From NCBI GenBank assembly GCA_003222535.1, contig QHWJ01000243.1, forward strand, positions 1-53,133: 53,133 nucleotides of DNA, written 5' to 3'. Source of the DNA: Acidobacteriota bacterium (lineage in GTDB: Bacteria > Acidobacteriota > Vicinamibacteria > Vicinamibacterales > CAVVIG01). The translations under genes and the position numbers were made by a program. Below the pieces are notes generated by a model. It worked only from the letters and a program-made list of their open reading frames with translations. It made no database searches and was not told the DNA's origin. Positions 1 to 53,133 of this stretch are shown here, in pieces; within the stretch, counting starts at the first letter, position 1, and every line of letters starts with the position of its first letter.

Positions 1-299
1 AAACTCGAATTCGAAATCGGACACGGCGCGCAGGCCGCGCACGATCACCTGCGCGCGCCGGCGCTCGACATAATCGACCAAAAGCCCGTCGAACGTGTCG
101 ACCTCGACGTTCGGGTGCTCCTTGAACACCGCGCGCGCGATCTCGGTGCGCTCGTCCACCGAGAACAGCGGCGCCTTCTCGGCATTCAACAGGATCGCGA
201 CGATGATTTGATCGAACATGCGCGTGCCGCGCGAGATGATGTCGACGTGGCCGTTGGTCAGAGGGTCGAAAGACCCGGGGTACACCGCAAGCGTGGACA
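1..299 (-). CDS. coaD: Phosphopantetheine adenylyltransferase, 3' part outside window
   Basis: CoaD transfers AMP from ATP to 4'-phosphopantetheine, the penultimate step of coenzyme A synthesis, in the cytoplasm. About 99 N-terminal residues are visible. They show the nucleotidyltransferase opening with YPGSFDPLTNGHVDII, where the GxxxPxxxGH element includes the catalytic His, and later the family motif RGLRAVSDFEFE near the window edge. Start is the ATG at 299. Its upstream neighbour rsmD ends one base before it, and rsmD-coaD is a very common bacterial pair, so the two are probably cotranscribed. The C-terminus lies beyond position 1. Identification is secure. Confidence 0.95.
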
Positions 300-300
300 T

Positions 301-843
301 TTACGTGTTCAATTCGTAGAACGCGAGCGCCGAGTCGCCGCTCGTCACGCCCCGGACGCGACCGAGAGGTCCGGCGCGGCCGGGCGTCGGCCTGCGGCGC
401 GCATGCTCGATCACGAGCACGCCGCCCGGCGCCAGCACCTCACCCGCGGCGGCAATGACCGCGCCGGGCTCGTCCTCGTAGGGCGGATCGAGCACGACAA
501 TGTCGAAGGCCTTCGTCGTGCCGCAGTCGTCGATCGCCCGTGCGACAGTTGCGCGGATGATAGCATAGCCGTTCGCCACGCCGCAGTGCGCGAGGTTCTC
601 GGCGATGAGCGCCTGCGCGCGGCGATCGTGTTCGACGAACGTCACCATCGCCGCGCCGCGACTGAGCGCTTCGATCCCGACCGCGCCCGTGCCGGCGTAG
701 CCATCGAGCACGCGCGCGCCGGCGATGCGCGGCGCGAGAATATTGAACAGCGTCTCGCGCAGCTTGTCGGACGTCGGCCTCAGCCCGTCCCATGTCGGTG
801 CTTTCAGACGACGGCCCTTCAACGAACCCGCGATCACTCGCAT
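301..843 (-). CDS. rsmD: 16S rRNA (guanine(966)-N(2))-methyltransferase
   Basis: RsmD is an S-adenosylmethionine-dependent methyltransferase acting on G966 of 16S rRNA during 30S assembly. The 180-residue protein opens MRVIAGSLKGRRLKAP, typical for the family. It then has the substrate segment RPTSDKLRETLFNIL, the SAM-binding loop VLDGYAGTGAVGIEALSRGA and the catalytic motif LDPPYED, which corresponds to the (N/D)PPY signature of N6/N2 methyltransferases. Length is normal. It is followed one base later by coaD. The start ATG at 843 gives the conserved N-terminus and needs no revision. Confidence 0.95.
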   Translation of the reverse strand: MRVIAGSLKGRRLKAPTWDGLRPTSDKLRETLFNILAPRIAGARVLDGYAGTGAVGIEALSRGAAMVTFVEHDRRAQALIAENLAHCGVANGYAIIRATVARAIDDCGTTKAFDIVVLDPPYEDEPGAVIAAAGEVLAPGGVLVIEHARRRPTPGRAGPLGRVRGVTSGDSALAFYELNT

Positions 844-893
844 CGCTTACGCTCGTCACGCTCGGCCAGAGCCTTCGCGCTCCGACCTCGCTC

Positions 894-1017
894 GGCTAAA
901 GAGCGTGTGAAGAAATCACGTACAACGCAGAAACCGCTGAACCCGCAGAGAAAAATGTTTAGGGTTTTGCTGCGTGCTCTGCGTTCAACGTCGTATTTCT
1001 TCACAGGCTCTAACGCC
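894..1017. repeat. Small inverted-repeat element (MITE-like) between recG and rsmD
   Basis: Two arms of about 23 bp, at 894-916 and 995-1017, are imperfect inverted repeats ending in TGTGAAGAAAT / ATTTCTTCACA. They enclose about 78 bp that is itself built from AACGCAG/CTGCGTT words in both orientations. A direct copy of gccttcgcgctccg lies just outside each arm (871-884) or overlaps its end (1015-1028), like a duplicated flank. No coding capacity is seen. It could be a non-autonomous mobile element or a transcript hairpin. There is no gene between 844 and 1225; the rest of that gap is the word tract at 1016-1240. Confidence 0.5.
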
Positions 1018-1225
1018 TTCGCGCTCCGGCCCACGCGACCTACCCGACCCACGCGACCCACCCGACCTACCCGGCCCACGCGACCTACCCGACCCACGCG
1101 ACCTACCCGACCCACCCGACGCACGCCACCCACCCCCACGCGACCTGCCCAACCTACGCGACCTGCCCAACCCACGCGACCTACCCGACCTACTTGACCC
1201 ACGCGACCTACTCGACCCACCAAGC

Positions 1226-1240
<15 letters not shown>
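1016..1240. repeat. Low-complexity word tract (GGTAGGTCGCGTGGG family) at recG 3' end
   Basis: About 225 bp consist of reiterated, slightly varying words such as cccacgcgacctacccgacc on the plus strand, read as GGTAGGTCGCGTGGG on the recG strand. The recG stop codon TAG is itself part of the first word, so the tract begins exactly at the end of the gene. The tract opens long spurious frames on both strands (Arg-Pro-Thr or Gly-Arg-Val repeats), which I do not regard as genes. The same word family recurs at 7311-7492. Confidence 0.75.
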
Positions 1241-3363
<2,123 letters not shown>

Positions 3364-3367
<4 letters not shown>

Positions 3368-4131
3368 TGCACGATTATGGCGTGTCCCCGCTCCACCTGG
3401 ATCTCGCGGATGCGCGCCGGCAGCGCAAACGGATCGTCGAGGCCGATGCCGGAAGGCTTGTCGGGCGTCCGCGAGTAGTAGCTGACGATCTCCTGCAGCA
3501 GCAGCTTGGGAACCGGCACGCTGCTGACGCTCGCGGACTCGAGCTGGAAGTGCCCGACGCCGTTGCTCGTCTTCAGCACGCCGACGGCGGTGACCGGCAG
3601 TCGTCCCATCAGGTAGTTCATCGGATCGAGCAGGCTGGTGGGATTCTTCTGCTTGCGCACGGCGTCGAGATCGACGACGGCGCGGCCCGACACGCGGCCG
3701 GTCCCGAGAATCGTGACGGACGGGTCGACGACGCCCGTCGGCAATTGCTCGCCGGCTTCGTAGACCAGATACGAATTCACTTCGTTTTCGGTGACCGTGG
3801 TGCGGCGCGCCTGCCCGGCCGACCGCTCGCCGTGCGCCGTGATCGTCGCGACCTTCTGCTTCATCAGCGAGGCGTCGCGCCGCGAGGCGCGGACGTCCGC
3901 GCGCGGGACGGCGGCGAGCGATGCGAGGACGCTAATCGCGACGGCGATGAGGAGCGCAAGGCTTTCCGCCTTCGCCGAAGCTACGGCGGACCGCCGAAGC
4001 CTTGGCGGAGGCTGGTCAGCCGAGCGTCCCGGCGAGCCCCCGCCTGAGCTCGCGTGTTTCCCGGGCGAGCCGAGGCGGGAAAGGCTCGCGCTCCCGCCTG
4101 CGTACGATGTGCTCACGTGCCTTCGAACCAT
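3364..4131 (-). CDS. Secreted hypothetical protein, N-terminus altered by repeats
   Basis: I do not recognise a named family with certainty. The last ~190 residues look like a real exported protein: a hydrophobic signal segment (LALLIAVAISVLASLAAV, about residues 57-74), then a mature region starting near TENEVNSYLVYEAG, a GRVSGRAVVDLDAVR segment, and a C-terminal KLLLQEIVSYYSRTPDKPSG stretch. Alternating hydrophobic strands suggest a lipid-binding-type fold, but this is only an impression. The first ~56 residues are Gly/Ser/Arg-rich and coincide with palindromic repeats at 3961-4110, so they probably result from repeat insertion upstream of the signal peptide. The stop overlaps the recG ATG (ATGA), implying translational coupling. 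Confidence 0.6.
3961..4110. repeat. Cluster of short hairpin repeats at 5' end of 3364-4131
   Basis: Successive hairpins are visible. tccgcc...ggcgga (3965-3990) and ccgcc...ggcgg (3991-4008) are followed by a region rich in gcgagc/gctcgc and gcgggaaaggctcgc words (about 4020-4105). A closely related string occurs at 37085-37130 and a shorter one at 26274-26300. It is read in frame as the N-terminus of the downstream secreted protein. Confidence 0.5.
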
Positions 4132-4161
4132 AACGTTCCACCGCCGGAACTATTATAGCCT

Positions 4162-4973
4162 CTACGATTTGGGCGGGCGATCCCCCCGGCGGGCGCGCAT
4201 GACGAGCTCGAGCTTACGCCGTTCCATGAGCTCTTCGAATACGCGGAATTTGGCCTGCTGGCGGATGTCGAGCACTTGATTGATCGCGTCGTACGCCTTC
4301 TTCACGTCCGTGGCTGCGCGCGTCTCGAGCTCCTGCAGCGCGTTCAGCCGATCCTTGATTTGCGCTTCGTCCAGCTGGGGAGCGTTCGCGAGCTGGCGAA
4401 GCTCCGTGACGAGGCGCGCGCGCTCCCGCTGCGTCTGGCGCCTGACATCCTGCAGCGCCTTGAATCGGGACAGGAATCGCGTGAAGTGCTCCTCGTCTAT
4501 CTTGAGCTGCTCCTGCGCCTGCATCAGCGCGTATGCATCGAACATGCGCTGGATTTCAGCGGGCGTCACCCCCTGTTCGTCGCCAGCCGCCCGGCCCTGC
4601 CGCTGCCCCGCCCGCCCGCCCTGGGCGAGCGGTCCGTAGTCAAGGCTTCGGCGAGGTCTCGCCGAAGTTCGCGGCTGCGAGAGTGTCCCGCGAACGAAGG
4701 CGGACGGCCGAGAACCGGGGCCCCCGCCGCGCGTATTTTGCGCGGTGGGGTGGCAATACCGGGAGTATTTGAGCGAGGAGCAACGCAGCCCGCGCCGGGG
4801 TCCCCAACGCGGCAGCCGCGTTGGGGTGGGGCGGGGATGCATCGCCCGTCGAACGGGGTCCCCAATGCAGCCAGACTCTCACCACGGGCTGCTAACAACG
4901 ACGAACCGGCGGCCAGCGCGAGGATGGCGCCGACTGTGAGAAGATTCAACACGATTTTCATGAAGCGGTTCAA
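4162..4973 (-). pseudogene. Spy/CpxP-like periplasmic protein gene split by a repeat insert
   Basis: Two halves of one gene appear in different frames. The start at 4973 encodes a clear export signal (MKIVLNLLTVGAILALAAG, then SSLLAARGE), 8 bp after the end of the anti-sigma gene. The mature part lies in another frame (about 4632-4162): AQGGRAGQRQGRAAGDEQ, then VTPAEIQRMFDAYALMQAQEQLKIDEEH, an all-helical segment rich in Arg/Gln/Leu ending FEELMERRKLELVMRARR, as in Spy-like extracytoplasmic stress chaperones. Between the halves lie about 250 bp of hairpin repeats (4636-4893) that break the frame. Translation could still start inside the second half (ATG at 4842), but the product would lack a usable signal. 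It sits third in a sigma/anti-sigma/Spy-like set, fitting an envelope-stress role. Confidence 0.6.
4636..4893. repeat. Multi-hairpin insertion element inside the Spy-like gene
   Basis: The element contains at least three strong palindromes. cttcggcgag-gt-ctcgccgaag (4646-4667) is a perfect 10-bp stem. ccccaacgcggc-a-gccgcgttgggg (4802-4826) is a perfect 12-bp stem. A gatgcatc-centred palindrome lies at 4836-4843, flanked by ggggtccccaatgcag. It separates signal peptide and mature domain of the surrounding gene and changes frame. No ORF of its own is evident, so it resembles a non-autonomous repeat. Confidence 0.6.
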
Positions 4974-5114
4974 TTATCGGGTTACGCGCCGGAAGGCGCC
5001 AGTTGTTCGTTCAGCAGTCGCCGGAGCTCGCGCAGCTCGTCGTCGTTCATGTGCGTGACCGCGTGCTCCGCGCTGCCGTGTGGCGCGAGTCCCGCCTCGC
5101 CCGCCGTCTCCAGA

Positions 5115-5558
5115 TCAAGATCCGCGGTGAGGCTCGTCGGTCGCCGCGCCGGTGGTCGATGGAGGGGCCGGCGCCAGCGGCGTTCGCAGGGCGACCTTTT
5201 CAGCGTCGCCGTGTGCCCCGGATTGCGGCGCCAACACGCGCGAGCTCAGTACCACGGCGACGATCAGCGACGCGGCGGCGACCGCTGACAGAGGCATGAG
5301 CAGGCGTCTCCACGTCGCCGCATCCTGCAGGGAACGCCCCGGCACGTCCTGCGCGACCACGTTCCGCACGCGCTCGGACAGGTGATCCCAGAACAGCGGC
5401 GACGGCTCCGGCACGTCGAAGGCCGCCGCGGTCGACATCATCGCGCGCAGATCCGTCAATTGCCGCCGGCACTCGTCGCATGAGGCCAGATGCGGCGCGG
5501 AGGCCTCGGACCGCGTGCCTTCCGCCACGTCGATGAGCTCGACGGCGTTCAGGTGCAT
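5115..5558 (-). CDS. Anti-sigma factor with zinc-finger, apparent frameshift near 3' end
   Basis: The gene lies two bases downstream of the ECF sigma gene, in the position of its antagonist. The 147-residue frame has an HxxxCxxC anti-sigma signature (HLASCDECRRQL, about residues 23-34), a cytoplasmic helix, and one transmembrane helix (LLMPLSAVAAASLIVAVVL, about residues 86-104), so it should tether the sigma factor at the inner membrane. The frame stops at 5115, but from about 5130 another frame continues smoothly: LTADLDLETAGEAGLAPHGS, then MNDDELRELRRLLNEQLAP, to a TAA at 4982. That gives a normal family C-terminus and a tight junction with the next gene. One missing or extra base near 5130 is therefore likely, either a sequence error or a real truncation. 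Confidence 0.8.
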   Translation of the reverse strand: MHLNAVELIDVAEGTRSEASAPHLASCDECRRQLTDLRAMMSTAAAFDVPEPSPLFWDHLSERVRNVVAQDVPGRSLQDAATWRRLLMPLSAVAAASLIVAVVLSSRVLAPQSGAHGDAEKVALRTPLAPAPPSTTGAATDEPHRGS

Positions 5559-5560
5559 GG

Positions 5561-6133
5561 CTAGAACTCCTCCCCGAGGAGCTTCTTCAGGTTGCCGAGC
5601 GCGTGAAAAAAATTCGCCTTCACCGCGCCGATCGAGCTGCCGAGCACGTCGGCGATTTCCTGATGCGACATCTCGTGATACGTCCGCAGGATCAACGTCA
5701 CCCGCTGCTTGCGCGGCAGCTGCGCGATCGCCGCGCGCACACGTGCGCCGCGCTCGTCCTTCAGCATTCGTTCCGGCGGCGACTCGGCGCGCACATCGAT
5801 GAACTGCCGCTCTTCGATTGATTCGGTCGGCGCGCTGAGGGGCGACTTCGCCTTCAGGCGGTTGAGACACACGTTCACGCCGATGCGATAGAGCCACGTG
5901 GCCAGCGACGACTGACCGCGGAAGGCCCGCAGCCCGCGAAACGCGCGCAGGAACACATCCTGCGAGAGATCGCTGGCGTCTTCGTGGTTGCCGACAAAGC
6001 GATAGCAGAGCTGATACACCGACCGGCGGTGGCGTTCGACGATGAGGTCGAATGCGCCGGGATCGTCGGCGAGGCAGGCGTCGACCAGCGCCCGCTCGTC
6101 CAGCTCCGCGAGCGGCGTGTCAGCCGACGCCAT
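5561..6133 (-). CDS. ECF-family RNA polymerase sigma factor
   Basis: This is a group IV sigma factor that would direct polymerase to a stress regulon. Region 2 is seen as FDLIVERHRRSVYQLCYR followed by EDASDLSQDVFLRAF and FRGQSSLATWLYRIGVN. Region 4 is LPRKQRVTLILRTYHEMSHQ followed by EIADVLGSSIGAVKANFFHA, a helix-turn-helix. I chose ATG 6133 (MASADTPLAELDERALV) because the residues from the alternative ATG at 6244 are Pro/Gly-rich and unlike the family. The anti-sigma gene follows after two bases. A GTCTAA-type -10 with an ECF-like -35 lies upstream (6263-6290), suggesting autoregulation. Confidence 0.92.
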   Translation of the reverse strand: MASADTPLAELDERALVDACLADDPGAFDLIVERHRRSVYQLCYRFVGNHEDASDLSQDVFLRAFRGLRAFRGQSSLATWLYRIGVNVCLNRLKAKSPLSAPTESIEERQFIDVRAESPPERMLKDERGARVRAAIAQLPRKQRVTLILRTYHEMSHQEIADVLGSSIGAVKANFFHALGNLKKLLGEEF

Positions 6134-6262
6134 CGTCTCTGGCCGAGGGACAGCGCCGCGCCGATCGCCGGGCCGTTGCGGCGTCGCGGCGGTGCCGGCC
6201 GGTTGCCACGGTCCCGTGAGCGTCCATGCGAGCGGAGAGGGCATCAGTTGGCTTCACGTCGA

Positions 6263-6290
6263 TTAGACAGGCGTGTCGGCCGAAGGTGAC
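6263..6290 (-). promoter_or_regulatory. Candidate ECF-type promoter of the first sigma operon
   Basis: On the minus strand, GTCACCT (6290-6284) and GTCTAA (6268-6263) are separated by 15 bp. GTCTAA with a 15-bp spacer matches the sigmaE-class -10 layout. The -35 keeps the AC core but departs from GGAACTT. The second sigma locus has the same -10 and the same spacing (50762-50789), which strengthens the call. Confidence 0.45.
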
Positions 6291-6295
6291 AGCGC

Positions 6296-7255
6296 CTAGG
6301 GCTGGGGCCGGGCCAGCATGAGCTGCTTGACCTCGTCCGGGGTCGGAAGCCCGCCGCGCGCTCCGAGGGCGCGGCAATTCAGCGCTGCGACGGCGTTCGC
6401 GTAGCTCAGGACATCCTCGATATCCCCGTCCGGAAAGCCGAGGCAACCGGCGGCGAAGGCCCCGCGAAAGGCGTCGCCCGCACCCGTGCTGTCGACGCAA
6501 TCAACCGGAAAGGGCGCCGTCCGGATCTCACGCCCGTTGCACCAGGCGAGGCTGCCCTCGGCGCCGAGGGTGACACAGACCAGCGCCGCGCCAAAATCCC
6601 GCGCCATGCTTTCAAGCGCGCGCCCCAGACCTTCGTGCCCTGTCAGCGCCGACGGGAATTCCTCGGCCGCAATGATCACATCGATGTTCTGCAGGAGATC
6701 GTTGATACCGGGCCGGACTTTTTCGACGTCGACGATGGTGGGAATCCCGGCCTCTCGCGCGTAGCGCGCGGCCTGTGTCGACGCCGCCGTCTGGTGGCAG
6801 TCCACGATCAGGACGCGGCCCGAGGTCACCGCCGCCTTCGGGACGTCAGCCGGCTCCATGCTGAGCGCCGGATGGCGGTCCCAGAGCACTGTGCGCTCGC
6901 CGGACCGCGCGTCGACGAGCACCACGGCGAACTGATTAGTGGCCCCAGGCACGATGCGGGCGGCGCTGATGTCCACGCCCTCGCGAGTCAGGCTGTCTCG
7001 CGACACCGTGCCCAGTGCGTCGTCGCCAAAGCTCCCGACGTAAGCCGTCCGCCAACCCAGTCGGGCACATGTGGCTATTGCGGTCGCTATCTGTCCCCCC
7101 GGCAGCCGCGCGAACCGCTGGAGCCGCTGCTTCGTGTTCGCGGTTGGGTATTCGGCCACCACGGCAACCAGGTCGACGCTGTTCAGGCCGAATCCGGCCA
7201 CGTCGACGGGCCGATCGCCCGCCGGGAGGGAGAAAGGAATCCGCACGGCGCGCAT
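6296..7255 (-). CDS. PfkB-family carbohydrate kinase
   Basis: A ribokinase-fold sugar or nucleoside kinase whose substrate cannot be named. Near the N-terminus is DVAGFGLNSVDLV, then the substrate-lid and glycine region RLPGGQIATAIATCARLGW (PfkB signature 1). Near the C-terminus is DSTGAGDAFRGAFAAG, with the catalytic Asp and the anion hole (PfkB signature 2). I use the ATG at 7255 (MRAVRIPFSLPAGDRPVDV). An in-frame ATG at 7288 would add 11 residues derived from low-complexity DNA. It lies upstream of the ECF sigma operon on the same strand and is divergent from lexA across the word tract at 7311-7492. Confidence 0.88.
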   Translation of the reverse strand: MRAVRIPFSLPAGDRPVDVAGFGLNSVDLVAVVAEYPTANTKQRLQRFARLPGGQIATAIATCARLGWRTAYVGSFGDDALGTVSRDSLTREGVDISAARIVPGATNQFAVVLVDARSGERTVLWDRHPALSMEPADVPKAAVTSGRVLIVDCHQTAASTQAARYAREAGIPTIVDVEKVRPGINDLLQNIDVIIAAEEFPSALTGHEGLGRALESMARDFGAALVCVTLGAEGSLAWCNGREIRTAPFPVDCVDSTGAGDAFRGAFAAGCLGFPDGDIEDVLSYANAVAALNCRALGARGGLPTPDEVKQLMLARPQP

Positions 7256-7310
7256 CGTAGCATCCGTTCCAGCAACTTCAGACTTCACCAGACTTCCCGA
7301 CTTCCGACTT

Positions 7311-7492
7311 TCCTCCCTGTCCCACCCGACCTACCTGACCTACGCGACGCGACCTAACTGACCTACGCGACCTACCTGCCCTACGCGACCTACCTGACCT
7401 ACCCGACGTACGCGACCTACCCGACCTACGTGACCTACCTGCCCTACCCGACCTACGCGGCCTACGCGACCTACCTGCCTTACGCCCTTCCT
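7311..7492. repeat. Low-complexity word tract (GACCTACCTGACCTACGCGA family)
   Basis: About 180 bp of reiterated words of the form gacctacctgacctacgcga fill the space between the kinase gene and the lexA promoter. The word is a relative of the recG-end tract (1016-1240). Here it lies between two gene starts rather than after a stop codon. No protein-coding or tandem period longer than about 8-16 bp is evident. Confidence 0.75.
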
Positions 7493-7506
7493 TTCTCAAC
7501 GGTATA

Positions 7507-7535
7507 TTGACCTTCGCCTTTCTTTTGCGTATAGT
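7507..7535 (+). promoter_or_regulatory. Sigma70-type promoter of lexA
   Basis: TTGACC (7507-7512) and TATAGT (7530-7535) are separated by exactly 17 bp, close to consensus. Predicted transcription start is near 7542, about 16 bases before the lexA ATG at 7558. I did not recognise a LexA operator with confidence. Confidence 0.75.
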
Positions 7536-7557
7536 CGATGTGTCAGCGAGGTGCCCG

Positions 7558-8166
7558 ATGCTTCCTCTCACGAAACGGCAGCGAGAGATCCTCGACTACT
7601 TGAACGAGTTCATTTCGCAGCACGGCTACGCCCCGAGCCTCGAGGAAATCGGACGTCGCTTCGGCCTCTCTTCGCTCGCCACAGTGCACAAGCACCTCAC
7701 GAACCTGCAGGAGAAAGGCTTCATCAAGCGGGCCTGGAACCGGAGCAGGTCGGTGGAGATGGTGCCGACGCGAACGGGCGGGCGCGCGGTCGAGCTGCCG
7801 CTGCTCGGCTACGTGGCCGCCGGGGTGCCGATCGAAGCGGTGGCCTCGAACGAAACCATCACGATCCCGGAGGACCTCGCCGGCAAGAGGGACACCTACG
7901 TGCTCCGCGTCCGCGGCGACTCGATGATTGACGAGCAGATCCGCGACGGGGACTTCGTGGTTGTCGAGGACCGCAAGACCGCCGACAACGGCGAGATGGT
8001 GATCGCGCTGCTGCGCGGATCCGACGTGACGCTCAAGAAGTTCTACCGTGATCCGGGCGGCAAGATCCGCCTGCAGCCGGCCAACGCCGCCATGCAGCCA
8101 ATCTTTGCGGACCCCGAGCAGGTCCAGATTCAGGGCGTCGTTGTCGGGGTGATGCGGAAGTATTGA
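7558..8166 (+). CDS. lexA: LexA SOS-response repressor
   Basis: LexA represses the DNA-damage regulon and self-cleaves when RecA is activated. The 202-residue protein has the N-terminal winged helix (LTKRQREILDYLNEFISQHG, then SLEEIGRRFGLSSLATVHKH). The cleavage site is Ala-Gly in YVAAGVPIEA (about residues 88-89), the serine nucleophile is in RVRGDSMID (about Ser122), and the general-base Lys is in SDVTLKKFYR (about Lys160). An upstream in-frame ATG at 7507 lies inside the promoter, so the ATG at 7558 is the right start. Catalytic residues are complete. Confidence 0.97.
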   Translation: MLPLTKRQREILDYLNEFISQHGYAPSLEEIGRRFGLSSLATVHKHLTNLQEKGFIKRAWNRSRSVEMVPTRTGGRAVELPLLGYVAAGVPIEAVASNETITIPEDLAGKRDTYVLRVRGDSMIDEQIRDGDFVVVEDRKTADNGEMVIALLRGSDVTLKKFYRDPGGKIRLQPANAAMQPIFADPEQVQIQGVVVGVMRKY

Positions 8167-8202
8167 GATCCGCCGGCCAAACGTTAGACGTTACACTTGG
8201 GA

Positions 8203-8526
8203 ATGGCCGATCAGCCGAAGCAGATCAATTTCACCATCGTTCCCGACGAGAATTCGTCGGCGCCGCGGACCTACTCGAACTTCTGTTCCATCGCGCACAC
8301 ACCGTTCGACTTCACGCTCACCTTCTGCGAGGTGATGCCGCTGTCGGAGAAGGAAATCAAGGAAGCCGAAACCGACCACGTCGTCCGCGCGCCGGTGCGG
8401 ACGAAGATCGTCGTCCCCGTGCAGTTCGTCCCGAATCTGATCGCCGCCTTGCAGGAACACTGGCGTGTGTACTCGGAGTCTTACAGTAACGTCGGCTGGA
8501 ACAAGGGCACGGGAACTATTCAATAG
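8203..8526 (+). CDS. DUF3467 domain protein
   Basis: A 107-residue protein resembling the DUF3467 family (small conserved bacterial proteins, function unknown). The characteristic pieces are RTYSNFCSIAHTPFDFTLTF, then EVMPLSEK, and a C-terminal half that predicts one beta-sheet unit with QFVPNLIAALQEHWRVYSES. No signal peptide or membrane helix, so cytoplasmic. I chose ATG 8203 (MADQPKQINFTIV) over the in-frame ATG at 8197. It lies 36 bases after lexA on the same strand and could be cotranscribed. Confidence 0.8.
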   Translation: MADQPKQINFTIVPDENSSAPRTYSNFCSIAHTPFDFTLTFCEVMPLSEKEIKEAETDHVVRAPVRTKIVVPVQFVPNLIAALQEHWRVYSESYSNVGWNKGTGTIQ

Positions 8527-8565
8527 TCGTTGGTGGTCGGTCGTTCGTCGTTGGGCCCAGGCGAA

Positions 8566-9273
8566 ATGAAAACGTTCCGCGAGACGCGCGCGCTCCTCGA
8601 CACGCTCGAAACCCAGCATCCCGGCGCGGACACCGAGCTTCACTACACGACCGCGTTCCAGCTGCTCGTGGCAACCATCCTGTCCGCGCAGTCCACCGAT
8701 GCGCGCGTCAACATGGTCACGCCGGCGCTCTTCAAGCGTTATCGGGACGCACGTGCGCTGTCGAAAGCGACCACGGCGGCGCTCGAGCGGCAGATTCACT
8801 CCACCGGGTTTTTTCGCGCCAAATCGAAGGCGCTCATCGGCATGGCGCAGGCGCTCGTGAAGGACCACGCCGGCGCCGTGCCGGCGAGCATGGAGGCGCT
8901 CATCGAGCTGCCGGGCGTCGGGCGCAAGACGGCGAACGTCGTGCTCGGCCACGCGCTCGGCGTGCCGGGGCTGCCGGTCGACCGTCACGTTCTGCGGGTG
9001 GCGAACCGGATTGGCATCGCCGAGTCCGACGATCCCGTCGTCGTCGAGCAGCAACTGTGCGACGCGGTGCCGGCGGAGCGGTGGACGCGGACGTCCGACA
9101 CGCTCATCCTCCACGGCCGGCGCATCTGCCGGCCCAAACCGCTCTGCGACCAGTGCGACGTGCGGGACGACTGCGGCTTTTACCGCACCTCGGTCGCGCG
9201 CGTTCGCGTTCGCCGCGCCAAGCCCGCGCGCCAGGCCAGTGGACCGACACGCCTTCGAACGCCTCGTCGCTGA
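8566..9273 (+). CDS. nth: Endonuclease III (base-excision DNA glycosylase/AP lyase)
   Basis: Nth removes oxidised pyrimidines and nicks the abasic site. The protein (about 235 residues from ATG 8566) shows LLVATILSAQSTDARVN, the helix-hairpin-helix and catalytic lysine in LPGVGRKTANVVLGHAL, and the catalytic aspartate in LPVDRHVLRVANRIG. A C-terminal four-cysteine iron-sulfur motif follows. Cysteine spacing here is C-X5-C-X2-C-X5-C (CRPKPLCDQCDVRDDC), one residue shorter in the first loop than the E. coli C-X6 pattern. The Arg-rich C-terminal tail overlaps the start of the next gene by about 35 bases. Confidence 0.94.
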   Translation: MKTFRETRALLDTLETQHPGADTELHYTTAFQLLVATILSAQSTDARVNMVTPALFKRYRDARALSKATTAALERQIHSTGFFRAKSKALIGMAQALVKDHAGAVPASMEALIELPGVGRKTANVVLGHALGVPGLPVDRHVLRVANRIGIAESDDPVVVEQQLCDAVPAERWTRTSDTLILHGRRICRPKPLCDQCDVRDDCGFYRTSVARVRVRRAKPARQASGPTRLRTPRR

Positions 9274-9631
9274 AGCGCTCGCCTCCATCCCGCGACGCTT
9301 CAAGAAGGCGATGCAGAACATCGCGATCGTCGTCGAGGACGAGCCGTCTCCGGCGCTGCTCGAGGAGATGGAGATCGAGCCGCCGGATACGCTGCTCGGG
9401 CTGTATCAGGGGACTCCGCTCACCGAAAGGACGTGGGGGTACGGCAACGCCCTCCCCGATCGCATCCTCATTTTTCAGAGGCCGCACGAACGCGACGCGG
9501 AGGACGAAGACGATCTCGTCGTCGCGATCGGCGAGACGCTGATCCACGAGATCGGCCACTACTTCGGCATGAGTGAGGAGCAGATTGAAGAGATCGAGGA
9601 GCGATACTGGCGGGGAGACGAACAGGATTAG
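9239..9631 (+). CDS. Zincin-like metallopeptidase family protein
   Basis: A small (about 130-residue) protein of the bacterial minimal zincin type. The zinc motif HEIGHYFGMSEEQ is near the C-terminus. Before it come FKKAMQNIAIVVEDEP and LLGLYQGTPLTERTWGYG, both usual for this family. No ATG is available, so I chose GTG 9239 (VDRHAFERLVAEAL), which overlaps the 3' end of nth. The protein has no signal peptide. Substrate and biological role are unknown, and some family members may be adaptors rather than active proteases. Confidence 0.85.
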   Translation: MDRHAFERLVAEALASIPRRFKKAMQNIAIVVEDEPSPALLEEMEIEPPDTLLGLYQGTPLTERTWGYGNALPDRILIFQRPHERDAEDEDDLVVAIGETLIHEIGHYFGMSEEQIEEIEERYWRGDEQD

Positions 9632-9650
9632 GTGCGGGTGCGAGGTGCGA

Positions 9651-10490
9651 GTGCCGGTGATTCGCAAGCGGTTCGGGCAGCACTTTCTGGAGCCGGCGTG
9701 GGTCGACAAAGTCATTCGCGCGATCGATCCGAAACCAGACGAGCTCTTCATCGAGATCGGTCCCGGACGCGGCGCGCTCACGCGCCCGCTCGCCGCGCGC
9801 GCGAAGAGCGTCGTCGCATTCGAGATCGATCGCGATCTCGCGGCGGCGCTCGAGGCCGACGCACCGTCCAATCTGACGGTGATCGTCGAGGACTTCCTCG
9901 AGCCCGATTGGTATATGGGCTTCGACCCGCACCAGGTGCCGCGGGTCATCCGCGTCGCCGGCAACCTGCCGTATAACGTCGCGTCGCCGATTCTGTTCAA
10001 GCTCGTCGAGCAGCACCGCACGTATGCGGCCAACGGCCTGCCGTTCGGGGATGCCACGGTCATGCTGCAGCGCGAGGTCGCCGATCGGCTGATCGCGCCG
10101 CCGGGCAGGAAGGAATACGGCGTGCTCAGCATCCTCATCCGGCACCGGGCGCACGTCGAGATGATCATGAGGCTGCCGCCCGGCGCGTTCCGGCCGGCGC
10201 CGAAGGTTCACTCGGCTCTCCTTCGCCTGCGGTTTCATCCCGCCGACCCGCCTGTGGTCGACAGGGCCGTCTTCCAGGCGATGGTCCAGGCCGTGTTTAC
10301 GCGTCGCCGTAAAACCATGGCGAACGCACTGCTCGCCTTCGAAAAGGGAGATCGCACTTCGTTTCCGACGCCGGCGGAGGCGTTGGCGGCGGCGGGCCTG
10401 GACGCGCACCGCCGGCCGGAAACGCTCTCGATCGCCGAATTCGCGCGGCTCGCCGACGTGTATACAGGAAAACGCTCAGCTGTGCTATAG
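9651..10490 (+). CDS. rsmA: 16S rRNA (adenine(1518)-N6/adenine(1519)-N6)-dimethyltransferase
   Basis: RsmA (KsgA) dimethylates two adjacent adenines near the 3' end of 16S rRNA. The protein opens IRKRFGQHFLEPAWVDKVI. It has the SAM motif EIGPGRGALTRPLAARA, the acidic loop FEIDRDLAAAL, the catalytic NLPYNVASPILFKL, and the C-terminal domain with FRPAPKVHSALLRLRF and FTRRRKTMANALLA. No suitable ATG exists; GTG 9651 or GTG 9657 follows a gagg purine stretch, so the exact start is uncertain by a few codons. It begins 20 bases after the zincin gene. A TATAGT near the stop (10486-10491) might be a -10 for the downstream RNase J gene, but no -35 is convincing. Confidence 0.94.
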   Translation: MPVIRKRFGQHFLEPAWVDKVIRAIDPKPDELFIEIGPGRGALTRPLAARAKSVVAFEIDRDLAAALEADAPSNLTVIVEDFLEPDWYMGFDPHQVPRVIRVAGNLPYNVASPILFKLVEQHRTYAANGLPFGDATVMLQREVADRLIAPPGRKEYGVLSILIRHRAHVEMIMRLPPGAFRPAPKVHSALLRLRFHPADPPVVDRAVFQAMVQAVFTRRRKTMANALLAFEKGDRTSFPTPAEALAAAGLDAHRRPETLSIAEFARLADVYTGKRSAVL

Positions 10491-10506
10491 TTTCGCTGTA
10501 AGTATC

Positions 10507-10531
10507 GGTAGTGTCCGGCTTTAGCCGGACC
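10507..10531. repeat. Palindromic repeat GGTAGTGTCCGGC...
   Basis: The sequence gtccggc-ttta-gccggac within ggtag...acc forms a 7-bp perfect stem. Near-identical copies are at 16756-16780 and, on the opposite strand, 41060-41082. Read in one frame it gives VRLKPDTT, a peptide that recurs in spurious frames at all three loci. It lies in the rsmA-RNase J gap. The remaining gap (10532-10668) shows nothing I can assign. Confidence 0.7.
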
Positions 10532-10668
10532 TTGCACATCCTGCCCTCTTGTTTCAGGCGCGCCCAGCAGCCTGACCGAGCCGCCGCGGCGGCTCCCATC
10601 GACCGGATCGTCTCCGCCAGGAGTGCGTCCGCCGACGGCCAACGCAAAGCCCGCTGAGACCGCAACGG

Positions 10669-10715
10669 ATGGTTTGCGTTTGCGCGCTTTGCGACCCTTG
10701 CGTTCCCTGGTGTTC
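10669..10715. repeat. Low-complexity word tract (TTGCG/CCCTTGCG) before RNase J
   Basis: Words of the type gtttgcgtttgcgcgctttgcg and gacccttgcgttccctgg precede the RNase J start. They open an in-frame Cys-rich N-terminal extension (ATG 10669) that I reject as coding. The tract ends a few bases before the true ATG at 10720. Confidence 0.5.
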
Positions 10716-10719
10716 ACCG

Positions 10720-12369
10720 ATGCTCGAAGTCGTGGCGCTTGGCGGACTTGGCGAGTTCGGCATGAACATGCTGGCGCTCACCTATGGTGAGACGACGATC
10801 GTCGTCGATGCCGGCGTGATGTTTCCGGATCCTGAACTGCTGGGCGTCGATCGCATCATTCCGGATCTCACGTACCTGCAGCAGAAAGGGCGCGTGGCGG
10901 CGCTCGTGCTGACGCACGGCCACGAGGATCACATCGGCGGCGTGCCGCACGTGTTGCCGCTCGTCGACGGACCGATCTACGGGTCGCCGCTGACGCTGGC
11001 GCTCGTCGAGCCGAAGCTCGAGGAGCACGGCCTCGAAGGCTATCGGCTCGTCCCCGTGCGGCCACGCGATCGCGTCACCGTCGGCCCGTTCACGATTGAA
11101 TTCATCCGCGTCACGCACAGCATCCCCGATTGCGTTGCGCTCGCCATCCATACCGCGGTCGGCGTCGTGGTCCACACGGGCGACTTCAAGGTCGACCAGA
11201 CGCCGATCGACGGCCAGCACTTCGACGTCCACCGCTTCGCGGAGCTGGGCGCCGCGGACGTGCTTGCGCTCTTCGCCGACAGCACCAACATCGACCGGCG
11301 GGGCTTCACCGGATCGGAGGTCGATGTCGTCGAGGCCTTCGAGGAAATCTTCACGAGCGCCACCGGGAGGCTGATCGTCGCGGCGTTCGCCTCCAGCATC
11401 TACCGGATGCAGATTCTCGTGGACCTCGCGGTGCAATTCGATCGCAAGGTCGCGTTCATCGGGCGCGGGATGATGCGGAACTCGGAGATCGCGCAGCGGC
11501 TCGGGTACCTGAAGATCCCGGCTGGTGTACAGATCCGCGACTCGGACATCCCGGCGTATCCCGCTCAGGACGTGTTGTGTCTGGCGACCGGATCGCAGGG
11601 CGAGCCGATGTCCGCGCTGTCGCGGATCGCGATCGACGACCACCGCTACGTGAAGGCCGGTCCCGACGACACCGTGGTCCTGTCGGCGCGGTCCATTCCC
11701 GGGAACGAGAAGGCGATCGGCCGGGTCATCAACCATCTGTCCCGCCGCGGCGCCGACGTCATCTACGAGGGCATCAAGCACGTCCACGTGTCGGGGCACG
11801 GCAGCGAGGAAGAGTTGAAGCTGATGCTGTCGCTCGTGCGGCCGAGGTTTTTCATCCCCGTCCATGGCGAATACCGCCAGCTTTCCCAGCACGCGCGGAT
11901 CGCCGAGCGCGTGTTCGCCGGGCGCGACCCGAAGCCCGAGATCCTGCTGACCGAGAACGGCGACGTCCTGCATTTCGACGGGGCCGGCGCGCGGATCGCC
12001 GGCAAGGCGCCGGTCGGCCGCGTGCTCATCGACGACACGCGCACGGGCGAGGTCGGCGACGAGGTGCTGCGCGATCGCCGCCATCTCGCCGAGGACGGCC
12101 TCGTCGTCCCGGTCGTGGCGATCAACAAGCAGACCGGCGCGCTCGAAGGCGTGCCCGACATCATCACGCGCGGGTTCGTCATGGAAGACAGCCAGGCGCT
12201 GCTCGCCGACGGCGCGCGCCTGCTCGTCGACGTCGTCGAGCAGGCGAGCGTGGAAGAGCGCACCGACCAGGGGCTGATCAAGGAAAAACTGCGCGTTGAG
12301 CTGCGCCGCTTCTTCCGCAAACGTTCGGGGCGGCGGCCCTTCGTGCTGCCCGTCATCATGGAGATCTGA
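10720..12369 (+). CDS. rnj: Ribonuclease J
   Basis: RNase J is a metallo-beta-lactamase/beta-CASP ribonuclease with endo- and 5'-exonuclease activity in mRNA decay and rRNA processing. From ATG 10720 the 549-residue protein begins MLEVVALGGLGEFGMN. It carries the zinc motif THGHEDHIGG (about residues 65-74), VVHTGDFKVDQ, the beta-CASP region with ADSTNIDRRGFTGSE and ATGSQGEPMSAL, and HVSGHGSEEELKLM, then a C-terminal domain. The ATG at 10669 would add a Cys-rich peptide from low-complexity DNA and is rejected. ftsK starts three bases after its stop. Confidence 0.95.
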   Translation: MLEVVALGGLGEFGMNMLALTYGETTIVVDAGVMFPDPELLGVDRIIPDLTYLQQKGRVAALVLTHGHEDHIGGVPHVLPLVDGPIYGSPLTLALVEPKLEEHGLEGYRLVPVRPRDRVTVGPFTIEFIRVTHSIPDCVALAIHTAVGVVVHTGDFKVDQTPIDGQHFDVHRFAELGAADVLALFADSTNIDRRGFTGSEVDVVEAFEEIFTSATGRLIVAAFASSIYRMQILVDLAVQFDRKVAFIGRGMMRNSEIAQRLGYLKIPAGVQIRDSDIPAYPAQDVLCLATGSQGEPMSALSRIAIDDHRYVKAGPDDTVVLSARSIPGNEKAIGRVINHLSRRGADVIYEGIKHVHVSGHGSEEELKLMLSLVRPRFFIPVHGEYRQLSQHARIAERVFAGRDPKPEILLTENGDVLHFDGAGARIAGKAPVGRVLIDDTRTGEVGDEVLRDRRHLAEDGLVVPVVAINKQTGALEGVPDIITRGFVMEDSQALLADGARLLVDVVEQASVEERTDQGLIKEKLRVELRRFFRKRSGRRPFVLPVIMEI

Positions 12370-12372
12370 CAC

Positions 12373-14706
12373 GTGGGTGGATCGACTGTTTCGCGCCGCG
12401 CCAGCGAGTTCGTGGGGGTCGCGCTCTTTGCGGCCGCGCTGATCTGGATCATTTCGCTCGCCAGCTACGAGCCGACCGACGCGGTGTGGTTCTTCAGCAC
12501 CGGCGCGCACGCGGCGCCGGCGAACTTCGCGGGACGCGTCGGCGCGTTTCTCGCCGAGCTGTCGTTCCAGCTGTTCGGCTACGCCTCGTACGTGGTGCCC
12601 GCGGCGATGGTGATCATCGGCTGGAACTACTTCTGGTGCCGCTCGTTCGACGCGGCCGCCACGAAGGCCACAGGCGCCGCGCTGCTCGTCGCCTGCATCG
12701 GCGCGTTCCTCAGCCTCATCTTCGGCAACATCGAGGTCTCGGGCAAAGCGTTCCGCGCAGGCGGGTACGCCGGCGAATTCCTCGCGAACCACCTGTCGGA
12801 GTACCTCAACCGCACCGGATCGCTCATCGTCATTCTCACGCTGATCTTCCTGGCGATCATCATGTCGACGCAGTTCTCCTTCGGCCGCTTCTTCGGCGCC
12901 GTCATCGCGGCGATCCGCGGCGGCGCCACGCGCGGGATAGACGCGTTCCACGAATGGCGTGAAGAGCGCCGGCGCGAGAGACAGCGTCGCGAGGTGATCG
13001 CGAAGCATACGAAGAAAGGCGCACCGCCGCCCGAAATCAGGACGCCGTCTGCCTCCGGCGAGGCGTCGGTGCCCAGGGCCGCCCGCAAACGCGACCGTGA
13101 CGACGACGGCTCCGCGGCCGCCGCCGCGTCAGGGTTCGGCAGCCCGAAATCGTTCGCCCCGCCCAGGCCGCCGAAGGTGAGCATGGCCGCGCCCCCGCTT
13201 CCCTTGCCCGAGATCGAACCGACCTCGAAGGCGCCGGCCGAGCGACGCAAGGGCGACTACGCGCTGCCGCCCGCCGCGCTGCTCGACGCCGCCAAGACCG
13301 AACGCAAGATCGACGAGCGCGAGCTGATGGACGGCGCGCGGCTGCTCGAGGAGAAGTGTCGCGAGTTCTCGGTCGAGGGCAGCGTTGTGCAGATCCATCC
13401 GGGTCCCGTCGTGACGACGTTCGAGTTCAAGCCGGACGCCGGCGTGAAGTACTCGAAAGTCACCGGCCTGGCCGACGACCTCTGCCTCGCGATGCAGGCC
13501 GAATCGGTCCTGATCGATCGCATTCCCGGCAAATCGACCGTCGGCATCCAGATTCCCAACCGCACGCGCGAGCAGATTTCGCTGCGCGAGATGCTCGAAT
13601 CCGAGGCGTACAGACGATCGTCGTCCAAGCTGACGATCGCGCTCGGCAAGACGATTCACGGCGAGCCGTTCATGGCCGATCTGGCGGCGATGCCGCATCT
13701 GCTGATCGCGGGATCGACCGGCGCCGGCAAGTCGGTCGCCATCAACGGCATGCTGACCAGCATCCTCTACCGCTCGACGCCCGACGATGTGCGGATGATC
13801 CTGATCGATCCCAAGCGGCTGGAGCTCGGGATGTACGAGGACATCCCCCACCTGATGACGCCAGTCGTCGTCGATCCGAAGCAGGCGGCCAATGCGCTGC
13901 GCTGGGCGGTCCGTGAGATGGAGGAACGCTACAAGACGCTCGCGGCCGAAGGCGTCCGCAACATCGAACAGTACAACCGGAACGTCCACCAGGCGATCCT
14001 GGAGAAGCGCACGCCCGACGACGGCCAGGAGCCCAAACCGCTTCCCTTCATCGTCGTGGTCATCGACGAGCTCGCGGATCTGATGATGGTGGCGAGCAAC
14101 GAGGTGGAAGAATCGATCGCGCGACTGGCGCAGATGGCGCGCGCCGTCGGCATCCACCTGATTCTGGCCACGCAGCGTCCGTCGGTCGACGTCATCACCG
14201 GCCTCATCAAGGCGAATCTGCCGGCGCGCCTCGCGTTCCGCGTGGCCTCGAAAACAGACTCGCGCACGATCCTCGACGGCAACGGCGCCGAGCAGCTTCT
14301 CGGCAACGGCGACATGCTGCTCCTGCCGCCCGCCTCGTCGCGCTTCATCCGTCTGCACGGACCGTACATCTCCGAACAGGAGAGCGCGCGCCTCGCCAGC
14401 TTCCTCCGCAAGCAGGGCAAGCCGGTCTACGACGAAACGATTACGGCGGAAGACAAGACGACGGCCGACGGCCTCGAGCTGGACAAGGACGACCTGTACG
14501 ACGAGGCTGCGAAAATCGTCGTGCAGAGTGGACAAGCGTCGATCTCGTACCTCCAGCGCCGTCTGCGGATCGGATTCAGCCGGGCGGCACGCCTCGTCGA
14601 CATGATGGAGATGGAAGGCCTCGTGTCGCCGGCCATCGGCGGGAAGCCCCGCGAGGTGCTCGTCGACAAGCACTACTTCGACGAAGTCGACGCGCAGCTC
14701 CGTTGA
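12373..14706 (+). CDS. ftsK: DNA translocase FtsK/SpoIIIE
   Basis: FtsK pumps chromosomal DNA through the closing septum and activates dimer resolution. The 777-residue protein starts with GTG (no ATG in place). It has an N-terminal block of about four membrane helices (about residues 12-175), a charged/Pro-rich linker (about 185-295), and the motor domain. The motor has Walker A LIAGSTGAGKSVAINGML (about 447-464) and Walker B FIVVVIDELADLMMV (about 558-572). Further motor sequence is LILATQRPSVDVITGLIKAN. A C-terminal winged-helix gamma domain recognises KOPS-type sites (about 705-777, ISYLQRRLRIGFSRAARLVD). The 3' end overlaps the amidase start by four bases. Confidence 0.95.
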   Translation: MGGSTVSRRASEFVGVALFAAALIWIISLASYEPTDAVWFFSTGAHAAPANFAGRVGAFLAELSFQLFGYASYVVPAAMVIIGWNYFWCRSFDAAATKATGAALLVACIGAFLSLIFGNIEVSGKAFRAGGYAGEFLANHLSEYLNRTGSLIVILTLIFLAIIMSTQFSFGRFFGAVIAAIRGGATRGIDAFHEWREERRRERQRREVIAKHTKKGAPPPEIRTPSASGEASVPRAARKRDRDDDGSAAAAASGFGSPKSFAPPRPPKVSMAAPPLPLPEIEPTSKAPAERRKGDYALPPAALLDAAKTERKIDERELMDGARLLEEKCREFSVEGSVVQIHPGPVVTTFEFKPDAGVKYSKVTGLADDLCLAMQAESVLIDRIPGKSTVGIQIPNRTREQISLREMLESEAYRRSSSKLTIALGKTIHGEPFMADLAAMPHLLIAGSTGAGKSVAINGMLTSILYRSTPDDVRMILIDPKRLELGMYEDIPHLMTPVVVDPKQAANALRWAVREMEERYKTLAAEGVRNIEQYNRNVHQAILEKRTPDDGQEPKPLPFIVVVIDELADLMMVASNEVEESIARLAQMARAVGIHLILATQRPSVDVITGLIKANLPARLAFRVASKTDSRTILDGNGAEQLLGNGDMLLLPPASSRFIRLHGPYISEQESARLASFLRKQGKPVYDETITAEDKTTADGLELDKDDLYDEAAKIVVQSGQASISYLQRRLRIGFSRAARLVDMMEMEGLVSPAIGGKPREVLVDKHYFDEVDAQLR

Positions 14707-16628
14707 GCACCGGTTCCACCATGGTCAAGCGAACATACCGGCGATGGAGCACAAGGCCCGCCGAGCGCGCCAGGAACGGCCTGCGTGCCGGGCTCTGCGG
14801 ACTCTGCGTTCAACTCGCCGTCGCAGCACCTGTTCACGCCGCGCCGCCCGTGCGGACGATGTACAACCGGGCCCTTGCGCGGGAGCAGACGGTACGTGTG
14901 GTGCTCGCGGCGGACGATGCGGCGCCGGCCGTGCTGGCCGACGTCCGTGCGGTCGTGGCGGCGTACGAAATGGTCGTCGCGCACTATCCCTCGAGCGGAT
15001 ACAGCGACAACGCGCTGTGGCAGGCTGGACGTCTCGCGCTCGACGCCTTCGCCCGATTCGGTCAAGAGCGGGACAAGGACGCCGGCGCGCGGCTCCTTCG
15101 CCGGCTCGTCGCGGCGTATCCCACCAGCAGGCTCGTGCCGCAGGTACCCGAACAGCTCGCGCGCGCGGGCGCAGACGGCGTAGGGCGACCCTTTAAGGGT
15201 CGCCAAGGCGAACAGCTCGCGCGCGCGGGTGCAGAGCCCGCGGCGCCCGCCGGGCCGGAGCTTGCTCCGCCCTCGCGTTCAACGCTCGTGACCATCAGGA
15301 ACATTCGCCGCGCCGCGCTGCCCGATGCCGTCCGGATCACGATAGAGCTCGACACCGAGGTACCGTTCCACGAGGAGCGCATTCCCGATCCCGCGCGGGT
15401 GTTCGTCGACCTGCCCGGCACGCGCGCCGCGCCGGCGATCGCCGGCCACACGATGCGGTTCGAGAGCGACGCCGACATCGTTCGTCAGGTCCGCATCGGC
15501 CGCCATCCGAACAACACCACGCGCATCGTGCTCGACGCAACGGGCGTCGCGAGCTACAGCATGTACCCGCTCTACAACCCGTATCGGCTCGTGATCGATT
15601 GCGTTCGCGCGACGATCGCGGCGGTCACGCAGGCACAAAAGGTACTGGAAGTGCAGCCCGAACCTCCGCCGGCGCCGTTGGCCGCCCGCCGCCTGACAAC
15701 CGCCTGGCAGCGCCAACTGCCCGCGATGCGGTCGCGCGCGGCGACGCTGCTCGCGTACGCCTACTCCTCGGCTTCACCCGCCGCGCGCGTGGCGCGCCAG
15801 AGCGCCGAGAGCGCAACGGCGGCAGCCGAACCACCGCCGATCACGGACCTGGCGCCGATCGCTCCGCTGACGCCCGTCGCGCCGGCGGCGAAAAACCTCG
15901 CTGGCGGGTTCTCCATCGCCCGCCAGCTCGGGCTCGGCGTCTCGCGCATCGTCATCGACGCGGGTCACGGCGGCCACGATCCGGGAGCGAAGGGCAAGGG
16001 CGTCACGGAAGCCGAGCTCGTCCTCGACGTCGCGCTTCGGCTCGAGGAGCTGCTGCAGCAGGTGCCGGGCGTGGAGGCGATTCTCACGCGACGCACCGAC
16101 GAGTTCATTCCCCTGCAGGAACGGACCGCGATCGCCAACCGCGAAGGGGCCGATCTCTTCCTGTCGATTCATGCGAACGCCAGCCCCCACGCGGCGGCGC
16201 GCGGCATCGAGACGTACTTCCTGAACTTCGCGAACAACCTGAGCGCCGCGGCCGTGGCCGCCCGTGAGAATGCCGCATCGGGTCAGGTGATGGGCGCCCT
16301 GCCCGACATCGTCAAGGCCATCGCGCTGAACAACAAGCTCGACGAGTCTCGCGACTTCGCCACACAGGTCCAGCGGTCGATGATCGAACGGCTGAAGGCG
16401 ACGAACAAGACCATCAAGAATCTCGGCGTCAAACAGGCGCCGTTCGTCGTGCTGATCGGCGCGGCGATGCCGAGCGTGCTGGCCGAGATCTCGTTCGTGA
16501 CCAACCCGCAGGAAGCGAGGCTGCTGAAAGGCAACGCCTACCGGCAGCGCATCGCGGAATCGCTGCTCAACGCGATCCGGAAGTATCAGACGTCGCTCAA
16601 AGCCGCGGCGACCGTCGCGCACCAGTAA
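14703..16628 (+). CDS. N-acetylmuramoyl-L-alanine amidase with AMIN domain
   Basis: A periplasmic zinc amidase that cleaves peptide stems from peptidoglycan, probably at the septum given the ftsK overlap. Order: export signal (GLCGLCVQLAVAAPVHAA, about residues 31-48); a TPR-like helical region (about 50-155) with YPSSGYSDNALWQAGRLAL; a repeat-derived segment (about 149-180); an AMIN domain (about 195-304); a Pro/Ala linker; and the Amidase_3 catalytic domain (about 415-630). The catalytic domain has zinc-ligand motifs DAGHGGHDPG and SIHANAS, the glutamate in EAELVLDVALR and the late glutamate in LAEISFVTNP. TTG 14703 overlaps ftsK; ATG 14721 is an alternative start. The linker contains an in-frame duplication of EQLARAGA around a palindromic repeat. 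Confidence 0.92.
   Translation: MSTGSTMVKRTYRRWSTRPAERARNGLRAGLCGLCVQLAVAAPVHAAPPVRTMYNRALAREQTVRVVLAADDAAPAVLADVRAVVAAYEMVVAHYPSSGYSDNALWQAGRLALDAFARFGQERDKDAGARLLRRLVAAYPTSRLVPQVPEQLARAGADGVGRPFKGRQGEQLARAGAEPAAPAGPELAPPSRSTLVTIRNIRRAALPDAVRITIELDTEVPFHEERIPDPARVFVDLPGTRAAPAIAGHTMRFESDADIVRQVRIGRHPNNTTRIVLDATGVASYSMYPLYNPYRLVIDCVRATIAAVTQAQKVLEVQPEPPPAPLAARRLTTAWQRQLPAMRSRAATLLAYAYSSASPAARVARQSAESATAAAEPPPITDLAPIAPLTPVAPAAKNLAGGFSIARQLGLGVSRIVIDAGHGGHDPGAKGKGVTEAELVLDVALRLEELLQQVPGVEAILTRRTDEFIPLQERTAIANREGADLFLSIHANASPHAAARGIETYFLNFANNLSAAAVAARENAASGQVMGALPDIVKAIALNNKLDESRDFATQVQRSMIERLKATNKTIKNLGVKQAPFVVLIGAAMPSVLAEISFVTNPQEARLLKGNAYRQRIAESLLNAIRKYQTSLKAAATVAHQ
15149..15235. repeat. Palindromic repeat flanked by a 27-bp direct duplication inside the amidase gene
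   Basis: A 27-bp stretch at 15149-15175 (beginning cgaacagctcgc) is repeated at 15209-15235 with one mismatch, exactly 60 bp apart. Between them lies tagggcgacccttta-agggtcgcc (15181-15204), a palindrome whose relatives occur at 26250-26301 and 37007-37130. The 60-bp offset keeps the reading frame, so the protein reads EQLARAGA twice. This looks like repeat insertion with flank duplication. Confidence 0.7.
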
Positions 16629-16683
16629 GAGTCCCGCGTCGGTCCCGAGGTGCGCCGAGGGAAGGCCGGATACTACCCGCTTC

Positions 16684-16741
16684 GGGATTGGGGACTGGGG
16701 ACTGGGGAAAGGGGACTGGGACTGGGGACCGGGGACTGGGG
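16684..16741. repeat. Low-complexity word tract (GGGGACTGGGGACTGGGG)
   Basis: Words ggggactggggactgggg and variants occupy about 58 bp, starting 55 bases after the amidase stop. This is the first part of a 388-bp gene-free interval (16629-17016). A second repeat (16756-16780) and a CTCCTG/CAGGAG tract (16800-16945) fill most of the rest. Confidence 0.65.
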
Positions 16742-16755
16742 CGGATGTTGGTCCC

Positions 16756-16780
16756 GGTAGTGTCCGCCTTCAGGCGGACC
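16756..16780. repeat. Palindromic repeat GGTAGTGTCCGCC...
   Basis: ggtagtgtccgcct-tcaggcggacc has a 7-bp stem (gtccgcc/ggcggac). It is the same family and orientation as the copy at 10507-10531, with compensating changes in both arms (C for G and G for C), which keeps the pairing. Confidence 0.7.
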
Positions 16781-16799
16781 GTGACCTGATCCAAGAAGA

Positions 16800-16945
16800 C
16801 TTCCCGCGTCGGAGGACACGACCGCTTCACAGGAGATCAAGAGAGCAGGAGTTGTACTGTTCTTCAAAACACAACCTCCTGGTCTCCTGCCCTCGCGTTC
16901 AGACTCACGTCTGGGCCAAGATTCCGGCCTCCTGACCTCCTGTCC
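16800..16945. repeat. Word tract with CAGGAG/CTCCTG in both orientations
   Basis: caggagatcaagagagcagg followed by cctcctggtctcctg and cctcctgacctcctgtcc makes a long imperfect inverted arrangement around about 16840-16880. Near the edges, gaagactt (16797-16804) and aagtctt (16946-16952) are also inverted. No gene is seen here. Confidence 0.45.
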
Positions 16946-17016
16946 GAAGTCTTGCCGACGGCCAGGCATCGGGCGCCGCGCTTGACGCTCGGAGGGGCGC
17001 CGACGGCTGCATGGCG

Positions 17017-17250
17017 TTATCCGGCGCGCCGCGAAGGCTGCGAAGGCGGATCCGGTCGTGCCGGCTCCTGGTTGGATTGGGCGGCGCGCGTCACGATCAC
17101 ATGTCCAGACAACGCCTGCTCCTCACGCAGGCGCCGGCAGAACTCGCGAATGTCGGATCCAGACGCCGCGAACAACGCCGCGCGCACGGCTCGCACTTCG
17201 GCCACGATGGGGTCTTGCCACGGACCATCCTGCCCAATCACATCATTCAT
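17017..17250 (-). CDS. Putative antitoxin of a PIN-domain toxin
   Basis: A 77-residue protein starting MNDVIGQDGPWQDPIVAEVR, with a predicted helical core (AEVRAVRAALFAASGSDIRE, then FCRRLREEQALSGHVIV). The DPIV.EVR.IR... type of opening is typical of small proteins encoded next to PIN toxins. It begins 12 bases downstream of the PIN gene, after a good ribosome site (ggagga), so toxin comes first and antitoxin second. The C-terminal tail after about residue 55 is Pro/Ser-rich and probably disordered. Function is inferred from context. Confidence 0.7.
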   Translation of the reverse strand: MNDVIGQDGPWQDPIVAEVRAVRAALFAASGSDIREFCRRLREEQALSGHVIVTRAAQSNQEPARPDPPSQPSRRAG

Positions 17251-17262
17251 CGGCGTCCTCCA

Positions 17263-17724
17263 TCAGCTCATCTGGGTACACAGAATCGGGGCCTCATAAC
17301 CCTGTTCACGACACACACTCTCTACTCGTCGACGAAACGCGGCGTTCGCGATGTGGGCCACGTTCCACGTCAGGACGAAATCGATTCCGTGGTACGCCGC
17401 CACGGCGATGTGCGCTGCGTCGGCGGCTGCCTGCGCCGGTAAGGGCACCTGCTCGATCAACGTGGCGGCCAACTCGGCCGTCTCCGCCGTTACGTCCAAC
17501 ATCGGTAGGTCCGCAATGAACGCGATCCGACGCCGAGCCGCGTCCGGATCTCCAGCGCGGACTTCGTCGAGCACGACCTGCGAGATCACCAGGTCGAAGG
17601 ACCGCCGCCGCCTCTCCCACCACGTGTGCGTCAATTGCTGGCGGCCAGCCGCGACCAAATCATGACTGGGCCGACTTGCCAAGTAGCTGACGACGCTCGT
17701 TTCGACGTAAACGCGGCGCTTCAC
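17263..17724 (-). CDS. PIN-domain nuclease, VapC-like toxin
   Basis: A 153-residue PIN-fold ribonuclease, probably the toxin of a type II pair. The first acidic position is in RVYVETSVVSYLASRPS (Glu where many family members have Asp). A second is in SQVVLDEVRAGD, and the C-terminal part DAAHIAVAAYHGIDFVLTWN ends in HIANAAFRRRVESVC, typical of this PIN subgroup. The start is GTG 17724. The downstream gene (17017-17250) is the likely antitoxin. An adjacent frameshifted gene and hairpin repeats suggest a mobile or accessory spot. Confidence 0.85.
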   Translation of the reverse strand: MKRRVYVETSVVSYLASRPSHDLVAAGRQQLTHTWWERRRRSFDLVISQVVLDEVRAGDPDAARRRIAFIADLPMLDVTAETAELAATLIEQVPLPAQAAADAAHIAVAAYHGIDFVLTWNVAHIANAAFRRRVESVCREQGYEAPILCTQMS

Positions 17725-17853
17725 CTGATGATGTTACTCCTCCTCGGATTCGGTGCCGCCCGCTGAGTCCGCCTAACGGCTGGCTCAGCGGCGCGCGGAC
17801 GCTCGGCGACAGTACTGGGCGGCCATCGGGTGCAGCCGCGGGGTGTAAACCGT

Positions 17854-18244
17854 TCACCGACGCTTGTCTTTGGTCCTGAGTTTGGGTTTGGGCGTGGGAG
17901 ACGGTTTCGCCGCCCGCTTCGCGTGGCTCGAACGCCGTGGCCGGAGCTTGATGAGCGTGAACGACTCCTCGCCCATGCTCGTAGAGGTTTACCTCCCCGA
18001 GACCATCCTCAAATTTCTGTAAGACTCCGTTCTGACTACCGCCCCACTGAATCATCTCTTTCAGCAAATAGATCGAGGCTGTCGACTCAAGACTGTGTTT
18101 CGCTCTCAGCCATAAGAACCGCGCCTCAAGAGACGCTATCCAGTGGAACTCCTGATACTCGTCCGGCGGGTACCCATAGAGACGATGCTTAGCATCCCAC
18201 CGGTAGGCCCTAAAGTACTGAGGAAAGGCTCGAATGTCTGGCAT
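17854..18244 (-). pseudogene. Hypothetical protein gene with probable frameshift
   Basis: Not recognised. From ATG 18244 the frame reads MPDIRAFPQYFRAYRWDAKH, then HWIASLEARFLWLRAKHSLE, and continues to NLYEHG near 17970. A one-base shift there changes to a frame giving EESFTLIKLRPRRSSHAKRA and a Lys/Pro-rich tail ending at TGA 17854. The shifted tail joins the upstream sequence naturally as LYEHG-EESFTLIKL, whereas the unshifted frame becomes low-complexity and runs into the PIN gene. So either a sequence error or a recent one-base insertion is likely. It precedes the PIN pair on the same strand. Confidence 0.55.
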
Positions 18245-18392
18245 ACGCCGACGCTCCTCTGAGTCTTACTTCGTACTGAGTAGACCGCGAGGCTGCGCTC
18301 GCAGCCATCGCGGGCGACGGGGAGGCGTCGTGATCGCAGGGCATCCCGGTGCTCTGGATCGCCACGCGGTGGCTGACTGCGCTGTTGTCTAG

Positions 18393-18527
18393 GAGCGTGT
18401 CCGAGAAATGTGAACACGCTCATGGTAGGCCGGCTCCGCCGGCGAAAAACGGCCCGAATTCGCAAGGCGTTCCGCGCGAAGCGCGGCGACTAGGAGCCCG
18501 TGAGGCGTTGCTCAGACGGGCTCCTAG
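18393..18527. repeat. Two strong hairpins downstream of the small membrane protein gene
   Basis: gagcgtgt (18393-18400) pairs with acacgctc (18414-18421), an 8-bp perfect stem. ctaggagcccgt (18490-18501) pairs with acgggctcctag (18516-18527), a 12-bp perfect stem with a 14-base loop. The second contains the stop codon of the gene ending at 18524. It could end transcription, although there is no U run. The interval 18245-18523 otherwise holds no gene I can support. Confidence 0.6.
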
Positions 18528-18712
18528 GAGCGGGAACGCACCCAGAACATCACGCCGGCGAGCAACGCTCCGAGCAGGACGGCCGCAATCGTAATCACCG
18601 CCGTCAGCCCGAGCGACCCGATCAACACGTCGGCCAGCCCGCTCAACTCGCTCTTCGGCGGCGGCTCGATGATCTTGACGATGATGGGCTGTGCTGGCTG
18701 AAGACTCGCCAT
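18524..18712 (-). CDS. Small single-pass membrane protein
   Basis: A 62-residue protein from ATG 18712: MASLQPAQPIIVKIIEPPPK, then a hydrophobic stretch LADVLIGSLGLTAVITIAAV continuing LLGALLAGVMFWV, ending RSRS. This predicts one or two close membrane helices with a short basic tail. An in-frame ATG at 18754 would add residues from a word tract and is rejected. It follows pepA on the same strand by about 40 bases and may be its operon partner. Function unknown. Confidence 0.65.
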   Translation of the reverse strand: MASLQPAQPIIVKIIEPPPKSELSGLADVLIGSLGLTAVITIAAVLLGALLAGVMFWVRSRS

Positions 18713-18753
18713 CAACCACGGGCCATTCGCCGGCTGCCATGAGCCATCAGGCA

Positions 18754-20286
18754 TCAGTCATTTTGGATAGCAGTCATCGCAAACGCCAGTTCAGCCAGCG
18801 TGCGCACCGCCACGCCGCTCGGGCCTTTCGGGAGATATGGCCGTGCCTCGTCGGCCCATGCGGTCCCGGCGATGTCGATGTGCACCCACGGGACGCCATC
18901 CACGAACTCCTTGAGGAACAGCGCCGCGGTGATCGAACCGGCCGCGCGTCCGCCGGTATTCATCAAGTCCGCGATGTCGCTCTTGATCTGATCGCCGTAT
19001 TCATCGAACAGCGGCAGCTGCCACGCCCGATCCCCCGCGCGATCGGCGACCCTTCGCACGAGCTGCACCCACGCGTCCGGCGCCCCGAACAGTCCGCTGG
19101 TGATCTTGCCGAGCGCGACGACGACCGAGCCGGTGAGGGTCGCCACGTCCACCAGATGCGTGGCGCCGAGCTGCCGCGCGTACCAGAGGCCGTCGCCGAG
19201 AATCAACCGGCCTTCCGCGTCCGTGTTGATCACCTCGACGGTCTTTCCGGCCGCGCTCCTCAGGATGTCTCCAGGCTTGATGGCGCGCCCGCCGGGCATG
19301 TTCTCGGTCGTCGGCACGACGCCGATGACGCGTATCGGCGCGTGGAGCAGCGCGATCGCGCGCATCGCGCACGCAACCGCGGCGCCGCCGGCCATGTCGT
19401 CCTTCATCAGCTCCATCTTCTCGGCCGGCTTGATCGAAATGCCGCCTGTATCGAACGTGATGCCTTTCCCGACCAGGCCGAGCACCGGCGTTTCGGGCGC
19501 CCCCGGCGGCACGTGCCGGAACACGATGACGCGGGGCGGCTCGACGCTGCCGCGGGCAACTCCCAGGAGCAGGCCCATGCCGAGCTTTTCGATCTGTTTT
19601 TCGTCGAGGATCTCGACCGTGACGCCCGCGTCGCCGGCCAGCGCGGCGGCGCGCCTCGCGAATTCCGTCGGCGTCAGCGTGTTTCCCGGCTCGTTCGCCA
19701 GCTCGCGCGCGAGGTTGCTGCACTCGCCGAGCACTCGTCCGCGCGCGACGGCGGCACGGGCAGGGTCGAGCGTCGTGTCCATGCCGTTGAGGACGACCAC
19801 GGTCCACGCGGGCGGCGCGGAGGGCGGGGGCTCGGCGGTCTTGTAGTTCCCGCCATAGAACTCCGCGAGGGTGAGGCCTTCGGCGACGGCCTGCGCGAGC
19901 TCGGCTCTGTCCCCGCGCCCGCGCACCGCGAATGCGGCGCGCGCGACGCGCTTCTGGCGCGCGGCAAGGCCCGCGGCGGTCGCGAGCTTCCGGATGAGGT
20001 CGCTGCCCTGTTCGCCGGAGCCGCCGCCGATGAGCGCCACGCGCCGCGCGCGCCAACTCCGGTCGGTGATAGCCGTCAGAAGAAGCTCGAACGGCTTGGC
20101 CTGGAATTCTTTCGACGTCAGGGCGCGGGCGATTTCACCGCCGGTCGCCGGATCGATGGCATTGTTTCCGGCCAACGCGCCCGGGCCGTCTTCTTGAAAC
20201 CAGGGAATGATGAGGAGATCCGTGTCGACTGCAGACAGCGGCACGCCGGTACAGTCAACAGGTGTCGACGAGAGCAGTAATGGCAT
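18754..20286 (-). CDS. pepA: Leucyl aminopeptidase (M17 family)
   Basis: A cytoplasmic two-metal aminopeptidase that releases N-terminal residues. From ATG 20286 (MPLLLSSTPVDCTGVPLSAV) the 510-residue protein has the M17 N-terminal domain and a complete catalytic domain. Metal and active-site elements are VGKGITFDTGGISIKPAEKM, LMKDDMAGGAAV and the family signature EVINTDAEGRLILGDGLWYA. Length is normal. The alternative ATG at 20412 lies beyond a promoter region shared with the divergent gene at 20370. The stop codon is immediately followed by a GATGGC-word tract (about 18713-18755). Confidence 0.95.
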   Translation of the reverse strand: MPLLLSSTPVDCTGVPLSAVDTDLLIIPWFQEDGPGALAGNNAIDPATGGEIARALTSKEFQAKPFELLLTAITDRSWRARRVALIGGGSGEQGSDLIRKLATAAGLAARQKRVARAAFAVRGRGDRAELAQAVAEGLTLAEFYGGNYKTAEPPPSAPPAWTVVVLNGMDTTLDPARAAVARGRVLGECSNLARELANEPGNTLTPTEFARRAAALAGDAGVTVEILDEKQIEKLGMGLLLGVARGSVEPPRVIVFRHVPPGAPETPVLGLVGKGITFDTGGISIKPAEKMELMKDDMAGGAAVACAMRAIALLHAPIRVIGVVPTTENMPGGRAIKPGDILRSAAGKTVEVINTDAEGRLILGDGLWYARQLGATHLVDVATLTGSVVVALGKITSGLFGAPDAWVQLVRRVADRAGDRAWQLPLFDEYGDQIKSDIADLMNTGGRAAGSITAALFLKEFVDGVPWVHIDIAGTAWADEARPYLPKGPSGVAVRTLAELAFAMTAIQND

Positions 20287-20309
20287 CAGGACATTATCGC
20301 TGATGGCGC

Positions 20310-20338
20310 TTGCCCGCGCCCAGCCTGCACGGTACAAT
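20310..20338 (+). promoter_or_regulatory. Candidate promoter for the secreted PKD-like protein
   Basis: TTGCCC (20310-20315) and TACAAT (20333-20338) are spaced by 17 bp, 32 bases upstream of the ATG at 20370. It is in the divergent region between pepA and this gene. Confidence 0.5.
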
Positions 20339-20369
20339 CTGAAAGCTCCTGCCAGCCGAGGGTCAAGAA

Positions 20370-20834
20370 ATGATGAGCCACCTGCGGCGTTATGCGTGGG
20401 CCGGCGCGGCATCTCTGTTCGTGGCGGCCACGCTCGTCGCGTCGGTCACCGCGCAGAAGGCCGACAAGGACCCGAAAGACAACCCCGACGCCAAGCGCCC
20501 GCAGGTCAAACTGAAGGCGCAGCCCGTGATCGCGATGGCGCCGGCGCGCGTCGTGCTCACCGCCGAGCTGGTCGGCGGCGCCAACGACTTCGAGGAGTTC
20601 TACTGCGCCGGCGTTGAATGGGAATGGGGCGACGGCACCAAGTCCGAATCGTCCACTGACTGCGCGCCGTACGAGCCCGGCAAGTCGGAGATCAAAAGGC
20701 GCTTCACGGTCGAACACGTGTTTCGGGTCGGAGCCTATCGGGTGATGTTCCATCTCAAGCGTCGCGACAAGTCGGTCGGCGCCGCGACGGTCAACATCCA
20801 GGTGCGGCCCGGCCTGCGCGACGGCCTCCACTAA
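20370..20834 (+). CDS. Secreted protein with PKD-like beta domain
   Basis: A 154-residue protein with a signal peptide (WAGAASLFVAATLVASVTAQ, about residues 10-29), a Lys/Asp-rich spacer, and one beta-sandwich-like domain. That domain contains EFYCAGVEWEWGDGTKSESS and VEHVFRVGAYRVMFHLKRRD, which resembles a PKD repeat (WDFGDG-type motif and a late Tyr/Val strand). Two cysteines (YCAG, TDCAP) may pair. Probably extracytoplasmic, perhaps surface adhesion or scaffold. It ends with VNIQVRPGLRDGLH. Divergent from pepA. Confidence 0.75.
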   Translation: MMSHLRRYAWAGAASLFVAATLVASVTAQKADKDPKDNPDAKRPQVKLKAQPVIAMAPARVVLTAELVGGANDFEEFYCAGVEWEWGDGTKSESSTDCAPYEPGKSEIKRRFTVEHVFRVGAYRVMFHLKRRDKSVGAATVNIQVRPGLRDGLH

Positions 20835-20895
20835 CGGCGCCAACCGAAGGGAAAAAAATAACCGCGGCGGGAGAGCCAGAAGGCGGGCCTGCCGC

Positions 20896-20965
20896 GAACG
20901 CGGGCCTGCCGCGCCGAAGCGCGATAGCGCGAACGCGGGCCTGCCGCGCCGAAGCGCGATAGCGC
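20896..20965 (+). repeat. 35-bp tandem repeat, two copies
   Basis: The unit starting gaacgcgggcctgccgcgcc and ending gatagcgc occurs at 20896-20930 and 20931-20965 without change. A partial copy follows and leads to a ggcgggacgccttcgtccc hairpin (about 20968-20987). It occupies the 263-bp gap between two small secreted protein genes. Nothing else is assigned there. Confidence 0.8.
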
Positions 20966-21097
20966 GAAGGCGGGACGCCTTCGTCCCACAACCGAACAGG
21001 CCGATAAACCGGCCGCTTTCTGCCGGTCATTTTCTTTGGCAAATTGCCAGGGCTGCAGTGTTTGGATCTGGCACGAGATTGGCCTTTGCCGCGTTTC

Positions 21098-21385
21098 GTG
21101 ACTCTTCGTCAGCGTCTCGCGCATGTCTTCGCCGCGACGCTTCTCGCCCTCGCGGCGCTGATCTCCGTTGGGCTGACCGCGCGGGCGGACGGCCCGTTCA
21201 CCATCGCGATCACGCCGGTCTTTCTACGCCTCGACGCGGCGGCGGTCGCCGAATCGCGCGCGCGAGCGCTCGGCCTCGACGTGGACATCAAGCTCTGGAC
21301 GCTTCACCTGCATTTCGCGTGGTCGGCGATTCCCATGGCCGTGCTCTCGCCGGCGTCAACCAAACCGGCGGGTGCTCTGCTCTAA
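21098..21385 (+). CDS. Small secreted hypothetical protein
   Basis: From GTG 21098 the product is 95 residues: a clear signal peptide (LAHVFAATLLALAALISVGL, cleavage near TARADG) followed by about 60 residues (FTIAITPVFLRLDAAAVAES, then LGLDVDIKLWTLHLHFAWSA) with no family I recognise. TTG 21044 is a longer alternative. It ends seven bases before the first orphan permease gene and may share its transcript. Confidence 0.55.
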   Translation: MTLRQRLAHVFAATLLALAALISVGLTARADGPFTIAITPVFLRLDAAAVAESRARALGLDVDIKLWTLHLHFAWSAIPMAVLSPASTKPAGALL

Positions 21386-21392
21386 ACGATAC

Positions 21393-23828
21393 ATGGACTC
21401 TGCGCTTCAGGACCTCCGCTATGCGATGCGCCTATGTCTGCGCACGCCGGGCTTCACGACGGTCGCCGTGGTGGCGCTCGCGCTCGGGATTGGTGCCAAC
21501 ACGGCGATTTTCACGCTGGTGCATGCCGTCCTGATCGAACGCTTGCCATATCGCGACCCTGGCCAAATCGTCGTCCTGTGGGAAACGAACGCACGGCGGC
21601 CCGGCCGGCCGAACACCGTCGCGCCGGCGAACTTCATTCGGTGGGGCGAGCGTGCCACTGCGTTCGAGAGCATCGCTGCCTATGCCGAGACGAGGATCAA
21701 CCTGACCGAAGCCGGCGACCCGGAGGAGCTCGTCGTGCAGAACGTCACGGCGCCGTTTTTCTCCGTGCTCGGCGTCTCGCCGATGATCGGACGTGTGTTC
21801 ACGCACGAGGAGAGCGCGGACCCCGAGTCGTCCGCTGTCGTACTCAGCTACGACCTCTGGCAGCGGCGATTCGGAGCCGATCCGTCGATTGTCGGCAAAC
21901 CCATTCGGCTGAACACGCGGCCGCGCACCGTCGTCGGTGTCATGCCGCCCGGGATCCGGCCGTTCCTGAAGGCCGGGTCGCTGGTCGGCAAGCCGGTGGA
22001 GCTCTGGGTGCCGTTCGTGCTGCCGCCGAACGCGCGCGAGCCTCGCGGCCGGTATCTGACGGCGATAGCGCGCCTGAAGCCGGGAGTCACCGTCGGAGAG
22101 GCGCGCGTGCAGATGAGCACGATTGCGGCGAACCTCGCGGCCGAGCTCCCGCAGTTCGATACGGGCTGGGCCACGCTCACCGTCCCGCTGCACGACGAGC
22201 TTGCCGGCGAGCTGCGGCCGGCGCTGCTCGTGCTGTCGGGCGCGGTCGCGTTCGTCCTGCTCATCGCGTGCGCCAACGTGGCCAACCTCCTGCTCGCGCG
22301 CGGCGCCGCCCGGCGGCGCGAGATCGCCATACGGACCGCGCTCGGCGCGCCGCGGCTTCGCGTGATCCGCCAGCTGCTCACCGAGAGCCTGATTCTCGGC
22401 GTGCTCGGCGGTGCGGCCGGACTCCTGGTCGCCCAATGGAGCCTCGCCCTCCTCCTCGCGCTCAGCCCGGTCGATCTCACGTCGCTCGGCCACGTCGAGC
22501 TGAGCTATCCCGTGCTGTCGTTCACGGCGTTCGTGTCGATCCTCACCGCAATCGTGTGTGGGTTCGCGCCCGCGTTGGAGGGGTCTCGCGCCGACGTCCA
22601 GGAAACCCTCAAGGACGGCGCGCGGCAAATCGGCGCCGGCGTGCGCCACCGGCGTCTGCGGCACACGTTCGTCATGGCGGAGATCGCGCTCGCCGTCGTC
22701 CTGCTCGTGGGGGCCGGCCTCATGCTGCGCAGCTTCAGCGCGCTCGGCCGCGTCAACCCCGGCTTCGACAGCTCGAACGTGCTGACCATGCGGATGCAAT
22801 TGCCCGTCGCCAAATACCGCGACGACGCGCAGCGCATTCGCTTTTTCCACGACTTGACGACGCGTGTCGAGGCGGTGCCTGGCGTTCGTGCGGTCGGCGC
22901 CGTCAGCTACCTGCCGCTCGCCGGCCTCGGCGCCGCCACCGGCTTCACGATCGATGGGCAACCGCCGCTGCCTCCCGGTCAGAGCAATACGACCGACGTC
23001 ACCGTCTGCGACAACGGCTATTTCCGCGCGATGAACGTGCCGCTCCTGCGCGGGCGCCTGTTCACCGATCGCGAGATGCGCGAGAAGGCGGACGTCGTCA
23101 TCGTCAACGACACGCTGGCGCGCCGGTACTTCCCGAACGAGGATCCCCTCGGCAAGCGCGTCACGATCAACATGACCGATCCCAATGTGCCGACCGAGAT
23201 CGTCGGTGTGGTCGGCGACACGATCTTCGCGGGGATGGCGGCGGCCGCGCGGCCGACCACCTACTGGCCGCATCCGCAGCTCGCGTATGCCGCGATGACG
23301 CTGACCGTCCGCACCGCGTCGGAGCCAATGGGATTTGCGGCGCTCGTTCAGAGCGAAATTCGCTCGCTCGACAAGGACCAGCCGGTCTCCGACGTCCGCA
23401 CGATGGACGCGTGGGTCGCGCGCTCGCTCGCGCAGACGCGCTTCAGCTCGCTGCTGCTGACGCTGTTCGCGTCACTCGCGCTCCTGCTCGCCGCGATCGG
23501 TATCTACGGTGTCATGTCGTACGCGGTCAGCATGCGGACGTCGGAGATCGGCATCCGTCTCGCGCTCGGTGCCGAAGCGCGCGATATTGTCTCGATGATC
23601 GTCGGCAACGCCGTCCGGCTCGCGGGAATCGGTCTGGCCATCGGCGTCGCTCTCTCGCTCGTGCTCGGCCGCACGCTCACCAGCCTGCTGTATCAGACGG
23701 CGAGTACCGACGTGGCAACCTTTACCGCGGTTATCGGCGTCCTCGGCGCCGTCGCCGTGCTCGCCAGCTATTTCCCGGCGCGCCGCGCGTCGCGCATTCC
23801 GCCCGTTGAAGCGCTGAGGTATCAATGA
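21393..23828 (+). CDS. FtsX/MacB-like permease, acidobacterial duplicated orphan type
   Basis: An ~811-residue membrane protein of the ADOP group, characteristic of Acidobacteria. From ATG 21393 it begins MDSALQDLRYAMRLCLRTPG. It has a first membrane helix (TVAVVALALGIGANTAIFTL), a MacB-type periplasmic domain (about residues 45-270), an FtsX block of three helices (about 285-420), a second periplasmic domain, and a second FtsX block near the C-terminus (LLLTLFASLALLLAAIGIYG onward). The duplicated architecture lacks a fused or adjacent ATPase. Substrate unknown. It overlaps the next, paralogous gene by four bases. Confidence 0.93.
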   Translation: MDSALQDLRYAMRLCLRTPGFTTVAVVALALGIGANTAIFTLVHAVLIERLPYRDPGQIVVLWETNARRPGRPNTVAPANFIRWGERATAFESIAAYAETRINLTEAGDPEELVVQNVTAPFFSVLGVSPMIGRVFTHEESADPESSAVVLSYDLWQRRFGADPSIVGKPIRLNTRPRTVVGVMPPGIRPFLKAGSLVGKPVELWVPFVLPPNAREPRGRYLTAIARLKPGVTVGEARVQMSTIAANLAAELPQFDTGWATLTVPLHDELAGELRPALLVLSGAVAFVLLIACANVANLLLARGAARRREIAIRTALGAPRLRVIRQLLTESLILGVLGGAAGLLVAQWSLALLLALSPVDLTSLGHVELSYPVLSFTAFVSILTAIVCGFAPALEGSRADVQETLKDGARQIGAGVRHRRLRHTFVMAEIALAVVLLVGAGLMLRSFSALGRVNPGFDSSNVLTMRMQLPVAKYRDDAQRIRFFHDLTTRVEAVPGVRAVGAVSYLPLAGLGAATGFTIDGQPPLPPGQSNTTDVTVCDNGYFRAMNVPLLRGRLFTDREMREKADVVIVNDTLARRYFPNEDPLGKRVTINMTDPNVPTEIVGVVGDTIFAGMAAAARPTTYWPHPQLAYAAMTLTVRTASEPMGFAALVQSEIRSLDKDQPVSDVRTMDAWVARSLAQTRFSSLLLTLFASLALLLAAIGIYGVMSYAVSMRTSEIGIRLALGAEARDIVSMIVGNAVRLAGIGLAIGVALSLVLGRTLTSLLYQTASTDVATFTAVIGVLGAVAVLASYFPARRASRIPPVEALRYQ

Positions 23829-26242
23829 TTGAGAGGCGGCTTCAGGATCTCCGCTACGCCGCGCGCACGTTCCGGCGGTCGCCTGGCTTTCTCCTCCTCA
23901 CGGTCCTCACGATTGCGGTCGGCGTCGGCGCCAACGCCGCGATCTTCAGCGTCGTCAACGCCGTGCTCGTACGGCCGCTGCCGTTCCCCCGCCCGAACGA
24001 TCTGGTGCTGGTCACGGACACCAATCGGCAGACAAGACAGAGTAACGGCGACACGTCGCCAGCCAACTTTCTCGACTGGCGCGTTCGTCAGCACAGCTTC
24101 ACTGGATTGACCGCGTTCCGTCAGGCCCGGTTCACGTTCTCGAGCGCCGACCGTCCCGAGAGCGTCCCGGGAGCCATCGTCAACGTGAACTTCTTTGGCG
24201 TGCTCGACATCAAGCCTGCGCTCGGCCGGGGGTTCAACGCCGCGGACGAAGAGCCCGGCGCGCCGCGCGTCGCGATCATCGCCGACGGGTTCTGGCGGCA
24301 GCGCTTCGGAGGGCGGACCGATGCGATTGGCCAGACCGTCCGGCTCAACGACGAGCCCCACGCCATCATCGGCGTCGCGCCGGCGGGCATCGAGTATCCG
24401 GACAAGTCTCGTGTATGGGTGGCACCGCACTGGCGCGTACCGGACGATCCGCTGGCTCCGATGGCGGATCCGGCGCCTCAGCGAAGCCACGAATACATTT
24501 CGGTGCTGGCGCGTCTCGAGCCGGGGCGGTCGATCGAGAGCGCGCAGGCGGACATGGATGCGGTCGCGGCGACGATGGAGCACGATTTCCCGAACGACAA
24601 TCGGAACGCCGGTGTCCTGCTGACGCCGTTGCGCGACGACCTCGTCTCCGACGTCAGGCAGACCGTCCTGCTGCTCTTCGCGGCTGTCGGCCTGCTCCTC
24701 CTCATCGCCGCGGGGAACGTGTCCGGGCTGCTCATTGCCCGCGCGACGGGGCGGCGCCAGGAGATGGCAATCCGCATCGCGCTCGGCGCGGGCCGCGGGC
24801 GGATTCTCGGCCAGCTCCTGACCGAAAGCATCGTCCTCGCAGTGCTCGGCGGCGCGGCCGGCGTGCTGCTCGCCATGTGGTTGATCGGACCGCTCGTCAG
24901 CCTCAGTCCTTCCGATCTCAACGTCGCGGGCCCTGTGACCGTCGACACCAGCGTGCTGCTCTTCGGCCTCGGAGTCTCGTCGTTCGCCGGCCTGCTCTCC
25001 GGTCTCGCACCGGCCCACCAGCTCCTCCATCTGAACGTCCACGACGATCTCAGGCAAGGAGCACGCGGCAACAGCGGCGGCCAACGCCGGATCCGGGCGA
25101 CCCTCGTCGCTGGAGAAATCGCGTTGTCGCTCGTGTTGCTCGTCGGCGCGGGGTTGACGGTTCGCAGTCTCGTCAGGCTGCAGCGCGAGCCCGCGGGGTT
25201 CAATCCGGATCATGTGCTGACGCTCGGCGTCGGCCTGCCGGCGCCCCGGTATCCCACACCGTCGCAGAAAGCCGAGTTCTGGCAGCGCGCGCTCGATGCG
25301 CTCCGACAAGTGCCTGGCGTCGAGGTCGCGGGTGCAACCAGCCGTCTACCGCTCCTGCCGGGCAACAGCACGCGCGGCCTCATGATTCGCGGTCTGCCGC
25401 CGAACGTCGCGGCGTCCGCCGATTATCGGACCGCATCGCCCGGCTACTTCCGCGCGATGGGCATCCGGTTGGTGCAAGGCCGCGGCTTTGATGAAACGGA
25501 CCGCGAGGACCGGCTGCCCGTCGCCGTCGTCAGCGCGTCGGCCGCGCAGCGCTTCTGGCCGAACCGCAATCCGATTGGCGAGCGCTTCTCCATCAACGAG
25601 CCGGAGATCACCGTAGTCGGCGTGGTGGGCGACGTGCGCACGGCGTCTCTCGACAAGGCGCCGCAGCCGACGATCTACGTCCCGTACCGGCAGGATCCGT
25701 GGCCGTCCATGGTCTTCGCGCTGAGGACGACGGCCGCGCCGTCGATGCTGGCGAACGCCGTCCGCGACGCGATTTGGCGGGTCGACAAAGATCAGCCGGT
25801 CGGCGCGGTGCGGACGATGGACGAGCAGTTGTCGAACTCGCTGACGCGCCGGCGGTTCACCGTCATGCTGCTGTCGGCGTTCGGCCTCGTGTCGGTGTCG
25901 CTGGCCGCCATTGGCCTCTATGGCGTGCTCGCCTTTATCGTCTCCCAGCGGCGTCGCGAGATCGGCGTGCGCATGGCGCTGGGCGCGCAGCTGCGGGATG
26001 TGGTCGCCGACGTGATGGGCGAGGGATTGAGGCTTGCCGGGCTTGGCGTTGTCGTCGGCATCGGCCTGGCGCTCGCCGGAACGCCGCTCCTGGGCTCGAT
26101 GCTCTTCGGAACGAGCCCGACCGACGCGCTGACCTTCACTGCAGCCGCGGCGCTCCTCGTCACGATCGCGGCCGGCGCGAGCCTGGTCCCCGCGTTGCGC
26201 GCGAGCCGGATCGATCCGTTGATTGCGCTCAGGGATGAATGA
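23825..26242 (+). CDS. FtsX/MacB-like permease, acidobacterial duplicated orphan type (second copy)
   Basis: An 805-residue paralogue of the preceding gene, translationally coupled to it by ATGA. It shows the same layout. The N-terminus is MIERRLQDLRYAARTFRRSP, and the first helix is LLLTVLTIAVGVGANAAIFS. A periplasmic domain and an FtsX block (TVLLLFAAVGLLLLIAAGNV) follow. The second half has VKDxQPVGAVRTMD-like sequence before the last helices (FGLVSVSLAAIGLYGVLAFI). No ATPase gene lies nearby. Divergence between the two copies is large, so this is an old duplication. It ends just before a palindromic repeat. Confidence 0.93.
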   Translation: MIERRLQDLRYAARTFRRSPGFLLLTVLTIAVGVGANAAIFSVVNAVLVRPLPFPRPNDLVLVTDTNRQTRQSNGDTSPANFLDWRVRQHSFTGLTAFRQARFTFSSADRPESVPGAIVNVNFFGVLDIKPALGRGFNAADEEPGAPRVAIIADGFWRQRFGGRTDAIGQTVRLNDEPHAIIGVAPAGIEYPDKSRVWVAPHWRVPDDPLAPMADPAPQRSHEYISVLARLEPGRSIESAQADMDAVAATMEHDFPNDNRNAGVLLTPLRDDLVSDVRQTVLLLFAAVGLLLLIAAGNVSGLLIARATGRRQEMAIRIALGAGRGRILGQLLTESIVLAVLGGAAGVLLAMWLIGPLVSLSPSDLNVAGPVTVDTSVLLFGLGVSSFAGLLSGLAPAHQLLHLNVHDDLRQGARGNSGGQRRIRATLVAGEIALSLVLLVGAGLTVRSLVRLQREPAGFNPDHVLTLGVGLPAPRYPTPSQKAEFWQRALDALRQVPGVEVAGATSRLPLLPGNSTRGLMIRGLPPNVAASADYRTASPGYFRAMGIRLVQGRGFDETDREDRLPVAVVSASAAQRFWPNRNPIGERFSINEPEITVVGVVGDVRTASLDKAPQPTIYVPYRQDPWPSMVFALRTTAAPSMLANAVRDAIWRVDKDQPVGAVRTMDEQLSNSLTRRRFTVMLLSAFGLVSVSLAAIGLYGVLAFIVSQRRREIGVRMALGAQLRDVVADVMGEGLRLAGLGVVVGIGLALAGTPLLGSMLFGTSPTDALTFTAAAALLVTIAAGASLVPALRASRIDPLIALRDE

Positions 26243-26249
26243 AACCCGT

Positions 26250-26301
26250 GTAGGGCGACCCGTGTAGGGTCGCCTCGGCGAGCCTGAAAGGCTCGCCCTA
26301 C
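26250..26301. repeat. GTAGGGCGACC palindromic repeat unit
   Basis: The unit begins gtagggcga and ends tcgccctac, perfect 9-bp inverted ends. Inside are two hairpins: ggcgaccc-gtgta-gggtcgcc and ggcgagcct-gaa-aggctcgcc. This is the most compact full copy in the window. Relatives are at 15181-15204 (half unit) and 37007-37130 (expanded). It follows the second permease stop by eight bases; the rest of the gap to 26432 has further gtgctg/cagcac inverted words. Confidence 0.75.
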
Positions 26302-26432
26302 AGATGTCCGTTCCACGAATGGCGCAGGCCACGCTACGGCGCCAGGCGCGTCAGAGTGCTGGGCGTCAAAGGGCCTTCAGGGTGCTCGCCGCGAACAGCA
26401 CTCCAGATTTGCAGCGACAGCGCCAGAGCACC

Positions 26433-27065
26433 CTACGGTGTGAGTCGTTTCAGTATGTCTGCACCTGACGTTTTTCGGCTTTTCGCTTCCGCCGAGACGC
26501 TCTGCAGGTAGTCGTTCACCCGCAGCACGGTCCGGAATACGAGGTGTCCCAGCGAGCCGAGCCCGTTGGTTTCCGACGGGCGCCCGAACACCGCGTCGCC
26601 CACCTCGTCCGCCTCGCGTTCGGCCAGCGTGCCGAGCGTCGCGATGACGTGCACGTAATATCGCCCGGCAGGCGCGAGCCGCGCGGCGGCGCCCAGCTCG
26701 ACGACCACCGGCATCGAACGCGGCGGCGCCGGATACGTCGTCGCAGACCCGCCGGGATCGGCGATCGAAAGACCGTTTCCCGGCGCGCGTCCAAACCGGA
26801 ACACCCGAACGATCGCCGGATATACAAGGCGATCCCACACCGGCCGGCTCTCCCACAGTTCGGCCTGGACGCGAAGATGGAGAGCCCCACCATCGTCCAG
26901 CGTTTTCCTGAAGCGATCCGGAAGGAGATCGCGCAGCTCGATCGTCGTCGTCACGGATGTTGAAGGCGCGTACGGATCCTTCACCTGGACGTCGAGCGCC
27001 GCGGCAGGAGCGGCCAGGAGAAGAAGACAGATGAGGGGCGACACGCGCGGGGCAAGCCGCTGCAT
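26433..27065 (-). CDS. Secreted hypothetical protein
   Basis: From ATG 27065 a protein of about 210 residues with signal peptide (VSPLICLLLLAAPAAALDVQ) and a beta-rich mature part: STSVTTTIELRDLLPDRFRK, then LHLRVQAELWESRPVWDRLV, then SMPVVVELGAAARLAPAGRY. The layout recalls DUF4390-type exported proteins, but I cannot confirm this. It is last in a minus-strand set after the BamA-like gene (gap about 72 bases). In Acidobacteria-like genomes such small exported proteins often sit with outer-membrane assembly genes. ATG 27077 is an alternative start. Confidence 0.7.
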   Translation of the reverse strand: MQRLAPRVSPLICLLLLAAPAAALDVQVKDPYAPSTSVTTTIELRDLLPDRFRKTLDDGGALHLRVQAELWESRPVWDRLVYPAIVRVFRFGRAPGNGLSIADPGGSATTYPAPPRSMPVVVELGAAARLAPAGRYYVHVIATLGTLAEREADEVGDAVFGRPSETNGLGSLGHLVFRTVLRVNDYLQSVSAEAKSRKTSGADILKRLTP

Positions 27066-27137
27066 ACGCGTTGGCAAGTTGCGGAAAAGCCAGCAACTTT
27101 TCAGTGCTCACTTCAGGCTGCGTTCTTCGGCAGCCTG

Positions 27138-28913
27138 TCAGAAGGTCCGGTCGAAGCGCACCAGCACGTGAAGCGAGCTGGGAATCGCGTCGACCCTGTA
27201 GCCGAAATCGATCCGGAAGTCGCCGAGGCCGATGCCCCAGCCGACTCCCTTCAGCCACGGCGAATCGGCGCGCGTCGCCGGCCTGCTGCCCTGAGCCTGC
27301 CGCCTCTCGAAGGAGCCGGGGTCGACCGTGAGACTGTCGAACGGTCGAAGAGTGACACGGCCGGCATCGAAGAAGCCGATTGCCTTCAGGCCGCCCCTCC
27401 ACCCAAGCTGGTAGTCGAGATTGAGCAGGGCGAGCGCATCGCCAGCCGCCTGCTTGAATTCGTAGCCGTGAACCGACCCGATGCCGCCGATCGCGAAGAG
27501 GCGCTGGGGCGGCAGGATGCCGCCCGACCAGCCGCCGATGGCGCGCGCGCCGAAGGCCTGATGTTCCGACAACAGCACCCGCCCGCGTCCGGTGACGATG
27601 TGGCGGCGGAAGTCGAAGTCGCTGCCGAAGGCACCTGCCTCGGAGAGCTCCGACGTCCAGTCGATACGCCAGATCGGCGCGGCATCGTGCCGCCCTTCCG
27701 GGCCATTGAGCCGCTCGCCAAACGGCGTTTCGAGCTGATGCCGCCGATAGGATGCCTCCAGTGATTCCAGGTCGAACCCCTGGCCGTCAACCGATGCGCC
27801 GATTATCACAGCGTTCAACCGTCCGTCGCGTGCGGTGAAATTCGGACGAAACGGCTCGTCGCTGTTCCAGAAACTGAAGTCGCTCGCGTCTGTCAATGGC
27901 GCCTGGCGCTCGCCGCGCCAGGCGAACAGCGCCTCGACGTGTGGCTGGATACGGACAGCCGCGTTGATCTGAACGCCCCGGCGGCGGTAGTAGTCGCGAA
28001 AGCTCCGACGCGGCCCAATCGCGGCGAGGCTCGCTTCGAGCGAGGAGACCTGCCACTGGTCGTCGGTGGCGGTGAGGTCGTGCAGCTCGCCGCCGACGTA
28101 CACCTTGGTCTTCCCGAAGAGTGGCCGCTCGAATCCGAGCGCGTAACCGGCGCGCTCCGACGCCAGCTTGTACGACAAGTGGCCGGCGACAAACGTGTGA
28201 TTGAAGCGATCGTGATCGAAGACGGCGATCCCCATGCCGAGCGACGGCGTGAAGCCGTCGACGGCCGAGAACCAGTCCTCGCGCTCGCCGAGGTCGGGTA
28301 CGATCTTGAATCGCCCGGGCGGCTCCCGCAGGCCCACAACCAGAATGCGTTGTCCGTTCCGGTCGACGAGATCGAAGGCACCCCGGCGCAGGCGCCGCTC
28401 GCCGCTGTCGGCGACAGCCGGTGAATAGGCACGACCGGCGCTGATCGCGCCCCGCGTTTGCAGCAGCAGCGCATCCAGCGCCTGCCGGGCGCGCCGGCGA
28501 TTGAAGATGTCGCCGGCCCGAACCGCGAACTCGTCGGTGAACCGGTGCACCAGTTGCTCGTCGATGCCCTGGAACTCGACGCCATCGATCACGCCTTCGT
28601 CGATCGTGATCGCCAGGACGCCTGACGCCGCGTCGAACTCTGCAAGCACGCGCGCGAAGCTGTAGCCTTCATCCCGGTAGTGCCGCTCGATCTTCTCGGA
28701 CAGATGCTCCGGCGTGTCGGGGAGCGGCTGGCCCACGCGGACGCCAAGCACCTCCTGAACCGTGCGATCGGAGACTTCCCTGGCTCCCGTGAGGAGGATC
28801 GAACGGACCAGGGGCGCGGCCTGCGGCGTCGACGGCACGTCCTGAGCGCGCAGCGCGGCCGGCGCGATCGCGATCAGCCACGCACCGGTCAGGACGAACG
28901 CAGACCTGAACAT
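27138..28913 (-). CDS. BamA/TamA-like outer-membrane protein (POTRA plus beta-barrel)
   Basis: From ATG 28913 (MFRSAFVLTGAWLIAIAPAA) the 591-residue protein has a signal peptide, about two POTRA-like units (VRSILLTGAREVSDRTVQEV; IERHYRDEGYSFARVLAEFD), then a C-terminal 16-strand-type barrel. The barrel part includes RLFAIGGIGSVHGYEFKQAA, the usual G.GSVRGY-like loop of the Omp85 family, and ends with aromatic Phe (VLVRFDRTF), a typical beta-signal. It probably inserts or exports proteins at the outer membrane. It begins one base after the JAMM peptidase stop, so they are coupled. Confidence 0.88.
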   Translation of the reverse strand: MFRSAFVLTGAWLIAIAPAALRAQDVPSTPQAAPLVRSILLTGAREVSDRTVQEVLGVRVGQPLPDTPEHLSEKIERHYRDEGYSFARVLAEFDAASGVLAITIDEGVIDGVEFQGIDEQLVHRFTDEFAVRAGDIFNRRRARQALDALLLQTRGAISAGRAYSPAVADSGERRLRRGAFDLVDRNGQRILVVGLREPPGRFKIVPDLGEREDWFSAVDGFTPSLGMGIAVFDHDRFNHTFVAGHLSYKLASERAGYALGFERPLFGKTKVYVGGELHDLTATDDQWQVSSLEASLAAIGPRRSFRDYYRRRGVQINAAVRIQPHVEALFAWRGERQAPLTDASDFSFWNSDEPFRPNFTARDGRLNAVIIGASVDGQGFDLESLEASYRRHQLETPFGERLNGPEGRHDAAPIWRIDWTSELSEAGAFGSDFDFRRHIVTGRGRVLLSEHQAFGARAIGGWSGGILPPQRLFAIGGIGSVHGYEFKQAAGDALALLNLDYQLGWRGGLKAIGFFDAGRVTLRPFDSLTVDPGSFERRQAQGSRPATRADSPWLKGVGWGIGLGDFRIDFGYRVDAIPSSLHVLVRFDRTF

Positions 28914-28914
28914 G

Positions 28915-29322
28915 TCAGCGGACAGTGACGAAGGGCAGGCGAAGAAAGTTCCCGCGGCCACCATCGTCGAGCCGGAAAAGCGCGACGTCCGGCGGATCGA
29001 CGGCGAGGCTGATGATCAAGTACAAGTGATCGGCATAACTCGCTTCGGCCCGATCCGTCTCCGAAGGGGTCGCCGGAGATCGGGGATGAGAGTGATAGAA
29101 GCCGACGACGTCCAGCCCGCGGCGGCGCGCATCTCGCCGGCCGTTGAAGTGATCCTGTGGATCGATCAGAAACCGCGACGCCGGCTCGTCCGCGATATTC
29201 CGCGTCCGGAGGGCCTCGAGGATCGCCGTATCGCGGCCGAGCAGCAGCCCGCAGCATTCGGCTGGAACGGCTTCCCTCGCGTGGGCGACGATCGATTGGA
29301 GCGCCACGCGAGCGACCCGCAT
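28915..29322 (-). CDS. JAMM/Mov34-type (M67) metallopeptidase
   Basis: A 135-residue protein from ATG 29322 (MRVARVALQSIVAHAREAVP) with the whole JAMM set: the glutamate in ECCGLLLG and the zinc motif HSHPRSPATPSETD, which is H-x-H-x10-D exactly. Bacterial relatives process ubiquitin-like sulfur carriers, but no such partner gene is nearby. Its C-terminus (LFRLDDGGRGNFLRLPFVTV) is short, so it is near the minimum domain size. Located between thiolase and the BamA-like gene on one strand; a functional link is not clear. ATG 29391 would add tract-derived residues and overlap thiolase. Confidence 0.88.
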   Translation of the reverse strand: MRVARVALQSIVAHAREAVPAECCGLLLGRDTAILEALRTRNIADEPASRFLIDPQDHFNGRRDARRRGLDVVGFYHSHPRSPATPSETDRAEASYADHLYLIISLAVDPPDVALFRLDDGGRGNFLRLPFVTVR

Positions 29323-29336
29323 TCCTACTTCCAGAT

Positions 29337-30533
29337 TCACAATTCCAGATTCTCGACCGCCATCGCGATCCCCATTCCGCCGCCGATGCAAAGCGATGCC
29401 ACGCCGTACCGACGCTTTCTCGCCCGCAGCGCATGGACGAGCGTCGTCAAGAGGCGCGCGCCGCTTGCACCGATGGGATGGCCGAGAGCGATGGCCCCGC
29501 CGTTGACGTTCACCGCTGCCGGATCGAGGCCGAGCTCCCGGCTGACGGCGACCGATTGGGCCGCGAACGCTTCGTTGAGCTCGAAGAGATCGATGTCGCC
29601 CATCTTCAGTCCGGCACGCTCGACGACTTTCCGAACGGCGGACACCGGGCCAATTCCCATGATCTTCGGGTCGACGCCGGTCGTCGCGTACGAGAGGATG
29701 CGGGCCAGCGGCTGAGCTCCGACGTCCTTCGCCTTCGCTCGTGTGGTCACGACCAGTGCCGAGGCGCCGTCGTTGATCCCTGACGCGTTGCCTGCGGTGA
29801 CCGATCCGCCTTTCCTGAACGCGGGCTTGAGCGCGGCGAGCGTGTCTACATTCGTTCCCGCCCGTGGGTACTGGTCGGTATCGACGAGCACCGGCCCGCC
29901 CTTCCGCTGCGGCACCGGCACGGGCACGATTTCCGCCCGGAAGCGCCCCCCGGCGATCGCGCCCGCGGCCCTCTGCTGGCTTTCAGCGGCGAACGCGTCC
30001 TGGTCCGCGCGCGAGACGTCGTAGCGGCTCGCCACTTCCTCAGCGGTGATGCCCATGTGGCACGACGCCATCGCGCACGTCAGCCCTTCCTGCAGCATGG
30101 AGTCAATCGCTTCGGCGTGGCCCATGCGATAGCCCCACCGCGCACCATTCAGCAGATACGGCGCGTTCGACATCGACTCGGTGCCGCCGGCGATCACGGT
30201 ATCGACATAGCCGACGCGAATCGCTTCCACCGCGTGCACGACGGCCTGCATCCCGGATCCGCATACACGGTTCACCGTTTCGCCCGGCACCTCGACCGGC
30301 AGCCCCGCTTTCAGCCCCGCCTGACGCGCGACGTTCATCCCGGCGCCCGCCTGCAGCACGCACCCCATGACCACGTCGCCGACGTCCGCCGGCCTGACGC
30401 CCGCGCGCGTGATCGCTTCACGAATGACGATGGCGCCGAGATCCGCCGCGCTGAGATCCTTGAACGCGCCGCCGAACGCCCCGATCGGCGTGCGGCATGC
30501 GCTGAGAATGACCACCTCGAAGTCTTTGTCCAT
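29337..30533 (-). CDS. Acetyl-CoA acetyltransferase (thiolase)
   Basis: A degradative or biosynthetic thiolase condensing or cleaving acyl-CoA. The 398-residue protein has the active-site Cys in [19 protein letters not shown] (about Cys90), the second signature [20 protein letters not shown] with the His, and the C-terminal Cys in [13 protein letters not shown]. The N-terminus [20 protein letters not shown] is typical. A TATAAT sits at 30545-30540, so predicted transcription starts at or within a base or two of the ATG (leaderless); no matching -35 was found. The stop codon lies inside a ctggaattg/gaatctgg tract that leads into the JAMM gene. Confidence 0.95.
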
Positions 30534-30673
30534 CGAATAATTATAGTGCTACGATCGCGCGTCACCGGAGGGCACGACCTGCTCGTTCGTCCGCGCGCGG
30601 CCATCTGCGTCATCCGCATACATGCGAAGCGCGAAAAATGCTCAGCGGGTCGACGCGCAGGATGAGCAAGACG

Positions 30674-30762
30674 TTCGCCCTCCATGCGGATCGCGAAGCA
30701 TTACCCCGCGCGTACGTTTCGGCGTGGTCGACCTTCGCCCTTCATGCGGAGCGCGAAGCCTT
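30674..30762 (+). repeat. Direct repeats upstream of the M16 peptidase gene
   Basis: A ~29-bp motif starting ttcgccctccatgcgg (30674-30703) recurs as ttcgcccttcatgcgg (30734-30762), exactly 60 bp apart. A shorter related piece (catgcgaagcgcgaa, about 30620) lies further up. Each ends in gcgaag, so it can fold back on ttcgc. The 256-bp interval 30534-30789 has no gene, but long spurious frames run through it. Confidence 0.55.
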
Positions 30763-30789
30763 CAGGCGAGCGTCCTGAAACGGGGATCC

Positions 30790-33606
30790 ATGAAAAGACG
30801 TGTAGTCCTCTCGCTGTTTGCGGCGGTGGTAACCGTCGTCGGCCTCGTCGCCCAGACCGTCAACCTCCAGGACACGATTCCGTTCGATGCCGCCGTTCGC
30901 ACGGGCACGCTGCCGAACGGGCTCAAATACTTCGTCCGCCAGAACAGCCGGCCGGCCAAACGCGTGTCCCTGCGGCTGGCCGTGAAAGCCGGATCGCTTC
31001 ACGAAGCGGACGACCAGCTCGGCCTCGCGCACCTCATCGAGCACATGGCGTTCAACGGGAGCGTGCACTTCAAGCCGGGCGAGCTCGTCTCGTACTTCGA
31101 ATCGATTGGCGCGCGGCTCGGGCCCCACGTCAACGCGTACACCAGCTTCGACCAGACCGTGTACATGTTCGACGTGCCCACCGACAAACCCGACGTCGTC
31201 GAGAAGGCGCTGACCGCGCTCGCGGACGTCGCCGGCGGCCTGTCGTTGACCCAGACGGAGGTGGACAAGGAACGCGGCGTCGTCATCGAGGAGTGGCGCG
31301 GTGGTCTCGGGGCCGGCTCCCGTATTCGCGACAAGCAGTTTCCCGTTCTCTTCCATCAATCGCGATACGCGGAACGGCTCCCCATCGGCAAGCCGGAGGT
31401 CCTTCGCGCCGCGCCGGTCGCGCGGCTGCGCGCGTTCTACGACACGTGGTACCGGCCGGAGCTCATGGCCGTGATCGCGGCGGGCGACGTCGATCCGCTG
31501 CAGATGGAGCGGGCGATTGAGGCGCAGTTCTCTCCGATCACCGCGCGCGCCCCGAGGGCGCAGGAGCCCGACCGGAAGGTGCCGCTTCATCAGCAGCCCC
31601 TGGTCAGCGTCGTCGCGGACCCCGAGGTGACCCAGTCGAGCGTGTCGATTGTCCGGAAGCGCCAGCGCGAAAGCGAAACACGCGTGACCGACTACCGGCG
31701 CGACCTCGTGTTGCGGACGATCGATCACATGCTCGACGAGCGCTTCAGCGAGCTCGAGCGTAAGCCGGACGCGAAGTTCCTGAGCGCCGGCGCGGGCGCC
31801 GGCGGCTTGAGCCGCGACGTGTCGACCTTTTCGATGAGCGCGCGCGTGCAGGACGGCACGATCGAGGACGGCATCGGCGTGCTCGCGGTCGAGGCGCTGC
31901 GCGTCCGCGAGTTCGGCTTCAGCGCGTCCGAGCTCGACCGTGCCAAGAAGTGGATGGCGGCGTTCTACGAGCAGGCGCACAACGAGCGCGACAAAACCGA
32001 GAGCGGATCGTTCGCGCAGGAGTACCTGAGCTACTTTCTCGACGGCGAGCCGAGTCCGGGCATCGACTATGAGTACCGCCTCGTGCAGCAACTGCTGCCG
32101 ACGATCACCGAGGCGGACGCGTCCACCATGGCGAGGTCGCTGCTCGGAGACGACAGCCGCGTGATCCTCGCGACGTCGCCCGAGAAGCCCGGCATCAGGA
32201 TTCCATCAGAGACCGAGCTGCAGGCCGCGCTCACCGCCGCGACCGCGACGCGCGTGACGGCGTGGACCGATACGGGCGCGACACGCGCGCTGATGGAGCA
32301 TGCCCCGACCAGGGGCGCCGTCGCGTCCCGCCGCGCCATCGACGATATCGGCGTCACCGTTTTCCGATTCGCGAACGGCGTCGAGGCGTGGCTGAAACCG
32401 ACCGACTTCAAGAACGACCAGGTGCTGTTCGCCATGAACGCGCCGGGCGGCACCTCGCTCGCGCCGCCGGCCGATTATCCAGAAGCCTCGCTGGCCTCCG
32501 CGCTGGTGAGCTCGGCGGGCGCCGGCGGTTTGAAGGCGCTCGACCTGCAGAAGGTGTTGACGGGCAAGCTGGTTTCAGCTCGTCCGTTCATCGGCCTCTC
32601 GACGCACGGCATTACCGGCAGCGCCGCGCCCGCCCAGCTCGAGACCGCAATGCAGCTCCTGTATCAGGAAGTCACGGCGCCTGGCGACGACCCGGAATCC
32701 TTCGCGCTCCTGAAGAAGCAGCTCGCCGCCGCGGTCGCCAATCGCGGCCAATCGCCGGGACAGGTGTTCGGCGAAAAACTCTCGCAAGTGAACACGTCGA
32801 ACCATTACACGTCGCAGCCGCTGACGCCGGGGCGCGTGGAGGCGCTCAACCGCGAGAAGATGATCGCGTTCTTCCGCGAACGGTTCGCGAACGCGGCCGA
32901 CTTCACCTTCTTCATGGTCGGGGCCTTCACCGTGGACGACGTCGTGCCGCTGCTCGCGCAATATGTCGGATCGCTGCCGTCGACCGGGAAGGCGACCTCG
33001 AGGTTCAAGGACGTCGGGCTGCACTTCCCCGCCGGGACCGAGCAGGCGAAGGTGGAGCTGGGGCGCGAGCCGCGCGGCCAGACTGTCCTCAGCTTCTTCG
33101 CCGATCCTTCAGTCGATCCCATGGAGCAGGAACAGATCATCGCCGCGACGACGGTGCTGGACATCACGCTGCGCGACATCCTGCGCGAAGATCTGGGGCA
33201 GACCTACACCGTCGCCGTCGGCCTGTCGCAGCCGCTGCCGCAGCGCGGCGCCGGCCACATCCAGATCCGATTCGGCGCAGCTCCCGAGAACCTCCCGTCC
33301 ATGACCGCGCGCGTGACTCAGGAAATCAGGCACCTCCAGCAGGAAGGGCCGTCGGTGGATCTGACCAATCGCGCGAAGGAAACGGCGCGGCGCGGGTACG
33401 AGACGGCGTTGCGCCAGAACGAGTACTGGCTGGGGCGCCTCCAGACCGTCAAGACCTACGATCGGGATCCGGGCGAGATCCTGACGCGCGTCAAGCGAAT
33501 CGACGCGGTGACGCCGCAGCTGCTTCAGGAGGTCTTCAAGAAGTACTTCCCGGCCGATCGGTCGACCGTCGTGACGCTCGTCCCCGCGCCGGCGAAGGGT
33601 CACTAG
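30790..33606 (+). CDS. Secreted M16-family (pitrilysin-like) metallopeptidase
   Basis: A 938-residue exported insulinase/pitrilysin-type zinc peptidase. The ATG at 30790 gives a signal peptide (KRRVVLSLFAAVVTVVGLVA). The inverted zinc motif is in LAHLIEHMAFNGSVHF (HLIEH), with the distal Glu in the VVIEEWRGG region. There are two M16 halves, each with an M16_C-like part (YRPELMAVIAAGDVDPLQME; NAADFTFFMVGAFTVDDVVP). An earlier in-frame start at 30622 is rejected because it would translate repeat DNA and hide the signal. Size and double-domain layout are normal for the family. Its role is probably degradation of peptides in the periplasm. Confidence 0.92.
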   Translation: MKRRVVLSLFAAVVTVVGLVAQTVNLQDTIPFDAAVRTGTLPNGLKYFVRQNSRPAKRVSLRLAVKAGSLHEADDQLGLAHLIEHMAFNGSVHFKPGELVSYFESIGARLGPHVNAYTSFDQTVYMFDVPTDKPDVVEKALTALADVAGGLSLTQTEVDKERGVVIEEWRGGLGAGSRIRDKQFPVLFHQSRYAERLPIGKPEVLRAAPVARLRAFYDTWYRPELMAVIAAGDVDPLQMERAIEAQFSPITARAPRAQEPDRKVPLHQQPLVSVVADPEVTQSSVSIVRKRQRESETRVTDYRRDLVLRTIDHMLDERFSELERKPDAKFLSAGAGAGGLSRDVSTFSMSARVQDGTIEDGIGVLAVEALRVREFGFSASELDRAKKWMAAFYEQAHNERDKTESGSFAQEYLSYFLDGEPSPGIDYEYRLVQQLLPTITEADASTMARSLLGDDSRVILATSPEKPGIRIPSETELQAALTAATATRVTAWTDTGATRALMEHAPTRGAVASRRAIDDIGVTVFRFANGVEAWLKPTDFKNDQVLFAMNAPGGTSLAPPADYPEASLASALVSSAGAGGLKALDLQKVLTGKLVSARPFIGLSTHGITGSAAPAQLETAMQLLYQEVTAPGDDPESFALLKKQLAAAVANRGQSPGQVFGEKLSQVNTSNHYTSQPLTPGRVEALNREKMIAFFRERFANAADFTFFMVGAFTVDDVVPLLAQYVGSLPSTGKATSRFKDVGLHFPAGTEQAKVELGREPRGQTVLSFFADPSVDPMEQEQIIAATTVLDITLRDILREDLGQTYTVAVGLSQPLPQRGAGHIQIRFGAAPENLPSMTARVTQEIRHLQQEGPSVDLTNRAKETARRGYETALRQNEYWLGRLQTVKTYDRDPGEILTRVKRIDAVTPQLLQEVFKKYFPADRSTVVTLVPAPAKGH

Positions 33607-33614
33607 TGCGGACT

Positions 33615-33700
33615 TTCAGGCCTTCGGCGCCTCGCTCGTCCTGAGCTCGTCGAAGGACGAGCCGCCGAGATGGCTCGTGGTTCGACAGGCTCACCACAAG
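33615..33700. repeat. Palindromic repeat of the CGTCCTGAGC...TTCGACAGGCTCACC type
   Basis: ctcgtcct (33635-33642) pairs with aggacgag (33654-33661) around gagctcgtcga. This is followed by ggttcgacaggctcaccac. Similar palindromes are widespread in GC-rich bacterial genomes (from memory). It lies between the convergent M16 gene and tyrA (gap 33607-33746) and may end transcription of both. Confidence 0.55.
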
Positions 33701-33746
33701 CGTGTGCCTGACGCGCCCGCTCCCTTCTCGCGAGCTCGATGTTGCG

Positions 33747-34697
33747 TTACTTCGTGAGAGTGGCTCGCCAGCGCGCCGCGTCGGTGAAGACGTCGGCGAG
33801 CCGCCTGCCGTCCGGGAGATCCCGCCGCAGATCCTGGAGCAGCGCGATCAGCCTGTCGAGCGCAGCGCCGATTTCGTCGGCGTTGGTCGCCGCGATGTCC
33901 GTCCAGATGTCGGGCGGGCTGGAGGCGAGTCGGGTTGTATCGGCCAGGCCGCGGCCGGACAGCGTCAGACCCTCACGCCCCACCGCGTCACCGACCACGT
34001 GCATCAACGCGCTGACGGTAAGTTGCGGGAGGTGACTCAGGAAGGCGAGCAGCCGGTCGTGCGCGACAGCGTCGATCAGGCGCGGCTCCGCGCCAAGCGC
34101 GCGCGTGAAATCGGTCAGTTTGTCGAGCGCGGCGGCATCGCCCGGCTGATATCCTCGCGCTCCAGGAGGGGATTTCGGGTCCTGCGCTCCGTCGTTCGGC
34201 GCAGACGCCGGCGTCAGCAGCCAGGGCCGTCCCGCGAACAGATCGGGCCGCGCATATTCGAGTCCGCCGTGCGCCGCGCCCGCCAGTGGATGGCCGCCGA
34301 TGAACGTGAATCGGGGAGGCAGCAAGCCTGCGGCGGCTACGATGTCCCGCTTCGTGCTCCCGGTGTCGGTGACGACTGCGGGCTGCCGGACGTTGTCGTC
34401 CAGCTCCGCCAGCAACGCGATGTTCTGCTTCACCGGCGCCGCGAGGATGACGAGGTCCGCCTCGGCGAGGACGATGAGGTCTTCGGCGGCCACGTCAATC
34501 GCGTGCATCCGCATGGCCGTCTCGAGAACGTCCTTGTTGTCGACCCCGATGACCAGCGCGCCCGGCCACAGCTCGCGCGCCTTCAGCGCGAGAGATCCAC
34601 CGATGAGGCCCAGGCCTACGATCCCGATCTTCTCGAAGAGAGGCCGCTGGCCTTCGCGCGGGCGGCCTGGTTGGATCACGGGGAGCTGCGTAGACAT
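33747..34697 (-). CDS. tyrA: Prephenate dehydrogenase (TyrA family)
   Basis: TyrA converts prephenate or arogenate toward tyrosine. The 316-residue protein has an N-terminal Rossmann motif (KIGIVGLGLIGGSLALKARE), NAD-binding loops (VTDTGSTKRDIVAAAG) and a helical dimer domain. The substrate motif is FIGGHPLAGAAHGGLEYARP, and LLAFLSHLPQLTVSALMHVV fits the catalytic-domain His. No ACT domain is seen, so no internal feedback domain. It is the last gene of the aromatic supra-operon, 104 bases after aroF across a word tract. Cofactor choice (NAD or NADP) cannot be judged here. Confidence 0.93.
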   Translation of the reverse strand: MSTQLPVIQPGRPREGQRPLFEKIGIVGLGLIGGSLALKARELWPGALVIGVDNKDVLETAMRMHAIDVAAEDLIVLAEADLVILAAPVKQNIALLAELDDNVRQPAVVTDTGSTKRDIVAAAGLLPPRFTFIGGHPLAGAAHGGLEYARPDLFAGRPWLLTPASAPNDGAQDPKSPPGARGYQPGDAAALDKLTDFTRALGAEPRLIDAVAHDRLLAFLSHLPQLTVSALMHVVGDAVGREGLTLSGRGLADTTRLASSPPDIWTDIAATNADEIGAALDRLIALLQDLRRDLPDGRRLADVFTDAARWRATLTK

Positions 34698-34797
34698 GGC
34701 TGGGGGCTAATGGCATATGGTCGATGGTTGATGGTCGATGGCCCGGCTGTCCATCAGCCATAGCCATCAGCCATGAGCCATCAGCCATGACGCCGCC
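34698..34797. repeat. Word tract (GGCTGATGGC/GCCATCAGCC) between aroF and tyrA
   Basis: tggtcgatggttgatggtcg on one side and ccatcagccatagccatcag on the other form a long imperfect inverted repeat of reiterated GATGG/CCATC words. On the operon strand it follows the aroF stop by about 14 bases. A shorter relative follows the pepA stop (18713-18755). Confidence 0.7.
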
Positions 34798-34801
34798 GGG
34801 T

Positions 34802-35881
34802 TCACGACCCCCACCCCCGGCGGGTCACAGGTTCCAGGCAAATACTTCGTCCGATCGCCGGCGCGATGATTCGCAACTCCGCCATGAGGCGATCGAACTG
34901 CGCCGGGTACATCGACTGCGCGCCGTCACTCAACGCGTGATCGGGATCGCAGTGAACCTCGATGATCAGGCCGTCGGCGCCGGCGGCGACGGCGGCACGC
35001 GCCATCGGGGCCACCATGTCGCGGCGTCCGGCGCCGTGGCTCGGATCCGCCACAATCGGCAGGTGGCTCAGCTTCTTGACGACCGGGATCGCCGAGATGT
35101 CGAACGTGTTGCGCGTCGCCGTCTCGAAGGTGCGAATCCCGCGCTCGCAGAGGATGACGTCGTTGTTGCCGCCGCTCAGCACGTATTCCGCCGACAGCAG
35201 CCACTCTTCGATTGTCGCGGAGATACCGCGCTTCACGAGCACCGGCTTACGGGCGTGCCCGAGCTCGCGCAGCAGGGTGAAGTTCTGCATGTTGCGCGCG
35301 CCGACCTGGAAGATGTCGCAGTACTCGTCGATCACCTCGATCTGGCTGAGGTCCATCACCTCGGTGACGAGCTTCAGGTTCTCGGCGTTGGCGGCGTCGC
35401 GCAGCAGCCGCAGCCCTTCTTCGCCAAGCCCCTGGAAGCTGTAAGGCGAGCTGCGCGGCTTGAACGCCCCGCCGCGGAGGATCTTCGCGCCTGCGCGCCG
35501 CACGGCGGCGGCCGCCGCCCGCACCTGCGGCTCGCTCTCCGCCGAGCAGGGGCCGGCCATGACGATCACTTCGTCGCCGCCGATCCGCGCATCGCCGGCG
35601 CTGACCACGGTGCCTTCCGGTTTGAACGTCCGGCTGGCGAGCTTGTACGGCTCCGAAATGCGCAGGACCTCGTGTACGCCGTCGAGCAGCTCGAGGATGC
35701 CCTTGTCCGGGTGGCCCTGCCCCACCGCGCCGAGGACCGTCCGCGTCACGCCGGTCGATCGATGCACGTCCATCCCCATCTCGACGAGACGGGCGACGAC
35801 CTGCTCGATCTGGGATTCGGTGGCCCGTTCTTCCATTACTACGACCATGGCTTCAGTTGCCTCCAGCACCTGTTCCGTCAT
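34802..35881 (-). CDS. aroF: 3-deoxy-7-phosphoheptulonate synthase, type I-beta with N-terminal regulatory domain
   Basis: This enzyme joins phosphoenolpyruvate and erythrose 4-phosphate to start the shikimate pathway. The first ~70 residues ([40 protein letters not shown]) match the ferredoxin-like regulatory domain found in Thermotoga-type DAHP synthases, where Tyr or Phe bind. The catalytic part has [63 protein letters not shown] and [13 protein letters not shown], a complete active site. ATG 35881 is one base after the chorismate mutase stop; internal Met at codon 12 is an alternative. Confidence 0.95.
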
Positions 35882-35882
35882 G

Positions 35883-36188
35883 TTACGTGCCGCCCGCGCC
35901 CGTTGATTTCTCGTCGCCGTCCATGAGCCGCCGCTCGAGCCGCCGCGCTTCGTCGATGATGCGCTCGAACAGCCGCGCGATCGCGTCCGGGCCGAGCGGC
36001 CCTTCCGCCGCGATGCCGCGCACGTGCGCGAGCACCTGCTTCTCGCGCTCGGGCTGATAGACCTCGATCCCCTGGGCCTTCTTCAATTTGCCGATCTCGC
36101 ACGCGACCCGCGCGCGCTCGTTCAGCAACCGGACCAGTACTTCATCCACCCGATCGATGTCGTCTCGCAGCTCGTCAAGCGTGGGCAT
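35883..36188 (-). CDS. aroQ: Chorismate mutase (AroQ type)
   Basis: A 101-residue, all-helical AroQ-class mutase that rearranges chorismate to prephenate for Phe/Tyr. The N-terminal helix [20 protein letters not shown] then [20 protein letters not shown] carries the expected Arg and Lys; the C-terminal helix is [20 protein letters not shown]. It overlaps the end of trpA by 14 bases and ends one base before aroF, so the three are tightly coupled. Being free-standing rather than fused to aroF, it may associate with it. Confidence 0.92.
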
Positions 36189-36984
36189 TGAGCGCTGACG
36201 CCCCCCTCAGCCATTGCACGTAGTGCTCGACACGCGTAATCAGATCCGGCCTCCGGCCGCCCTCGGCAATGACCGACACCAGCGCGCTCCCGACGACCGC
36301 CGCGTCGGCGTACGCACAGACCTCTGCCACATGCTCGGGACGTGAGATGCCGAACCCCAGGGCAATCGGCATCGCCGAATGCGCGCGGATGCGGCCGACG
36401 AGCGCTTCCGCGCCCGATGCGACCCGTGCCCGCGCACCGGTCACGCCCAGCCGGGAAATCCCGTACAGAAATCCGCTCCCCAATTCGGCCGCTCTTCGCA
36501 GACGCGAGTCGGTCGTCGTCGGGCTCAACAGGAAAATGGTGTCGATCCCCGCGCTCGCCAGCGTTTCGCGGAAACCACCTGCCTCTTCGATCGGCAGATC
36601 GAGCGCCAGGACGCCGTCCACGCCGGCACCGGCCGCCTGTCGCGCAAAGGCATCCAACCCGAGGCGCAGCAGCGGGTTCGCGTAACTGAAGACGACGATG
36701 GGCGCCAGAATCCGAGGGCGAAGCTTCTCGATCATCGACAATGCGGCGCGAAGGCTCCCGCCGGCGGCCAGCGCGCGCTCCGAGGCGCGCTGAATGACGG
36801 GGCCATCGGCGAGCGGATCCGAGAACGGAACCCCGACTTCGAGGATGTCGGCGCCCGCGCGATCGAGCGCCATCAGGATCTCTGCCGATCGAGGCAGATC
36901 CGGATCGCCGGCGGTCGTGTACGTCACGAGCCCGGGCCGCGCCTCCGATCGAATCCGCGCGAACGCGCCGGCGATCCGACTCAC
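36175..36984 (-). CDS. trpA: Tryptophan synthase alpha chain
   Basis: TrpA splits indole-3-glycerol phosphate to release indole to the beta subunit. In the 269-residue protein the catalytic Glu is in ILEVGVPFSDPLADGPVIQR (with the Asp), the loop region reads VDGVLALDLPIEEAGG, and the phosphate site includes ALGFGISRPEHVAEV. The start ATG at 36984 lies after a 165-bp repeat-containing gap from trpB. Its 3' end overlaps chorismate mutase. The N-terminal MSRIAGAFARIRSEARPGLV is typical. Confidence 0.96.
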   Translation of the reverse strand: MSRIAGAFARIRSEARPGLVTYTTAGDPDLPRSAEILMALDRAGADILEVGVPFSDPLADGPVIQRASERALAAGGSLRAALSMIEKLRPRILAPIVVFSYANPLLRLGLDAFARQAAGAGVDGVLALDLPIEEAGGFRETLASAGIDTIFLLSPTTTDSRLRRAAELGSGFLYGISRLGVTGARARVASGAEALVGRIRAHSAMPIALGFGISRPEHVAEVCAYADAAVVGSALVSVIAEGGRRPDLITRVEHYVQWLRGASALNAHA

Positions 36985-37006
36985 AAGACGTCTCCGTCCT
37001 CGTCAG

Positions 37007-37130
37007 GTAGGGCGATCCTTTCAGGGTCGCCGAGGCGAGCCTGCCGCCTTCGCGCCCGTGGCGCTTCGGCGAGCCTCGCCGTCGCTCGGGAGCCTTGTAA
37101 CCGAGCGGAGGCGGGAAAGGCTCGGCCTAC
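37007..37130. repeat. Expanded GTAGGGCGA...GGCCTAC repeat between trpB and trpA
   Basis: Starts gtagggcgatcc and ends ggctcggcctac, with inner gggtcgcc, ggcgagcc and gcgggaaaggctcgg words. It is an enlarged copy of the unit at 26250-26301 with more hairpins. It sits inside the operon between two genes whose products work in one complex. Confidence 0.65.
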
Positions 37131-37149
37131 ATCCGCCAGCAAGCCGACA

Positions 37150-38340
37150 TCATGCTTTGGCAAGCTGCTTCTCCACTGTGTGGACGTCCTTATCCCCGCG
37201 GCCCGACAGGTTCACCAGCAGGATCGCCGACGGCCCGAGCTCCCCGGCGATCCGCTGCGCGTACGCGATGGCGTGGGCCGATTCGAGCGCCGGCAGAATA
37301 CCCTCGAGCCGGGCCAGCGTCTGAAACGCCGCCAGCGCCTCGCCATCTGTCACATACGCGTACTCGGCGCGGCCCATCGCGCGCAGCCACGCGTGCTCCG
37401 GCCCGACCGCCGCGTAGTCCAGCCCGGCTGAAATCGAGTGTGTCGGCTCGATGTTGCCGTTGTCGTCCTGCAGCACGAACGTCCGCGTTCCCTGCAGGAC
37501 GCCGGTGCTGCCGCCCGCGAATCGCGCGGCATGGCGGCCGCGGAGGATCTCCTCGCCGCCGGCCTCGACGCCGATCAGCCGCACGCCGCGATCCTCCATG
37601 AACGCATCGAACACGCCCATGGCGTTGCTGCCTCCGCCCACGCACGCGACGATCGCCGTGGGCAGCCGACCGGTGAGCTCGACAATCTGCCCGCGCGCTT
37701 CACGTCCGATCACCGACTGGAGCTCGCGCACCATCAGGGGGTACGGGTGCGGGCCGAGGACCGATCCGAGGAGGTAGTAGGTGTCGGAGACGTTGGTCAC
37801 CCAGTCGCGCATCGCCTCGTTGATCGCGTCCTTCAGCGTCCGGCTGCCGGCGTCGACGCGGCAGACCTCGGCGCCGAGGAGGCGCATGCGGAACACGTTG
37901 AGCGCCTGCCGATCCATGTCTTCCGCGCCCATATAGACATGACACTCGAGCCCGAGCAGGGCGCAGGCGGTCGCGCTCGCGACCCCGTGCTGGCCCGCGC
38001 CGGTTTCGGCGACGATGCGGCGCTTGCCCATGCGGGCGGCGAGCAGCGCCTGCCCCAGCGCGTTGTTGATCTTGTGCGCGCCGGTGTGCGTCAGGTCTTC
38101 GCGCTTCAGAAAGATCCGCGCGCCGCCCGCCGCTTCCGTCAGGCGCGCCGCCTCGTAGACCGGCGTCGGTCTGCCGACGTAGTGCTTGAGCAGGCGGTCC
38201 AGTTCTGCGCCAAATGCCGGATCGTCGCGCACCTCGAAATACGCGCGCTCGAGCGCTTCGACCGGCTCGACGAGCGTCTCCGGCACGTAACGCCCGCCGA
38301 ATTCGCCGAAATAGCCGCGCCTGTCAGGATCGCGCCTCAT
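37150..38340 (-). CDS. trpB: Tryptophan synthase beta chain
   Basis: PLP-dependent enzyme joining indole and serine to tryptophan. The 396-residue protein has [20 protein letters not shown] at the N-terminus, the PLP lysine in [18 protein letters not shown], the Glu in [20 protein letters not shown] and the phosphate loop [15 protein letters not shown]. The C-terminal [10 protein letters not shown] is normal. Start ATG lies one base after the trpF stop, so the two are coupled. Confidence 0.97.
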
Positions 38341-38341
38341 C

Positions 38342-38989
38342 TCACAACCTCGCGCTCGAGCGGAGACGCTCGCGCTCGACGGCCGCCGTCCTCAAGGCTT
38401 CGAACAGCGCGCGCACGCGCCGGTGATCCTTGACGCCGGGCGTCCGTTCCACGCCGGAGGAGACGTCGATGCCGAACGGGCGCACCTTGGCGACCGCTTC
38501 CATCACGTTGTCCGGCGTCAGCCCGCCCGCCAGGAGAATCTTCCGCTGCGCCGCCACCGCGCTCGCGCCGGTCCAATCGATGGTCCGGCCGGTTCCGCCG
38601 CGTTTCACCGGATCGTGCACGTCGAGCAGCAGGGTCGTGCTCGCCGGCCACGCGCCGACGCGGGGGTCGTCCACCGGCCCGAACGGCACGGCCTTGATGA
38701 CCGGGCTCGACACCGCCGCCGCGTACTCGGGCGTCTCGTCACCATGGAGCTGCACCGCGCCGAGCCGCAGGAGGCTCGCGACGGCGTTCACGTACTGCAG
38801 CGGCTGATTCACGAACACGCCGACCGCAGTCACGAACGGGGGCAGCGTCGACGCGATGGCCCGTGCCCGGTACGGATCGATGAACCGCGGGCTCTCGGGC
38901 CAGAACACGAACCCGATCGCGCCGGCGCCCGCCTCCGCCGCCGCCTCCGCATCGTCGGCCCGCGTGATGCCGCAGATTTTTACGAACAT
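38342..38989 (-). CDS. trpF: Phosphoribosylanthranilate isomerase
   Basis: TrpF is a (beta/alpha)8 barrel that isomerises phosphoribosylanthranilate. The 215-residue protein starts [20 protein letters not shown] with the catalytic Cys in KICGITR. The motif [15 protein letters not shown] is followed by the Asp in [20 protein letters not shown], and by [16 protein letters not shown] and [17 protein letters not shown]. It is separated from trpC by 112 bp of word tract, then abuts trpB. Confidence 0.95.
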
Positions 38990-38994
38990 GGCCC

Positions 38995-39170
38995 CAGCGT
39001 TACAGAAACACAGCTTTTACCAACCACGAAAGTCACGAAAGCACGAAACGCACGAAGAAGATCTGACTTCGCGTTGTTGTGTTTTCGTGGTCTGACGTTT
39101 CTCATGTTCGACCCCTGATCGCTTTTTGCTCTGTGTCCTTTGTCACCTCTGTGTCCTTGGTGCCGAGGGC
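38995..39170. repeat. Word tracts CACGAAAG/TTTCGTG and TGTGTCCTTTG at trpC-trpF junction
   Basis: cacgaaagtcacgaaagcac and cgaaacgcacgaagaag (39023-39061) fill the trpC-trpF gap. ctgtgtcctttgtcacctct and gtgtccttgg (39131-39160) lie inside the last codons of trpC. The first word is CTTTCGTG on the operon strand. These look like the same class of local word reiteration as at other junctions, here with two different words. Confidence 0.65.
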
Positions 39171-40013
39171 CGCCGAGGCGAGAAGGCTCTCGAGCGCCGA
39201 GCCAGGATCTGCGGCAGTCATGAAAGCCTCCCCGATCAGGAACGCGCGGTATCCAAGATTCCGCAGGCGCACGAGATCCTCCGAGGTTCGCAGCCCGCTT
39301 TCGCTGACCGCGATCACGTCGGCCGGCATTCCTGCAATCAGCTCGTCCGAGGCGTGCAAGTCGACCTCGAGGGTGCGCAGACTCCGGTTGTTGACGCCGA
39401 TGATCCGCCCGCCGGCATCGACCGCAATCGCGAGCTCCCGCGCATCGTGGACCTCGACGAGCACGTCCAGTCCATACCGGCGCGCATGATCGTGGAGGAC
39501 CTTCAGCTCCGCCGGCCGAAGCGCCGCGACGATGAGAAGCACCGCATCGGCTCCGGCCGTCTTTGCTTCGAGCAGTTGGTACTCCGACACGATGAAATCC
39601 TTGCGGAGGAGCGGCACATCGACCGCCGCGCGCACCGCCTTCACGTGCTCGAGTGCGCCGTCGAAGAACGTCGGCTCCGTGAGGATCGAAATGGCCGCCG
39701 CCCCGGCGGCGGCATAACCGGTCGCGATCGCCACCGGGTCGTACTCCGCGCGCAGCACCCCACGCGACGGCGATCGGCGTTTGCACTCGGCGATCACGGT
39801 GATGCGGCCGGCGCGCGCCAGGGCCGCGTGGAAACGACCGGCCCTTGATGCCATGCCGGCCGCCCGCTCCTTCAGCACCGCCAGCGGTTCAGCCGCCTGG
39901 CGCACCTCGACGATCCGCCGCGTCGCGGCAATGATCGTCTCCAGCAGATCCGCGTCATGCGATCGCGGATGGCGGCCTGCGGTTTGCGGATTGCGCACGA
40001 CGGATCCGGTCAC
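39102..40013 (-). CDS. trpC: Indole-3-glycerol phosphate synthase
   Basis: TrpC closes the indole ring. The 303-residue protein has the expected barrel motifs: VIAECKRRSPSRGVLRAEYD (catalytic Lys), VPLLRKDFIVSEYQLLEAKT (Lys), DVLVEVHDARELAIAVDAGG, IIGVNNRSLRTLEVDLHASD, VIAVSESGLRTSEDLVRLR and GYRAFLIGEAFM. The ATG at 40013 overlaps the trpD stop (ATGA). Its first ~18 residues come from low-complexity DNA, and the homologous core starts near DADLLETIIAATRRIVEVRQ. At the C-terminus the residues GTKDTEVTKDTEQK are encoded by a word tract, an extension beyond the normal end. Confidence 0.95.
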   Translation of the reverse strand: MTGSVVRNPQTAGRHPRSHDADLLETIIAATRRIVEVRQAAEPLAVLKERAAGMASRAGRFHAALARAGRITVIAECKRRSPSRGVLRAEYDPVAIATGYAAAGAAAISILTEPTFFDGALEHVKAVRAAVDVPLLRKDFIVSEYQLLEAKTAGADAVLLIVAALRPAELKVLHDHARRYGLDVLVEVHDARELAIAVDAGGRIIGVNNRSLRTLEVDLHASDELIAGMPADVIAVSESGLRTSEDLVRLRNLGYRAFLIGEAFMTAADPGSALESLLASAALGTKDTEVTKDTEQKAIRGRT

Positions 40014-41047
40014 GCCGACGCTCCGGCGGCAGCTTCCCCGGCGGTCGAGATGGAGACGAGTTGCGCCAGCGTCTTCTTCGCGTCGCCGCGATCGATCGCG
40101 CGCAACGCCTTGAGAATCCCTTCATCGACCGACGACGCCGCGCCGGCGACGAAGAGCGCCGCGCCGGCGTTGAGCAGCACGACGTCGCGGGCGGGGCCGC
40201 GCGTGCCGTCGAGAATCCCCTCGATGATCCGCGCGTTCTCGCGCGCGTCGCCGCCCTGCAGCGAGCCCGCAGGCGCTTTCGGCAGCCCGACGTCGGCCGG
40301 ATGCAGGTAGAAGGTGTTGACCGCGCCGTCGCGGCACTCCGAGATCTTCGTGTACCCGGTGGTCGTCATCTCGTCGATCCCGTCGGCCCCGTGCACCACC
40401 CACGCGCGTTTGGCTCCCAGGAGCATGAGGGCTCGCGCCAGCAGCTCGGTGAGCTCCGGCCGCGGGACGCCGACGAGCTGCCGTGTCGCGGCGGCCGGGT
40501 TGGTCAGCGGCCCGAGGAGGTTGAACGCCGTGCGCACGCCGAGCTCGCGACGCACGGGCGCCGCGTGGCGCATCGACGGATGAAAGGTCGGCGCGAAGAA
40601 GAATCCGATGCCGGCGTCCGCGAGGCACCGCTCGACCACGGCCGGTGGCGCGCTGACTCGTACGCCCAGTGCCTCGTAGACGTCGGCGCCGCCCGCCTTG
40701 CTGGAGGCGGAGCGGTTGCCGTGCTTGGCGACCCGCACGCCGGCGGCCGCGACGACCAGCGCCGCGCACGACGAGATATTGAACGTCCCTGCGCGATCGC
40801 CACCCGTGCCACAGGTGTCGAACACGTCGTCGTACCGCCTGGACAGCCGGACGGCGTGCGCGCGCATCGCGCGCGCGAGGCCGACGATCTCGACGGGCCG
40901 CTCGCCTTTCATCGCCAGGCCGATGAGGAGACCGGCGATGTGCGCGGGCGCGGCGCGGCCTTCCATCACCTCGGCCATGGCTGCGGACGCTTCGTCGGTC
41001 GTCAGGTCCTCGAGTCGCGTCAGCTTCTCGATGAGTTCTTGAAACAT
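40010..41047 (-). CDS. trpD: Anthranilate phosphoribosyltransferase
   Basis: TrpD attaches the phosphoribosyl group from PRPP to anthranilate. The 345-residue protein has an N-terminal helical domain (IEKLTRLEDLTTDEASAAMA), the glycine-rich PRPP loop DVFDTCGTGGDRAGTFNISS, AKHGNRSASSKAGGADVYEA, FNLLGPLTNPAAATRQLVGV and the anthranilate-site segment FAPTFHPSMRHAAPVRRELG. Length is normal. It ends in ATGA with trpC; the gap from trpG is 123 bp with palindromic repeats. Confidence 0.96.
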   Translation of the reverse strand: MFQELIEKLTRLEDLTTDEASAAMAEVMEGRAAPAHIAGLLIGLAMKGERPVEIVGLARAMRAHAVRLSRRYDDVFDTCGTGGDRAGTFNISSCAALVVAAAGVRVAKHGNRSASSKAGGADVYEALGVRVSAPPAVVERCLADAGIGFFFAPTFHPSMRHAAPVRRELGVRTAFNLLGPLTNPAAATRQLVGVPRPELTELLARALMLLGAKRAWVVHGADGIDEMTTTGYTKISECRDGAVNTFYLHPADVGLPKAPAGSLQGGDARENARIIEGILDGTRGPARDVVLLNAGAALFVAGAASSVDEGILKALRAIDRGDAKKTLAQLVSISTAGEAAAGASA

Positions 41048-41059
41048 CGCTCACCACCG

Positions 41060-41082
41060 GTCCGGCTGAAGCCGGACGCTAC
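41060..41082. repeat. Palindromic repeat GTAGCGTCCGGCTTCAGCCGGAC in trpG-trpD gap
   Basis: On the minus strand it reads gtagcgtccggct-tcagccggac with a 7-bp stem, a third copy of the family at 10507-10531 and 16756-16780. Two partial copies (ccggacgcc and ccggacac, about 41137-41160) follow in the same 123-bp gap, so the gap is nearly all repeat. Confidence 0.7.
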
Positions 41083-41170
41083 ATCCCAGGCGATCCACAA
41101 GCCCGCCTGAAAAGCCTGCTCTGAAACCGGACGCCACGCGCGATCTGAAAACCGGACACACCCGAGGCGA

Positions 41171-41746
41171 TTACGAAAGCCGATCTTCGAGAAAATTCTG
41201 CAGGATATGTCGCCCTTCGCCCGTCAGAATCGATTCGGGATGAAACTGCACTCCGTGGACCGGCCAGCTACGGTGACGCAGCCCCATGATGCTGCCGTCT
41301 TCACGCGTCCGCGCCGCAACCTCGAGCTCGCCCGGCAGCCCTTCTTCCGCCACGACAAGCGAGTGGTACCGCGACGCGACGAACGGCCCCGCAATGCCCC
41401 TGAATACGCCGCGGCCGTCGTGCTCGATCGTCGACGTCTTGCCGTGCATCGGCACGCCCGCCCGCACGACCGCCCCACCGAAGACTGCGCCAATCGCCTG
41501 ATGACCGAGGCAGACGCCGAGAATCGGCGTCGTCTGTCCGAGCCGGCGGATGACGCTCATCGTCACACCCGCGTGCTCCGGCCGGCCGGGCCCCGGAGAA
41601 ATCACGACGCGATCGGGTTTGGCCGTCTCGATGACGTCGAGCGTCACCACGTCGTTGCGCATCACCCGCACCTCCGCCCCGAGCTCGCCCAGGTACTGCA
41701 CGAGGTTGTAGGTGAAGGAGTCGTAGTTGTCGATGACTAGAACCAT
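41171..41746 (-). CDS. trpG: Anthranilate synthase component II (glutamine amidotransferase)
   Basis: The GATase subunit supplies ammonia from glutamine to TrpE. The 191-residue protein opens MVLVIDNYDSFTYNLVQYLG. It has the oxyanion segment VVISPGPGRPEHAG, the nucleophile Cys in ILGVCLGHQAIGAVFGG, and the His-Glu pair in VHGVQFHPESILTGEG. No fused TrpD. It may also serve p-aminobenzoate synthesis, as no pabA is visible here. The gap from trpE is 100 bp of word tract. Confidence 0.96.
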   Translation of the reverse strand: MVLVIDNYDSFTYNLVQYLGELGAEVRVMRNDVVTLDVIETAKPDRVVISPGPGRPEHAGVTMSVIRRLGQTTPILGVCLGHQAIGAVFGGAVVRAGVPMHGKTSTIEHDGRGVFRGIAGPFVASRYHSLVVAEEGLPGELEVAARTREDGSIMGLRHRSWPVHGVQFHPESILTGEGRHILQNFLEDRLS

Positions 41747-41751
41747 GTCGA

Positions 41752-41850
41752 GACATTGCAGGATTGCAGAATTGCAGGATTGCAGGAAGGAAAGGCAAAG
41801 GGATCCTTCCCTTCCTGCAATTCTGCAATCCTGCCATTCTGCAATTTCAT
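41752..41850. repeat. Inverted word tract (GCAGGATTGCAGAATT) between trpE and trpG
   Basis: caggattgcagaattgcagg and its continuation pair with cctgcaattctgcaatcctg across a short centre (near 41800-41812, caaagggatcctt). The operon mRNA would form a hairpin with arms of over 40 bases. On the operon strand the tract starts directly after the trpE TGA stop, with aattgcag. Nearest words are read in frame in nothing real. Confidence 0.75.
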
Positions 41851-43328
41851 AATCCAGCCTGCGCGAGCTCGAGCGCTCGCAGCAGCGCCTGGGCTTTGTC
41901 CTTCGTCTCTTCGTATTCCGCCGCAGGATTCGAATCCATGACGATGCCGGCGCCAGCCTGCACGTAGGCCTTTCCGTTCGACATGATCACCGTCCGAATC
42001 GCGATGCAGAAGTCGAGGTTGCCGGCGAAATCGAGGTATCCGACGGCACCCGCGTAGACGCCGCGGCCCGATGGCTCGAGCTCCCTGATGATCTGCATTG
42101 CGCGGACCTTCGGCGCGCCCGAGACGGTGCCGGCGGGGAAACACGACACGAGCGCGTCGAGCCGGTCGCGATCGTCGGCGAGCTTCCCCTCCACGATTGA
42201 GGTCAGGTGCATCACGTGCGAAAAGCGCTCGAGGCCCATGAACTGCGGCACGCGCACCGATCCGTACGCGCAGACGCGACCGACGTCGTTGCGCCCGAGG
42301 TCAACGAGCATGACGTGTTCGGCGCGCTCCTTCTCGTTGCGCTTCAGCTCCTCGGCCAGCCGCATGTCCTCCTCGTCGTTCCGTCCGCGCCGGCGCGTGC
42401 CGGCAATCGGGTGTGTCTCCACGCGCGACCCCTCGACCCGGACCAGCATCTCCGGCGACGAGCCGACAAGCGAGACGCCGCCCACGCGGACGAAATACAT
42501 GTACGGCGACGGGTTCACGTGGCGAAGGGCGCGATAGACCGTGAACGGATCGGCCGACACCTCGGCCTCGAAGCGCTGCGACAACACGACCTGATAGATG
42601 TCGCCCGCGGCGATGTGTTCCTTGGCCGCGCGGACCCGCTCCTCGAAGCGCTCCCGCGTGTGGTTCGACCTGAACTCGAGGCCGTCGGCCGCCTCGCGCG
42701 GCGTCCGCGACAGGTTGCGCTCGAGCTCGCGCTCGAGGAATTGAATCTTCGCGCACGCGAACTGGTACAGCGACTCCAGATCCTCGTCCGGCGTGATGCG
42801 CGCATTGGCGATGATCAGGATGCGATGCTGGACGTGATCGAATGCGAGAACCGTGTCGAACAGCATGAAGCCGGCGTTGTCGGCGCCGTCGTCAGACGAT
42901 CCGAGGTCGCCGAGCACCGGCTCGAACCACGACGCCGCCCCGTACCCGAGATAGCCGACTGCGCCGCCGGTGAAGCGCGGCAGCTCGGGAACGAACGGCG
43001 ACCGGAAGTCGGCCATGAGCCGCCGCAGCGTGTCGACGAAGGGCTGATCGCTCCCGGTGGTCACCCCGCCGCGATCCATCGTCGTCTTGCCGTCATGTGA
43101 CCGCAGGATCAGGAACGGGTCCTTGCCGAGAAACGAATAGCGCCCCACGTGCTCGCCGCCTTCGACGCTCTCCAGCAGGAAGGCGTAGTCGGCATGCTCG
43201 GCGATCTTCAGGAAGGCCGACACCGGCGTGAGGAGGTCGGCGACGATCTCCTTGCACACGGGGACGAACGTCCCGCGTCGCGCCAGCTCCTTGAATTCAT
43301 CGAACGACGTGATTCTCATTGCGCGCAA
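41847..43328 (-). CDS. trpE: Anthranilate synthase component I
   Basis: TrpE turns chorismate into anthranilate. The 493-residue protein has the tryptophan-feedback motif LLES in YAFLLESVEGGEHVGRYSF. The catalytic domain has VSADPFTVYRALRHVNPSPY, SLVGSSPEMLVRVEGSRVET, HPIAGTRRRGRNDEEDMRLA, ERAEHVMLVDLGRNDVGRVC, FPAGTVSGAPKVRAMQIIRE and AVGYLDFAGNLDFCIAIRTV. ATG 43328 overlaps the aroE 3' end by about 32 bases; Met at codon 4 is an alternative. The protein should be inhibited by tryptophan. Confidence 0.96.
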   Translation of the reverse strand: MRAMRITSFDEFKELARRGTFVPVCKEIVADLLTPVSAFLKIAEHADYAFLLESVEGGEHVGRYSFLGKDPFLILRSHDGKTTMDRGGVTTGSDQPFVDTLRRLMADFRSPFVPELPRFTGGAVGYLGYGAASWFEPVLGDLGSSDDGADNAGFMLFDTVLAFDHVQHRILIIANARITPDEDLESLYQFACAKIQFLERELERNLSRTPREAADGLEFRSNHTRERFEERVRAAKEHIAAGDIYQVVLSQRFEAEVSADPFTVYRALRHVNPSPYMYFVRVGGVSLVGSSPEMLVRVEGSRVETHPIAGTRRRGRNDEEDMRLAEELKRNEKERAEHVMLVDLGRNDVGRVCAYGSVRVPQFMGLERFSHVMHLTSIVEGKLADDRDRLDALVSCFPAGTVSGAPKVRAMQIIRELEPSGRGVYAGAVGYLDFAGNLDFCIAIRTVIMSNGKAYVQAGAGIVMDSNPAAEYEETKDKAQALLRALELAQAGL

Positions 43329-44045
43329 ACTCCGCGAACCGCGTCAGAGCGGCCTCTCTCATCACGCCCGCCCGAGGCGTCCTGCCGGTCCACCGCTGAA
43401 ACTGATCGCGGGCCTGGGCGGCGAGCATCTCGAGGCCGCCGATGGTCTGGCAGCCCACGGCTGCCGCCTCGCGCAGCAGCCGGGTGCCCGGCGGGTTGTA
43501 GACCAGATCGTAGACGCAGCGCCCCGTGATCTGATCCGCGGGAATCGGAGTCTCGTCCACGCGCGGATGCATGCCGATCGGCGTGCAGTTCACCAGCAGG
43601 TCCCAGCTTCCCGGCTCGGGCGGCCACGGACCGACCTCGATCGACGCCAGCGCGGCGACTTGCCTGGCCTGCTCGCGGTTCCGCGCGTGCAGTCGCGTCG
43701 AGCAGCCGCTCGAAGCCAGGGCCACGGTGACGGCCCTCGCCGCACCCCCGGCCCCGAGCACGGCCGCGCGCACACCGGCGAGCGCCATGCAATCCCGAAG
43801 CGGCTCGAGGAATCCGCCTGCGTCGGTGTTCGCGCCGATCCAACGCCGGTCCTCGACCGAAATTGTGTTGATCGCGCCGATGCGGCGGGCAACCGGATCG
43901 GCTTCGTCCACGTAATCGAGCATCGACACTTTGTGCGGAATCGTGACGCTCGCGCCGCTGATGCCGATCGCGCGGCCGAATGTCTGGAAATCGGCGGCGC
44001 TCGCCGCCGGAAACGGCAGATACACGGCATCGGCGCGCGCGGCTC
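43297..44045 (-). pseudogene. aroE: Shikimate dehydrogenase (AroE) part of an AroD-AroE fusion, 5' part missing and out of frame
   Basis: From about 44045 the frame encodes AroE without its first ~25-30 residues: ARADAVYLPFPAASAADFQT, then GRAIGISGASVTIPHKVSML (with the catalytic-Lys motif TIPHK), the Asp in WIGANTDAGGFLEPLRDCMA, the NADP loop AVLGAGGAARAVTVAL, LLVNCTPIGMHP and DLVYNPPGTRLLREAAAVGC. The segment that normally holds the shikimate-binding Ser-x-Ser (the HS.SP motif) is absent, and the frame differs from the aroD part upstream. As read, the fusion protein would not be made. Either the assembly dropped about 80 bases or the gene is damaged. Confidence 0.75.
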
Positions 44046-44669
44046 CTCGAGCAACGACTGCGCGTCCAGTTGCCCGACTTCGCGCACAGCCCCTGCGTAG
44101 GTCCAGGTCGAGCCGAAGCGGCCGGCGAGGATGCGCGTGGCCACGCCGTACTCTCCCATCCCGATGAGCACGAGACGGCTCGGCCCGCTCCGGAGGCCGA
44201 GATCGAGGAGCGGGACGCAGTCGCTCAGGCACGTCATCGCCGCGGCGATCTTAATCACCTCGGCGCCAGTCGATTGCATGGCATGGACGCGAGCGGCGAG
44301 ATCCGCCGGCACGCCATCAAACGCATGGGACGACAGCACGATCCGCCGTCCCCCGGCCCCGGCGATCACATCGTCGAAGCGCGCGCGCCATTCGATGTCG
44401 ACCCACTCCGCGCCGAGCGATAGCGCCTCGGTCAGGATCCGCCGGCGGTCTTCTTCTGACCCCGTGAAGCCGCCGCCTTCCCACGCGGGACGGCAGGTCA
44501 CGATCACCGGGCGACGCCGGCCGGCCAGGGCGCCGGCGACGCTCGGGTCGCTCACAGAGTCGAGCCGCAGCTCGATCAGATCTGCCTCGACGACCGCGTC
44601 CCGCTTCCGGCGCAGCTCGGCCATCGTGGCGGCAGTAACCGTGACGCAAAGGAGCGGTCTAGACACCAT
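43590..44669 (-). CDS. aroD: 3-dehydroquinate dehydratase type I (AroD) part of an AroD-AroE fusion, frameshifted tail
   Basis: The first ~205 residues are a complete type I dehydroquinase, which removes water via a Schiff base: VVEADLIELRLDSVSDPSVA, the Glu in AEWVDIEWRARFDDVI, the His in RRIVLSSHAFDGVP, the Lys in TGAEVIKIAAAMTCLSDC, and GMGEYGVATRILAGRFGSTW. After EVGQLDAQSLLEEPRA (near 44045) the frame leaves the homologous sequence and continues as Arg/Ser-rich nonsense to 43590; the AroE domain continues in another frame. AroD-AroE fusions are known in plants and Chlamydia. Start ATG 44669 is 14 bases after the attenuator terminator. First gene of the supra-operon. Confidence 0.88.
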   Translation of the reverse strand: MVSRPLLCVTVTAATMAELRRKRDAVVEADLIELRLDSVSDPSVAGALAGRRRPVIVTCRPAWEGGGFTGSEEDRRRILTEALSLGAEWVDIEWRARFDDVIAGAGGRRIVLSSHAFDGVPADLAARVHAMQSTGAEVIKIAAAMTCLSDCVPLLDLGLRSGPSRLVLIGMGEYGVATRILAGRFGSTWTYAGAVREVGQLDAQSLLEEPRAPMPCICRFRRRAPPISRHSAARSASAARASRFRTKCRCSITWTKPIRLPAASARSTQFRSRTGVGSARTPTQADSSSRFGIAWRSPVCARPCSGPGVRRGPSPWPWLRAAARRDCTRGTASRPGKSPRWRRSRSVRGRPSREAGTCW

Positions 44670-44683
44670 CCACAGTCCTGAAT

Positions 44684-44799
44684 AAAAAAAGCCCCTTCAA
44701 CCGTTCGGCTGAAGAGGCTCGTAAACTCGTTCGCGCTGGGCGGCTTACGCCTGGGCGGATGCCTCTTCAGTCGGGCCCCGATACGACCACCACGCCGAC
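44684..44799 (-). terminator. Transcription attenuator with alternative terminator/antiterminator structures
   Basis: Terminator: AGCCTCTTCAGCC (44719-44707) pairs with GGTTGAAGGGGCT (44702-44690) around GAAC, giving 13 pairs including two G-U, followed by seven T (44690-44684). Antiterminator: CTGAAGAGGC (44770-44761) is perfectly complementary over 10 bases to GCCTCTTCAG (44718-44709), the terminator's left arm, so the two are mutually exclusive. Upstream, GTCGG (44799-44795) can pair with CCGAC (44774-44770), a 1:2-type hairpin that encloses the Trp codons. It therefore has the parts of an E. coli-style trp attenuator. Confidence 0.88.
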
Positions 44800-44855
44800 G
44801 CGGACACGCCCGCGGCTCGGCTGCGATCGAGGGACGGGGCAAAGGACTGCGGCAT
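44745..44855 (-). CDS. trpL: Tryptophan-rich leader peptide of the aromatic operon
   Basis: ATG 44855 to TAA 44745 encodes 36 residues: MPQSFAPSLDRSRAAGVSAS followed by AWWSYRGPTEEASAQA. Residues 22-23 are consecutive Trp codons (44792-44787), followed by Ser-Tyr. The Trp codons lie about 16 bases before the antiterminator strand (44770-44761), a position where a stalled ribosome would free the antiterminator. No clear ribosome site; predicted transcription start is near 44861, so the leader may be translated as an almost leaderless mRNA. GTG at codon 17 is a possible shorter start that still contains WW. Confidence 0.85.
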   Translation of the reverse strand: MPQSFAPSLDRSRAAGVSASAWWSYRGPTEEASAQA

Positions 44856-44867
44856 CAGAGCGGGGGG

Positions 44868-44897
44868 ACGATAGCAGACACCGGCGACTCCTGTCAA
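44868..44897 (-). promoter_or_regulatory. Promoter of the aromatic amino-acid supra-operon
   Basis: TTGACA (44897-44892) and TATCGT (44873-44868) are separated by 18 bp on the minus strand. The -35 is consensus. Predicted start near 44861, a few bases before the leader peptide ATG. I see no obvious operator palindrome for a Trp repressor in it. Confidence 0.75.
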
Positions 44898-44916
44898 CAC
44901 GATCGGCCATTTCTCC

Positions 44917-44945
44917 TTGACCAGCAAGCACTTCTCCCGTAGATT
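44917..44945 (+). promoter_or_regulatory. Promoter of the S55 peptidase-like gene
   Basis: TTGACC (44917-44922) and TAGATT (44940-44945) are separated by 17 bp. Predicted start near 44952, only about five bases before the ATG at 44957, so the transcript would be nearly leaderless. It is divergent from the supra-operon promoter with about 20 bp between the two -35 boxes. Confidence 0.65.
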
Positions 44946-44956
44946 GGATTGAAATC

Positions 44957-46816
44957 ATGCCAATACGCCGGTTTGTGCTGAACGCGTTTGTGGCCCTTCT
45001 CGGCGTGTCGGTCCTGCCCGTCATCCCCTACGGGGCCACGACCCAAATGGGCGTCAACGAAATCCGGCCGGGAATGGTCGGCATCGGCCGGACGGTTTTC
45101 GATGGCACGCACGTCGAAGAATTCAGGGCGAACATCCTCGGCGTGCTCGAGAACGTCATCGGGACGCACCGCAATCTCATCCTCGCCAGGCTCGAAGGCG
45201 GGCCGCTCGCCAACACCGGCGTCATCGCCGGAATGAGCGGCAGCCCCGTCTATGTCGACGGCCGCCTCATCGGCGCCGTCTCGTACGCGCTTGGCAGCTT
45301 TTCCAAAGAACCGATCGCCGGCATCACGCCGATCGCCGAGATGACGGATTCGACGAGTTTCAGCGACACACGGCCGACGGGCGCGCGGGTCCACATCGAC
45401 TACCCGCTCACCCGCGACAACCTCACTGCCGCGTTTCGCAAGGCGCTCAACTGGAATCGTCCGTTTGCCGACCGTCCAGACGAGACGCACCTGGCCGGTG
45501 TGAGCGCGGTGGCGGGGCTCGGGGGCAGCCAGCTCGGCACGCTGCTCCGCCCCATCGCGACGCCGCTCGTCATGTCCGGCTTCGAACCGGAGCTCGCCGA
45601 CGTATTCGGCAGCGCCTTCCGCGAGCAGGGCTTCGTGCCGAGCGGCGGCGGCGCTGCGGGATTCCGCACCGGGGAAGCGCCATTTGAAGGTCCGCTCAAG
45701 CCGGGCGACGCGGTCGGCGTGATGCTGGTGAGCGGCGACCTGCAACTGGGCGGCACCGGCACGGTGACGCACATCGACGGCGACCGCGTCTATGCCTTCG
45801 GTCACCCGATGTACAACCTGGGACCCACTGAATTCCCGATGACGCGCGCGTACGTCTACACCGTGCTGCCGAGCCTGTTCTCCTCGATGAAGCTGTCGAG
45901 CACGGGCGAAATCATCGGCACGTTCCTTCAGGACCGCGCGACCGCGATTGCCGGCCGTCTCGGACACGGACCGCGCATGATTCCGGTGACGATCTCGCTC
46001 CAATCCGGCCGCGCGCCGAACCAGACATTCCACTTCGGCGTCGTGAACGATCAGCTCTTCGGACCGTTGATGACCTACGCGAGCATCCTGAACACGCTCG
46101 GATCGTACGAGCGGCAGTACGGCTCGGCGACCTTCGGCGTGCGCGGATCCGCAACGGTCAGGAACCACGACGCCATCGCGTTCAACAACCTGTTCTCGGG
46201 CGATCAGGCGTCGATGGGCGCGGCCGCGTACGTCGTGGCGCCCATCACGTATTTGATGGGCAATGATTACGAGAAGGTGGATCTCGAAAGCGTGAGCGTG
46301 ACGTTCTCCTCGACCGAAGAGCCCAGGACGGCGACGCTCGAGCGCGTGTGGCTCGACGATCCGCGTCCTCGCGCCGGCCGGACCGTCCCGCTCAAGATCC
46401 TGTTCCGGACGTATCGCGGCGAAGAAGTCGTCCGCACGCTGCCGCTCGATATCCCGGCGAACGCCAGCGGAACGTTGTCGCTGCTCGTGTCGGACGGCGC
46501 CCGCCTCGGCCTGACCGAGCAGCGCGAGGCGCGCCTCCCCCAGCCGCGCAGCGTGGACCAGATGATCAAGGCGCTCAACAAGGCGCGTCGCAACAACACG
46601 CTGTACATCAAGCTGCTCGGCTCGGACGCCGGCGCCGTCGTGAACGGCGAGCTGCTGTCGTCGCTGCCGCCGTCGGTGCTCGGCGTGCTCGAGGGCGATC
46701 GGAACGGCGGCAACTTCAATCCGCTCCACAGCGCGACGGTCGCCCAGTGGGAATTGCCCACCGAACACGCCGTCGCGGGATCCCGGACGCTGACGATCAC
46801 CGTCTCGCCGAACTAG
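44957..46816 (+). CDS. SpoIVB-type (S55) peptidase domain protein, secreted
   Basis: A 619-residue exported protein. A signal segment (FVLNAFVALLGVSVLPVIPY) is followed by an S55-like domain with MGVNEIRPGMVGIGRTVFDG and the nucleophile motif TGVIAGMSGSPVYVDGRLIG, as in SpoIVB. Further motifs are VYAFGHPMYNLGPTEFPMTR (GHP-type motif) and LSSTGEIIGTFLQDRATAI. The C-terminal ~200 residues look beta-rich (VWLDDPRPRAGRTVPLKILF) without known motifs. In non-sporulating bacteria its function is unknown; a periplasmic serine protease is likely. It is followed after 22 bases by the propeller gene, probably one transcript. Confidence 0.82.
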   Translation: MPIRRFVLNAFVALLGVSVLPVIPYGATTQMGVNEIRPGMVGIGRTVFDGTHVEEFRANILGVLENVIGTHRNLILARLEGGPLANTGVIAGMSGSPVYVDGRLIGAVSYALGSFSKEPIAGITPIAEMTDSTSFSDTRPTGARVHIDYPLTRDNLTAAFRKALNWNRPFADRPDETHLAGVSAVAGLGGSQLGTLLRPIATPLVMSGFEPELADVFGSAFREQGFVPSGGGAAGFRTGEAPFEGPLKPGDAVGVMLVSGDLQLGGTGTVTHIDGDRVYAFGHPMYNLGPTEFPMTRAYVYTVLPSLFSSMKLSSTGEIIGTFLQDRATAIAGRLGHGPRMIPVTISLQSGRAPNQTFHFGVVNDQLFGPLMTYASILNTLGSYERQYGSATFGVRGSATVRNHDAIAFNNLFSGDQASMGAAAYVVAPITYLMGNDYEKVDLESVSVTFSSTEEPRTATLERVWLDDPRPRAGRTVPLKILFRTYRGEEVVRTLPLDIPANASGTLSLLVSDGARLGLTEQREARLPQPRSVDQMIKALNKARRNNTLYIKLLGSDAGAVVNGELLSSLPPSVLGVLEGDRNGGNFNPLHSATVAQWELPTEHAVAGSRTLTITVSPN

Positions 46817-46838
46817 GCCGCTCTTCACTGTCATCGAT

Positions 46839-49076
46839 ATGCTGAATACACGGCTGCGGATACTGGCGGCGACGGCGACTCTTGTCCTCACGCTGATGGG
46901 GCTCCAGGCATCGTCGCCGAAGTTTTTCCAGGCTGCGACCCAGACCGATTTCCTCAAGGGCGACGTCGAGAACCTTTCGATCGACAGCCACGGCCAGCTG
47001 ACGCTGGGTCCGGTCACCGAGCTGGTGTACGAGACGTCCGCGCCGTTTCTGTGGTCGATGGTGTCGGCCCCCGACGGCACGCTCTTCATCGGAACCGGCA
47101 ACGAAGGCAAAGTCTTCCGCGTCGACCCGCAGGGCAAAGGCTCGCTGTTCTTCGACAGCACCGAGCTCGAGGCGCACGCGCTCGCGCTGGCGCCCAACGG
47201 CGGCCTCTACGTCGGCACGTCGCCGGACGGCCGTATCTACAAGGTCGATCGCAACGGCACGGCGACGACGTTTTTCAACGCCGACGACAAGTACATCTGG
47301 GCGCTCACCGTCGATGGCAACGGCAACGTGTTCGCGGGCACCGGGGACAGGGGCGTGATCCACAAGATCACGCCGGACGGCAAAGGGACGACGTTCTACA
47401 AGACGAACGCGACGCATGCGACGGCGCTGGCCTTCGACAAGGGCGGCAACCTGCTGGTCGGCACCGGCTCGCCCGGCAAGGTGCTGCGCATCGACCAGGC
47501 AGGGAAGGCGTTCGTCCTGCTCGACTCGCCGTTTCAGGAGATCCGCGCGCTGCGCTTCGACGACAAGGGGACGCTCTATGTCGCGGCGATCAGCGGACGC
47601 TCCGGCGGAGCCACGGTCAGCACGGAAAACCTCGATCGCCCTTCTCCGGATCCGTCGCGGGCACCCGTGCCGTCGGTCTCCGCCGAAATCACGTCCATGT
47701 CGATCGTCGACGTCGGCGGCGGATCGACGTCCTCCGCGTCGCCCCGAGAGGATCGCCGGGCGCCCAAGGGCGCCGTATACCGCATCCTGCCCGATGGCGT
47801 CTGGGACCAGTTGTGGGAGTCGCGCGACGACTCCCCGTACGATCTCACCTTCGATCAAAGCGGCGCGTTGATCGTCGGCACGGGGAGCAAGGGCAAGCTC
47901 TATCGCCTCGAAGGCACCCCGCTGCGGCCGACGCTGCTCGCGCGCGCGGCCGCCCAGCAGGTCACGGCGTTCCACAAGGATGCCAATGGCCGGCTGTATT
48001 ATGCGACCGCCAATCCCGGCAAGCTGTTCCGCCTGTCATCCGAGCGCGCGCCGCGCGGGACCTACGAGTCCGAGTCGCGCGACGCGCAGATGGTCTCCAC
48101 GTGGGGCGCGATCAGCTGGCGGGGTACCGTGCCGGGCGGCAGCCGCATCGAGCTCTTCACGCGCGCCGGCAACACCGAGACGCCCGACGACACCTGGAGC
48201 GTGTGGTCGTCGGCGTACGCCAGCGCGGACGGCTCGGCCATCACGAGCCCGAAAGCGCGGTATCTGCAGTGGCGCGCGGTATTGACCGGCAAGGGCGACG
48301 GTCCGGTGCTCACCTCGGTGACCGCCGCGTATCTGCAGCGGAATCTCCGCCCGCAGGTCCGCAGCGTCACCGTCCACCCGCCGGGTATCGTGTTTCAGAA
48401 GCCCTTCTCCACCGGTGATCCCGAGCTCGCCGGCTTCGACGATCAATCGACGCCGGAGCGCAAGCTCGCCGCCGCGGCCGGCCAGCAGCCTGGCGCCTCA
48501 TCGCCGCTCGGCCGCCGCACGTATCAAAAGGGATTGCAGACGCTGGTCTGGAAGGCCGACGACGAGAACGACGACGACCTGGTGTACGACGTGCTGTTTC
48601 GGCGCGAAGGTGAAACGGCGTGGAAGACGCTGCGCAAAGCCGCCACCGATGCGATCCTGGTCTGGGACACCACGACGATTCCGAACGGTACGTATTTCGT
48701 GAAGATCGTGGCGTCCGACGCGCCCTCCAATCCCACCGGCACCGCGCTGACCGGCGAGCTCGACAGCTCGGCATTCGAGGTCGACAACACGGCGCCGGCC
48801 ATTGGCGTCAGCTCCGTGCGCGTCGAGCGCGGCCGCACGATCATCACCTTCGACGTCAAGGACGACCACTCGCCGGTCCAGCGCGTCGAGTTCTCGCAGG
48901 ACGGCCAGCGGTGGCGCGGCGTGTTTCCCGTCGACGGCATCGCTGATTCGCGAGAGGAGCACTACGAGCTCGCAATCGATGGAGAGCTCGGGGATCGCGG
49001 CTTGACGCTCCGCGCAAGCGATTCGATGAACAACGTGGCCACCGCCCACGTCGATGCGCCTTCGCGGCGGCGCTGA
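46839..49076 (+). CDS. Secreted beta-propeller protein with C-terminal beta-sandwich domains
   Basis: A 745-residue exported protein. Signal segment: ILAATATLVLTLMGLQASSP. The first ~370 residues carry NHL/Kelch-like blades with phrases such as GTLFIGTGNEGKVFRVDPQG, GGLYVGTSPDGRIYKVDRNG, GNVFAGTGDRGVIHKITPDG and GNLLVGTGSPGKVLRIDQAG, each about 40-45 residues apart. The second half has fibronectin/Ig-like strands (LQWRAVLTGKGDGPVLTSVT; VRVERGRTIITFDVKDDHSP). No catalytic signature. It is likely a surface or periplasmic binding or scaffold protein. Its stop codon begins the word tract at 49077. Confidence 0.82.
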   Translation: MLNTRLRILAATATLVLTLMGLQASSPKFFQAATQTDFLKGDVENLSIDSHGQLTLGPVTELVYETSAPFLWSMVSAPDGTLFIGTGNEGKVFRVDPQGKGSLFFDSTELEAHALALAPNGGLYVGTSPDGRIYKVDRNGTATTFFNADDKYIWALTVDGNGNVFAGTGDRGVIHKITPDGKGTTFYKTNATHATALAFDKGGNLLVGTGSPGKVLRIDQAGKAFVLLDSPFQEIRALRFDDKGTLYVAAISGRSGGATVSTENLDRPSPDPSRAPVPSVSAEITSMSIVDVGGGSTSSASPREDRRAPKGAVYRILPDGVWDQLWESRDDSPYDLTFDQSGALIVGTGSKGKLYRLEGTPLRPTLLARAAAQQVTAFHKDANGRLYYATANPGKLFRLSSERAPRGTYESESRDAQMVSTWGAISWRGTVPGGSRIELFTRAGNTETPDDTWSVWSSAYASADGSAITSPKARYLQWRAVLTGKGDGPVLTSVTAAYLQRNLRPQVRSVTVHPPGIVFQKPFSTGDPELAGFDDQSTPERKLAAAAGQQPGASSPLGRRTYQKGLQTLVWKADDENDDDLVYDVLFRREGETAWKTLRKAATDAILVWDTTTIPNGTYFVKIVASDAPSNPTGTALTGELDSSAFEVDNTAPAIGVSSVRVERGRTIITFDVKDDHSPVQRVEFSQDGQRWRGVFPVDGIADSREEHYELAIDGELGDRGLTLRASDSMNNVATAHVDAPSRRR

Positions 49077-49300
49077 GTTTGGTCCTTTGTACTTAGGCCT
49101 TGGTCCTTAGTCCGTCCTCGGTCCTTAGGTCCGTCCTCGGTCCTTAGTCCGTCCTCGGTCCTTAGGTCCGTCCTCGGTCCTTAGTCCGTCCTCGGTCCTT
49201 AGTCCGTCCTCGGTCCTTGGTCCGTCCCCAGCCCCCAGTCCCCACAAAGGACTCTAACGGACGGACCAAGCACAGAAGGACCAGGAAGGAAGGACGAAGC
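49077..49300. repeat. Word tract (GGTCCTTAGTCCGTCCTC) between convergent genes
   Basis: ggtccttagtccgtcctc words repeat about nine times with small changes over ~150 bp, then a divergent complement (gacggaccaag, aaggaccaggaagg) follows toward 49300. Seen from each gene's own strand, the same GGTCCTT word follows its stop codon, so the two halves are inverted. Two simple unit lengths (18 and 19 bp) alternate at first. No gene lies in 49077-49300. Confidence 0.8.
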
Positions 49301-50137
49301 TTAAGCGGGGACGATGACGGCGCGGTCGGCGAGCGAGGCCGCGCGCTTTTTCGGCCGGAGTGGAACGTCGAGCGCCGTCGGCGGTTTGCTGGCCCGCACC
49401 GTGGCATGTTCCACGAGCCAGAGCATGTTGACGGCGACGGCCTGGTTATTCGGCAGCGACGCGTCGAGCCGGGATCGCGACACGACCTCCAGCAAGTCTT
49501 CGATCAACTGCACCTGCCCGACCGCAGAGTGATGCCGCGCGGCGCGAAGCACCGCGAGGCTCGACACCCGCCCCTGGCGCGTGACGATCGCTTCGAGCGT
49601 GAAGACGGCGTCCTGTTCGGCCGACTCATTCGCGCGCTGAAAACGCTCCGCCCAGCGCGCGTGGCAGGCGGACGCATCCGTCAGATCGTTGCCCGACTCG
49701 CACTCGAGCGGAGTCGCCAGGACGCTGACGATGGCCGCGAGCGAATCGGGGCGCTCGTCCGTGGCGAACCGCATCATGCCGAGCATGATGACGACGCACA
49801 CAATCGTGGCGGCCGCGGCACCGAGGCCGGCGTACCCAAGCCGCATGTCCTCGAACATCACGCGCATCCGCGCGAACAACGACGCATCGTCTTCCGCCTT
49901 CAACCGGCTGACGACGGTCGCGGTGAACACCTCCGCGTCGTCCGGCGACAGGCCGAGTCGGCCGGGCACCAGCCCGCGCAGCGCCACGCGCACCTCACCC
50001 ATCTCGGCCAGCGCGGCCGCGCAGCGATCACACCATTCGATGTGGGCGCCGACGCCAATCTGATCGGTGACCGCGAGCTCGTGATCGTGGTACGCCTGCA
50101 GCCGACGCCGCGTCGCCGCACAGGTGAGGGGCTTCAT
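49301..50137 (-). CDS. Anti-sigma factor, zinc-finger type with membrane helix
   Basis: A 278-residue protein whose start overlaps the ECF sigma stop (ATGA). It has an N-terminal zinc-finger-like motif (HIEWCDRCAAALAEMG, HxxxCxxC), a cytoplasmic sigma-binding helix region, one membrane helix (AGLGAAAATIVCVVIMLGMM, about residues 103-122) and a C-terminal extracytoplasmic part of about 150 residues. That part (AIVTRQGRVSSLAVLRAARH, VAVNMLWLVEHATVRASKPP) resembles a TonB-like or sensory beta domain, though I cannot prove it. It probably holds the second sigma factor inactive at the membrane until stress. Confidence 0.85.
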   Translation of the reverse strand: MKPLTCAATRRRLQAYHDHELAVTDQIGVGAHIEWCDRCAAALAEMGEVRVALRGLVPGRLGLSPDDAEVFTATVVSRLKAEDDASLFARMRVMFEDMRLGYAGLGAAAATIVCVVIMLGMMRFATDERPDSLAAIVSVLATPLECESGNDLTDASACHARWAERFQRANESAEQDAVFTLEAIVTRQGRVSSLAVLRAARHHSAVGQVQLIEDLLEVVSRSRLDASLPNNQAVAVNMLWLVEHATVRASKPPTALDVPLRPKKRAASLADRAVIVPA

Positions 50138-50739
50138 GCGATCCTCGCTTCGCGGAGCTCGAGTCGCAGCGCCTGCCGGGCGCGCGTGAGGCGGGATTTG
50201 ACCGTGCCCACGGCGACGCGGAGCGAGAATGCAATCTCCTCGTAGCTCAGGCCGTCGATCTCGCGCAGCACGATCGCCGTCCGCTGGTCGAACGGCAGGT
50301 GGTCGAGCGCCCGCTGCAGCCGTTCCGCGAGCTCTTTCTGCGCGAGCAGGCGATCGGGCGTCGACTCGCCGCCCGAGAGAAACTCGCCGTGCGCGGCGAT
50401 GTGCTGGTCGAGCGACACCTGATCCGCGCGGTGGCGGCGGCGCCAGAATCTGTGCCGGTTGCGCGCCTGATTCACCGCAATCCGGTAAATCCAGGTGCGC
50501 AGGCTCGACTGGCCCCGGAATCGATGAATGGTGCGGAACACGCGGAGGAAGACGTCCTGTGAAAGGTCCAGCGCCTCGTCACGATCGCCGAGCAGGTTCA
50601 TCGAGAGCTGTACCACCATCCGCTGGTGCTCGGCGACCAGCTCCGCACACGCGGATTCCTCGCCGGCCCCACACCGATGCACGAGAGCGGCTTCGCGGCC
50701 GCCGACATCGGACCAACCGATCGCTCTCGCCTGCTTCAC
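50134..50739 (-). CDS. ECF-family RNA polymerase sigma factor (second)
   Basis: A group IV sigma factor of about 200 residues. Region 2: MVVQLSMNLLGDRDEALDLS, QDVFLRVFRTIHRFRGQSSL, RTWIYRIAVNQARNRHRFW. Region 4: FDQRTAIVLREIDGLSYEEI, AFSLRVAVGTVKSRLTRARQ. No ATG fits; GTG 50739 or GTG 50751 are possible starts, both just after a sigmaE-like promoter (50762-50789). The ATGA overlap with the anti-sigma gene is a usual layout. The longer frame continuing to 51366 is a shadow of the TPR gene. Confidence 0.92.
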   Translation of the reverse strand: MKQARAIGWSDVGGREAALVHRCGAGEESACAELVAEHQRMVVQLSMNLLGDRDEALDLSQDVFLRVFRTIHRFRGQSSLRTWIYRIAVNQARNRHRFWRRRHRADQVSLDQHIAAHGEFLSGGESTPDRLLAQKELAERLQRALDHLPFDQRTAIVLREIDGLSYEEIAFSLRVAVGTVKSRLTRARQALRLELREARIA

Positions 50740-50761
50740 AGAGAGGTCCACTATACCAGCG

Positions 50762-50789
50762 TTAGACTCCGGCCGCGCCCCAAAGTTCC
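50762..50789 (-). promoter_or_regulatory. SigmaE-type ECF promoter driving the second sigma operon
   Basis: GGAACTT (50789-50783) and GTCTAA (50767-50762) are separated by 15 bp on the minus strand, a full match to the classical extracytoplasmic-stress promoter layout. It lies 10-12 bases before GTG 50751, so the sigma gene probably transcribes itself. A TATAGT at 50755-50750 is nearby but has no good -35. Confidence 0.78.
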
Positions 50790-50814
50790 ACCGGGCTGGT
50801 AGGATAGAGCGATT

Positions 50815-52197
50815 GTGAAGCGCTTGATCGTCGGGCTGGCCCTGCTGGCGCTGGTGGCGGTGAGCGCCGCCGTCGCCTATCAGGCGGCGGCGCGCCAGCG
50901 CGAGTACAGCGAGCTGCTGACCCGCGGCGACAGCGCACTGCGGGACGACCAGACCTTCGGCGCGATCGAAGGCTACAGTGGCGCGATCGCGCTCCGGCCG
51001 GGCTCGATGCTCGCCTACCTGCGCCGGGGCCAGACGTACCAGCGGCGGGGCGATTCCGGCGACCTCGACGCCGCGGCGCGCGACTTTCGAACCGCGGCCG
51101 CGCTGGACCCGACCGCGACGCGCCCCCTCGAAGCGCTCGGCGACGTGCTCTACCAGCGACAGCGCTACGCCCGCGCCGCCGAGACGTACGAACGCTACGT
51201 GCTGCTGGACGATCGCTCCGCGCGCGTGAGCTACAAGCTGGCGCTCGCCCGCTTTCGCGATCGCGACATCGACGCCGCGCTGACCGCACTCACCGAGGCG
51301 GTTCGGCTCGACGACCGGATGGCCGACGCGCACTACCTCCTCGGTATGTGCCTGCGTGAGAAGCACCGCTTGCCCGAAGCCGTGCGGGCCCTCGAGCGAG
51401 CCGTTTCGCTCGAGCCGGGCATGATTCCGGCCCGCGAGGAGCTCGCCGATCTATACCGCATCCAGGACCGGCGCGCCGACGAGATCGAGCAGCTCCAGCT
51501 GCTGGCCGGACTCGACCGCGATCATGTGGAGCGGCAGGTTGCGGTCGGCATGGCGCACGCCCGCGCCGGCCATTGGGATCTGGCGGTGCTCACGCTGAGC
51601 GGCGCGCTCGAGCGCAATCCGAACGAGCCGGAAATCTACCGGGCGCTGGGCCAGGTGTGGCTGGAACGGCCGCGCGAAGACCGCGCCTTCCTGAGCAAAG
51701 CGCGCGAGGCGCTGCAGTTCGCCGCGTTGGGCCCGACGGCGAGCAGCGAGACGCTCGCGCTCTACGGCCGCGCATTGATGGAGGAGGGTGATACGGAGGG
51801 AGCCGAGCGCGCTCTGCAGCAGGCCACGACCCGCTACCCTGTCGACCCCGCGGCGTTTCTGCTCTACGCCTCGACCGCGGAAGCACAAAATCGCCTCGAC
51901 GCGGCCAGACAGGCGCTCATCCAGTACGGCGTGCTGGCGTTCGGCGACGGGGATCTCGTGGCGAGAGCCACGCGCATCGCTGCGCTGTCGCTTCGGCTGA
52001 ACGACCCGCGTACTGCGGTCGACTGGCTGAGCCGGGCGACCTCGTCGAATCCGAACGACGTGCAGCTGATCGCGGCGCTCGCCGACGCGCACATCAGAGC
52101 CGGGGATCGCGGGGCCGCACAGGCGGCCATCGCGCACGGTCTCGAAAAAGATCCGAAGAACGCGCAGCTTCTCGCGCTCGCGCGGCGCGCACGTTGA
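50815..52197 (+). CDS. Membrane-anchored TPR protein
   Basis: A 460-residue protein that starts with GTG and has an N-terminal anchor (LIVGLALLALVAVSAAVAYQ, about residues 4-23) followed by about ten tetratricopeptide units, each of the A/W-Y-LG-ALxL-P type (for example AARDFRTAAALDPTATRPLE; AVRALERAVSLEPGMIPARE; AALTALTEAVRLDDRMADAH). Such proteins are scaffolds in the periplasm or at the membrane. It is divergent from the second sigma operon and shares its promoter region. Its stop codon TGA is the first part of a GAATTGGGAATTGAG word tract. Confidence 0.88.
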   Translation: MKRLIVGLALLALVAVSAAVAYQAAARQREYSELLTRGDSALRDDQTFGAIEGYSGAIALRPGSMLAYLRRGQTYQRRGDSGDLDAAARDFRTAAALDPTATRPLEALGDVLYQRQRYARAAETYERYVLLDDRSARVSYKLALARFRDRDIDAALTALTEAVRLDDRMADAHYLLGMCLREKHRLPEAVRALERAVSLEPGMIPAREELADLYRIQDRRADEIEQLQLLAGLDRDHVERQVAVGMAHARAGHWDLAVLTLSGALERNPNEPEIYRALGQVWLERPREDRAFLSKAREALQFAALGPTASSETLALYGRALMEEGDTEGAERALQQATTRYPVDPAAFLLYASTAEAQNRLDAARQALIQYGVLAFGDGDLVARATRIAALSLRLNDPRTAVDWLSRATSSNPNDVQLIAALADAHIRAGDRGAAQAAIAHGLEKDPKNAQLLALARRAR

Positions 52198-52292
52198 ATT
52201 GGGAATTGAGAATCTGGAATTTGGAATTCGAGCACGCATTAATTTGAATTCGAGCACGCATTCCAAATTCCAAATTCCAAATTCCAAATTCT
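52195..52292. repeat. Word tract (GGAATTTGGAATTC) between convergent genes
   Basis: ttgggaattgagaatctgga, then aatttggaattcgagcacgc, then four rounds of ccaaatt. A duplicated 17-bp piece (aattcgagcacgcatt) at 52226-52242 and 52246-52262 lies at the centre. Read on each gene's strand, GGAATTTGG words follow the stop codon of both neighbours. The gene at 52239 reads partly through it. Confidence 0.75.
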
Positions 52293-53133
52293 TAATTGCT
52301 TTCTCGGGTCGGTCGCGTCGTGCAGGCCATCACCCAGAAAGTTGAACCCGAGCACCAGCAGCGCGATCGCCAGCCCGGGGAACACGGTGAGGTGCGGCGC
52401 ATCGAGCAGGTGCGCCCGGCCGCCGTTCAGCATCGTGCCCCAGCTGGGCGTCGGCGGCTGGACGCCCAGGCCCGAGGAAGCTCAGCGCCGCTTCGCCGAT
52501 GATCGCGCCGGCCATCCCCAGCGTCGCCTGAACCATGATGGAGAACACGATCGCGAGCAAGGGACCAAGCCAGAAGTTCGGGATTGATGATCGTCAGCGC
52601 AAACAGCACGTTGCCGAGGCTTGGCCCGAGCACCGCGACGGGCGCGATGGCCAGCAGCAGGCCGGGAAAGGCCAGCAGCACATCGATCACCCGGCTGATC
52701 ACACGTCCACCACGCCGCCGAAGTAGCCGGCGACGGCGCCGAGCAGCGTGCCGAGCGACGCCGAGACCGAAACCCGTCAGGCCGACGAGAAAAATCAGCA
52801 GAATGCAGCCCTGCACGAGCGGATAGTCGCGGAAGTTGATCGACTGAAATCAAGAGCCGGCCGACCCCCGGCCACGCGAAAATCGTCTCGGTGATGACGG
52901 CGCCGGTCAACAGCGCGCCGAATTGCAGTCCAGGCACGGTCACGATCGGAATCAGGCTGTTCCGGAAAGCGTGACGGAGGACCGCGCGAGCGCGTGAGAC
53001 ACCGCGCGCCCGCGCCGCCAGCACATACGGCTCCCGCAGCTCCTCGAGTACGCTCGCGCGCGTCATGCGGGCGAGCACGGCCGACAGCGGCGCACCGAGC
53101 GTGATCGCCGGGAGAACCAGATGCGCCGCGGTG
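52239..53133 (-). pseudogene. Oligopeptide/dipeptide ABC transporter permease (DppB- then DppC-like), multiply frameshifted
   Basis: From the right edge the frame reads HLVLPAITLGAPLSAVLARM, then REPYVLAARARGVSRARAVL (the EAA-type loop) and GALLTGAVITETIFAWPGVG, clearly DppB-like. It then shifts near 52843 (INFRDYPLVQGCILLIFLVG), 52765 (VSASLGTLLGAVAGYFGGVV, DppC-like), 52702 (ISRVIDVLLAFPGLLLAIAP), 52575 ([20 protein letters not shown]) and 52472 ([20 protein letters not shown]), ending near [14 protein letters not shown]. Besides the five shifts, the DppB end plus DppC start and the DppC EAA loop appear deleted. It is either a decayed permease pair or poor sequence at a contig end. The gene continues beyond the window. 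Confidence 0.7.

Follow-up and report, generated by a model that had tools for sequence, protein, structure and literature searches.

In the trpL leader of Escherichia coli, tandem tryptophan codons are combined with mutually exclusive antiterminator and terminator structures, and both traits are shared by the element described here from the Acidobacteriota, a phylum common in soil. The trp attenuators described in Actinobacteria (Corynebacterium, Streptomyces) consist of a leader peptide with double or triple UGG codons and a GC-rich terminator (PMC1262725). In Sinorhizobium meliloti, the RNA begins with the ATG of trpL, and trpE(G) expression is reported to be regulated exclusively by attenuation (PMC7298713). 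A putative attenuator precedes an aro-trp supraoperon in Desulfovibrio vulgaris (PMC1173090). Almost none of the attenuators predicted in Acidobacteriota had an assigned function in 2010 (PMC2965389), and the available portion of another study mentions Acidobacteria only for leader-gene spacing (PMC4833913). Literature searches for attenuators in Acidobacteria, Solibacter and Vicinamibacter, conducted mostly without subscription papers, returned no description of this type, which fits the original prediction, whose author, without searching, was aware of none in the phylum.

The element lies in a 53,133-nucleotide stretch of DNA from a member of the Vicinamibacterales; the window refers to this whole stretch, and all operon and attenuator coordinates are on its minus strand (Table 1). 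The anatomy, conservation, covariation and geometry of the element and the conservation of its operon were established by sequence analysis and computation. The element is read with high confidence as a ribosome-mediated transcription attenuator of the trpL kind, and it very probably opens the operon when charged tRNA(Trp), perhaps also charged tRNA(Tyr), is short.

The promoter TTGACA-18-TATCGT, the 36-codon leader with tandem Trp codons followed by Ser-Tyr and the 10-base antiterminator had all been predicted, and these parts were confirmed at their coordinates. The leader reads MPQSFAPSLDRSRAAGVSASAWWSYRGPTEEASAQA, and CTGAAGAGGC (44770-44761) is a perfect 10-base complement of GCCTCTTCAG (44718-44709). 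The leader stop codon lies 13 nt past region 2. The terminator had been described as 13 pairs followed by seven Ts, 14 bases ahead of the first gene; the Ts and the 14-base gap to the aroD ATG at 44669 hold, whereas the stem (44720-44689) has 14 pairs once G-U pairs and those reaching into the T run are included. Its folding energy is -23.6 kcal/mol (44722-44685), and the RNA from 44870 to 44670 folds more stably than 200 of 200 dinucleotide shuffles (z -3.4).

Table 1. Features of the attenuator and the aromatic operon in the window.
Feature	Position	Strand	Basis and remarks
-35 element TTGACA	44892..44897	-	10/12 consensus matches together with its -10
-10 element TATCGT	44868..44873	-	18-nt spacer from -35; TG precedes -10; sigma-70-type promoter
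Leader ORF, 36 codons + TAA	44745..44855	-	ATG 44855, TAA 44747-44745; relatives have corresponding open frames
Tandem regulatory Trp codons TGG TGG (predicted role)	44787..44792	-	Trp cluster in 49/50 AroD-chosen loci
Tyr codon adjoining Trp block, possible second regulatory codon	44781..44783	-	Comparative Tyr counts
Antiterminator 5' arm (region 2), inside leader ORF	44761..44770	-	Pairing and covariation
Shared arm (region 3): antiterminator 3' arm and terminator 5' arm	44709..44718	-	Pairing counts
Intrinsic terminator stem-loop (regions 3:4)	44689..44720	-	Scan, folding, conservation in relatives
Terminator seven-T run	44684..44690	-	Sequence
aroD part (type I 3-dehydroquinase) of aroDE fusion, first gene of operon	44043..44669	-	Pfam PF01487, 1.6e-39
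aroE part (shikimate dehydrogenase)	43297..44042	-	PF08501, profile positions 22-83 only; N-terminal portion missing, out of frame
trpE	41847..43328	-	Pfam
trpG	41171..41746	-	Pfam
trpD	40010..41047	-	Pfam
trpC	39102..40013	-	Pfam
trpF	38342..38989	-	Pfam
trpB	37150..38340	-	Named by eye from sequence, without Pfam; same place in 20/20 relatives
trpA	36175..36984	-	Named by eye from sequence, without Pfam; same place in 20/20 relatives
Chorismate mutase (type II)	35883..36188	-	PF01817, 5.6e-25
DAHP synthase	34802..35881	-	PF00793, 2.4e-78
tyrA (prephenate dehydrogenase), last gene of operon	33747..34697	-	PF02153, 7.2e-26

A promoter scan of positions 33,500-45,000 found this promoter and one divergent site only; the minus strand showed no other of the same type. 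On the same strand and over the same range, one further, weak terminator-like site lies between trpE and trpG. The single promoter and the run of genes are consistent with one transcription unit, and other promoters could sit in the intergenic gaps of roughly 100-165 bases between some operon genes. Upstream of the operon, a block near GAGAAGTGCTTGnTGGTCAAGGAGAAATGG (44910-44950) is similar across several loci of family f1 and contains a divergent plus-strand promoter, TTGACC-17-TAGATT, for the gene at 44957. The likeness in this block extends beyond the promoter hexamers, which hints at a possible operator.

The gene content of the operon was compared in 20 relatives from 11 families, which were picked for long contigs and read over stretches of up to 16.5 kb. 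All 20 carry aroD, trpE-G-D-C-F-B-A and tyrA in the same order and on the same strand; chorismate mutase was not detected in four of these operons (L230, L237, L238, L244), DAHP synthase in one (L234) and aroE in one (L231). The genome with no detected DAHP synthase gene in its operon (G054, in which L234 corresponds to L034) also holds the one AroD-chosen locus whose leader has a single Trp codon at the site. The predicted control of aroD-aroE, the trp genes, chorismate mutase, DAHP synthase and tyrA agrees with this content, whose order is kept in 20 of 20, with the correction that most relatives have aroD and aroE fused into a single gene (an open frame of 487-565 aa in 48 of 55 AroD-matched relatives) and that the fusion is broken in the window. 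The interruption lies near 44043, where the window lacks about 100 bases found in two relatives and the reading frame changes; the sequence fits a real loss and an assembly fault alike. The entire Trp branch is encoded in the operon, along with chorismate mutase, tyrA and three steps of the common pathway (DAHP synthase, aroD and aroE), so the supply of tryptophan, and perhaps of tyrosine, would set much of aromatic synthesis at once. Genes for several common-pathway steps lie outside it, and the earlier claim that Trp-tRNA charging could set the flux of the entire aromatic pathway is therefore too strong.

Conservation was assessed in loci chosen by a search of 60 genomes with AroD only. Fifty-six genomes matched, giving 57 aroD places, of which 50 loci formed the first set. 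The places left out were in G043, G029, G041, G045 and G051, together with a fragment in G025 and the G000 match on contig C418; the first three were added among later loci, G045 was never added, and G051 and G025 were examined separately. L001 was omitted because it duplicates L002. In 49 of the 50 loci there is an intact short ORF with at least two Trp codons within five, compared with 59 of 1,000 dinucleotide shuffles, and all 50 have a hairpin of the terminator's sequence type. When the 50 loci are aligned, the Trp codons and regions 2, 3 and 4 are all in register.

Region 3 pairs with region 2 or with region 4, not with both. Across the 50 loci, the antiterminator is paired in 456 of 500 cells (37-56% in controls with slid partners) and the terminator in 583 of 598 (36-69%). 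Cells in which both bases changed number eight for the antiterminator, a value reached in 0 of 500 shuffles (mean 2.2), and 18 for the terminator, where likewise 0 of 500 shuffles were as high (mean 4.4); the pair shuffles ignore relatedness, and the covariation counts are therefore strong hints and not probabilities. On this alignment, the antiterminator and terminator pairings are both conserved and covarying. Two further pairings were considered and are not claimed, namely a protector pairing of the Trp codons with a CCACC downstream of the stop codon, paired in 184 of 236 cells, and a local GAGGC:GCC hairpin, paired in 152 of 238.

A covariance model built from the 50 AroD-chosen loci was used to follow the element across the phylum, with a match threshold of E <= 1e-3. 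The model matches 142 of 162 genomes in the order; 50 of these trained the model, and 92 of the other 112 match. In the class, 147 of 193 genomes match, including five of 31 in other orders, all weakly. A phylum-wide search matched 39 of 247 genomes, comprising 24 strong matches, all within the order, and 15 weak ones outside it (E 3.8e-5 to 8.5e-4). Nine more distant AroD relatives from Spirochaetes, Planctomycetes and other groups gave no model match below E 0.1. The element is also carried by Vicinamibacterales and Vicinamibacteraceae MAG contigs, one of which (L185) is labelled Acidimicrobiia.

Ninety-one of the 92 further loci in the order were read, for a total of 141 leaders; the model includes the Trp codons, and only the first 50 loci are therefore unbiased for codons. 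A same-strand aroD begins within 183 nt downstream in 88 of the 91. In L108 and L149 (genomes G107 and G104), the terminator leads straight into trpE without an intervening aroD, and L129 stops at a contig end. The leader precedes aroDE or, in these two loci, trpE, and it therefore belongs to the head of the operon. A Trp cluster is present in 137 of the 141 leaders (the script counted 138, including L164, whose true frame has one Trp), and four leaders have a single Trp at the site (L034, L124, L138 and L164).

The 20 genomes of the order that lack a model match fall into three groups. Ten are cut by contig ends: aroD is cut at its 5' side in G025 and G105, the contig ends within aroE in G178, G097, G189 and G188, and only part of trpE is present in G112, G095, G022 and G111. 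Nine (G019, G115, G146, G154, G006, G161, G162, G184 and G052) show no orthologous aroD or trpE; the AroD and TrpE searches found no aroD and no close trpE, the best TrpE match being a chorismate-binding relative of 36-40% identity. The last, G051, has a full aroD and a YWWW leader ending ARYWWWCTSTAEGAAA with a decayed terminator. Among genomes of the order with a readable operon front, none is without the leader. The comparison with homologues that the original prediction had named as a refuting test did not refute it, as the Trp leader and the paired stems are kept throughout the order.

The spacing of the leader was counted in 140 loci (L164 was left out of the 141). The last Trp codon ends 9-26 nt ahead of region 2 in 131 loci; the stop codon lies 0-14 nt past region 2 in 124 and at or inside the start of region 2 in seven. 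This geometry fits a model in which stalling on the Trp codons frees region 2 and a ribosome at the stop codon masks it.

Folding was modelled for a transcript that stops just past region 3, with an assumed ribosome footprint as a mask. In the window, the computed probability of the antiterminator is 1.00 when the A site holds the first or the second Trp codon, 0.86 when it holds the Tyr codon and 0.00 at the stop codon. Without a ribosome, the antiterminator still forms before region 4 is made (P 0.99), and for this reason the window gives no sign of a strong protector hairpin (1:2) that would bring termination without translation, unlike the textbook E. coli case. Across the 140 loci, the probability is above 0.5 in 93 when the ribosome stalls on the first Trp (35 of the 50 AroD-chosen loci), in 90 with a stall at the last Trp (29 of 50), in 69 without a ribosome (27 of 50) and in none with a ribosome at the stop codon (0 of 50), the last value being partly a result of the assumed mask but also dependent on the positions of the stop codons. 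The computed gain from stalling, 93 or 90 versus 69 of 140, is moderate. Full-length window RNA prefers the terminator in every state (P 0.98-0.99), and the modelled switch must therefore be kinetic. An antiterminator unable to compete in folding would have refuted the original prediction; the folding did not refute it, as the antiterminator forms with a ribosome on the Trp codons before the 3' arm of the terminator is made, but the full-length RNA favours the terminator.

The start of the leader was examined in the full set of loci. A promoter scoring at least 9 is found upstream in 107 of the 141 loci, compared with 14 of 141 mononucleotide-shuffled sequences. Among these 107, the start codon lies at most 12 bases after the end of the -10 element in 42, 13-25 bases after it in 34 and further away in 31, with start codons assigned by rule such that single cases may be wrong. 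A Shine-Dalgarno-like motif between the -10 element and the start codon was found in 12 of the 107. With the start codon near the end of the -10 element in so many loci, many leaders are predicted to be leaderless or nearly so; the 42 relatives with short spacing bear out the observation that the leader ATG is almost at the predicted transcription start.

In the proposed mechanism, RNA polymerase would start at about 44861, as predicted from the -10 element, and the leader ORF would be translated from an ATG a few bases from the 5' end of the RNA. When charged tRNA(Trp) is scarce, the ribosome would halt on the tandem Trp codons and leave region 2 free; region 2 would then capture region 3 upon its transcription, the terminator would be blocked, and the polymerase would continue into aroDE-trpEGDCFBA-CM-DAHPS-tyrA. 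When tryptophan is plentiful, the ribosome would pass region 2 and reach the stop codon; with region 2 masked, regions 3 and 4 would fold into the terminator. The transcription start, translation, stalling and the response to tryptophan are predicted steps, and the classical attenuator interpretation is supported by conservation, covariation, geometry and folding before region 4.

Tryptophan may not be the only amino acid that is read. In a two-amino-acid sensor, the Trp and Tyr codons would both be regulatory, shortage of either amino acid would open the operon, and phenylalanine might be added in family f14; this is a genuine possibility that falls somewhat short of an even chance. Of the 141 leaders, 124 have a Tyr codon between positions -2 and +6 counted from the first Trp, compared with 24 of 141 in the control window of codons -12 to -4, although the leaders are related, so the 124 cases are not independent events, and the Tyr count for L164 rests on a wrongly assigned frame. 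Tyr beside the Trp block is found in members of 14 of 15 families, whereas family f5 has none at the site (0 of 4). It occurs on either side of the block (30 at -1, 94 at +2 or +3), and both Tyr codons are in use within seven codons from the first Trp (TAT 77, TAC 46). A single Tyr codon may stall the ribosome little. In the window, the folding model gives a high antiterminator probability for a stall at Tyr, and a Tyr input would make sense given that all operons read contain tyrA. Most f14 leaders are WFWFIYF-like or WWWFFYF, and Phe is frequent in f14 (7 of 7, control 0) and f8 (20 of 25, control 4), but it shows no overall enrichment (48 versus 62 in the control window). Counting against the dual reading, Tyr or Phe is also found in some of the Trp-rich short ORFs that precede trpE in other classes. 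A second signal from the Tyr codon after the Trp pair, as the original prediction suggested, is plausible: the comparative enrichment favours it, and the sensing itself is still a matter of interpretation. The wider proposal, that an order-wide attenuator reads tryptophan and tyrosine (phenylalanine in some families) from one near-leaderless peptide and sets the Trp branch, much of the Tyr branch and shikimate entry as one unit, is offered tentatively, as slightly more apt to be wrong than right.

The terminator is the best-conserved piece of the element and the only one that RNAalifold recovers from the leader alignment, which favours a plain insulating terminator or a conserved small RNA with an incidental Trp ORF. 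This explanation is insufficient because the Trp codons, the open frame, the antiterminator pairing and the position of the stop codon are conserved together; the terminator also sits between the promoter and the first gene, aroDE or (L108, L149) trpE, and the explanation is considered highly unlikely. TRAP, the TrpR repressor and T-box leaders control trp genes in other bacteria, but such protein- or tRNA-binding control has a negligible likelihood here, with TRAP (PF02081), TrpR (PF01371) and T-box (RF00230) each matched in 0 of 60 genomes while positive-control genomes matched (the T-box search used stricter filters, by which weak matches can be lost), and with no Rfam family at gathering score in the window or the leader. 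Two lower-scoring Rfam candidates, BcKCsr2 (full-length, 15.3 bits against a cut-off of 40) and ctRNA, were rejected as chance on the basis of low scores and broken pairs, many of them in BcKCsr2. The leader matched nothing in a plasmid collection.

Candidate leader peptides were also found elsewhere in the phylum. Nine of the 15 weak matches outside the order were read. Three of the nine (L174, L177 and L178) were judged to be chance. In four loci from another Acidobacteriota family (L170, L171, L172 and L176), MTRPAILLLLVLVLVLVTQGAN or a close variant and a terminator lie at the model match; the genes that follow, named by eye, resemble those for branched-chain aminotransferase and acetolactate synthase. 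This is an ilv-type leader, different from the Trp leader. The remaining two loci, L173 and L175, belong to other families and are Trp leaders of other lineages: a WWW leader (MHADRYLWWWRSRC) precedes an aroD-like gene, a WWWW leader precedes trpE, and a terminator accompanies both. Trp-rich short ORFs also precede trpE outside the order in L213, L218 and L221, in L214 and L220, and in L206, L215 and L224, and those of the first two groups recur between related genomes of other families. A scan for such ORFs before trpE reported them in 13 of 21 loci outside the order but also in four of nine within it, although trpE there lies inside the operon; the scan is therefore loose, and the 13 of 21 includes chance. 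Trp leaders probably extend beyond this order. Another element was seen in the window's own genome on contig C185 (L245), where a short ORF rich in Val, Ile and Leu (MRPAMLPGPVRSLVVVGVAIVVLRATFIASPSSSG; leader 1141-1248) and a terminator at about 1276-1308 precede pheA, with acetolactate synthase-like and ketol-acid reductoisomerase-like genes, named by eye, further downstream. The same stretch is present in L246, and the element is likely an ilv-type attenuator.

These results place classical leader-peptide attenuation firmly in the Acidobacteriota and name a single switch shared by the Trp branch and by genes of the Tyr branch and the common pathway. The covariance model and the 141 aligned leaders form a ready comparative set, and the element allows a direct test of whether two amino acids can be read by a single leader peptide. 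If the dual reading is true, one joint aromatic control would stand where model bacteria control Trp, Tyr and Phe separately.

Compared with trpL of E. coli, the element differs in that no TrpR match was found in the 60 genomes, no clear protector hairpin is seen, and region 2 lies inside the ORF, ahead of the stop codon. The Actinobacteria trp attenuators likewise combine a leader containing Trp codons with a classical attenuator; they lie upstream of trp operons or trpS, whereas the element here precedes aroDE and an operon with DAHP synthase and tyrA (PMC1262725). The accessible part of that description does not mention Tyr codons, and the likeness drawn here is one of architecture (PMC1262725). 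The S. meliloti trpL also has Trp codons in a leader ORF at the 5' end of the transcript; it controls trpE(G) only, and the start codon here is a few bases from the predicted start site (PMC7298713). The D. vulgaris attenuator belongs to another phylum and precedes a different set of genes, and the portion of the source available gives no leader peptide or conservation test (PMC1173090). As far as the searched literature shows, the mechanism is a known one, and the novelty lies in the lineage, in how much the operon covers and in the Tyr codons.
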